From Acidimicrobiales bacterium (lineage in GTDB: Bacteria; Actinomycetota; Acidimicrobiia; Acidimicrobiales; SZUA-35), in assembly GCA_024644005.1 (NCBI GenBank), contig JAHELU010000009.1:1-41501 (forward strand): 41,501 bases of DNA, in the 5' to 3' direction. The notes below the pieces were generated by a model that ran no database searches, was not told the origin of the DNA, and saw only the letters and a list, made by a program, of their open reading frames with translations. A program made the translations under genes and the position numbers. Shown here piece by piece: positions 1-41,501 of the stretch (positions within the stretch are counted from its first letter, which is position 1; each line of letters starts with the position of its first letter).

Positions 1-276
1 TTCTCGGAGGCCATCCATCCGCCCACTCTGCGTCCTCGAATTCGCCATAGCGCTCACAAGCTGTGGCGAATCCTGCGTCCTTGACTGGGTGGTGTCTGGC
101 CTCCGAGAACCTCAACGGCGATCTTCAGCACCCTGCTAGCCGCATCGGATGCCGGCTGTGCCGTGCCGATGGCACCAGGCGCACGGGGGGTCCGCTCCCG
201 GCATCGGCCCCTGCCATACTGGCCGCGTGCTTCAGCGACCTCCTACGACCGTCCGGGGCGCTCCGGTGACGCCGCC

Positions 277-1155
277 ATGACGAGTGACCACATCCTGACC
301 CTCACCTGCAACGACCGGCCCGGGATCGTGCATGCCGTCACCGGCGGGTTGCTCGACGTCGGCGGCAACATCGTCGAGAACGCCCAGTTCACGGACCCGG
401 GATCGAACACCTTCTGCATGCGCACCGTTGTCGAAACCGACCTCGAGGACTCCGGCGAGGTTGCCTCGGCGGTGGCTGCACGACTACGGGAAGCACCCCT
501 TCGAGACCTCGGCGCCTCGCTCCGGGTCCGGCCAGCATCGCACCGCCCACGACTGCTCATCATGGTGTCGAAGCACGATCACTGCCTGGCCGATCTCTTG
601 TACCGCTGGCGGAACGGGCTCCTCCCCGTCGAGATATCGGTCATCGTCTCGAACCACCCCGACTGCGCCGGTGTGGCCGAGCGCTACGACGTGCCGTACC
701 ACCACCTGCCGGTCGGCGAGGATCCGAGCGGTCCGGCGTCGAAGCCGACCCAGGAAGCCCGCCTCATGGAGCTGGCCGAGCAGCACGGCATCGAGCTGGT
801 GGTACTGGCCCGCTACATGCAGATCCTGTCCGACGATCTCTGTGCCGAGCTCGCCGGGCGTGCCATCAACATCCACCACTCCTTCCTCCCCGGGTTCAAG
901 GGTGCCAGGCCCTACCACCAGGCCCACGAGCGCGGCGTGAAGCTCGTCGGTGCGACCGCCCACTTCGTGACAGCCGACCTCGACGAGGGCCCGATCATCG
1001 AGCAGGACGTGGCCAGGGTCACCCACGCCCACACTGCATCCCAGCTCGTCGAGCTGGGACAGGACACCGAGCGCCTCGTCCTCTCACGAGCTGTCCGGGC
1101 GTGGGCCGAAGACCGTGTCCTCCTCGTCGGCGACCGCACCGTGGTCTTCCCTTGA
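277..1155 (+). CDS. purU: formyltetrahydrofolate deformylase
   Basis: MTSDHILTLTCNDRPGIVHAVTGGL (ACT domain) followed by a formyltransferase domain (INIHHSFLPGFKGARPYHQAHERGVKLVGATAHFVTADLDEGPIIEQ). Start chosen at ATG 277 inside the longer ORF 163-1155. Confidence 0.96.
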   Translation: MTSDHILTLTCNDRPGIVHAVTGGLLDVGGNIVENAQFTDPGSNTFCMRTVVETDLEDSGEVASAVAARLREAPLRDLGASLRVRPASHRPRLLIMVSKHDHCLADLLYRWRNGLLPVEISVIVSNHPDCAGVAERYDVPYHHLPVGEDPSGPASKPTQEARLMELAEQHGIELVVLARYMQILSDDLCAELAGRAINIHHSFLPGFKGARPYHQAHERGVKLVGATAHFVTADLDEGPIIEQDVARVTHAHTASQLVELGQDTERLVLSRAVRAWAEDRVLLVGDRTVVFP

Positions 1156-1950
1156 ACGGCCGTCGGGCGCCGGCCGGCGGGCGCCGGCCACCCAGGTGGG
1201 GCTGCTCCCGTGGTCTCCGGTCCGCTCGACCAGGACATGGTGGTTGAGCCACCAGCGACCATACGGCGCGGTCGCAACGCCGATGACCCGCCCCCCGGCC
1301 GACGCCAGGATTCGTTCCGCTTCCTCGAGGTCCCGGCCGTACATCGAGAACGCGGCGCGCTCCCGGTGCTTGAGCAACGCATGGATCTGCTCCGTCGGCA
1401 GCACCCGGTGCAGCAGCCGGAGGACGGGGTTCCGGGTGACCTCGTTCATCTGGATGAAGGCCAGCCCGCCCGGCCGCAGGACCCGCATGAACTCGCGGAG
1501 GTAGCCAGCCGAGAGCGCGAGCGGCATGTGCTGTAGCACGATGTGGGTGCAGACGAACCCGAAGCTGGCATCGTCGAACGCACCGAGGTCGGAGCGCTCG
1601 TTGAGGAAGAACGTGCAACGATCCCCGTGACGGTTGGCCGCTTCCGCCCGGGCGATCATCGTGGCCGAGATGTCGACGCCGACCGCCGAGGAGAAGTGCT
1701 GCGACAACGGTTGGGTGAGCCGCCCGAGGCCGCAGCCGAAATCCAGCACCGGCCCGTTCGGGAGCTCACCGGCGATCGACCGTACCCAGGCGAGCTTCTC
1801 CTCCACGAACGACTCGCCGGTCTCGAAGAACTCGTCCTCGTCCCACTTTCCGTGCCGCTTCTCTGGGCGGCTCAAGACCGCCCACATGGGGTCTTCGCTG
1901 GCCAGGCGATCCCAGGTCTCACGAACGCCGGCCAGGTCCTTATCGACCAT
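1084..1950 (-). CDS. class I SAM-dependent methyltransferase
   Basis: VLDFGCGLGRLTQPLSQHFSSAVGVDIS SAM-binding motif I. Start chosen at internal ATG (MVDKDLAGVRETWDRLASEDPMW). 3' end overlaps purU convergently. Confidence 0.88.
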   Translation of the reverse strand: MVDKDLAGVRETWDRLASEDPMWAVLSRPEKRHGKWDEDEFFETGESFVEEKLAWVRSIAGELPNGPVLDFGCGLGRLTQPLSQHFSSAVGVDISATMIARAEAANRHGDRCTFFLNERSDLGAFDDASFGFVCTHIVLQHMPLALSAGYLREFMRVLRPGGLAFIQMNEVTRNPVLRLLHRVLPTEQIHALLKHRERAAFSMYGRDLEEAERILASAGGRVIGVATAPYGRWWLNHHVLVERTGDHGSSPTWVAGARRPAPDGRSREDHGAVADEEDTVFGPRPDSS

Positions 1951-2116
1951 GGCGGGATGCGGCTCGCCCAACGGGCCCCTGTGCTCAGCTCGTGGCACTT
2001 CTTGACCCAATCGGCGGCGCCAGGCCCGCCGACGACACCACCGGAGGAATCGACCGGTCCGTGATTTCCATCTGAATGATCCTGGTTGACGCAGGTCTCA
2101 GAAGCAACTGCTGCGG

Positions 2117-2176
2117 CGCTCGACGGATGTCTCATGGCGACCGCTCGATGGATGTCTCATGGCGACCGCTCGACGG
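2117..2176. repeat. 25-bp tandem repeat, about 2.4 copies, spanning the 3' end of the rhodanese-like gene
   Basis: cgctcgacggatgtctcatggcgac / cgctcgatggatgtctcatggcgac / cgctcgacgg read directly. Confidence 0.9.
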
Positions 2177-2483
2177 CCAGTCCGGCCTCGACCCAGTCTT
2201 CCTTCCCGGCTGCGTAGATCATCACGGGGCAGGCGGAGCCCTCCTCGATTCGCTGGGCGAGCTCCGTGGCTTCACCCCCGTGCCTGCTGCCGTAGACCAC
2301 GACCGGGATCCTCGGCGCTGCCGCACGGATCAGGTCGAGCGGATCGGGCGACGAGATCGGCACGTTGATGGCTCCGGGCAGGTGTCCATCGGCGTAGAAG
2401 TCGGCACTCAGCGCCTCGACGACCACCACCGAGCCACCTGCGATGAGCTCGGCCAGTGCCTGGCGGGTGATGGCGGTCGCCAT
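2157..2483 (-). CDS. rhodanese-like domain protein, apparently lacking the catalytic cysteine
   Basis: DFYADGHLPGAINVPIS substrate-entry motif. Active-site loop reads VVVYGSRHGGEATELAQRIEEG instead of YCxxGxR. Confidence 0.85.
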   Translation of the reverse strand: MATAITRQALAELIAGGSVVVVEALSADFYADGHLPGAINVPISSPDPLDLIRAAAPRIPVVVYGSRHGGEATELAQRIEEGSACPVMIYAAGKEDWVEAGLAVERSP

Positions 2484-2674
2484 GGTCGCTCAACCGCTTC
2501 CGGCTGCGGCCCCACCGGCCATCGAGCCATGGGAGGGGTGCGCAAGCACCAGGAGGAGTCCGATGGTCGCTCTCCGGGTGGTGTGGCTTCTCATGGTCTC
2601 CACGCTGACCCGCCACCCTGGCACCGGCCTTGCATGCAGCTGTCATCGTGGGCCCCTGCGCAGCTCGTCGCCGA

Positions 2675-3061
2675 TCAGGCGGTCCAACCGAACAGGGCTT
2701 CACCCACCGAGACGAAGGCGAACCAGAACACCAGTGCGAGCACCACGACGGCCGGAACCAGCAGTGGCCGGACCCTCGACAGCCAGACGGCGAGGCCGAG
2801 ACCGAGGAGCCAGGCCACCATGAGGACGACGACGGCTCCTGGTGGCACGACAAGACCCGATACGAGGTACGGGAAGAAGCCGACGGCGACATAGCCGCAC
2901 AGGGCCGCCCATGCGACCCATCGGCTGCGCCGGCGGTGGGGGGCCGGCTCCGTGGCGGCGGGCTCCGTCCTGCCGTGGCCCAGCTCCATCTCACCGACCG
3001 TACCCGACCCGATGGATCCGCCGCTGTCGCCCGGTCGGGCCGGCTGGCGTCGACCACTCAC
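2675..3061 (-). CDS. small multi-pass membrane protein, unknown function
   Basis: 128 aa with three hydrophobic segments. Start overlaps the stop of the upstream gene (3058-3061, ATGA). Confidence 0.65.
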   Translation of the reverse strand: MSGRRQPARPGDSGGSIGSGTVGEMELGHGRTEPAATEPAPHRRRSRWVAWAALCGYVAVGFFPYLVSGLVVPPGAVVVLMVAWLLGLGLAVWLSRVRPLLVPAVVVLALVFWFAFVSVGEALFGWTA

Positions 3062-3366
3062 CGGGGCTCGGCCCGATGTCGCCCTGCGGTGGACGGGAAG
3101 CGCCCATGGATGCCGAGGCCGAGCCCGATGATCGCTCCGGCTACGGCGAGCAGGATGCCGGGCGCGCCGACCGTGAGCTGCATCTCGCCATCGACCAGGA
3201 GCTCGGCGATGAGGATCAGGACGATGCCGGGCATGGCTCCGACCAAGGCGCCGGCCAGCGCCCGGACCCCGGCCCGACCGGCGGTGCGGAGTCCGCGACG
3301 GATCGCGTCCTTGCTGACTCGGTGAGTGGATGTGGGGGTAGCTGTGTCGACGGCGTCAGAGCCCAT
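3058..3366 (-). CDS. small membrane protein, unknown function
   Basis: 102 aa with two hydrophobic segments (ALVGAMPGIVLILIAELL; GILLAVAGAIIGLGLGI). ATGA-coupled to the downstream gene. Confidence 0.65.
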   Translation of the reverse strand: MGSDAVDTATPTSTHRVSKDAIRRGLRTAGRAGVRALAGALVGAMPGIVLILIAELLVDGEMQLTVGAPGILLAVAGAIIGLGLGIHGRFPSTAGRHRAEPR

Positions 3367-3489
3367 CTGCCTTCTCCTGCGTGTGGTACCTGGGGCGGCG
3401 CTCGCCGCCGGGGCACGAGCGGGCTCCGGACATCGGAGCCACTCCTACACAGTGGCGGGACGTTCTGGCACGAGGCTGTCGCAGGCCTG

Positions 3490-6400
3490 TCACACCGCCG
3501 GCTGGGGGATGCCCCGAGCGCGATCGTCGGAGTCTCGCTCGACCAACCGATCGCCGGTGGAGCTCTCTTCCAGCATCGTGCGCACGAGCTCGGTCAGCGA
3601 CAGCAGCGGGAGGTCCTCGGCGACCTCGTCCCACTCGCTCCCGAGCTCGAGTCGGAGCTGCTCCATGAGCTCGCCCACCCTGTGCTGCTCCGGCGGCGGC
3701 AGGGGCAGGCCTCGCCGGGCCCGGGCCCGGGCTGCCACGAGGAGGAGCCGAGCGGCGCGTTCGCTCTCGCCGGTGCGGGCATCGACTTCGGCAATCGTCT
3801 CGATCGCAGCGCACATCCCTCCCAGGTGTCCGATGTCCGACGCCCGGGCGAGGGCCTGCATCACCGACTCCCGAGCGCAGGCGAACCGACCCTGGGCCAG
3901 CCGCACTCGGGCCAGGACGGTCAGCGCGGCGCAGATCCCCTCGGCGTACCCGAGTGCCTCGTTGCTGGCGAGGCTGGCCTCGGCGGTGAGCGCGGCCCGG
4001 TCCAGTCGGCCCCTGGACAGCGAGAGCCGGGTGTACTGCTCGTAGGCGAGGCCGATGACATGGGCGTCGCCGGTCTGCTTGGCGTCGTCGACCGCCACGT
4101 CGAGCAACCCCTCGGCGAGGTCGAGGTCACCGCTGTCCTGGGCCGTCCTGGCCCGCAACACCCGGCAGATCGTCGCTCCCCAGAGGTCGTGCAACCCGTC
4201 GAAGATGGCGATCGCCTCGTCGTGCGTGGCGGCAGCCCCATCCAGATCACCCGAGGCCCACTGGGCAACGCCGAGGGTGAGGTAGGCGGCGGCAACGGTG
4301 GCATCGTCGCCGATCGAGCGACCGAGCTCGGCGCTCTCGGTACAGGCCGTTCGGGTTCGCTCGTGATCGCCGAGCGGGGCCGCCAGCAGGCCCATCCCCA
4401 GGAGCACCCGAGCGCGGACGACGGGCTCGGCCCGAACCGAGCTCGCTCGCTCGAGAGCGGCCTGCGAGTCGACGAGGTTTCCCTGGAGCGTCCACACCCA
4501 GGCGATGTCCCCGGCCAGCCGAGCCCCGAGCTGCTCGTCACCGTCCGGGCCGAAGCACCAGTCCAGCGCCAGCCGCAGGTTCGCCCGATCGTGATCGAGC
4601 CGCCGCAACCAGGCCGCCTGGCGCGGTGTGCGGATCTCGTGGAACGCTCGAGCAGCCAGAGCCGCGTAGTGCTCCGCATGGCGGCACCGAGTCTCCGCCA
4701 GCTGCCGCACGGGATCGGCGGTGCGATCGGTGTCACCGGAGTCATCGGAGTCATCGGTGCCATGGGTCGAGAGCAGGTAGGCTCGCACCGTGTCGAGGAG
4801 TCTGAATCGATCGTCGCCAGCCCGGGCGACCAGCGAGCTGCGCAGGAGCGTCAGGAACCGATTGACCGCGTCCGGGGCGCCAGGGGCGGCAACCGTCGCG
4901 GCGGCGTCGAGGTCGAACGTCGGGGCGAACACGGCGAGTCGGTACAGCATGTCCCGCTCGTGCTCGTCGAGGAGCCCGACGCTCCAGTCCATCGCCGCGC
5001 TGAGCGTTCGGTGACGATCCGGGCCGCCGGCCCTGGCAACGAACGATCGACGTTCCGCCAACTGGGCCAGGATGGCGGCGGGTGAGAGCGCATCCATCTG
5101 CGCCGCAGCCAGCTCGATCGCCAGCGGCAGACCGTCGAGCGACCGGCACACCTCGGCGATCGCTGCAACGTCGGCGTCGCCGACAACGAAGTCGGGGGCG
5201 ACCCTGCGGGCCCGCTCGACGAAGAGCTCGAACGCCGCCGAGCACTGCGGGTCACGGCCGACGGTCGGGACCTCCAGCGGCGGGACCGGCCACGCCAACT
5301 CGCTACCGAGACCGAGCGGTCGCCGACTGGTGGCCAGCACCGTGATGCCCTGTCCGGCCCGCAGTACCTCCTCGACGATCGGTCCGACCCCGGCCAGGAC
5401 CCGCTCGCAGGTGTCGAGCACGAGTAGGCAGCCGTCGTCACCCAGCGCCGCCACGATCGCCGCCGGGGCGTCGGCCTCGGTGGCTACCTGAGCCCCGAGC
5501 GAGGCGGCGATCGCCACACCGACCGCTGCCTCGCTCTCGACGGGAGCGAGGTCGACGAAGTGGGTTCGCCGGGTGGTCCGGAAGGCGAGGACCGCCTGGG
5601 CCAATCTCGTCTTGCCGGCGCCACCCGGACCGGTGAGCGTGACCAGGCGGCGCTCGGACAGCAGATCGAGCACACGCCTGAGCTCCTGGTCTCGACCGAT
5701 CAGCTCGCAGCTCGACCATGGCTCGGCTCCTGGCTCCGCAGGTCCCGGAACAACGGGTGGCTCGGCCGGGGCGACCGGTTCGGCGACGTCGCTGTGCAGC
5801 GCGATCGCAGTCACTGGCGGCGGGCTCCAATCGAGTCGTGGATCATGGGCCAGGACCTGGCGCTCGAGGTCGCGCATCGTCGATCCGGGCGCGATACCCA
5901 GTTCCTCTGCCAACGTCAGACGGGCGCGCTCGTAGGCACGGAGCGCATCGGCTTGGCGGCCAGTGCGATAGAGGGCAGTGACCAGGAGCTCCTGTGATCG
6001 CTCCCGCAGCGGCTGCGCGGTCACCAGGGCACTCAGCTCTGCGACCGCCTCCGACGCCCGTCCGAGCGAGAGCAGCACCTCGCTCCGCTCCTCGAGCGCA
6101 GACAGCCTGAGCTCACGGAGCCGGACGATCTCGGCTTCGGCGAAGGGGGCACCGTCAGCGTCCGTGTACGGCTCGCCACGCCAGAGAGACAGCGCCCGGT
6201 CGAACGTGAGGTTCGCATCCGTCAGGGCGTTCAGGGTGCCGACGCCGACGAGCCGCCGGCTCTCGGCCAGGGCCGTCTCGAACCGGTCGACGTCGACATC
6301 GAGAGCCCCGAGCTCCAGCAGGTAGCCGCGAGGTGTCGTCACGATGGGGGCGATACCCGTCCCGCCGAGTGCTCGACGCAGGTACGCCATCTGGGTCTGC

Positions 6401-6693
6401 AGCGCATTTCGGGGATCGAGCGGGAGGCGCTCACCCCACAGATGATCGATGAGGGTCTCCGCCGGCACCGGCCGGCCGCGATGGAGGACGAGTGAGCACA
6501 GCAGGGTGCGTGGCAGACCTCGGCGGATCGGGACGGGACGATCCACGTGCCGCACCTCGAGCGCGCCGAGCACGCCGAGCTCGAGCTCGGGGTGCCGCTC
6601 CACGGTTCCGGCGCGACGTCGAGGTCCCCCGGCTGGTGCCGGGTCGACGCACGGCCCGAAGCGGTCGATGGCGACTTCGCTGACGTCGGTCAT
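3490..6693 (-). CDS. SARP/AfsR-like BTAD-domain transcriptional regulator with NB-ARC-type ATPase and TPR region
   Basis: N-terminal winged helix plus BTAD (LGVLGALEVRHVDRPVPIRRGLPRTLLCSLVLHRGRPVPAETLIDHLWGERLP), Walker A LTGPGGAGKTRLAQ, TPR-like C-terminus. Exact start uncertain within ORF 3490-6744. Confidence 0.9.
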   Translation of the reverse strand: MTDVSEVAIDRFGPCVDPAPAGGPRRRAGTVERHPELELGVLGALEVRHVDRPVPIRRGLPRTLLCSLVLHRGRPVPAETLIDHLWGERLPLDPRNALQTQMAYLRRALGGTGIAPIVTTPRGYLLELGALDVDVDRFETALAESRRLVGVGTLNALTDANLTFDRALSLWRGEPYTDADGAPFAEAEIVRLRELRLSALEERSEVLLSLGRASEAVAELSALVTAQPLRERSQELLVTALYRTGRQADALRAYERARLTLAEELGIAPGSTMRDLERQVLAHDPRLDWSPPPVTAIALHSDVAEPVAPAEPPVVPGPAEPGAEPWSSCELIGRDQELRRVLDLLSERRLVTLTGPGGAGKTRLAQAVLAFRTTRRTHFVDLAPVESEAAVGVAIAASLGAQVATEADAPAAIVAALGDDGCLLVLDTCERVLAGVGPIVEEVLRAGQGITVLATSRRPLGLGSELAWPVPPLEVPTVGRDPQCSAAFELFVERARRVAPDFVVGDADVAAIAEVCRSLDGLPLAIELAAAQMDALSPAAILAQLAERRSFVARAGGPDRHRTLSAAMDWSVGLLDEHERDMLYRLAVFAPTFDLDAAATVAAPGAPDAVNRFLTLLRSSLVARAGDDRFRLLDTVRAYLLSTHGTDDSDDSGDTDRTADPVRQLAETRCRHAEHYAALAARAFHEIRTPRQAAWLRRLDHDRANLRLALDWCFGPDGDEQLGARLAGDIAWVWTLQGNLVDSQAALERASSVRAEPVVRARVLLGMGLLAAPLGDHERTRTACTESAELGRSIGDDATVAAAYLTLGVAQWASGDLDGAAATHDEAIAIFDGLHDLWGATICRVLRARTAQDSGDLDLAEGLLDVAVDDAKQTGDAHVIGLAYEQYTRLSLSRGRLDRAALTAEASLASNEALGYAEGICAALTVLARVRLAQGRFACARESVMQALARASDIGHLGGMCAAIETIAEVDARTGESERAARLLLVAARARARRGLPLPPPEQHRVGELMEQLRLELGSEWDEVAEDLPLLSLTELVRTMLEESSTGDRLVERDSDDRARGIPQPAV

Positions 6694-6959
6694 CCGACTC
6701 TCTCGACAGCTCTCGACAACGCAGACCTCGGCGTGAACCGGCATGCAACCGGCTCATCTCGGATCATGCGCCCGGCAGGCTCGGCTGTCAATCGTCAGCG
6801 GGGGAGTGGTGGCCAGGCGGCGGCAGCGCCGTGCAGTACGCCACTCCAAGCCGCCTCCAAGCTGGCCCCTAGGGCCATCGCCGACAGTGTCGATACCGAA
6901 CATCGGGCGGTACGGCGGGCCTCGGCACGCCACGTCGCCCTCAACTGAAAGACACTGAC

Positions 6960-7592
6960 ATGAAGAGAGCACACCTTTCGATCGGGATGCTGGCCGGCGC
7001 CGTCATGCTGGTCGGTCTCAGCGGATGTGGCCTGCGGGACTCGGGTGACGATACCGCCGACCCGACCCTGACGACGAAGCCGCCGGTGACCACCGACAGC
7101 CAGCAGTCGACGACGTCGACGACAACCAAATCGACGACCGAGAAGCCGACGCCATCGTCGAGCTCGACCACGGCCGTCGCTCCGACCAAAGCTGTCGCCG
7201 AGGGATCGGGTTGCAGCCCGGGCTCTGGCCAGCTCCCGGACGGGACGTGGTACGGCTACGTGGTCGACACCGAGACCGACGGCTTCGAGTTCGACCTCGC
7301 GTGCTTCTTCCAGGGCAAGGCCGCAGCCCTGGCTGCGACCGAGGACGGCGCCGAGTCGCCGCCGCCGAACGACTACTACATCCGCAACGCCAACAAGGAG
7401 ATCCGGACGGTCCGCGTCGGGTCGAACGGCCAGGTGACGTGGTATCCGGACTTCGGTGATCCAGCGTCCAAGGCCACGACCACCTACGACGACTGGGCCC
7501 GTGCGATCGCTGACCGCGGCTTCGTGACCGGTGTGTGGATCAAGGTCGGAAACGGGCAGGTCTCGACCATCGACGAGCAGTGGGTGCCGTGA
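6960..7592 (+). CDS. secreted lipoprotein with Thr/Ser-rich linker
   Basis: Signal peptide with lipobox LSGC (MKRAHLSIGMLAGAVMLVGLSGCG), then TTTSTTTKSTTEKPTPSSSSTT linker. Confidence 0.75.
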   Translation: MKRAHLSIGMLAGAVMLVGLSGCGLRDSGDDTADPTLTTKPPVTTDSQQSTTSTTTKSTTEKPTPSSSSTTAVAPTKAVAEGSGCSPGSGQLPDGTWYGYVVDTETDGFEFDLACFFQGKAAALAATEDGAESPPPNDYYIRNANKEIRTVRVGSNGQVTWYPDFGDPASKATTTYDDWARAIADRGFVTGVWIKVGNGQVSTIDEQWVP

Positions 7593-7734
7593 CGACCGCC
7601 CACGGGATCGCTCCATCGCAGCTCGGCCACGGGCAGTCCGTGGTGGCCGCTGGGGCGCACGCTCGGTTTCGGCGGCGCTGGTGGTTGCCGGCGTCGCCTC
7701 GCAGTGACACGACGAGTAGTCAAAGGAGAAGCAC

Positions 7735-8271
7735 ATGAAGAAAGTACTGATGGTCCTGGCCGCGATCGTGGCCATGGCGACGCTCGCGGTCCCGTCCGCC
7801 TCGGCGACCGGAACACGGTGTTCCGTGGTGTGGGGTTCCCTGGCCAAGTCGTCGTCTGCGACCGGAAGCGGCCAGCCGATAGCGGTCAGGGCAGGGCAGC
7901 ACCGTTGCTTCGACCGCTTCGTGGTCGACCTCGACGGCCCGGCTACCGGCTATCGCGTGGACTACGTGCCGCGGCTGACCCAGGAGGGCTCGGGTGACCA
8001 GGTGCCGGTGACCGGCGGGGCGATCCTCCGGGTCATCGTCAACGCTGCGGCCCATGACGACGCCGGCAGGCCGACGATCGACTTCAAGGCGGTCGACCGC
8101 ACGAGCGTCGCAGGTCATCGGACGTTTCGGGACGTCGCCTGGGCTGGCAGCTTCGAGGGTCAGACGACAATGGGACTCGGTGTGCGAGCCCGCCTCCCCT
8201 TCAGGGTCCTTGCGCTGAGCGGGCCCGGAGCGGGATCTCGGCTCGTGATCGACGTCGCCCACCGCTGGTGA
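7735..8271 (+). CDS. secreted AMIN-like domain protein
   Basis: Signal peptide MKKVLMVLAAIVAMATLAVPSASA. CFDRFVVDLDGPATGYRVDYVP ... LSGPGAGSRLVIDVAH resembles the actinobacterial AMIN-like family. Confidence 0.7.
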   Translation: MKKVLMVLAAIVAMATLAVPSASATGTRCSVVWGSLAKSSSATGSGQPIAVRAGQHRCFDRFVVDLDGPATGYRVDYVPRLTQEGSGDQVPVTGGAILRVIVNAAAHDDAGRPTIDFKAVDRTSVAGHRTFRDVAWAGSFEGQTTMGLGVRARLPFRVLALSGPGAGSRLVIDVAHRW

Positions 8272-8290
8272 GCCAGGGATCGGCCAGGCT

Positions 8291-8326
8291 GCCGCCGGAC
8301 CCCACGACGAACCGGGGTCCGGCGGC
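8291..8326 (+). terminator. perfect 13-bp stem hairpin 20 nt after the AMIN-like gene
   Basis: GCCGCCGGACCCC-acgacgaacc-GGGGTCCGGCGGC, read directly. Confidence 0.75.
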
Positions 8327-8504
8327 TTCGTTCCGGAGAGATCGGTCGGCGGCCGTGGACTTCAGAGCGTCCCACCGGGCGTTGAGGCGCACGGTGGGCG
8401 AAGCTCGCAACCACTCGCTCCGGCATGTTTCGACCGCTGCGCAATGGGAATGACGGCGTGACGGTGTCCACCCGGATACCCCAGACGAGACAAGGAGATC
8501 CGAC

Positions 8505-8699
8505 ATGAGCGATAGTTCGAAGCTGAAGTGGGAAGGTCGCTGGGATCAGCTGAAGGGCAAGGCGAAGCAGACCTGGGGCGATCTCACCGACGACGACGTC
8601 GATGTGGCCGAAGGCGAGTACGACGAGATGGTCGGTCGTATCAAGGAGCGAACCGGCGAATCGAGGGAAGAGATCGAGCGCCGGCTCGACGCCCAGTGA
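8505..8699 (+). CDS. CsbD family protein
   Basis: 64 aa, KLKWEGRWDQLKGKAKQTWGDLTDDDVDVAEGEYDEMVGRIKERTG matches the CsbD signature. Confidence 0.92.
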   Translation: MSDSSKLKWEGRWDQLKGKAKQTWGDLTDDDVDVAEGEYDEMVGRIKERTGESREEIERRLDAQ

Positions 8700-8711
8700 T
8701 CGGTCCTCGTC

Positions 8712-8918
8712 ATGGCGCCTCGAGACTCCACTGCTGAGCACTCGACGGCGGAGCTCTCGGTCCCGGATCCGCTCGTGCCGGATCCGGGACCCGAGCCGCC
8801 TCCCCGGCCGGAACCGATCGAGCCGGTCGAACCGCCCGACCGGCCCGGCCCACCTCTACCGGATCCGCCCGAACCGCTGCCCGATCCCGAGCCCCGCATG
8901 GCGGGGCTCGGGCGGTAG
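8712..8918 (+). CDS. short Pro/Glu/Asp-rich low-complexity ORF (dubious)
   Basis: 68 aa, ATG 12 nt after the csbD-like stop. Highly biased composition and a terminator-like hairpin lies inside its 3' end. Confidence 0.25.
   Translation: MAPRDSTAEHSTAELSVPDPLVPDPGPEPPPRPEPIEPVEPPDRPGPPLPDPPEPLPDPEPRMAGLGR
8886..8912. terminator. perfect 12-bp stem / 3-nt loop hairpin between convergent genes, candidate bidirectional terminator
   Basis: CCCGAGCCCCGC-atg-GCGGGGCTCGGG. Confidence 0.75.
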
Positions 8919-8932
8919 ACGGCCTCCGACGA

Positions 8933-9466
8933 TCAATCGGATCTCCTGAACGACACGAGCGGCTGGTACAGCCAGGTGTAGCCGGCGACGGCGAACAGCA
9001 TCGCAGCCGCCAGGACTGCGGCAGAGGTGGCGACGACCAGCGAGGTGACGAGGTAGCTGACCGCCACGAGGGCGACGAGCAAGGCGCAAGTGCCGATGAT
9101 GGCGGTGATGATCGCAACGTCCAGATGGTCTTTGGTCTTGCGGGTCACACCGGACTCCGGGGAGCGCATCCGCTGGTGGACGCTGGGTGCTATCAACAGC
9201 ACGGAGGCCAGCATCGATGCGGCGAATGCGACGTAGTAGGCGACCCGCTCGACGCCGGTCAACGTGGCGAACTCGGCCTGGACCGGGAGCACGAGCAGGA
9301 AGGCCACGAGCACCTGGGCTGCGGGCAGGGTGGTCCGGAGGCCCTCCATGAACGAGCGGAACTGTTGATCGATGCTCTCGTCGTGGTGGTCGTCGTTCTC
9401 GGCGGCTCGCGGGGTCGGCACGGGCTCGGTCGGCCCGACTGGGTCAGTGTCGGTTGCAGTCGACAT
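8933..9466 (-). CDS. DUF6328-like membrane protein
   Basis: FRSFMEGLRTTLPAAQVLVAFLLVLPVQAEFATLTGVERVAYYVAFAASMLASVLLIAPSVHQRM; multiple TM segments. Confidence 0.8.
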   Translation of the reverse strand: MSTATDTDPVGPTEPVPTPRAAENDDHHDESIDQQFRSFMEGLRTTLPAAQVLVAFLLVLPVQAEFATLTGVERVAYYVAFAASMLASVLLIAPSVHQRMRSPESGVTRKTKDHLDVAIITAIIGTCALLVALVAVSYLVTSLVVATSAAVLAAAMLFAVAGYTWLYQPLVSFRRSD

Positions 9467-9558
9467 GGTCGTGGATCAGACCGCGCTGCGACCCGGCTGG
9501 GCGCAGGAGCGACCGGTCTCGGCTCGGCTCGAGCACTCCGAGGAAGAAGCGGTGGATG

Positions 9559-9756
9559 CTCATGTTCGTTCTGGTTCTCCTTGTCGTCGTCAGTCGCCGA
9601 GGAATCGGCGATCCGCTGATCCAGATCGAGCTCGACGTGGACGCAGCGGTGGGGTGGCAGTCGGACGCTTCGGCCCTCCGGGGTCGCCGGCTGATCGCTA
9701 CGTCCCGTCTCTGGTGGCCGTCCTACCCACCGCCGATGGCAGCAAACGTGGTGTGA
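9559..9756 (+). CDS. possible small membrane-anchored protein (dubious)
   Basis: ATG 9559 gives MLMFVLVLLVVVSRRGIGDPLIQIELDVD..., preceded by gaggaag; no recognised family. Confidence 0.2.
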   Translation, partial: LMFVLVLLVVVSRRGIGDPLIQIELDVDAAVGWQSDASALRGRRLIATSRLWWPSYPPPMAANVV

Positions 9757-9821
9757 CCGTTCCGCCGGGGTCCGATCCTCGGTCCGGTGATCGTCACCGC
9801 ACGAGGCCGGGTGGGGGACCG

Positions 9822-11300
9822 TCAGCGCAGCTGGCTCCGAACCCGCTTGCCGGTGGCGGTCAGTGGCAACCGGTCGACGACGTGGATCGACGTGGGGATC
9901 TTGTATCTGGAGAGCCGCTGACGGCAGTGGTCGACGATCGACTGGCGGTCGACGTCGCCACCGCCCACCGTGGTCACATAGGCGACGACCCGCTCACCGG
10001 CCACCTCGTCCGGTTCGCCGATCACGACTGCGCTCTCGACATCGCCGTGGGTCTCGATCACCGCCTCCACCTCTGCGGGGAAGACGTTGAAACCCGAGAC
10101 GTTGATCAGGTCCTTGCTCCGGCCAACGAGGTACAGGGTGCCGTCGTCGTCCTGGATCGCCACGTCGCCGGTACGGCACCAGCCGTCGGAGATCAGTACC
10201 TCCGCCGTTGCCGCTGCGTCGTCGAGGTACCCGTGGAAGACCGAGCCGGTGCGGATCCAGACCTCTCCTCTGTCACCCTGTTCGACCTCCAGGCCGTCCT
10301 CGACCAGCCGCAGCTCGACGTCGTCGAGCGGCCGGCCGACCGATCCCGGGTGGCGACGAGCGGCCAGCTCCAAGGCGACCGTTCCCGCGGTCTCGGTGAG
10401 CCCGTAGCCCTGAGCCAGTTCGAGCCCGAAGCGCTCGTGCACCGCATCGGCGATCGCCGGATTGAGGGTGCTGGCCCCGGTGCGGGCGAAGGTGACCGAT
10501 CGCATGGCATCCTCGGCGCCATGACCGCCGGCACTGGCCAGCGCATCCCACATCGGCGGCACCCCGACGACGTGGGTGACCTGGTGACGGGCGATCAGCT
10601 CCAGCGCTGCTTCGGCCTCCCAGGGGGCCTGCAACACGACCGTTGCGCCGACCCGCAGGCTCGGCAGCAGACACATGTTGAGTCCGAGGACATGGGTCAG
10701 CGGCAGGGCGGCCAGTGTGACGTCGCCCGCGGCCAGACCGGGCCCGACCCGGATGATGCGCTGCTGGGCCAACACGAGGTTGTCGAGGGTCAGCACGGCG
10801 GCCCGAGGTGCGCCGACGATGCCGCTCGTGTGGAGGATCGCTCCGGCCTGCGACCCATCGATGTCCAGCGGCGGTGCCGGCTCGACGTCGGGGAGCGGGG
10901 GGAGCTCTGACGACGGGCTGCCGGCCGCAGTGCCGACGGCGGACCGATCGATCACGTCGGCAGCCACGGCCTCGGCGACTCGTTCCGCCGTGCTCGGGCC
11001 GGCGATCAGCGCCCTGGGGCTCAGCGCCTCGATGCGCTCGTTGATGACCGGCTGCGGATCTCGCGACGTGATCGGGCACGCCACGGCGCCGACGGCTTGG
11101 GCGGCCAGCAGCCCGGTGACGAACGCGGTGTCGTTCACGCCGAGGACGACCACCCGATCACCGACGGTGACCCCGGCGGCCAGGAGCCCGCCCGCAGTCC
11201 TGGCGACATGGTCGGCCAGCTCTCCGTAGGAGACCGCGCCCCCCGGTTCGATCAGGGCCGCCGCCGTCGGCGAGTGCGTTGCGATCAGTTCGTTACGCAT
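9822..11300 (-). CDS. class I adenylate-forming acyl-CoA synthetase / AMP-binding protein
   Basis: ILHTSGIVGAPRAAVLTLDNL, YGLTETAGTVAL, GWCRTGDVAIQDDDGTLYLVGRSKDLINVSGFNVFPAEVEAVI, TATGKRVRSQLR. Confidence 0.94.
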   Translation of the reverse strand: MRNELIATHSPTAAALIEPGGAVSYGELADHVARTAGGLLAAGVTVGDRVVVLGVNDTAFVTGLLAAQAVGAVACPITSRDPQPVINERIEALSPRALIAGPSTAERVAEAVAADVIDRSAVGTAAGSPSSELPPLPDVEPAPPLDIDGSQAGAILHTSGIVGAPRAAVLTLDNLVLAQQRIIRVGPGLAAGDVTLAALPLTHVLGLNMCLLPSLRVGATVVLQAPWEAEAALELIARHQVTHVVGVPPMWDALASAGGHGAEDAMRSVTFARTGASTLNPAIADAVHERFGLELAQGYGLTETAGTVALELAARRHPGSVGRPLDDVELRLVEDGLEVEQGDRGEVWIRTGSVFHGYLDDAAATAEVLISDGWCRTGDVAIQDDDGTLYLVGRSKDLINVSGFNVFPAEVEAVIETHGDVESAVVIGEPDEVAGERVVAYVTTVGGGDVDRQSIVDHCRQRLSRYKIPTSIHVVDRLPLTATGKRVRSQLR

Positions 11301-11428
11301 GGGTCCCGTCTCCGTGTCGATTCGTCAGTCGATCGTACCGTGTGCCTCGCCACTCTCCCTTACAGCGTCAGTCAGGTATCGATTCGGGAGCTCGGGTCGA
11401 GCGGCTCGGGTCCTGTGGAGCATTGGTG

Positions 11429-12217
11429 TCAATCGGGGGGTCGAGGCGTCGGCACGATGCCGTTCGACGAGGTCGTCTCGGCGTACCGGTCGACGTAGCG
11501 CTGGCCGGACAGCTGGGCGATCTCGAACATCACGTCGTCGGTCAGGTTCCGGTAGGCCCGTCGGTCCTTGGGTCGGTAGCGATGGAACTCGAGCGGCTCA
11601 CCGATCTTGAGCCCGCAATCGCCCCGCAGCTTCGGGAGTCGGCTGCCCGGCGGCTGCACCTCGCCGGTGCCGGTGATGCCGACCGGAACGATCGGGGCCC
11701 CCGACTTGAACGCGAGCCACGCCAGGCCGGTGTGACCTCGATAGAGCATGCCGTCCCTGCTGCGGGTGCCCTCCGGGAAGATCCCGAGGCACTCGCCGGC
11801 CTCGAGCACACCGAGACCGCTCCGCATGGCCGCAAGCGCTGCCTTGCGGCCGCCTCGATCGACCGGGATCATGCCGAGCGCCGGGAAGAGCGCCTTGGTC
11901 AACCGGGTCTCGAGGTACTCCGCCTTTCCCATCAGCCAGACCCGACGGCGCAGCTCGAACATCAGCAGGGGCGAGTCGATGAACGACACGTGATTGGCGG
12001 CCAGGATGGCCGGACCGGTGGTCGGCAGGTTGTCCATCCCCTCGACGGTCAGCTGCCACCCCTTGGCGAGCGCCCCGGTCAGCAACCTGAGGCCGGCGTA
12101 CGTCACCCGATTGACCGGCCGCTCGGTCAAGGTGATCGCGGCGGGGACGCTCCGCGACGAGTTCGCCGTGTCGGACCCGACCGACTCGGCCGGACGAGCG
12201 GCGGCATCCTGGAGCAT
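11429..12217 (-). CDS. 1-acyl-sn-glycerol-3-phosphate acyltransferase (PlsC family)
   Basis: NHVSFIDSPLL (HX4D) and FPEGTRSRDGML motifs. Confidence 0.94.
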   Translation of the reverse strand: MLQDAAARPAESVGSDTANSSRSVPAAITLTERPVNRVTYAGLRLLTGALAKGWQLTVEGMDNLPTTGPAILAANHVSFIDSPLLMFELRRRVWLMGKAEYLETRLTKALFPALGMIPVDRGGRKAALAAMRSGLGVLEAGECLGIFPEGTRSRDGMLYRGHTGLAWLAFKSGAPIVPVGITGTGEVQPPGSRLPKLRGDCGLKIGEPLEFHRYRPKDRRAYRNLTDDVMFEIAQLSGQRYVDRYAETTSSNGIVPTPRPPD

Positions 12218-12289
12218 CCCCTCATCATCATCCAGTGGTCACACCGTCGCAAGGCGCCCAGCGTGCCGTTCGTCACGGCCGATCGACCG

Positions 12290-13867
12290 TCAGCCGGTGT
12301 CCTCTTCGGCGAGGCTGGTCCGCCGGATCTTGCCGGTCGGCGTGCGAGGCAGCTCGTCGACGAAGGTGATGTCGCGGGGAACCTTGTGCCTGGCCAGCTG
12401 GGCCGCAACCAGCTCCCGGATCTCGGTCGGTCCGAGCACGGCACCGGGAGCCGGGACGACGAACGCCGCGAGCCGTTGACCGAAGTCGGGATCGCTGACC
12501 CCGACCACCGCCGCATCGGCCACATCGGGATGGGCCAGCAGCACGTCCTCGACCTCTCCTGGGAACACGTTCTCCCCGCCGCTGATGATCATGTCGTCGG
12601 CCCGGCCGGTGACGAACAGCCTGCCCTCGCGGTCGAAGTACCCGACGTCGCCAGACGACATGCGACCGTCGATCACCTCCTTGGACCCACCGCCGGTGTA
12701 ACCGGAGAATTGAGCGGCGTTGCGAACGAATATCCGGCCCTCGATCCCCGGGGCGCACGCTCGTCCGTCGCGGTCGAGAATGACCACCTCCGATCCCGGC
12801 ACGACCCGACCGGCGGTACCGGGAGCAGCCAGGAGATCGGCGGGCGTGGCGATGGTGGCCTGCCCGACCTCGGTCGACCCGTACAGGTTGTAGAGGTGCT
12901 CGCCGACGCGATCCATCCATGCCGTGGCAACCGGAGCCGGCAGCGCCGAGCCGCTGGTGGCCACGATCCGCAACGTCGTCATCGCGCTCGGATCGATGTC
13001 CTCGTCAGCCAGTAGCCGCTGCAGCATGACCGGCACGACGGCGAGAACCGTGGCTCGATGCTCGATCACCGAGCGGACGGTCTGCTCGGTGGAGAACCGG
13101 GGCGAGACGATCACCGGTGAGCCGAGCGACGCGGCGATGATGAGCTGGCTGAGCCCCCAGGCGTGGAACAGGGGACAGGCGATGACGAAGATGTCGCCCT
13201 GTTGGTAGGGGATCAGGTTCATGATGCCGGACGCCGCTCGTGGGTCGGTCGCCGTGCCTCGCCTCGCCCCTTTCGGCACGCCGGTCGTTCCGGACGTGAG
13301 CAGCACCGGACTGCTGAGCCGGGGCAGCAGCAGGTTCGGGCGCCGGCGACCGATACGGCGGATCTCCCCGATCGAGTCCTGACCGTCGACCTGGCCGTCG
13401 GCGATGATGACGGGCCGGTCCCATCCGGCGGCCTCGGCGACGTGATGGAGGCTGGCATCACAGACCAGGCCGGCAACCTGCTCGCGCTCCAACACCTCGG
13501 CCAACTGGGGCCCGGCGAAGCCGGTGTTGAGGTAGACGGCGTTCAGGCCGGCCTTGGCCGCGGCGAGATTCGCCTCGACGAAGTCGCGATGGTTGTGGCA
13601 CAGGATCCCGATGTTGCGACCGGGTCGTAGCCCCTGAGCCGCCATGCCCTTGGCGAGCGAGCTCGAGCGGCGGTCGAGCTGGGCGAACCGCAGCGTTCCC
13701 CGGTGGTCGATGACGGCGGGTCGGTTCGGGTGGCGCAGCGCTGCGGCACCGTAGAAGGTCGCGATCGACGGGCCCCATCTGGTAGCGGCACCGGCCACCG
13801 AGGCCAGCCGGGCCGGGTCGAGGAGGCCCATTCTCCTCACCACGTCGAGCGATTCCCGTGCCCCCAT
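12290..13867 (-). CDS. acyl-CoA synthetase / AMP-binding protein
   Basis: LLTSGTTGVPKGARRG, YGSTEVGQATIA, SSGDVGYFDREGRLFVTGRADDMIISGGENVFPGEVEDVL, TPTGKIRRTSL. Start placed at ATG 13867 (MGARESLDVVRRMG). Confidence 0.93.
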   Translation of the reverse strand: MGARESLDVVRRMGLLDPARLASVAGAATRWGPSIATFYGAAALRHPNRPAVIDHRGTLRFAQLDRRSSSLAKGMAAQGLRPGRNIGILCHNHRDFVEANLAAAKAGLNAVYLNTGFAGPQLAEVLEREQVAGLVCDASLHHVAEAAGWDRPVIIADGQVDGQDSIGEIRRIGRRRPNLLLPRLSSPVLLTSGTTGVPKGARRGTATDPRAASGIMNLIPYQQGDIFVIACPLFHAWGLSQLIIAASLGSPVIVSPRFSTEQTVRSVIEHRATVLAVVPVMLQRLLADEDIDPSAMTTLRIVATSGSALPAPVATAWMDRVGEHLYNLYGSTEVGQATIATPADLLAAPGTAGRVVPGSEVVILDRDGRACAPGIEGRIFVRNAAQFSGYTGGGSKEVIDGRMSSGDVGYFDREGRLFVTGRADDMIISGGENVFPGEVEDVLLAHPDVADAAVVGVSDPDFGQRLAAFVVPAPGAVLGPTEIRELVAAQLARHKVPRDITFVDELPRTPTGKIRRTSLAEEDTG

Positions 13868-13932
13868 GCGGTCCCGCCTCCCAACGGCTCTCACCCATCC
13901 TTGCAGACGGTCACCTGGATATGGAGATCTGC

Positions 13933-14052
13933 CGGCGGAGAATCCGCCGAGCAGCGATCCTGCGACCAGCGATCTCGCAGGCAAGATTTTGCGAACAATA
14001 CCACGCAAGGGCTTGGCATTGTTCGCTCTGCGAACTATAGTACGTGCACGTA
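13933..14052 (+). promoter_or_regulatory. promoter/operator region of the KAT-tailed phasin-like gene
   Basis: TTGGCA (14013-14018)-N17-TATAGT (14036-14041). GTTCGCtctGCGAAC (14021-14035) lies in the spacer; palindrome TACGTGCACGTA at 14041-14052; upstream IRs at 13933-13949, 13959-13981 and 13991-13999/14018-14026. Confidence 0.7.
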
Positions 14053-14102
14053 ACCCACACCACATGCGCCACCCGCGGCGCTGCACAAGGAGAACCCCCA
14101 AC

Positions 14103-14474
14103 GTGAGTGTTGCCGAACAGATGACCGAGACCCAGGAACGAATCCTCTCCGAGGTCGAGAGCGCCCAGGACCGGATGATCGAGATGAACCAGCGCATCGC
14201 CGAGGCGATGACCAGGATGCTGCCGGGCGAGCGGTACCAGCTCCGGTCCCTTCCGGGGATGGGCGAGCTGCCGCACCCCAAGGAGCTCGTCGACACCTAC
14301 TTCGACTTCGCCGCCAAGATGACCGAGGCCAATCGCTCCTTCTACAAGGAGATGTTGGAGATCTGGGCGCCGGAGCAGCCGGCCGAGGACGTCGAGAAGA
14401 AGGCCACCAAGGCCACCAAGGCCACCAAGACCACCAAAGCCACCAAGAAGACCACCAAGGCCAAGAAGGCCTGA
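14103..14474 (+). CDS. phasin-like polyhydroxyalkanoate-granule protein with lysine-rich KAT-repeat (histone-like) C-terminal tail
   Basis: GTG start; SVAEQMTETQERILSEVESAQDRMIEMNQRIAEAMTRML ... YFDFAAKMTEANRSFYKEMLEIW helical phasin-like core; tail KKATKATKATKTTKATKKTTKAKKA. Confidence 0.72.
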   Translation: MSVAEQMTETQERILSEVESAQDRMIEMNQRIAEAMTRMLPGERYQLRSLPGMGELPHPKELVDTYFDFAAKMTEANRSFYKEMLEIWAPEQPAEDVEKKATKATKATKTTKATKKTTKAKKA

Positions 14475-14556
14475 CCGACCGAGGCCGTCGGCGGAGGGTG
14501 AGCGCCATGCTCTCCTCCGCCTTCGACCGCAGCTCGGCTCCCGAGACCCCGTTGAC

Positions 14557-14937
14557 ATGACAGAAGCGAAACGCGAGCACCTCGACGGCCTGGGTCAGTT
14601 CATCCGGGCCCAACGGCGCATGGCAGAGCTCTCCCAGCGCGAGCTGGCCAGGATCGCCCATGTCTCGGATGCGTACGTGAGCCAGCTCGAGCGCGGTATG
14701 CACGAGCCGACCGTGAAGGTCCTGCGCTCGATCGCCGCTGCCCTCGACATCCGGGCCAACACGATGCTTCGCTATGCCGGCTGGCTGGAGGACAGCGCCG
14801 GCGAGCAGGACGACGACGCCGACGAGCCCGACGTCGAGGCCGCCATCAGGGGCAGCCGTGAGCTGACGGAGCAACAGAAGCAGGCGCTGCTCTCCGTCTA
14901 CCGAGGCTTCGTCGAGTCGGGAGACGCGAGCGGGTGA
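14557..14937 (+). CDS. XRE-family helix-turn-helix transcriptional regulator
   Basis: LGQFIRAQRRMAELSQRELARIAHVSDAYVSQLERGMHEPTVKVLRSIAAAL. Confidence 0.93.
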   Translation: MTEAKREHLDGLGQFIRAQRRMAELSQRELARIAHVSDAYVSQLERGMHEPTVKVLRSIAAALDIRANTMLRYAGWLEDSAGEQDDDADEPDVEAAIRGSRELTEQQKQALLSVYRGFVESGDASG

Positions 14938-15027
14938 CCGCTCGTCGTTGCCCGGCCGCCCCGGTCGTGACGACCGGTACCCGCCGCTCGCGGGCCGAAT
15001 CGGAGAGCAACGGAACGGAGACTGAAC

Positions 15028-15906
15028 ATGCCAACCGCTGAGAACGACGGCGTCGTCATCGAATACGACACGATCGGCGATCCCGACGATCCGGCCGTGC
15101 TGCTCGTGATGGGCTTCACCATGCAGCTCACCGCCTGGGATCCTGCGTTCTGCCAGATGCTCGCCGACCACGGGCTGTTCGTCATACGATTCGACAACCG
15201 GGATGCCGGGCTGAGCACCAAGTCCGAAGGCCCGCCCCCGAACGTGCTGGCCCTGCTGGCCGCGGTCACGGCTGGTGGCACGGTGAGCGCCGAGGTCCCC
15301 TACACCCTGTCCCACATGGCCGCCGATGGCCTGGCCGTGCTCGACGCGCTCGCCATCGAGGCCGCTCACGCCGTCGGCGCGTCGATGGGGGGCATGATCG
15401 CTCAGCAGCTCGCGATCGAGCACCCCGGACGGACACTGTCGCTCACGTCGATCATGTCGACCACTGGGAACCCCCAGGTCGGCCAGGGTCGCCAGGAGGC
15501 GATTGCGGCGCTGTTCACCCCGCCGCCGACCGATCGTGAGGGGGCGATCGAGCGCGGGGTACGAGTGGGTGAGCTGGTCTCCGGCCCGCACTTCGACGAG
15601 GTCGAGGCCAGGATCCGGATCGCGCAGGCCTACGACCGCTCGTTCCACCCCCAGGGCGCACCCTTCCAGATGGCAGCCATAGCCAAGACCGGCGATCGGA
15701 CCGAGAGACTGAATCAGCTCGACGTACCGACCCTCGTCATACACGGCGAGCTCGATCCGCTCGTCGACGTCTCGGGGGGCGAGGCCACTGCCGCGGCCAT
15801 CCCCGGGGCCAAGCTCATGACCGTCGAGGACATGGGCCACGACCTGCCGAAGCCGCGCTGGGCGGAGATCACCGCCGCCATCGCCTCGATCGCAGGCAGG
15901 ATCTGA
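15028..15906 (+). CDS. alpha/beta hydrolase
   Basis: GASMGGMIAQQLAIEHPGR nucleophile elbow, IHGELDPLVDVSGG acid loop, DMGHDLP histidine. Confidence 0.93.
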   Translation: MPTAENDGVVIEYDTIGDPDDPAVLLVMGFTMQLTAWDPAFCQMLADHGLFVIRFDNRDAGLSTKSEGPPPNVLALLAAVTAGGTVSAEVPYTLSHMAADGLAVLDALAIEAAHAVGASMGGMIAQQLAIEHPGRTLSLTSIMSTTGNPQVGQGRQEAIAALFTPPPTDREGAIERGVRVGELVSGPHFDEVEARIRIAQAYDRSFHPQGAPFQMAAIAKTGDRTERLNQLDVPTLVIHGELDPLVDVSGGEATAAAIPGAKLMTVEDMGHDLPKPRWAEITAAIASIAGRI

Positions 15907-15958
15907 ATCCCGGCGAGCCGACAGACTGGCCACAGGAAGCGCTCATCCGACGGTAATA

Positions 15959-15984
15959 GGCCGGTAACCGGGTCGCTACCGGCC
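15959..15984. terminator. hairpin between the alpha/beta hydrolase and patatin-like genes (terminator or operator)
   Basis: GGCCGGTA-accgggtcgc-TACCGGCC. Confidence 0.4.
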
Positions 15985-16032
15985 GCAGCGACACTAGTCT
16001 GGGTGAGCGCGGCAGGAGTAGGCGAGGAATCC

Positions 16033-17010
16033 ATGTTGTCTTCGAACGGTCGTGGCCAGCCGCGCGTCACGCTGGTTCTCGGCGGCGGCTGGATCTTGGG
16101 CGGCTCCTTCCACGCCGGCGTGATCCTGGCCCTGCGCGATGCGCTCGGCATCGACGCCCGCCACGCCGTCACCGTTGTCGGCACCTCGTCCGGCGCAGTG
16201 GCCACGGCACTGATCGGGGCGGGTGTCAGCCCCGAAGACCTCTATCGCCGCGAGCACGGCCTCGCACTGTCCGAGCAGGGGCAGGAGCTGCTCGGCCGGG
16301 TTCGCCGTCGCTCGTCGGGGAACGACCGCCGGTCGATGCCCAACCCGTTGCCCGCCGCGCCCGGCGTGCTGGCCAGAGCCGCCTCCCGCTCGGGCCGGCA
16401 GGCGCCTGCCGCAATCGCCGCCGGCCTGCTGCCTCGGGGGACGGTGCCCCACAACCGGCTCCGCCACTACGTCGACGATCTGACAAACGCCTCGTGGCCA
16501 GACGGCCCGAATCTCCGCTTCTGTGCGATCGACATGCGCCGGGCCAGCCGGGTCGTCATCGACCGCTCGTGGCCGACGACACCGGGACTGGCGGTTGCGG
16601 CCTCCTGTGCGATCCCCGGACTGCATGCGCCGGTCAGGATAGGGGAGCTGGAGCTGCTCGACGGGGCGCTGCACTCGGCGGACAATCTCGACTGCGTGGC
16701 CGAGGACGAGTCCGATCTCATCGTCGTCAGCTCACCGCTCGCTGCAGACTCACCGGTCGACTGGGTGAGGCCCTTGGCCCTGCTGCGCAACACGGTGCGG
16801 CAGCGGACCGAGCTCGACCGCCGCACCGTCGACGGCCGGCCCGTCGTGGTGGTCCAGCCGGGCCCGACCGACGTCCGTGTCATGGGAGCCGACCTCAACG
16901 ACCGGCGGCGGCGGGGCGATGTGGCCAGGCGGGCCTACCTGACCGCCTGCGCTGCGCTCGCCGATGGCGGGCCGGACCGGGGTGGGCACCGGGTGGCCGG
17001 GCAAACCTGA
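16033..17010 (+). CDS. patatin-like phospholipase/lipase
   Basis: LVLGGGWILGGSFHAGVILAL oxyanion motif, GTSSGA (GxSxG), LLDGAL (DG) motif. Start at ATG 16033 or 16003. Confidence 0.9.
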   Translation: MLSSNGRGQPRVTLVLGGGWILGGSFHAGVILALRDALGIDARHAVTVVGTSSGAVATALIGAGVSPEDLYRREHGLALSEQGQELLGRVRRRSSGNDRRSMPNPLPAAPGVLARAASRSGRQAPAAIAAGLLPRGTVPHNRLRHYVDDLTNASWPDGPNLRFCAIDMRRASRVVIDRSWPTTPGLAVAASCAIPGLHAPVRIGELELLDGALHSADNLDCVAEDESDLIVVSSPLAADSPVDWVRPLALLRNTVRQRTELDRRTVDGRPVVVVQPGPTDVRVMGADLNDRRRRGDVARRAYLTACAALADGGPDRGGHRVAGQT

Positions 17011-17089
17011 CCACACCGGCTCGTCTCCCGGCGATGGGACCGCCGCCGGCCACTGGTGCCGGTGACGCCCCGGCCGTACCATCTCAGCA

Positions 17090-18730
17090 ATGGCCGCTTG
17101 GAACTTCGCCACGATCTGGGAGATCGTCGCCGACAACGTGCCCGAAGCGCCGGCGATCCACCAGGGGGACCGCACGGTCCACTGGGCCGAGCTCGATCGG
17201 CGGGCCGACGGCGTGGGCGCCGCCCTGCTGGCCTCCGGGGCCACGGCCCAGGACAAGGTGGCGATGTATCTCTACAACTGCCCCGAGTACCTGGAGACCT
17301 GCTTCGCCTGCTTCAAGGCGGGGCTCGTCCCGGTCAACACCAACTACCGCTACGCCGACGACGAGCTGCTCTATCTCTGGGACAACGCCGATGCGGTGGC
17401 CGTGGTGTTCCATGCCAGCCTCGGCGACCATGTCGAGCGACTCCGGGCCAGGCTGCCGCTGGTCAGGAGGTGGTTGTGGGTCGACGACGACGGCAGCAGG
17501 TGTCCGGAGTGGGCCACGCCGTACGAGACGGCGGCCACCGCCGCGACGCCGCGGCTGATGCCCCCCTGGGGGCGGGGTGACGACGATCTGCTGATGATCT
17601 ACACCGGCGGCACGACCGGGATGCCGAAAGGCGTGATGTGGCGCCAGGACGACCTGGTCCGGGGCGTGATCGGCGCCACGTCGAAGCGGTACCGGGGCCC
17701 GGCAGACTACGACAGCGTCAGACAGACCTTCACCCGCCCCGGGCGAACCGGGCTCCCGGCGTGTCCGCTGATGCACGGAACCGGCTGGTTCTCGTCGCTG
17801 GCTTTGCTCTCGACGGCCGGCTCGGTCGTGCTGCTGGAGGGGCGCCGATTCGACGCCGAGGAGCTGCTGGACTGCTACGAGCGGCACCGCGTCCACGTCT
17901 CGGCCATCGTCGGCGATGCGCTGGCCAAGCCGATCCTGGCCGCACTCGACGCCCATCCCGGTCGCTGGGATCTGTCCCATCTCCGCGTCCTGAACTCGTC
18001 GGGGGTGATGTGGTCGTCCCAGGTGAAGCAACGCCTCCTCCACCACCTACCGCACGTGCAGCTGGTCGACAACTTCGGCTCGTCGGAGGCGATGGGCATG
18101 GCCCAATCGGTGACGACCTCGTCGGAGACGGCGCAGACAGCCACGTTCAAGGTGTCGGCCAACACTCGGGTCATCGACGACGACGGGACCGATGTCGTCC
18201 CCGGCAGTGGCCAGGTGGGCAGGGTGGCGGTTCGGGGTCATCAGCCGCTCGGCTACTACAAGGACCCCGAGAAGTCGTCGGACACGTTCGTGACGATCGA
18301 CGGCGATCGCTACTCGATCCCTGGCGACTACGCAGCGGTGGCAGCCGACGGCACGCTCGAGCTCCTCGGTCGCGGATCGGTCTGCGTGAACACCGGCGGG
18401 GAGAAGGTCTTCCCCGAGGAGGTCGAGGAGGTCCTCAAGCTCGACCCGGCCATCGGCGACGCGGTCGTCGTCGGCGTTCCCCACGAGCGCTTCGGTGAGT
18501 CGGTGACCGCGGTGGTCGAGCACGCCGGGCCGGACGCGTTCGACGAGGACGCCGTCATCGCGTCGGTGAAGGAGCGGCTGGCCTCCTACAAGGCTCCGAA
18601 GCACGTCGTCGTCATCGACTCCATCGGCCGCAGCGCCAGCGGCAAGGTCGACTACGGGGCGATGCGCCGCTTCGCGATCGAACAGATCGAGCAGCCGTCA
18701 GATCCGGCAGCGCCGGCCGCCGGCGGATGA
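17090..18730 (+). CDS. fatty acyl-CoA synthetase / AMP-binding protein
   Basis: MIYTGGTTGMPKGVMWRQDDL, FGSSEAMGMAQS, LLGRGSVCVNTGGEKVFPEEVEEVLK, SASGKVDYGAMRR. Confidence 0.95.
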   Translation: MAAWNFATIWEIVADNVPEAPAIHQGDRTVHWAELDRRADGVGAALLASGATAQDKVAMYLYNCPEYLETCFACFKAGLVPVNTNYRYADDELLYLWDNADAVAVVFHASLGDHVERLRARLPLVRRWLWVDDDGSRCPEWATPYETAATAATPRLMPPWGRGDDDLLMIYTGGTTGMPKGVMWRQDDLVRGVIGATSKRYRGPADYDSVRQTFTRPGRTGLPACPLMHGTGWFSSLALLSTAGSVVLLEGRRFDAEELLDCYERHRVHVSAIVGDALAKPILAALDAHPGRWDLSHLRVLNSSGVMWSSQVKQRLLHHLPHVQLVDNFGSSEAMGMAQSVTTSSETAQTATFKVSANTRVIDDDGTDVVPGSGQVGRVAVRGHQPLGYYKDPEKSSDTFVTIDGDRYSIPGDYAAVAADGTLELLGRGSVCVNTGGEKVFPEEVEEVLKLDPAIGDAVVVGVPHERFGESVTAVVEHAGPDAFDEDAVIASVKERLASYKAPKHVVVIDSIGRSASGKVDYGAMRRFAIEQIEQPSDPAAPAAGG

Positions 18731-18764
18731 GCGCAGGCGCCGGGAGCCTCGGGCCGGATCCTGC

Positions 18765-20207
18765 TCAGGCCTCGGCGAGGAGCTCCTCGTAGGCCCGTTC
18801 CACGTCTTCGCGCAGCGCAGCGGGCTCTGTGATGGCCGCAGGATCGATGGTCATGGCCAGGTGCATCGTGTCGAGATAGGAGATGACGGCAACGATCATC
18901 GCGGACCCCGCGACAGGGCCCGGTGCGAAGATCCCGGTCATCTCGTGGCCACCGATGTAGAGCTGCTTGCTGGTCGACCGCACGTTGGTGGTCGCGAAAT
19001 CGATGCTGGCAGCCTGGGCCCTGGCCGTGCTCGTTGTCAACGAGGTCGGTAGCAGGTTCACCACCCCGGCCAGGCCCCCCATCATGCCACCTCCGTACAC
19101 CTTCGACCGCTGCTGCCCGACACGTTCCTGGACGGCCCGGACCCGGTCTTCGACGCTCATCGGGCCGGCCGGTACCTGCACACGGACCGGCGTGAAGGAG
19201 TTGCCCCCCTCGGCGCTGTCGGTTCTGGTCGAGACGACGAACGAGGTGTTGAACGCCTCGGCTGGGCGCCCCCGGGCCTCGTGATGGGCGACCGCTCCGT
19301 TGATCAGGCCGGTCATGAAGACATCGTTGACCGAGGCGTCGAGGGCCTTGGCCGCACGCTTGACGTCGCCGAGCGGGACCCGGAGGATCTCCAGGTGTCG
19401 GTGCCGGGAGCGTCCGGTCCACAGCGGCGAGCCGGCGTTGCCGGCGCCATCGTCCTGTCCCTGCTGGACTTGGGATGCCACCATGCGGCCGTACTTCTGC
19501 GCCGACTCCGCGGTGTCGAGCCAGATCCCGGGATCGGCTGCGGCGAGGGACGCTCTGGCCATGACGGCCCGGCCGATCTTCGGTGGCGTGGCCACGACGT
19601 CGACGGCCCGCTTCGACCAGCCGCTGCGGCCCCGCTCCCGTTCCTCGGCGGCGCACGTCTCGGCCACCAGCGCATCGAGATCGACCTCGTCCGGAACGGG
19701 CGTGTCCGGGTCACGGACCATGAACCGCTCCTGCATCCTGGCCATGCCGTAGCCGTCTGCGATGGAGTGGTGGAGCTTCATCAGCAGTGCCGAGCGGTCG
19801 CCGTCGAGCCCGCCGATCAGCGTCACCTGCCACAGTGGCCTGGTCCGGTCGTAGGGCTCCTGCATGGCCAGGGCGACGTAGTCCAGGAGCCCACGCTCGC
19901 TCCGATCGCCGGCGAGGACGACGTGGCGGTAGTGGTACCGGAAATCGAACTCGGGATCGGCGGCCCAGGTCGGCCGCTCGTATCGACCGATGCCCGGCAT
20001 CACTCGCTCCCGCAACCGGGGTAGGGCGGCAACCGCCGCACGGAGCCACCGCTCGAACACCTCGCCGTCGACGTCGCCGTCGATGATGCTGAGCGACCCG
20101 CCGCTCGGGTTCAGCCACGGGTCCTTCTCGATGTTCCACATCAGGGCTTCGGCCGGCGACATCTGGCGCTCGAAGCGCGATCCTCGTCCCTGCGATTCGG
20201 AGCTCAT
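18765..20207 (-). CDS. WS/DGAT-family wax ester synthase/acyl-CoA:diacylglycerol acyltransferase (divergent N-terminus subclass)
   Basis: LHHSIADGYG (HHxxxDG). Starts MSSESQGRGSRFERQMSPAEALMWNIEKDPWLNPSGG; start overlaps the upstream stop (20204-20207 ATGA). Confidence 0.93.
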   Translation of the reverse strand: MSSESQGRGSRFERQMSPAEALMWNIEKDPWLNPSGGSLSIIDGDVDGEVFERWLRAAVAALPRLRERVMPGIGRYERPTWAADPEFDFRYHYRHVVLAGDRSERGLLDYVALAMQEPYDRTRPLWQVTLIGGLDGDRSALLMKLHHSIADGYGMARMQERFMVRDPDTPVPDEVDLDALVAETCAAEERERGRSGWSKRAVDVVATPPKIGRAVMARASLAAADPGIWLDTAESAQKYGRMVASQVQQGQDDGAGNAGSPLWTGRSRHRHLEILRVPLGDVKRAAKALDASVNDVFMTGLINGAVAHHEARGRPAEAFNTSFVVSTRTDSAEGGNSFTPVRVQVPAGPMSVEDRVRAVQERVGQQRSKVYGGGMMGGLAGVVNLLPTSLTTSTARAQAASIDFATTNVRSTSKQLYIGGHEMTGIFAPGPVAGSAMIVAVISYLDTMHLAMTIDPAAITEPAALREDVERAYEELLAEA

Positions 20208-21676
20208 GCCTTGCGCCTCTTCAGCTTCAAGGCCTTGAAGAGCGTGTCGATCTCCTCGAGGTGGAGATCGACCAGGAGCTCCAGATCGGGGACGAGCTCC
20301 CGGCACGAGACGAGTCCGATGTCGAGCGTGTCGAGGTAGCTGTGGACCGTGATGTTGAGCCCCATGCCCTCGGCGATGGTGGAGACCGGGTAGTAGTGCT
20401 GCATCTCGGCACCGGCGACGTACAGCGGTTGACGGGGACCCGGGACGTTGGAGATGACGACGTTCACCACCGGATTGGTCTGGTCGGCCAGTCTCATCGA
20501 GCTGGCGAGCCTCGCGGCCTGGACGGCCAGTGCCGGCGAGGAGAAGTTGGCCAGATCGACCAGGGCGTCGGCAGGCACCATCTCGAACTGGTCCTTCGCC
20601 GCCTCCATCGCCACCCGCGTGACCTCGATCCGCTCGAGCGGGTCGTCGACGTTGGTCGGCAGCGCGGCCACGAGTCCCGAGACGCGATTGGTCCATCGGT
20701 CCGCCTCGTCCCCGGTCCGGATCGAGACCGGGACCATGGCCTGGAGCGGTTCCTCCGGGAGGGCGTCGTGGTGGAGGAGGTACTGTCGCAGCGCGCCGGC
20801 ACAGATCGCCATGACCACGTCGTTGACGGTGGCACCGGCCTTGGTCTTGAGCTTCTTGATGTCGCTCAGTGGCACGGAGCGCATGGCCAAGCGACGGTGC
20901 GGGGTGATCGACCGGTTGAACGGCGTCCGCGGGGCCGTCATCGACGGGGTCCCGAGCTGATCGTCGCCGTTGGTCGATGATCTTCGGGACCTCGGCAGCT
21001 GCCGCCTGGCATTGGCCACCATGGTCTCCAGCCCCCGGTTGCGGGTGATCTCGGCCATCTGCTGCAAGGCATTGAGCTGGACTCTGGCCAGTCGAGCCGG
21101 CCGTCTCATGTAGGAGCTGACCGTGCGGCTCAACAGCTCGAGGTCGGTCGGGATCGAGTCGGGCTTCCACACGCCCTTGTCCGGCGCGATCTCGTCACCG
21201 GCCGGATCGGCGTCCAGCAGGATCGTCAGGAGCTCGACGCCGGAAGCACCGTCGACGGTGGCGTGATGGATCTTGGTCAGCACGGCGAAGTCGTCGTCCT
21301 CGAGGCCTTCCATGACGTAGGCCTCCCACAGCGGCTTGCTCCGGTCCATGGGCCGACCGATGATCCTCGCCACCTGGGCCGCCAGTTGCTCGAGGTCACC
21401 CGGTGGGGGAATGGCGATGTGGCGAACGTGGAAGTCGATGTCGAAGTCGGGATCGTTGATCCAGTAGGGGTGATCCAGTCCCATCGGGACCTCGACCAGC
21501 CGGCGGCGGAACGGATCCAGCAGGTGCAGCCGGCTCTCGACCTGGGCCTTGAAGGCCTCGTACGGCTGGTAGTCCGGGGTGGGGCGACGATAGATGCCGA
21601 GCCCGCTCACGTGCCCGAACGACCTCGGCGTCTCCATGTAGAGGAAGCTGGCGTCGAGTCCGGTCAGTTGTTTCAT
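20204..21676 (-). CDS. WS/DGAT-family wax ester synthase/acyl-CoA:diacylglycerol acyltransferase (canonical N-terminus)
   Basis: MKQLTGLDASFLYMETPRSFGHVSGL; IHHATVDGASG (HHxxxDG); VVISNVPGPRQPLYVAGAEM. Confidence 0.96.
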   Translation of the reverse strand: MKQLTGLDASFLYMETPRSFGHVSGLGIYRRPTPDYQPYEAFKAQVESRLHLLDPFRRRLVEVPMGLDHPYWINDPDFDIDFHVRHIAIPPPGDLEQLAAQVARIIGRPMDRSKPLWEAYVMEGLEDDDFAVLTKIHHATVDGASGVELLTILLDADPAGDEIAPDKGVWKPDSIPTDLELLSRTVSSYMRRPARLARVQLNALQQMAEITRNRGLETMVANARRQLPRSRRSSTNGDDQLGTPSMTAPRTPFNRSITPHRRLAMRSVPLSDIKKLKTKAGATVNDVVMAICAGALRQYLLHHDALPEEPLQAMVPVSIRTGDEADRWTNRVSGLVAALPTNVDDPLERIEVTRVAMEAAKDQFEMVPADALVDLANFSSPALAVQAARLASSMRLADQTNPVVNVVISNVPGPRQPLYVAGAEMQHYYPVSTIAEGMGLNITVHSYLDTLDIGLVSCRELVPDLELLVDLHLEEIDTLFKALKLKRRKA

Positions 21677-22737
21677 CGGTCTTCTCCGGGGGAGGTCGGT
21701 TGGCTGGCGAGCGCGGCCTCGATGAGGCCGTGGAGCTCGTGGATCGACTCGGTGGGACGACCGAGCTCGAACGCCTCGGCTGGGGTCGCAAGGCCGTTGA
21801 CGACGAGGTGGACCAGGTTGATGAGTGGGGTCTGAACACTTGTCCGTCGAGCCAGTTCCAGCATGTTGTCGACGCTCTTCACCCCTTCGGCCACCATGTT
21901 GGTGGTGGCGGAGATCTCCTCGACGGTCCGGCCCGCCGCCAGCTCCCGGCCGAAGTGATGGTTGCGGCTCTCAGAGCTGAGGCAGGTGGCCACGAGGTCG
22001 CCCTGGCCGGCCAGGCCGAGGAACGTCTCGGGTCGGGCGCCGAGGGCCGAGCCCAGGGACGCCATCTCGACCAGGCCCCGACAGATCAGCGCCGAGATCG
22101 AGTTGTGCCCGTGGTCGAGCCCAGCTGCGATACCGGCGGCGACGGCGATGACGTTCTTGATGGAGCCGCCGAGCTCGCAGCCGATGATGTCATCATTGGT
22201 GTACACATCGAATCGGGGACCGCTGAACACCGGCTGCAGCCCGTGGGCCAGGTCGAGGTCCCGGAAGGCCAGCACGGTCGCCGCCGGCTGGCCGCGCACG
22301 ATCTCACGGGCCAGGTTCGGTCCGCTGAGGACCCCGACGGTCTCGTGCCCGCCGAGTGCCTCGCCGATCACCTGTGTCGGTCGCAGCAGCGTCTCGTCCT
22401 CGATGCCCTTGGAGAGGCTGACGATCGGGACCGTCGGCGCCACCGAGCCACGAAGCCCGCCGACGACACGTCGGATGTACTGCGTCGGCACGGCGACGAC
22501 GATCAGCGAGATGTCCCGGGCGGCCTCGTGGATGTCGCCGGTGGCCCGCAGGGCAGGTGGCAGCTGAACCTCCGGGTGGAACAGCGGGTTCTCGTGCCGC
22601 TGGTTCACCGCCTCGACGATCTCGTCCTCGAGGGCCCAGAGGGTCACCGCATGACCGTGCTCGGCCAGGAGGGCCGCCATCGCCGTGCCCCACGAGCCGG
22701 CGCCGATCACCGCCACTCGTTTGTACTCGTCGCTCAT
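21673..22737 (-). CDS. gpsA: NAD(P)-dependent glycerol-3-phosphate dehydrogenase
   Basis: VAVIGAGSWGTAMAALLAEHGHAVTLW, CELGGSIKNVIAVAAGIAAGLDHGHNSISALICRGLVEM; ATGA overlaps at both ends. Confidence 0.97.
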   Translation of the reverse strand: MSDEYKRVAVIGAGSWGTAMAALLAEHGHAVTLWALEDEIVEAVNQRHENPLFHPEVQLPPALRATGDIHEAARDISLIVVAVPTQYIRRVVGGLRGSVAPTVPIVSLSKGIEDETLLRPTQVIGEALGGHETVGVLSGPNLAREIVRGQPAATVLAFRDLDLAHGLQPVFSGPRFDVYTNDDIIGCELGGSIKNVIAVAAGIAAGLDHGHNSISALICRGLVEMASLGSALGARPETFLGLAGQGDLVATCLSSESRNHHFGRELAAGRTVEEISATTNMVAEGVKSVDNMLELARRTSVQTPLINLVHLVVNGLATPAEAFELGRPTESIHELHGLIEAALASQPTSPGEDR

Positions 22738-23264
22738 CCGGCCTTCTTCGAACCGGCCCGCTTGGCGCCGGCCTTCTTGGAACTGGTCTTCTTCGGGCCG
22801 GCCTTTTCCGGGCCGGCCTTCTGGCCGTCGTCGGTGTCGGCCGGGGTTTCGTCTGCCCGATCGGCAGAGGAGTCGGAACTGCCGCGGCGGAGACCCTGCC
22901 CCGTCATCAGGGCCATGATGTTGGCGAACGGCTCCTGGTAGGCGACGATCTGCTCGCCGGCCAGCGCCAGTCGCTCGGCCGTGATCTCGATGTGAGCCAG
23001 CCGATCGTCGAGCTCGCTGAGCTGTTGGCGCTGCTCCGCCAGCTCGGCTCGCAACGCCTCGATCTGGGCCAGGGGGGGACCGAACGCGTCCATCATGTCG
23101 CTCATGGCCTTGACGGCGTCCGTCGGGAACATCAGCTGGGAGATGCCGTCGAGCACGGCCTGGCGCTGTTCTGCCGACATCGTGTAGCGGGCGAACGACT
23201 CCTGCATCCGCCGGAGCGCGTCGCGTCCGGCCTGGATCGTGTCGAGGAAATCGGGCTCAGCCAT
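22734..23264 (-). CDS. coiled-coil/phasin-like protein with lysine-rich KKAG tail
   Basis: MAEPDFLDTIQAGRDALRRMQESFARYTMSAEQRQAVLDGISQLMFP...AQIEALRAELAEQRQQLSELDDRLAHIE; tail KAGPEKAGPKKTSSKKAGAKRAGSKKAG. Overlaps both neighbours by a few nt. Confidence 0.75.
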   Translation of the reverse strand: MAEPDFLDTIQAGRDALRRMQESFARYTMSAEQRQAVLDGISQLMFPTDAVKAMSDMMDAFGPPLAQIEALRAELAEQRQQLSELDDRLAHIEITAERLALAGEQIVAYQEPFANIMALMTGQGLRRGSSDSSADRADETPADTDDGQKAGPEKAGPKKTSSKKAGAKRAGSKKAG

Positions 23265-24729
23265 CGAGCACCACACCTCCAGCGGCGAGGAGCTCGCCAT
23301 AGGCTTCGGTCATGCAGTCGGTCAGGTCGCCGGGGTCGTCGACTGCAGCAGGGTCGATGAACATCCCGATGTGCAGGTTCCCGTTGTAGGAGATGGTCGT
23401 CATGTTGAAGGCGGTACCGGCCACCGGACCCATGGTGACGGTCTCCAGGACCTCTGCGCCGGACATGAAGGTGGGGAACGGAGCGGCTCGCAGGTTGGAG
23501 GTGGCGAAATCCATCTTGGCCGCCTGCGACCTGGCGAGCTGGGTCACGACCGATGTCGGCATCAGGTTGGCCAGACCGGCGAGACCGCTGAGGGCCCCCT
23601 CGCCGCTGATCGCCTCCCGCTTGGCCGCCATGCGGTCCCGAACGTCGTGGAGGCGCTCCTCCGGTGACAGGTCGCCGCCCGGGATCTGAACCGGGGTCGG
23701 GGTGAAGGAGTTGCCGCCGATCGCCTTGTCGCTCCTGGTGCTGACCACGAAGCTGATGTTGAGTGCCTCGACCTCGGTTTCGCGGCGGGAGTGATAGGCC
23801 AGGGCGCCGTTGACGGCCCCGGCGACGAACATGTCGTTGACGCTGGCCCCCATGGCCTTGCCGGCGGCCTTGACCGCGTCGAGCGGGATGACCAGCGACT
23901 CGAGGTGTCGCCGGCGCGATCGGTTGGTCCACAGCGGTGAGCCGCCGGCGGTTCCGCCTTCTGCCGGGCTGAGTTGCCTGACCGCCTCGCCGACGTTTCC
24001 GACGAGGTCGCCGACCACGTCCTGGGCACGACTGGGATCGGCCGACCACAGCGCCGCCTCGCCCATCGCCCGCTTGGCGATCCCGGCCTGCCGCCGCCAG
24101 ACGTGGCCGAGCGACTGGGTGGCGGAGCCGAGGGTCGACGCCCGCTCGCCTCCCCGGTCCTCGTCCCCCTCTGCGGCGATCGCCTCCTCGATCACGCGAT
24201 CGAGGTCGACGGCGGGGGGCAGATCTGCTTCTCGCTCGGCCTCCATGTACAGCTCGGACAACCGGACGGCCCCGATGCCGTCGGTTATCGAGTGGTGCAT
24301 CTTGGTGAACAGAGCCCCTCGCCCGCCCTCGACGCCGTCGATGACCACGAAGAGCCACAGCGGGCGGGTCCGGTCGTAGGGGTCCTCATAGAGCTGGGTG
24401 GCGAGATCGTAGAGCTGGCGAATGGTGCCCGGGGCCGGTAGCCCGATGTGGCGGAGGTGGTAGCCGAGGTCGAACTCGGGGTCCGTCGACCACGTCGGGG
24501 GCGACAGCCGGCCGAAGCCGGACACCACTCGCTCCCGGAGCCGAGGGATCTTGGACACCGCATAGGCCATTCGATGGCGGAGCTGGTCGACGTCGATCGG
24601 TCGATCGAGCACCGAGACCATGGCGCCGCTCGGGTTGAGCCAGGGGTCCTTCTCGATGTTCCACATCAGGGCTTCGGCATCGGACATCTTGCGCTCGAAG
24701 CGCTGCTCTCGTTCTGGGCGTTCTGCCAT
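23257..24729 (-). CDS. WS/DGAT-family wax ester synthase/acyl-CoA:diacylglycerol acyltransferase (divergent N-terminus subclass)
   Basis: RFERKMSDAEALMWNIEKDPWLNPSGAMVSVLDRP; MHHSITDGIGA (HHxxxDG). Confidence 0.93.
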   Translation of the reverse strand: MAERPEREQRFERKMSDAEALMWNIEKDPWLNPSGAMVSVLDRPIDVDQLRHRMAYAVSKIPRLRERVVSGFGRLSPPTWSTDPEFDLGYHLRHIGLPAPGTIRQLYDLATQLYEDPYDRTRPLWLFVVIDGVEGGRGALFTKMHHSITDGIGAVRLSELYMEAEREADLPPAVDLDRVIEEAIAAEGDEDRGGERASTLGSATQSLGHVWRRQAGIAKRAMGEAALWSADPSRAQDVVGDLVGNVGEAVRQLSPAEGGTAGGSPLWTNRSRRRHLESLVIPLDAVKAAGKAMGASVNDMFVAGAVNGALAYHSRRETEVEALNISFVVSTRSDKAIGGNSFTPTPVQIPGGDLSPEERLHDVRDRMAAKREAISGEGALSGLAGLANLMPTSVVTQLARSQAAKMDFATSNLRAAPFPTFMSGAEVLETVTMGPVAGTAFNMTTISYNGNLHIGMFIDPAAVDDPGDLTDCMTEAYGELLAAGGVVLDG

Positions 24730-24737
24730 CTTCTTCC

Positions 24738-26156
24738 TCAGGTGTCGGTGCCGGGCCGACGATCGGCCTCTTCTTTCGGGTTACCGGCATAACCCGGCGG
24801 ATAGGTCAGCGCCAGCTCTTCCTCGGTCGGCGTGTGGGGGATCCTGGCCTCGGGGGGCAGCAGGTCCACGATGGCCGACATGATCCGCTTCGTGTCGGCA
24901 TCCACGCTGCGGTAGCGGAGCTCGACCGGTGGTCCGACCCTGACCGTGATCATCGGCGGATCGGTGGTGTCCATGTTCGGCAGACGCTGGCTGCGAGGCC
25001 ACACCTTCTCGGTGCCCCACAGCCCGACCGGGATGACCGGGGCCTTCGTCGCGTGGGCCAGTCGAGCAGCACCCCACCGGCCCTTGAGCTCGGTCTCGAA
25101 GAACGCCGGACCTCGAGGGATCGTGCCCTGGGGCGCCATCGAGATCAGCTGACCCGCCTGGAGTGCCTGGATGGCCGCCTCCAGTGGTTCGTCGGACCCG
25201 GTGCCTCGATCGACCCGGATGCCGCCCATCATCTTCGACAGCTGACCGATGATCGGCGCATCGAACACCTCCTTCTTGCCGAGGAACCGGGCCGGTCGGC
25301 CCGCCTTGGCCAGCGTGAAGTTGACGGCGCTCGAGTCGAAGTAGCTGCGATGGTTGAACACCACGATGGCCGCTCCCTCCTTGGGGATGTGCTCGGTGCC
25401 CTCGATGTCGAACCTCGCGTTGGCTGCCAGCTCGGGCCGGTTGAGCGGGCGCAGCCAGTCCTGGAGCTCCCGGCCGGCCACCTTGACCACGCCGGGGGGG
25501 ACGTCGAGGTGACGGATCGGCCAATCGTTGAGCCTGGCCACGATCGTCAGCTGGGCGTCGGGATTCACCGCCACCGGGTGGCCGACGGTCCGCAGCATCG
25601 GGACGTCGTACACGCTGTCGGAGTACGCATAGCTGGCGCCGAGGTCGATCTTGTGCTCCCTGGCCCAGTGCTTGATGGCGGTCATCTTGTTCCGGCCCCA
25701 CAGGAAGCGGCCCTCGAGATGACCGGAGTAGACGTCGCCGTCGGTGGCCCACTCGGTGGCGAAGACGTGCTCCATGCCCAACCGGTCGGCCAGCGGCTGG
25801 ACGAAGCAACGAGGGCTGGTGGTGGCCAGCACGGGGAGCCGGCCGGCTTCCCTGTGCTCCTCGATGAGGATGCGACCATAGGGCTGGACCCGCTCGATGA
25901 GCTCCTCGGCTGCCGCCTCCATGGCCTTGGCGACATCCACGATCGGCCACCCCTTGGCCCCCCGTACGGCGTAGCGGGCCGCCTGCATGGCGAACGGGTT
26001 CTCGCCGACGAGCTCGTACACCTTGTAGAGGGCGTCGACGGCGGGGATCTGGGGTGTGCTCGAGACACCGGCCTCGGCGAGATGGTGCTGGAACACCGGG
26101 GCGGTGGATCCGGCGATCAACGTCCGATCGAGGTCGAAGATGGCGAGTGCGGTCAT
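24738..26156 (-). CDS. bifunctional HAD-IB family phosphatase / 1-acylglycerol-3-phosphate acyltransferase
   Basis: MTALAIFDLDRTLIAGS (HAD DxDxT), ASYAYSDSVYDVPMLRTVGHPVAVNPD, then PlsC NHRSYFDSSA (HX4D) and MAPQGTIPRG. Start ATG at 26156. Confidence 0.95.
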   Translation of the reverse strand: MTALAIFDLDRTLIAGSTAPVFQHHLAEAGVSSTPQIPAVDALYKVYELVGENPFAMQAARYAVRGAKGWPIVDVAKAMEAAAEELIERVQPYGRILIEEHREAGRLPVLATTSPRCFVQPLADRLGMEHVFATEWATDGDVYSGHLEGRFLWGRNKMTAIKHWAREHKIDLGASYAYSDSVYDVPMLRTVGHPVAVNPDAQLTIVARLNDWPIRHLDVPPGVVKVAGRELQDWLRPLNRPELAANARFDIEGTEHIPKEGAAIVVFNHRSYFDSSAVNFTLAKAGRPARFLGKKEVFDAPIIGQLSKMMGGIRVDRGTGSDEPLEAAIQALQAGQLISMAPQGTIPRGPAFFETELKGRWGAARLAHATKAPVIPVGLWGTEKVWPRSQRLPNMDTTDPPMITVRVGPPVELRYRSVDADTKRIMSAIVDLLPPEARIPHTPTEEELALTYPPGYAGNPKEEADRRPGTDT

Positions 26157-27658
26157 CTGGTCTCCTGGGTTCTCTTGGAGGATGTACGGGATCTGCGGGA
26201 GGTTCGGACGAGCTCGGCCGCCGCCTCCTCGATGCTGCCCATCAGCGGCCACAGGTCGTCGATCGCGTCCCGGCAGGCGAGGAGGCCGAAGTCGATCGAG
26301 CCGTTGTAGGACGACAGCGTGATGTTGAGCCCCGCCCCGTCGGTGATCACCGGCACGGGGAAGGAGGCGACGAGGGGGGCGCCGGAGCAGAACAGCCGGT
26401 ACTGGGGACCGGGGATGTTCGAGATCACGACGTTGAACGGCGGGTTCGTCATGTCGGCCAGCTTGGTCCTGGCCACCAGCCTGGCCACCCGGGCCGCAAC
26501 GGCCGGCGGTGCGAACTGGGCGAAGTCCTGCAGGGTGTCGGCCGGCAGGGCGGCGTGCTCGGTCTTGGCCAGCTCCATGGCCTCATGCGCCAGCCGAAGC
26601 CGTTCGAGGGGATCTGGTCGGTTCGTCGGCAGGGGAGCGATCATCGCAGAGATGCGATTGCCGGGCCGGCGGGAGTCGACGTCCGTTCTCACCGAGACGG
26701 GCACCATCGCCAGTACGGGATCGGTCGGGAGCTCGTGGCGGCTCTCCAGCCAGGTCTGGAGGGCGCCGGCGCAGATGGCCATGATGACGTCGTTGACCGT
26801 GACCCCGTGGCGGTCCTTGATCTCCTTCACCTCGTCGAGGGAGATGGAGCCGAAGGCATAGCGACGGTGGGCCGAGATGGACCGGTTGAACGACAAGCGA
26901 GGCGCAGCCAGGGCCGGTCGCGACAGGAAGTCGTCCGGCTGGTCGGGCTCCGGTACGAGATGGGCGAGACCGGGCGTCCGCTGCATTGCTTCCTGGATCG
27001 TGGCCACGGTTGGCGCCACCTGCCTGCGACCGGTCTGGAGCGCAGCCGCCAGGACTCGGCGCTGCAGCCTGACCTGGAGCCTCGGCTGGGTGGCCAGGGC
27101 GGCGAGGCCCCGGCCGAGCATCTCCATCGTGCTCGGGACGCGATCGGGACTCCAGGGCACGGCCTGGGCCGCCGCAGGCCGACTGTCGGCGCCGGTGTCG
27201 AGGAGCGTGGTCAGGACCTCCGTGCCGGTGATCCCGTCGACACAGGCGTGGTGGATCTTGGTGTACTGGGCAATCAGCCCGCCCTGGAGGCCCTCGATCA
27301 GGTACAGCTCCCACAGGGGTCGAGAGCGGTCGAGGGGACGACCGTGGAGCCGGCCGATCAGCTCGGCCAGCTTGGCGTCGTCTCCCGGTCGTGGTACGGC
27401 GATGTGACGGACATGGAAGTCGAGGTCGAACTCCTCGTCCTCGATCCAGTAGGGCCGATCGATCCCGAACGGGACCGTCATCAGCCGTCGACGGAACGGA
27501 ATCAGCTCGTGGAGCCGCTCCTCGACCAGCTGCTTCACCGAATCCAGGGTCATGGCGGCGTCGCCGGGGTCGAACAGGGCGAGGAACCCGACGTGGCCGT
27601 GGACCGTCGGCGTCTCGATGTTGAGGAAGTTGGCGTCGAGGCCACCGAGCTGCTCCAC
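26153..27658 (-). CDS. WS/DGAT-family wax ester synthase/acyl-CoA:diacylglycerol acyltransferase (canonical N-terminus)
   Basis: GTG start, VEQLGGLDANFLNIETPTVHGHVGFLALFDP; IHHACVDGITG (HHxxxDG); VVISNIPGPQYRLFCSGAPL. Confidence 0.95.
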   Translation of the reverse strand: MEQLGGLDANFLNIETPTVHGHVGFLALFDPGDAAMTLDSVKQLVEERLHELIPFRRRLMTVPFGIDRPYWIEDEEFDLDFHVRHIAVPRPGDDAKLAELIGRLHGRPLDRSRPLWELYLIEGLQGGLIAQYTKIHHACVDGITGTEVLTTLLDTGADSRPAAAQAVPWSPDRVPSTMEMLGRGLAALATQPRLQVRLQRRVLAAALQTGRRQVAPTVATIQEAMQRTPGLAHLVPEPDQPDDFLSRPALAAPRLSFNRSISAHRRYAFGSISLDEVKEIKDRHGVTVNDVIMAICAGALQTWLESRHELPTDPVLAMVPVSVRTDVDSRRPGNRISAMIAPLPTNRPDPLERLRLAHEAMELAKTEHAALPADTLQDFAQFAPPAVAARVARLVARTKLADMTNPPFNVVISNIPGPQYRLFCSGAPLVASFPVPVITDGAGLNITLSSYNGSIDFGLLACRDAIDDLWPLMGSIEEAAAELVRTSRRSRTSSKRTQETR

Positions 27659-28614
27659 TAGCCCGCCCCGTTCTCTTCGCCGTCTGCGGCCCCGCCGGTG
27701 GCCTTGGGGTTGGGCCGAGGGAACCCCGGGCGTCGAGTGCCGGGGCGATGGAACGGCTGCCACTCGTGGATCGGCTGAGCGAGGCGGTCGGCGACGACGT
27801 AGATCGCCATCGGATTGCTGGGCAGACCGATGTGACTGCCGACCACCTCGACGTTCTCCACCGGGCCCGTGGAGCGATCGAGGCAGGACCGCCAGGCGAC
27901 GACACCGTCGCTCTTCGAGAAGATCGATGTGGTCGGAACCGGTGGGGCCTCGGCCATGCGCGCCGCGAAGTCGGCCGGGAGCGACGAGACCCGGGTCCCG
28001 CTGGCAGCCTCGAACATCGGCCACACGTGGTTGGCCTTGAGGTCGTTGATGGGAGATCCGAGCGTGACGACGAAGCGCACCCGCTCGGGGGTGAACCGCG
28101 CCACCTCTCTGGCGTAGACCCCGCCGAGGCTGTGGCCGATCAGCGTCACCGGTTGGCCCCGCTCGTCACTGACCTCGTGGACCCGGTCGGCCGCGACGTG
28201 CACGAGCCGATGGAGGCCGAGCACCTCGGGATGACCCCAGGGATGGACGTCGTAGCCACGGTTGCCGAGGAATCGTCGCAGCCCGACGGTGAACTGATCG
28301 GCGGCGCCGAACGGCGGCAGCACGATGATGGGGTGACCGTCGCCCTTCGGCAGCCGGGTCAGGAGCGGGCTCGACAGCAGCCCCAGCGCCCCCTCGAGCG
28401 CAGCGCGGCCCTCGAGCGCCATCAGTAGCGGGTTCGGTGCCTTCGTTGCGGGCTGTGCCCTCGACTGTGCCGTCGACTGTGCCGTCGACTGTGCGGTCGG
28501 CTGTGCCGTCGACTGTGCGGTCGAGTCCGCGGAGTCGGGAGTCGAGTGCGCCGTGGTGTGCGCAGGCGGATCGGCCGGCGGATCAGGGCTGGAAGCGGGA
28601 GTCGAGCGGACCAC
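27658..28614 (-). CDS. alpha/beta hydrolase (lipase-like) with low-complexity STAQ-repeat N-terminus
   Basis: IIVLPPFGAADQFTVGLRRFLGNRGYDVHPWGH, LIGHSLGGVYAREVAR (GxSxG), SKSDGVVAW. Confidence 0.88.
   Translation of the reverse strand: MVRSTPASSPDPPADPPAHTTAHSTPDSADSTAQSTAQPTAQSTAQSTAQSRAQPATKAPNPLLMALEGRAALEGALGLLSSPLLTRLPKGDGHPIIVLPPFGAADQFTVGLRRFLGNRGYDVHPWGHPEVLGLHRLVHVAADRVHEVSDERGQPVTLIGHSLGGVYAREVARFTPERVRFVVTLGSPINDLKANHVWPMFEAASGTRVSSLPADFAARMAEAPPVPTTSIFSKSDGVVAWRSCLDRSTGPVENVEVVGSHIGLPSNPMAIYVVADRLAQPIHEWQPFHRPGTRRPGFPRPNPKATGGAADGEENGAG
28450..28530. repeat. about 12-bp tandem repeat (gtcgactgtgcc/g) encoding the STAQ/PTAQ N-terminal repeats
   Basis: ctgtgccgtcgactgtgccgtcgactgtgcggtcggctgtgccgtcgactgtgcggtcgag. 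Confidence 0.85.
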
Positions 28615-28632
28615 GATGAATCGACAGCTTAG

Positions 28633-28672
28633 TGTCAGTCACTGACAAGATGCAAAGACATACTTGTGTCTT
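28633..28672. promoter_or_regulatory. candidate operator cluster between the divergent TetR gene and the lipid operon
   Basis: Perfect 15-bp palindrome TGTCAGTcACTGACA (28633-28647) and AAGACA-N6-TGTCTT (28655-28672). Confidence 0.65.
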
Positions 28673-28730
28673 GCGGTGTTATTTGTCGGTGGATGCCTTT
28701 TGTCGGCGGATGGGCTAGTGTTTCCACTGC

Positions 28731-29369
28731 ATGGCCGACACCGTCACCGATTCTACGCCAGGGCGCCGGGAGCGGAAGAAGCGGCGGACCCGGGACGATC
28801 TCATCCAGCAAGCGGTTCGGCTGTTCGCCGCCAACGGCTTCGACGAGACCACCACCGAGGACATCGCCGAGGCCGCCGATCTGTCCCAGCGGACCTTCTT
28901 CCGCCACTTCTCCTCGAAGGAGGCGGTCCTCTACGGCGACATGGACGAGCTGCGGCTCAGGATGCGGGCTGCGCTCGCCGATCGCCCGGCCGACGAGCCA
29001 CCCATCGATGCCGTTCGCCAGGCCATCCTCACCTTGGCCGACAACTACGAGGCCGAGCGCGAGCACCGGCTCCTCCAGGCCAGGCTCGCCGCCGCCTATC
29101 CGGCCGTGTCGGCCTACAGTCGGGCCGTGGTGCAGGCCGAGTGGGAGCGGGAGCTGATCCGTGCCATCAGCGAACGGCTCGGGGTCGATCCCGTGATGGA
29201 CCCGAGGCCGGAGATCGTCGCCGGGGCCGCGATGTCGGCGCTGCGGGTCTCGATTCGGCGGTGGACGGCCTCGAGCGGCACCGATCACCTGCCGACGATC
29301 GTCGACGAGGCCTTCGACGCGTTGAGCGATCTGAGCCGCTTGGCCGCGGCCGGCCCCCCGGCCCAATGA
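28731..29369 (+). CDS. TetR/AcrR family transcriptional regulator
   Basis: RRTRDDLIQQAVRLFAANGFDETTTEDIAEAADLSQRTFFRHFSSKEAVLYGDMDEL. Confidence 0.95.
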   Translation: MADTVTDSTPGRRERKKRRTRDDLIQQAVRLFAANGFDETTTEDIAEAADLSQRTFFRHFSSKEAVLYGDMDELRLRMRAALADRPADEPPIDAVRQAILTLADNYEAEREHRLLQARLAAAYPAVSAYSRAVVQAEWERELIRAISERLGVDPVMDPRPEIVAGAAMSALRVSIRRWTASSGTDHLPTIVDEAFDALSDLSRLAAAGPPAQ

Positions 29370-30415
29370 TGTCCAGCCGGTCGACAACTGCGGCGAGCGG
29401 GCGGCCGAGCGGTCCGGCGCTGGCCCTCGGCGCGCTGGCGGTGGGGGCCGCCGGCACCTATGCAGCCGAGCGACGGGCGATCGCCCGCTGGTCTGCCGAT
29501 GACCTCTATCGCAACGAGCCGCAGTCGGTGCTCGGTGACGAGCGCTGGGTGGAGAGCTCCGATGGAGCCCGGCTCCGGGTGATCGAGGCCGGAGACGGCC
29601 CGACCGTCGTCCTGGCCCACGGCTACACCGCAACCGCCCACCACTGGGCACCGGTGGCCTCCAGGCTGCTGGCCGGCGGCGTCCGGGTCGTCGTGTTCGA
29701 TCAACGAGGTCATGGTCGCTCCAGCAGCGGGAGCGGCCGGTTCGGAACGGCCCATCTGGCAGCCGACCTGGCCGCGGTACTGGCCGTCTCCGCTCCCGAT
29801 GGGGCCGTACTGGCCGGCCACTCGATGGGTGGCATCGGCATCCAGGCCCTGCTGGCAGAGCGGGAGCCGGTCATCGACCGGGTTCACGGGCTGGTGCTCG
29901 TGGCCACGCTCGCCAGGCCCGTCTCCGTGCCACTGGGGAGACTCATGAGACGGCTCGGCGGCACGACGCTGGCCCGGCTGGTCATGGCCCATGCCGTCCA
30001 CGGGCGGGTCCTGGCCAGGGGCGGCGTCGGGTCGGATCCGGCCCTGACGGTGCTCGACGTGGTCCGCCACGGCTGGGTCTCGTGTCCCGACTCGACCAGG
30101 GCGGGAGTCATGCGGGACCTGAGGGACTACGACTTCAGCGAGATGCTCGAAGCGTTGGCCACCCCGACCACCGTGATCTGTGGGGATCTCGACCAGGTGA
30201 CCCCGTTGGCCGAGAGCCGTCGCATCGCCGGGCTCGTGCCGAACGCCCGGCTCGAGATCGTTCGGGGGGGCGGTCACGCACTGCCGTGGGAGGCGGCCGA
30301 CCTCGTGGCCGACGTCATCGCCGCCCACGCCCACCACCGAGCCGGCACCGAGGCCGTTGCGGATCCCGTCGTGGCGGTCCCGGTAGCGTCGGATCGGACC
30401 GGAGACGACCGATGA
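29366..30415 (+). CDS. alpha/beta hydrolase
   Basis: VVLAHGYTATAHHWAPVASRL, VFDQRGHGRSS, AGHSMGGIGIQAL (GxSxG), GDLDQVTPLAESRR, GGGHALPWE. Start ATG 29366 overlaps the TetR stop. Confidence 0.94.
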   Translation: MMSSRSTTAASGRPSGPALALGALAVGAAGTYAAERRAIARWSADDLYRNEPQSVLGDERWVESSDGARLRVIEAGDGPTVVLAHGYTATAHHWAPVASRLLAGGVRVVVFDQRGHGRSSSGSGRFGTAHLAADLAAVLAVSAPDGAVLAGHSMGGIGIQALLAEREPVIDRVHGLVLVATLARPVSVPLGRLMRRLGGTTLARLVMAHAVHGRVLARGGVGSDPALTVLDVVRHGWVSCPDSTRAGVMRDLRDYDFSEMLEALATPTTVICGDLDQVTPLAESRRIAGLVPNARLEIVRGGGHALPWEAADLVADVIAAHAHHRAGTEAVADPVVAVPVASDRTGDDR

Positions 30416-30507
30416 GCGAGACGACCTCGACCCTCGAGACCGACGACGGCCAGCGCCCGTTCGCCTACCGGTGGCTGCCCGAGGCGCGGCGGTTCGCCCG
30501 CTCGTAA
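30412..30507 (+). pseudogene. 31-aa ORF, ATGA-coupled to the upstream hydrolase; resembles the N-terminal start of a monoacylglycerol-lipase-type hydrolase (remnant or microprotein)
   Basis: MSETTSTLETDDGQRPFAYRWLPEARRFARS*. Resembles the '..F...DG..L.YR.W.PEG..RA' opening of such hydrolases, but no downstream hydrolase core. Confidence 0.4.
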
Positions 30508-30598
30508 CGGCGCTCGGTCGCACCTCGGGGCCAAATCTGAAAAGCTGACGTCTGCGCAGCGGTCCAACGGAACCAGTCGAGCGTCGAGGAAGGCCGAG

Positions 30599-33500
30599 GT
30601 GTCGATCGAACGGATTGCGATCATCAACCGGGGGGAGGCCGCGATGCGGCTCATCCGGGCTGCTGCAGAGCTGAGGCTGAGCGGCGAATCCATCACGACG
30701 ATCGCCCTTTGCACCGAGGCCGAGCGGTCAGCGCTGTTCGTGCGGGAGGCGGACGACCACCAGGTCATCGCCAGCGACAACGGCATCGCCTACCTCGACT
30801 ACGCAGAGCTCGAGCGGGCGATGATCGCCTCCCGGGCCGACGCTGCCTGGGTCGGTTGGGGCTTCGTGGCCGAGCACGCACAATTCGCCGACCTGTGCGA
30901 CCGGCTCGGGATCACCTTCATCGGTCCGTCCGGCGACTCGATGCGGCTGCTCGGCGACAAGATAGGGGCCAAGCGCCTGGCCGAGTCCGTCGGCGCTCCC
31001 GTGGCCGCCTGGAGCGGCGGTCCGGTCCGTTCCGCCGAGGAGGCCGAGCGGCACGCCACCGAGATCGGCTTCCCGCTCCTGGTGAAGGCCGCCGCCGGCG
31101 GCGGGGGGCGGGGCATCCGTTTCGTCGACCGGCCGAGCGATGTGGCAGACGCCTACGAGCGGGCCAGCCTGGAAGCGGCCCGCTCCTTCGGTGACCCCAC
31201 CGTGTTCATGGAGCGAAGGCTGACCGGCGCCCACCACATCGAGGTCCAGATCGCGGCGGACCACCACGGTGGGCTGTGGGCGCTCGGCGTGCGGGACTGC
31301 TCGGTCCAGCGCCGGAACCAGAAGGTGATCGAGGAGTCGGCATCCCCGGTGCTCGATCCGGCCCAGGTGCAGGAGATCGCAGCGGCCGCCGTCGACCTGG
31401 CCCGAGCGGCCGACTACCGCAACCTCGGCACGGTCGAGTTCCTGTACCAGCCGGCCGAGCGCCAGTTCGCGTTCCTCGAGGTCAACACCCGGCTCCAGGT
31501 CGAGCACGGCGTGACCGAGGCGACGACCGGCGTCGACCTGGTCAAGCTGCAGCTCCGTCTCGCCGCCGGCGATCGGCTGATCGGCCTGCCCCCGGAACCG
31601 TACGGCCACGCCATCGAGGCCAGGCTGAACGCAGAGGATCCCCAGCAGGGCTTCAGCCCCGCGCCCGGCCTGATCGAGCACCTCGACTTCGCGCCAGGCC
31701 CCGGGATCCGTCTCGACACCGGCATGGCGGTCGGCGACGTGATTCCCCCCGACTACGACGCGATGGTGGCCAAGATCATCGCCTGGGGCCGGGACCGGGA
31801 CGAGGCCCGAGTCCGGCTGCTCCGATCGCTGCGTCAGACCTCGATCGTCGTCCGGGGCGGCACGACCAACAAGGCGTTCCTGACCGACATCCTCGGCAGG
31901 AGGGAGTTCGTCGACGGGTCGGTCGACACCGGCTGGCTCGATCGCCTCACCGAGTCGGGGGCGCATGTCGACCCCACCCATCTGGATCTGGCGCTGATCG
32001 TGGCCGCCATCGACGCATGGGAGCTCGAGCGGTCCCTGGAGCGAGCGAGCTTCTACCGCTGGGCCGCCAGGGGCCGACCGCAGTGCTCCGACGACGGCGA
32101 CCGGACGATCGACTTCCGGGTCCTGAGCCAGCGGTACCAGGTGTCGGTGGTCCAGGTCAGCCCGGACCACTACAGCATCGAGCTGGACGGCGACCGGGTC
32201 GATGTCGGGCACGAGCGGCTGCGAGCGCCGGCGTCCCGGTTGCGGGTGGGGGATCGCTCTCATCGGGTCACCTCCGTGATCGACGGGGCCGACCATCTCA
32301 TCGAGATCGACGGCCACGCTCACCGCGTCTCCCGGGATTCCGCCGGTCTGGTCCGGGCTCCGGCGCCGGCGTTCGTGGTATCGGTGGCTGTGCAGCCCGG
32401 CGACACGGTGGTGAAGGGCCAGCCGTTGGTCGTCCTCGAGTCGATGAAGATGGAGACCACGCTGGCCGCCCCGATCGGGGGCACCGTGCGCGACGTCCAC
32501 GCGGTGGCCAACACCCAGATCGATGCCGGGGCACCGCTGCTGCTGCTCGACCCGGACGACTCGGCACCCTCCCCCGAGTCGCTCGGCGCAGAGGACGGAC
32601 GGATCCGGTTCGCCCCCGCCGAGGCGACCGGGGCCGACCGGGCAACGCCACGATCGGATTGCGTCCGCATCGTGGCTGCGTTGCGGTGGTTGCTGCTCGG
32701 CTTCGATGCCGGGCACGAGTCGCAGCTCCTCGATCGATACGGCGAGCTGAGAGGTCAGCTCGGGTTCGACGAGGAGATCCTCCAAGCCGAGCTGGAGCTG
32801 CTGCAGGCGTTCGCCGACGTCTGCGCCCTGGCCAGGAACCGCCCGGACGACGGCTCGCCGGTCGACGAGCTGCGCTCCCCGGAGCTCTACTTCCATCGCT
32901 ACCTGCGGTCGTTGGACGCCGAGGCCGAGGGGCTGCCGGAGTCGTTCCGGGTGAAGCTACGGCGGGCGCTCGGTCACCTGGGCGTGTCGGACCTCGATCA
33001 GACCGCAGCGCTACAGGTGGCGGCCCACCAGCTGTTCCTGGCCCAGCGCCAGACCGGAGCCCGTCGCCCGGTGGTCATGGCGGTGCTGAGCCAGCTGCCG
33101 GCCCCGACCCGGTCGATGGGCTCGGAGCTCGTCGGCAGCGAGCTGGGCGACGCCGTGCGGTCCACCCTGGACAGACTGGTCGATGCGACCCAGGTCCGCC
33201 ATCCGTCGGTCGGCGACCTCGCCCGCAGCGTCCGGTTCCGGATCTTCGACGAGCCGAGCATCGAGCGATCCCGACAACGGGTGCTGGGCTCGATGCGAGA
33301 CCATCTTGCCGCCATCGATCGCGGTGACCGGCAGGGCCGGATCGAGGAACTGGCGCGCTGCCCCTATCCGCTGGTCGGCCTGCTGGCCGACCACGAGCCG
33401 TCGACGAGCTTCGACATGTACGCCCCGCTGCTCGAGGTGCTCACCACCCGGAACTATCAGATCCGCGACATCGAGGGCATCGAGCAGCGGGGCACCACGG

Positions 33501-36124
33501 CCGCACCGGTGCTCGTCACGAGGTATCGGCGGCCGGATGACGGCGAGCGCCTGCACTCGGTGGCCACGCTGGCCGACGTCTCGGCGCTGCCGGCCGCGCT
33601 CGGCACCGTCGGGGCCGTGGCAGCCGACGTCGAGACCGCCGGCCGGATCGTCATCGACGTCTACGTCTCGCTGGACGACACGACGGTGGATGCTGCCACC
33701 CTGGCCCCGAGGGCTGCCGAGGCCCTGGCAACGGTCGACCTCCCGGCTGCCGCCGATCGGGTGGCCTTCTCGGCGGCGGGCCCCGATGGCGTGCCGGCCG
33801 CGGTGACGTTCCGAAGGACCGACGGATCCAGGAGCAGCTGGTGGGAAGACGAGGCCATGCGGGGGATCCATCCCATGATCGCGGTGCGGCTCGGGTTGTG
33901 GCGCCTTCGCCCCAACTTCGAGCTGGAGCCGAAGACGGGTCTGTCGGAGACGCATCTGTTCCGAGCGGTTGCCAAGGACGACCCCGGTGACGAGCGGTTC
34001 TTCGCCGCTGCCGAGGTCCGGGATCTGGCCCCGGTTCGAAACGAGGACGGTCGCCTCACGGCCCTGCCCGGACTCGAGCAGGCCTACGCCGCCTGCATCG
34101 ACGGACTCCGGAGGGCCCAGATCGAACGGGACGGCGAGCGACGCCTGCTGTGGAATCGGATCTTCATCTACGTGTGGCAGCCGGTCGATTTCGACGTCGC
34201 AGAGGCCGCGTTCGTGGTGAACGAGCTGGAGCCGCTCGGCCAAGGGCTGGGGATCGAGGAGGTCGGCATCCAAGCGAAGCTGCGCCAGGCAGACGGCAGC
34301 TTCTCCGAGTCGCTCGTGCGGATCGAGGCCCAGGCGGCGAAGAAACCGGTGCTCGAGGTCGTCGACGTCCCAACCGTTCCGCTCCGAGCCGTCAACGACT
34401 ACGAGCGGAAGGTCGTCATCTGCCGCCAGCGGGGGACCGTCTACCCCTACGAGCTGACCTCGGCGATGGCAGGTCCAGGCGGGAGCTTCGTCGAGTACGA
34501 CATCGACCGAGACGGCGAGCTCGTGGCGGTCGATCGGGCGCCGGGCCTCAATTCGGCATCGGTGGTGGCCGGGATGGCCACCACGCCGTCGGTCCGCTAT
34601 CCGGAGGGGATGAAGCGGATGGTGCTGATGGGGGATCCGACGAAATCGCTCGGCTCCTTGACCGAGGCCGAGTGCCGCGTCGTCATCGGTGCACTCGACC
34701 GGGCCGAGCAGGAGGACATCCCCGTGGAGTGGATCTCCCTCTCCTCTGGCGCCAGGATCGCCATGGACAGCGGCACGGAGAACATGGACTGGATCGCCGC
34801 CACGCTCCGTCGGATCGTCGACTTCACCCAGGGGGGAGGGGAGATCAACATCATCGTCGCCGGTATCAACGTCGGCGCCCAGCCGTACTGGAATGCCGAG
34901 GCGACGATGCTGCAGCACACGACGGGGATCCTGGTCATGACACCGCAGAGCGCCATGGTGCTGACCGGCAAGCAGGCCCTCGACATCTCCGGTGGCGTGT
35001 CGGCCGAGGACAACTTCGGCATCGGCGGCTACGACCGGATCATGGGACCGAACGGGCAGGCCCAGTACTGGGCACCCGACCTGACCGGCGCCTGCGAGGT
35101 GCTGTTCAACCACTACGAGCACACCTACCGGGCTCCCGGTGAGACGTTCCCCCGGCGCCGGGACACCGAGGACCCCTACGATCGGGACGTCCGAGCATGC
35201 GCCCACCCCCCGAACGGCGGCGACTTCACCACGGTCGGCGACATCTTCTCCGATGTCACCAATCCGGGACGCAAGAAGCCGTTCGACATACGAACGTTGA
35301 TGCGAGCCGTGCTCGACCAGGACACCGAGCTCATGGAGCGATGGGCGGCGATGGAGGGTGCGGAGTCCGCCGTGGTGTACGACGCCACCCTCGGTGGCCT
35401 GGCGGTGACCATGATCGGGGTCGAATCACGGCCGCTACGCCGGTTCGGGACGTTGCCGGCCGACGGGCCCGACCAGTGGACAGCTGGAACCCTGTTCCCG
35501 AAGTCCTCCAAGAAGGTGGCTCGGGCCATCAATGCTGCGAGCGGCAATCGGCCGCTCGTGATCCTGGCCAACCTCAGCGGATTCGACGGGTCACCGGAAT
35601 CGCTGCGGGAGCTGCAGCTGGAGTACGGAGCCGAGATCGGTCGGGCCATCGTCAACTTCGACGGTCCGATCGTGTTCTGCGTGGTCTCCCGCTATCACGG
35701 CGGCGCCTTCGTCGTGTTCTCCGGCACGCTGCACGACAACATGACGGTCCTGGCCGTCGAGGGGACCTATGCCAGCGTGCTCGGCGGGGCGCCGGCCGCA
35801 GCCGTCGTCTTCTCCGCCGAGGTGGCCAAGCGGGTGGCCCGCGATCAGCGCATCCTGGCGCTGGAGGCGGCACTCGCCGATGCGTCCAGCGAGCAGCGCT
35901 CGGAGCTGGGTCGTGAATTGGCGGCGACCATGGAGGTCGTCCGGTCCGAGAAGCTCGGCGAGATCGCTGCGGAGTTCGACGCCGTCCACAGCATCGAGCG
36001 AGCACAGCAGGTCGGCTCCGTCGACCGGATCATCACGGCCAGCGCACTACGGCCGGAGCTGATAGCGGCCGTCGAGCGAGGCATGGATCGCCATGTCGAA
36101 ACGAGCTCGGCGACGACCGGCTGA
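30599..36124 (+). CDS. single-chain biotin-dependent acyl-CoA carboxylase (biotin carboxylase - BCCP - central domain - carboxyltransferase), eukaryotic-ACC-like order
   Basis: GTG start. BC: VKAAAGGGGRGIRFV, EVQIAADHHGGLWALGVRDCSVQRRNQKVIEE, EVNTRLQVEHGVTE; BCCP: VVLESMKMETTLAAP; central YERKVVICRQRGTVYPYELTSAM; CT: GGGEINIIVAGINVGAQPYWNAEATMLQHTTGILVMTPQSAMVLTGKQALDISGGVSAEDNFGIGGYDRIMGPNGQAQY. Confidence 0.94.
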   Translation: MSIERIAIINRGEAAMRLIRAAAELRLSGESITTIALCTEAERSALFVREADDHQVIASDNGIAYLDYAELERAMIASRADAAWVGWGFVAEHAQFADLCDRLGITFIGPSGDSMRLLGDKIGAKRLAESVGAPVAAWSGGPVRSAEEAERHATEIGFPLLVKAAAGGGGRGIRFVDRPSDVADAYERASLEAARSFGDPTVFMERRLTGAHHIEVQIAADHHGGLWALGVRDCSVQRRNQKVIEESASPVLDPAQVQEIAAAAVDLARAADYRNLGTVEFLYQPAERQFAFLEVNTRLQVEHGVTEATTGVDLVKLQLRLAAGDRLIGLPPEPYGHAIEARLNAEDPQQGFSPAPGLIEHLDFAPGPGIRLDTGMAVGDVIPPDYDAMVAKIIAWGRDRDEARVRLLRSLRQTSIVVRGGTTNKAFLTDILGRREFVDGSVDTGWLDRLTESGAHVDPTHLDLALIVAAIDAWELERSLERASFYRWAARGRPQCSDDGDRTIDFRVLSQRYQVSVVQVSPDHYSIELDGDRVDVGHERLRAPASRLRVGDRSHRVTSVIDGADHLIEIDGHAHRVSRDSAGLVRAPAPAFVVSVAVQPGDTVVKGQPLVVLESMKMETTLAAPIGGTVRDVHAVANTQIDAGAPLLLLDPDDSAPSPESLGAEDGRIRFAPAEATGADRATPRSDCVRIVAALRWLLLGFDAGHESQLLDRYGELRGQLGFDEEILQAELELLQAFADVCALARNRPDDGSPVDELRSPELYFHRYLRSLDAEAEGLPESFRVKLRRALGHLGVSDLDQTAALQVAAHQLFLAQRQTGARRPVVMAVLSQLPAPTRSMGSELVGSELGDAVRSTLDRLVDATQVRHPSVGDLARSVRFRIFDEPSIERSRQRVLGSMRDHLAAIDRGDRQGRIEELARCPYPLVGLLADHEPSTSFDMYAPLLEVLTTRNYQIRDIEGIEQRGTTAAPVLVTRYRRPDDGERLHSVATLADVSALPAALGTVGAVAADVETAGRIVIDVYVSLDDTTVDAATLAPRAAEALATVDLPAAADRVAFSAAGPDGVPAAVTFRRTDGSRSSWWEDEAMRGIHPMIAVRLGLWRLRPNFELEPKTGLSETHLFRAVAKDDPGDERFFAAAEVRDLAPVRNEDGRLTALPGLEQAYAACIDGLRRAQIERDGERRLLWNRIFIYVWQPVDFDVAEAAFVVNELEPLGQGLGIEEVGIQAKLRQADGSFSESLVRIEAQAAKKPVLEVVDVPTVPLRAVNDYERKVVICRQRGTVYPYELTSAMAGPGGSFVEYDIDRDGELVAVDRAPGLNSASVVAGMATTPSVRYPEGMKRMVLMGDPTKSLGSLTEAECRVVIGALDRAEQEDIPVEWISLSSGARIAMDSGTENMDWIAATLRRIVDFTQGGGEINIIVAGINVGAQPYWNAEATMLQHTTGILVMTPQSAMVLTGKQALDISGGVSAEDNFGIGGYDRIMGPNGQAQYWAPDLTGACEVLFNHYEHTYRAPGETFPRRRDTEDPYDRDVRACAHPPNGGDFTTVGDIFSDVTNPGRKKPFDIRTLMRAVLDQDTELMERWAAMEGAESAVVYDATLGGLAVTMIGVESRPLRRFGTLPADGPDQWTAGTLFPKSSKKVARAINAASGNRPLVILANLSGFDGSPESLRELQLEYGAEIGRAIVNFDGPIVFCVVSRYHGGAFVVFSGTLHDNMTVLAVEGTYASVLGGAPAAAVVFSAEVAKRVARDQRILALEAALADASSEQRSELGRELAATMEVVRSEKLGEIAAEFDAVHSIERAQQVGSVDRIITASALRPELIAAVERGMDRHVETSSATTG

Positions 36125-36161
36125 TCTACTGCTTCGCCGCGACTTCTCCTATGTTGGAGGT

Positions 36162-36788
36162 GTGAGCAGTCCCCGCCAACCACGATCGACGCCGAGGTTC
36201 GGCGAGGTCGCCCGCGCACCGTGGAAGCGACGGGAGAAGCCGGTTCTGGTGCTGCCGGGCTTCGGGGCCAGCGACCTGTCGACGGTGCCGTTGCGGAGGC
36301 AGCTGCGGCTGCTCGGCCATCCCGTTCACGGTTGGCAGCTGGGTCGGAACGAGGGTCCGACGCCGGACACGATCGAGGGACTCGGGGCCCGGGTTCGCCA
36401 GCTGACCGACCGCTATGACAGACCGATCGCCCTGGTCGGCTGGAGCCTCGGTGGGGTCTACGCCTGGAACATCGCCAGACGGGATCCGGACCGTGTCCGC
36501 CTGGTGGTCACGCTCGGCAGTCCGCTCGGCTACACCGAGTCCGGGTCATCGCCGTTGCCGGTGCCACTGACCTCGATCTGGTCCCGGAACGACCGGATCG
36601 TGCGGTGGCCGTCGCCGGTGATCGAGGAGGGGCATCGGCGGGAGAACATCGAGGTCCGGGCCACCCACCTGACCCTCGGATTCGATCCGTTCGTCCTGGC
36701 CGCGATCGCCGATCGGCTGGTGCAGCGAGGCGACGACTGGAAGCCGTTCCGCCCGCCCCGCTGGCTCGACGCCGCCTACCCCCGGTAG
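36162..36788 (+). CDS. alpha/beta hydrolase, paralogous to the 27658-28614 product
   Basis: VLVLPGFGASDLSTVPLRRQLRLLGHPVHGWQLGRNEG, LVGWSLGGVYAWNIARRDPDRVRLVVTLGSPLG. GTG 36162 with ggagg upstream (ORF opens at ATG 36093). Confidence 0.88.
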   Translation: MSSPRQPRSTPRFGEVARAPWKRREKPVLVLPGFGASDLSTVPLRRQLRLLGHPVHGWQLGRNEGPTPDTIEGLGARVRQLTDRYDRPIALVGWSLGGVYAWNIARRDPDRVRLVVTLGSPLGYTESGSSPLPVPLTSIWSRNDRIVRWPSPVIEEGHRRENIEVRATHLTLGFDPFVLAAIADRLVQRGDDWKPFRPPRWLDAAYPR

Positions 36789-36801
36789 GGACATCCCACG
36801 G

Positions 36802-37950
36802 TCACGACTGCGAGATGAGCCCGGACCGCTCGAGAGCTCTGGCCACGAACTTCCTGACCTCGGGCTCGATGGGGAACGACAGGTGGCCACCCTTGTACCA
36901 GCAGATCTCCGGACGCCCCCATCGCTCCCACAGCCCCTTGACGTTGCCCGGTCTGACCCACCGGTCGACCAGTCCGGCGAAGATGAAGAGCTTCTCCGGT
37001 GGCAGCAGCGGATCCATCGCCAGCGGTGAGACCGCCCGGTTGACCCGCTCCAGGGACCGCCAGCTCAGGCCCCACTGCTCGTAGAACGGTGGCAGCAGCG
37101 GCTCGACGTTGCGCCGCATCCCCCGAACCAGGTCGGACTCGGGGATCCCGGCGATCGCACAGGCCAGGTCGTCCTCGAAGCAGACCAGGAGCGCCGTGAG
37201 GAAGCCGCCGAGTGAGAGCCCGCTCACGCCGACCGCCGGAGCCTCCTCGACGTCGGTGACCCAGCTCTTGATGCGACGGATGTCCCACAGGGCCTGGGCG
37301 GCAGTGTGGACCGTGTTCATGGCACCGGCGAAGATCACCCGATCGCCCGAGGCTCCGGCCGCTCGAGGGCCGTGCAGCGGTGACACCGGGAACACGAGGT
37401 TGAGCCCGAACTCACGATGGAGGCGACGGGCGTTGAACGACACGAACTCGATGACGGCAGAACCGGTCCGATAGCCATTGATGCAGATCAGCCACGGTCG
37501 GGGCGGCCCGGGGTGCCGAAGCACCCAGGCATGGGCGGTCGCGTTGGCTTCGTATGCCAGCCAGCGCTCCCGTCCCGGCTCGCCGACGTGCGGCTCGTAG
37601 CCGCTGGTGAACATGAGGTGCTCGAACCGGGTCGGCCCGAGGTGCCTCGGCTCGATGATGGGATCGGTCAGCGGTGGTGGGTCTTCGTGGTAGGAGCGGG
37701 GATCGTCGACCCAGCCCCGCTCGTTGAACATCTCCACGCCGTCCCCGAGCTCCGATCGCAGGCGGCGACGGAAGTCGACGGTCGGCCAGCGCATCCGGTT
37801 GCTGCCCATCTCGAACTGGAGGGCCCACTCGTCGAGCAACCACTTGCCGACCAGGTCCGGGGTGCACCGGACCGACGGCAGGTCCTCCTCACGATGCCCG
37901 ACGAACCAGTCCCTGGTCTGCCCGAACATCTCCTCGGCAAATGTCAACAT
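36802..37950 (-). CDS. alpha/beta-hydrolase-fold protein (ABHD18-like)
   Basis: WLICINGYRTGSAV, HGPRAAGASGDRVIFAGAMNTVHTAAQALWDIRRIKSWV, VGVSGLSLGGFLTALLVCFEDDLACAIAGIP, YKGGHLSF. Confidence 0.75.
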   Translation of the reverse strand: MLTFAEEMFGQTRDWFVGHREEDLPSVRCTPDLVGKWLLDEWALQFEMGSNRMRWPTVDFRRRLRSELGDGVEMFNERGWVDDPRSYHEDPPPLTDPIIEPRHLGPTRFEHLMFTSGYEPHVGEPGRERWLAYEANATAHAWVLRHPGPPRPWLICINGYRTGSAVIEFVSFNARRLHREFGLNLVFPVSPLHGPRAAGASGDRVIFAGAMNTVHTAAQALWDIRRIKSWVTDVEEAPAVGVSGLSLGGFLTALLVCFEDDLACAIAGIPESDLVRGMRRNVEPLLPPFYEQWGLSWRSLERVNRAVSPLAMDPLLPPEKLFIFAGLVDRWVRPGNVKGLWERWGRPEICWYKGGHLSFPIEPEVRKFVARALERSGLISQS

Positions 37951-38077
37951 CACCGCTCCTCGCAACCGTTACAGCCACAGTAGCGGACGGATTACAGAGT
38001 AAGAATTTGAACAGGCAGGACCACGGCTGGAGCTGGGTGGCCACCGTGGTGTCGAGATGGGAGATCAGCGTCGGTGA

Positions 38078-38644
38078 TCAGGGCTCGACCCGGGCCAGTG
38101 CCACATCCGTGGCCTTCAGCATGCGCTCCAGGTAGTCGGCCAACAGCGCCCGCTCGTCGTCGGAGAACACGGCGAAGATCTCTTCGTAGATCTCGTAGGC
38201 CCGGTCGACGAAGTACCCGTGCAGTTCCGCCCCCTCGTCGGTCAGCTCGATCAGGACCTGGCGGTGGTCGTGGCTGGCCCGGCTCTTGCGGACCAGGTCG
38301 GCGGACTCCAGCTTGGTGGTGGCCCTGGTCACCGTCGATGGCTCCAGATCCATGATCACGGCCAGATCACGAACGGAGACAGGACCGTGGGCGGCCACGG
38401 CGTCGAGGGCCCGGAACTGGCCGGCCTCGATGGATCGGGAACCGTTGCGCAGGACATGTCGTCGCAACCGCTCGACCGTCGGACCGAGACGAGCCGACCG
38501 CCACAGTGCCGCAACCTTCTGATCGATGGCCAGGGACTCGTCGATGTCGTCGACGTCGATCGCCAGGGTGCGCTGCCGGGCATGGGGGCCACGTCGGTCG
38601 TACTGGCGGTCCGGCTGTTCCGTCATCTGCATAGTGTACGGCAT
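38078..38644 (-). CDS. MarR family transcriptional regulator
   Basis: FRALDAVAAHGPVSVRDLAVIMDLEPSTVTRATTKLESADLVRKSRASHDHRQVLIELTDEG. Start may be at 38644, 38632 or 38626. Confidence 0.93.
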   Translation of the reverse strand: MPYTMQMTEQPDRQYDRRGPHARQRTLAIDVDDIDESLAIDQKVAALWRSARLGPTVERLRRHVLRNGSRSIEAGQFRALDAVAAHGPVSVRDLAVIMDLEPSTVTRATTKLESADLVRKSRASHDHRQVLIELTDEGAELHGYFVDRAYEIYEEIFAVFSDDERALLADYLERMLKATDVALARVEP

Positions 38645-38654
38645 CTATCGTTGA

Positions 38655-38733
38655 AAGAGAAGTCTCTTGACTGTTCGATCTGTCGAATGAAATACTTGCA
38701 CTACGTCAGACATCGTTTGTCAGACATCGTTTG
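38655..38733 (+). promoter_or_regulatory. promoter/operator region upstream of the phaE-like/phaC operon
   Basis: Palindrome AAGAGA-ag-TCTCTT (38655-38668); TTGACT (38667-38672) -N18- AATACT (38691-38696); GTTCGATCTGTCGAAT (38673-38688) in the spacer; 14-bp tandem duplicate tcagacatcgtttg (38706-38733). Confidence 0.6.
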
Positions 38734-38780
38734 GCCGGGTATCTCTCGGCGACGTTGGTCTCGATCCTCGGAGGACCCCC

Positions 38781-39149
38781 ATGGCACGGACGGCACCAAC
38801 ATGGCGCAAGCTCTTCGATTCGTGGGAGAAGGCCGTTGCCCCTGGGCTCGAGGACCTGACGGCATCGTCGGAGTTCCGTGACGTGATGGCGCTGGTCACC
38901 AGGTGGAACGCGGCGATGGCCAAGCAGACCGAGCAGGCCTCCCGCCGATGGCTGCATCTCTGGAACCTCCCCGCTGCCAGCGACGTTCGCCGGTTGCGCC
39001 GCCAGATCTCCGAGCTCGACGACGAGGTGGCCGCCCTCCGGAAGGCTCTGCGGTCGGCGGTCGATGCCGACACGGCCGACCGGCTGCTGCGCCTCACCGC
39101 GCTCGACGTCGATTCCCCGTCGGACGGCTTCGTCCGATCGTCCAACTAG
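38781..39149 (+). CDS. small phasin / PHA synthase subunit (PhaE-like) protein
   Basis: 122 aa, WRKLFDSWEKAVAPGLEDLTASSEFRDVMALVTRWNAAMAKQTEQASRRWLHLWNLPAASDVRRLRRQISELDDEVAALRKAL; 8 bp upstream of phaC. Confidence 0.75.
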   Translation: MARTAPTWRKLFDSWEKAVAPGLEDLTASSEFRDVMALVTRWNAAMAKQTEQASRRWLHLWNLPAASDVRRLRRQISELDDEVAALRKALRSAVDADTADRLLRLTALDVDSPSDGFVRSSN

Positions 39150-39157
39150 GAGCCGAC

Positions 39158-40276
39158 ATGGCCGCATCCTCCCCGAAACCGACCTCCTCCCGCTCCGCTC
39201 CCGATCCGCTGGGCGTGATCACCAAGGCGGTGACCAAGAACGTCAAGCGGAACTGGAACCTGACCCGTCACCTGTTGGGCATCGACCGCGCCGAGGTGGG
39301 CGCCACGCCCCGTGATGCGGTTTGGTCCCGGGGCAAGTCGGTGCTCTATCGCTACCGCAGCGACGACCGGACCGTCCGCCCGCCGGTGCTGCTCGTCATG
39401 AGCCTCGTCAGCCGGGCCTACATCTTGGACCTCCAGCCCGGCAACAGCTTCGTCGAGCACCTGCGCGACGAGGGCTTCGACGTGTTCCTGCTCGACTGGG
39501 GCATTCCCGACGAAGACGACGCCGACAACACGCTCGAGACCTACGTCGACAACCACCTGCCGGAGGCCGTCGCCGTCGTCGATCGGATGGGTGACGGGAG
39601 CGGGGTGACCGTCTTCGGCTACTGCTTCGGTGGCCTACTCGCCCTGCTCTATGCGGCGGGCCATCCCGCTGATCCGATCCGCAACCTGGTCGTCATGGCG
39701 ACCCCGGTCGACTTCCGCCACATGCCGCCGGCCATGAGCGGCGTCGGTACCGCGGGGATCCACCCCGAGGACGTGCTCGACGCGAACGGGAACGTACCGG
39801 CCGAGACGGTTCGGGCGGGGTTCTCGCTGCTGACCCCGACCGCCGACCTGGCCACCTACGCCGACTTCTGGGAACGACTGGACGACGAGAAGTTCCTCGA
39901 CACGTACCGGGCGATGACGGGCTGGTCCCGCAACCACATCCCGTTCCCCGGAGCTGCGTTCAAGCAGACCGTCGAGCTCTTCAACGATGGGAACGGGTTC
40001 GTGAACGACACGATCGTGCTCGGTGGTCGCAGGGTGCACCTGTCCGACATCGAGGTCCCGTTCCTCAACGTCCTGGCCGAACGCGATCACATCGTGCCGG
40101 CCCCGGCCACCCTGCCGTTGGCCGACCTCGTCGGATCGGAGGACGTCACCGAGCTGGCCCTGCCGGCCGGCCATGTCGGCCTCATCGTCGGCAACGGCGG
40201 ACGAACGAGGTGCATGCCGGCCATGTCGGGCTGGATGAAGGAACGAAGCGACGTCGTCGAACCGGCCGACGGCTGA
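39158..40276 (+). CDS. phaC: poly(3-hydroxyalkanoate) synthase, class III-like PhaC
   Basis: 372 aa; GYCFGGLLALLYAAGHP (GxCxGG), FLNVLAERDHIVPAPATLPLADLV, LPAGHVGLIVGNGG. Confidence 0.93.
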   Translation: MAASSPKPTSSRSAPDPLGVITKAVTKNVKRNWNLTRHLLGIDRAEVGATPRDAVWSRGKSVLYRYRSDDRTVRPPVLLVMSLVSRAYILDLQPGNSFVEHLRDEGFDVFLLDWGIPDEDDADNTLETYVDNHLPEAVAVVDRMGDGSGVTVFGYCFGGLLALLYAAGHPADPIRNLVVMATPVDFRHMPPAMSGVGTAGIHPEDVLDANGNVPAETVRAGFSLLTPTADLATYADFWERLDDEKFLDTYRAMTGWSRNHIPFPGAAFKQTVELFNDGNGFVNDTIVLGGRRVHLSDIEVPFLNVLAERDHIVPAPATLPLADLVGSEDVTELALPAGHVGLIVGNGGRTRCMPAMSGWMKERSDVVEPADG

Positions 40277-40315
40277 TCGTCGTGCCGGGGGCGGTGGCGC
40301 TCCTACGATGACGGG

Positions 40316-40927
40316 ATGGATGCGCCAGAGGTCGGACGTCGGCTCGCCGAGCGGCACGTCACGGCGCCCGAGCCGGACACGACCCACTCGCTGCTGAACT
40401 ACGCGGAGGTCCCCTACGAAGGGGACTGGACCCTGCGCTCGGCGTTCGTGCGGCTCGCCCAGCCCGATCCGGTGCGGGTCGGGTCGGTGCTGGAGCTGAT
40501 GCGACGACTCGACGCACTGCTGCACCACGTCCGGAGGTGCCTGGAGCGCCATGCGGTCACCTGCGATCGGGCGGTGACGGCCGACGGTGTGGCCGGTCCG
40601 CCGGTGGCTCCCTATGCAGATGTCCGGACCGCAGACCTGGCCCGGCTGGTGGCGGGCGGCGTGGAGGAGCACGGTCTGCTGACCGGGTACGAGGAGCGAG
40701 TCACCCTCGAGCACGAGGAGCGGATGGCCGTCCCCCTCCTGGCCGTCGCCGTCGAGCTCGAGGAGCTGGCGGCCACCCTGGCGGCCTGGGCGCTGGTCGG
40801 ACCGGCCGACCCGCCGCTGGAGGCGGTCGACCGGATCCGGGCCCATGTGGCGTCGAGGCTCGACGAGCTCGGCGTCCCGGTCGAGACGGGTCCTCCTCCC
40901 GGCGTGGGGCGCTCGGGCCGACGGTGA
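40316..40927 (+). CDS. hypothetical protein, 203 aa
   Basis: ORF with sensible codon bias, located between phaC and the MscS-like gene; no family recognised. Confidence 0.6.
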   Translation: MDAPEVGRRLAERHVTAPEPDTTHSLLNYAEVPYEGDWTLRSAFVRLAQPDPVRVGSVLELMRRLDALLHHVRRCLERHAVTCDRAVTADGVAGPPVAPYADVRTADLARLVAGGVEEHGLLTGYEERVTLEHEERMAVPLLAVAVELEELAATLAAWALVGPADPPLEAVDRIRAHVASRLDELGVPVETGPPPGVGRSGRR

Positions 40928-41003
40928 CCCGGGGTGGGCCGTTGGGCCCACGGTGACCCGGGGTGGGCCGTTGGGCCCACGGTGAGCCGGGGTGGGCCGT
41001 TGC
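40921..41003. repeat. 29-bp tandem repeat, about 2.9 copies; each full unit carries a hairpin
   Basis: acggtgacccggggtgggccgttgggccc x2 plus a partial third copy. Internal GTGGGCC-gttg-GGCCCAC. Confidence 0.92.
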
Positions 41004-41081
41004 ACCGCGACCACCGCAGGTCGTCGCTACCCTCGGTAGTCGTCCGTATTCGCGCCGCCGATCCCGTGAGGGGAGAGGGAG

Positions 41082-41501
41082 ATGCTGAGAACCCAGCTGC
41101 TGTCCACCGGGTTGATCGTCGTCGCCGTGATCTTCGTCCGGTTCGGGGTGTGGCGGCTCGTCCGCAAGCAGGACTGGGCCTCTGTCGAGGAAGGTCGCCG
41201 GTGGTTGGTGCTGGTCCGCAACGCCACCCTGGTGATCGGCGTCTTCGGCGTCGCCCTCGTCTGGGCCGAGGAGCTGCGGCCGATAGGGCTGTCGCTCGTG
41301 GCGGTTGCGGTGGCCGTGGCGATCTCGCTCCAGGAACCCATCAAGTCGGTGGTCGCGTCATTCGTGCGGGCCACGTCGGGGTCCTACTCGATCGGCGATC
41401 GGATCCAGGTCGGCGATCTGCGAGGCTACGTCATCGACCACTCCCTCCTGCAGACCAAGATGCTCGAGATCGGGCCGGGTCATGTCCGTACCGGTCGAAC
41501 C
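41082..41501 (+). CDS. mechanosensitive ion channel (MscS) family protein, truncated by window edge
   Basis: MLRTQLLSTGLIVVAVIFVRFGVWRLVRKQ...LVAVAVAVAISLQEPIKSVVASFVRATSGSYSIGDRIQVGDLRGYVIDHSLLQTKMLEIG; open to the last base, so absent from the ORF track. Confidence 0.75.
   Translation, partial: MLRTQLLSTGLIVVAVIFVRFGVWRLVRKQDWASVEEGRRWLVLVRNATLVIGVFGVALVWAEELRPIGLSLVAVAVAVAISLQEPIKSVVASFVRATSGSYSIGDRIQVGDLRGYVIDHSLLQTKMLEIGPGHVRTGRT

Follow-up and report, generated by a model that had tools for sequence, protein, structure and literature searches.

What four WS/DGAT genes do together in one run of genes, and how such a run is controlled, are the questions raised by this stretch of Acidimicrobiales DNA. 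Little is known of how bacteria regulate triacylglycerol storage, and most Acidimicrobiales have yet to be cultured. The window, i.e., the whole stretch of DNA that we analyzed, is 41,501 nucleotides long and belongs to a MAG of 4.46 Mb (83% complete, 2.4% contaminated). We conclude that the run is probably a dedicated triacylglycerol-storage operon, repressed locally by a divergently encoded TetR-family protein.

Gene content and conservation of the operon

A preliminary description of this DNA listed eight intact minus-strand genes at 18765-28614, and all eight are indeed open frames:

27658..28614, minus strand: gene A, alpha/beta hydrolase that opens the operon, in a LipQ-like position (Abhydrolase_1, above its cut-off with 30 bits)
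26153..27658, minus strand: gene B, WS/DGAT-1, classical subfamily, clade-specific (PF03007 and PF06974; TIGR02946, 470 bits)
24738..26156, minus strand: gene C, HAD-PlsC fusion, predicted phosphatase and AGPAT (PF12710 and PF01553)
23257..24729, minus strand: gene D, WS/DGAT-2, divergent subfamily, core gene (Pfam, NCBIfam, tree, synteny)
22734..23264, minus strand: gene E, small helical protein with a Lys-rich tail, uncharacterized family (no Pfam or NCBIfam family)
21673..22737, minus strand: gene F, operon-specific GpsA paralogue (both GpsA domains; separate clade)
20204..21676, minus strand: gene G, WS/DGAT-3, classical subfamily, core gene (TIGR02946, 463 bits)
18765..20207, minus strand: gene H, WS/DGAT-4, divergent subfamily, clade-specific (Pfam, NCBIfam, tree)

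From A to H, the junctions measure -1, -4, +8, -8, -4, -4 and -4 nt. These are the 1-8 nt overlaps and the one 8-nt gap described earlier, including ATGA at 26153, 22734, 21673 and 20204. WS/DGAT-1 begins with GTG, in a 1-nt TAGTG overlap with the hydrolase gene. The HHxxxDG motif is intact in all four WS/DGATs (HHACVDG, HHSITDG, HHATVDG and HHSIADG), and the domain content of the set fits triacylglycerol synthesis, as had been proposed. The claim that the genes form one operon agrees with the tight junctions and with an order that is kept in two other MAGs; the eight genes would then share one transcript.

The synteny check suggested in the preliminary description recovered the eight-gene order in these two MAGs (loci L070 and L116), with protein identities of 61-85%. 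The L070 operon consists of the eight genes and one plsC, while that of L116 has the eight genes, a fifth WS/DGAT, an SDR and a plsC. For every operon gene, dN is about 0.1-0.3 and dS about 0.7-1.05, and by this measure all eight are under purifying selection. Given the same order in two other MAGs and a dN well below dS for every gene, the arrangement is not due to chance. The hydrolase, with 77-83% identity, is the first gene in L070 and L116 too. Beyond these two loci, a core of HAD-PlsC and WS/DGAT-2, which adjoin each other in many Acidimicrobiales loci, is found in many relatives, several of which add WS/DGAT-3, an acyl-CoA synthetase or a hydrolase.

Two subfamilies of WS/DGAT

All four WS/DGATs score over threshold for both WS_DGAT_cat and WS_DGAT_C in Pfam. 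With TIGR02946, whose cut-off is 309.95 bits, WS/DGAT-1 (470) and WS/DGAT-3 (463) lie above the cut-off, whereas WS/DGAT-2 (265) and WS/DGAT-4 (238) lie below it. Since they fall short of this curated cut-off, we assign the latter two to a divergent subfamily. The tree likewise divides the four proteins into two deep subfamilies, each with one core and one clade-specific member; among the loci compared, WS/DGAT-1 has orthologues only in L070 and L116. We reject the idea that the WS/DGAT genes arose by recent tandem duplication: the deepest split in the tree separates the two pairs, and every paralogue is ancient.

WS/DGAT-2 and WS/DGAT-4 may use other substrates, to judge by their divergence. 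The presence of two paired subfamilies raises the question of whether the divergent members use an acceptor of their own; the answer would affect the interpretation of the numerous WS/DGAT paralogues of actinobacteria. The pairing also brings up the idea that the operon yields wax esters or other acyl esters rather than mainly triacylglycerol, with WS/DGATs that act on different acceptors, such as a fatty alcohol, a hydroxylated lipid or a sterol. The mixture of two subfamilies in one operon fits this idea, as does the SDR within the L116 operon, which could reduce or oxidize an acceptor. Moreover, the WS/DGAT family is bifunctional. However, the dedicated GpsA and the HAD-PlsC in the operon point to a glycerolipid backbone, and the annotated genes of the window, which represent the part of its ORFs that was scanned, include no fatty acyl-CoA reductase. 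We therefore consider wax esters an unlikely main product.

Supply of the glycerolipid backbone

Both NAD_Gly3P_dh domains of the operonic GpsA are over the cut-off (167 and 160 bits), and NF000942 matches with 385 bits. In a tree, this GpsA falls in a clade distinct from the remaining GpsA proteins of the Acidimicrobiales. An ordinary second GpsA is encoded on contig C50, and such a copy also occurs elsewhere in the L070 and L116 genomes. A single GpsA is usual within the order; the three genomes with the operon each have two. Judged by sequence, the operon encodes a GpsA paralogue distinct from the ordinary copy, a finding that is new here. A dedicated GpsA suggests that the supply of glycerol-3-phosphate is controlled jointly with the acyltransferases.

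HAD-PlsC contains a HAD and an Acyltransferase domain according to Pfam, i.e., it is of the HAD-IB type with PF01553 fused. The DxDxT, K, DxxxD and NHx4D elements are essentially invariant in 75-85 homologues, and motif III reads QGTIPRG in 60 of 85 homologues and EGTIPRG in the other 25. The protein is predicted to be a phosphatidate phosphatase and AGPAT of the Rv2483c type.

The same enzymes could belong to a housekeeping Kennedy-pathway operon for phospholipid or membrane-lipid remodeling, in which the WS/DGATs would be an overflow valve rather than a storage program. HAD-PlsC is common across the Acidimicrobiales, frequently without WS/DGAT neighbors, and the available text on RHA1 calls its atf9-plsB-plsC genes housekeeping, with atf9 less abundant under nitrogen limitation (PMC4850399). 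Against this, the genome has a second HAD-PlsC on contig C117 in addition to the second GpsA on C50, so the operon copies look specialized, and four WS/DGATs exceed what a valve would need. We regard a housekeeping role as improbable.

The preliminary description called the set a near-complete assembly line, which is an overstatement: Pfam recognizes no GPAT or PlsB-type gene among the eight operon genes, and PlsY has no match in the genome, whose MAG is 83% complete. The nearest candidate for the missing acyltransferase, on the basis of its domain type, is a PlsC-type protein at 11429-12217, within a cluster that lies about 4.5 kb past the end of the operon:

9822..14296, minus strand: FadD - PlsC - FadD cluster, a candidate for supplying acyl-CoA and the missing acyltransferase (PlsC at 11429-12217)

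The operons of L070 and L116 include a gene for a related PlsC, between WS/DGAT-3 and WS/DGAT-4. The L070 contig likewise has FadD, PlsC and FadD beyond the operon, and other relatives have tetR-fadD-plsC.

A divergent TetR and its predicted operator

The best-supported new element of the locus, on comparative sequence data, is a TetR-family regulator together with a conserved palindrome, which the preliminary description did not report. The relevant features are:

28731..29369, plus strand: TetR-family regulator in divergent orientation, predicted to repress the operon (TetR_N and TetR_C_14)
28633..28647, minus strand: predicted operator TGTCAGTGACTGACA, whose arms form a perfect palindrome, inside the spacer of the predicted promoter (sole genome match)
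28626..28631, minus strand: TAAGCT, predicted to be the -10 element, immediately following the palindrome, with TTGCAT as the -35 element 18 nt further upstream (19-site comparison)

The palindrome, TGTCAGTNACTGACA, has the form TGTCAG-N3-CTGACA and lies 18 nt ahead of the first gene, inside the predicted promoter spacer. With up to one mismatch allowed, it has a single match in the 4.46-Mb MAG. A divergent TetR gene adjoins HAD-PlsC in 17 of the 70 loci tested. The palindrome (again with up to one mismatch) occurs upstream of HAD-PlsC in all 17 loci with the TetR gene versus 1 of the 53 without it; these totals include two loci twice, so that 15 of those with TetR are distinct, and they ignore kinship. 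In the sole palindrome locus without TetR, the contig ends where the TetR gene would sit.

A generic, stricter sigma-70 scan called no promoter at the palindrome. Our -35/-10 reading is based on the comparison of 19 sites, 17 of which have TANNNT 0-1 nt after the palindrome. The palindrome strings are absent from PMC text, a search that other spellings of the site would escape.

The closest solved relatives of the TetR protein are 2rae and 8x0a, MftR. At the equivalent of MftR His68, GDFDAHL of 2rae aligns with GDMDELR, placing Leu at the His position. Since this His is critical in MftR, acyl-CoA is uncertain as the signal, and to name it as the ligand is a guess; the most likely inducer would be acyl-CoA or a free fatty acid. 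With a single repressor protein, a single predicted 15-bp site and a single operon, the system is compact enough to be tested, and the pairing of TetR and palindrome could serve as a marker for storage operons in metagenomes.

Gene E and Lys-rich tails

Gene E had been called phasin-like, a label that rests on composition only. The gene has no family match in Pfam or NCBIfam, the matches listed for seven members (25 of 36 families, E <=1) include no phasin family, and no phasin was matched among solved structures. The identification as a phasin is thus unsupported by any family or structure match. The AlphaFold model is helical with a low-confidence tail (mean pLDDT 64, pTM 0.25).

A conserved core of gene E occurs in 9 of 30 genomes of relatives, which were chosen via related loci. 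Class-wide searches with a single sequence and with an alignment found the protein in its own genome only, plus weak matches; given its presence in 9 of 30 genomes chosen through related loci, this result reflects rarity and sampling. Of the 10 genomes where gene E was seen, 8 have a WS/DGAT or PlsC gene next to it, and in L071 and L106 it also adjoins WS/DGAT-3. A further new observation is that a Lys-rich tail similar to the one on gene E here is found on a WS/DGAT in relatives (13 of 124 proteins).

We infer that gene E is a candidate coat or tether of lipid inclusions. It might instead be a DNA- or membrane-associated protein that is simply carried along in the operon, which we find a serious possibility though not the favored one. 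Lys-rich tails generally bind DNA, in G415 and G417 the gene lies apart from any WS/DGAT gene, and it is missing from most relatives that have the core locus. Its usual position beside WS/DGAT or PlsC genes and the fusion of a similar tail to WS/DGATs argue against a passenger. Furthermore, MLDS, a lipid-droplet protein of RHA1 that binds DNA via its Lys-rich C-terminus, shows that DNA binding is compatible with a role at lipid inclusions (PMC5504291).

Proposed working

For a triacylglycerol-storage operon, we propose the following course. In the absence of inducer, TetR would occupy TGTCAGTNACTGACA, which separates the predicted -35 element from the -10 element, and thereby block transcription of the eight genes, and perhaps of its own gene too. 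Upon induction, GpsA would form glycerol-3-phosphate, from which the PlsC-type acyltransferase encoded nearby could make lysophosphatidate. HAD-PlsC would acylate lysophosphatidate and strip the phosphate, giving diacylglycerol, onto which the WS/DGATs would transfer a third acyl group. Gene E might coat or tether the resulting inclusions, and the hydrolase might edit or remobilize acyl chains.

More speculatively, the TetR protein could be a single-target switch not described before, with one operator in the genome, for the whole fat-storage program of the Acidimicrobiales, and the Lys-rich tail could be an interchangeable module (on gene E here, on WS/DGATs in relatives) that tethers lipid-making enzymes or the inclusion to the nucleoid or membrane. 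We advance this combined idea only tentatively and rather doubt it.

Comparison with known systems

Gene E resembles HBHA/TadA and MLDS (PMC6176652, PMC10699116, PMC5504291) in its Lys-rich C-terminal tail and a putative link to lipid inclusions, a likeness of architecture only, as gene E is without a family match. The TetR protein resembles MftR, the TetR-family mycofactocin regulator (PMC8728441), in its TetR_C_14 domain, its sequence and a palindromic operator. However, the MftR operator is T-N2-GGCA-N5-TGCC-N2-A (PMC8728441) rather than TGTCAG-N3-CTGACA, and the His that is critical for oleoyl-CoA aligns with Leu, with numbering mapped from the alignment.

The novelty asserted in the preliminary description stands in part. 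The exact gene set was not found described in the literature, where the search phrase "WS DGAT" misses the spelling "WS/DGAT", but clusters of WS/DGAT and HAD-PlsC were already published for Actinomycetota. Those of marine-sediment Actinomycetota, including Acidimicrobiia, combine WS/DGAT, AGPAT-HAD (HAD-AGPAT), acyl-CoA synthetase and AGPAT, with lipases and a G3P dehydrogenase nearby (Galvan et al. 2023, PMC10351704). The available text of that paper mentions no operon with four WS/DGATs, no GpsA paralogue reserved for such an operon, no gene E and no pairing of TetR with the palindrome.

In RHA1, atf9-plsB-plsC(HAD) is transcribed as an operon, and a second gpsA is more abundant under nitrogen limitation, when triacylglycerol is stored, according to the available text (PMC4850399). 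The relation to the mycobacterial plsC-Rv2484c locus claimed earlier is sound, as Rv2483c and Rv2484c of Mtb lie beside lipQ and a GPAT gene in the portion of the source at hand (PMC10699116). As far as these sources extend, both loci have a GPAT (plsB or plsB2) and one WS/DGAT, whereas the present operon has no recognizable GPAT and four WS/DGATs, and the same text reports no gpsA, gene E or divergent TetR with this palindrome for either. In common with RHA1 atf9-plsB-plsC and mycobacterial Rv2482c-Rv2485c (plsB2, plsC, Rv2484c, lipQ), the operon has a WS/DGAT adjoining a co-oriented HAD-PlsC, and the mycobacterial locus, as described in the available text, also places a carboxylesterase side by side with these genes, like the hydrolase here.

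Operon organization and conservation

The window is one entire contig (C83) of a 4.46-Mb MAG that is 83% complete. Eight intact genes lie on its minus strand at 18765-28614, encoding, in operon order, an alpha/beta hydrolase (gene A), WS/DGAT-1, HAD-PlsC, WS/DGAT-2, an unassigned small protein (gene E), GpsA, WS/DGAT-3 and WS/DGAT-4. Their junctions are -1, -4, +8, -8, -4, -4 and -4 nt.

Genome contigs were searched with aligned WS/DGAT-2 homologues as the query, which yielded 79 loci. One of these, L070 (uncultured Acidimicrobiaceae, CAMYLA010000011.1), keeps the full set of eight genes in order, with one plsC between WS/DGAT-3 and -4, and its contig resembles the window also beyond the operon. 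Another, L116 (Acidimicrobiia MAG, JAOTYQ010000025.1), adds three genes to the eight: a fifth WS/DGAT, an SDR and a plsC. Most junctions in both loci are equally tight; L070 has gaps before gpsA (75 nt) and plsC (some 40-75 nt), and L116 has a wider gap of about 440-490 nt 5′ of plsC. A smaller core of HAD-PlsC, WS/DGAT-2, gene E and WS/DGAT-3 occurs in loci L071 and L106, which keep the -8 nt overlap of WS/DGAT-2 with gene E. The HAD-PlsC and WS/DGAT-2 pair is found in many further loci, several of which add an acyl-CoA synthetase, WS/DGAT-3 and the hydrolase. Comparison of the window with L070 or L116 gives every operon gene a dN of 0.09-0.29 against a dS of 0.69-1.05, with the weakest constraint in gene E.

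The window also contains the following neighbouring genes:

3490-6744, minus strand: 1084-residue regulator of SARP-like build, with BTAD, AAA and TPR domains
16003-18730, plus strand: patatin-like protein and third acyl-CoA synthetase, past the operon end and facing it
30599-36124, plus strand: 1841-residue open frame with biotin carboxylase, biotin carrier, ACC_central and carboxyl transferase domains

Its domains make the last of these a single-chain acetyl-CoA/acyl-CoA carboxylase, which adjoins the predicted storage operon. The compared stretches of the L070 contig did not show it.

WS/DGAT paralogues

The preliminary description credited all four WS/DGATs with an intact HHxxxDG motif, and the motif and both Pfam domains are indeed present in each. 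They are four of the eight WS_DGAT_cat matches in the MAG. WS/DGAT-2 and -4 do not reach the curated family cut-off, which weakens the case for DGAT activity in these two.

In a tree of 58 proteins the four enzymes fall into two deep groups with full support, one holding WS/DGAT-1 and -3 and the other WS/DGAT-2 and -4; some of the branches are long, and deep placements are unsure on that account. Relatives of WS/DGAT-2 and -3 are order-wide; orthologues of WS/DGAT-1 and -4 occur, among the loci compared, only in L070 and L116. The tree and this spread rule out a recent expansion, and indicate that old paralogues were brought together.

Elsewhere in the MAG, a single 1012-residue open frame (contig C309; locus L065, 4952-7987) contains two WS/DGAT catalytic domains, two of the eight matches. 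The first has SHSLTDG in place of HHxxxDG, and the second HHALLDG.

GpsA, HAD-PlsC and the first acylation step

The MAG has two GpsA genes; of 60 genomes of the order, the majority have a single one. In a tree of 45 sequences, which lacks the L070 operonic sequence (both entries were removed as duplicates), the operonic GpsA clusters with that of L116. The GpsA of locus L109, whose gene adjoins a WS/DGAT and acyl-CoA synthetase pair, is more distant in the same group. All remaining copies fall outside it, among them the second GpsA of each of the three operon-bearing genomes. The L070 operonic GpsA is 75% identical to that of the window. Rhodococcus jostii RHA1 likewise has two gpsA genes, one of which is more abundant under nitrogen limitation, when TAG is stored (PMC4850399).

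The phosphatase and acyltransferase residues of HAD-PlsC are near-invariant across 75-85 homologues. In the PEGT motif typical of PlsC (motif III, around 25128 in the window), Glu is replaced by Gln in 60 of 85 proteins and present in 25.

None of the operon's eight genes encodes a recognisable GPAT, and a search of the MAG (83% complete) found no PlsY. Candidates for the GPAT step are the in-operon plsC products of L070 and L116 and, in the window:

11429-12217: PlsC-type protein, between two acyl-CoA synthetases

Gene E and lysine-rich tails

The helical core of gene E is conserved and its tail varies; the tail is rich in Lys in the window and in L116. Gene E occurs in 9 of 30 genomes picked for WS/DGAT-2-type loci. 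In most of them its neighbour is a WS/DGAT or PlsC gene, and in two relatives (G415 and G417) it lies elsewhere. Of the 124 WS/DGATs of these loci, 13 themselves carry a similar Lys/Ala-rich tail as a fusion, a count in which L026 and L078 are one and the same locus. The tail-bearing proteins are of WS/DGAT-2 or -3 type, and one is from MAG contig C227 (locus L066, ~10002-11456). This protein, 57% identical to WS/DGAT-3, has a long Lys/Ala/Pro-rich terminal tail resembling those of histone H1 or HBHA. MLDS, the major lipid-droplet protein of RHA1, binds DNA via its Lys-rich C-terminus (PMC5504291). The likeness of gene E to MLDS is architectural, and a lipid-inclusion role for gene E is inferred.

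A divergent TetR and its predicted operator

Two features lie upstream of the operon:

28633-28647: palindrome TGTCAGTCACTGACA, in the gap between the TetR gene and the operon
28731-29369: TetR gene, divergent to the operon

The palindrome is the sole match to TGTCAGTCACTGACA in the MAG at up to one mismatch. Among 70 loci with a full-length HAD-PlsC and enough upstream sequence, it occurs (up to one mismatch, within 200 nt upstream) in all 17 that have a divergent TetR and in 1 of the other 53 (Fisher p = 2e-15, a statistic that ignores relatedness and counts two loci twice). The contig of the lone exception stops too early to show whether a TetR is present. The palindrome precedes gene A, not HAD-PlsC, in the window and in L070 and L116.

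A TANNNT sequence lies 0-1 nt 3′ of the palindrome in 17 of 19 sites compared, with hexamers like TTGAC or TTGCA 17-18 nt upstream of it. The palindrome would thus fill the promoter spacer, the placement expected for a repressor site. A strict generic promoter scan called no promoter at this site, and the palindrome was not found as a text string in PMC articles.

MftR proteins, TetR-family mycofactocin regulators, are among the closest solved relatives of the TetR. MftR responds to long-chain acyl-CoA (PMC8728441), but the His reported to be critical in MftR aligns with Leu in the window's TetR, which makes acyl-CoA an uncertain ligand for it.

Relation to known systems

An operon that combines four WS/DGATs, a dedicated GpsA, gene E and a TetR-palindrome pair appears to be new, as we found no description of it in open-access text. 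The wider theme is published. PMC10351704 reports clusters of WS/DGAT, HAD-AGPAT, AGPAT and acyl-CoA synthetase in Actinomycetota, including Acidimicrobiia, and places G3P dehydrogenase and lipases near Actinomycetota WS/DGAT clusters. Further precedents are atf9-plsB-plsC in RHA1 (PMC4850399) and Rv2482c-Rv2485c in M. tuberculosis (PMC10699116).
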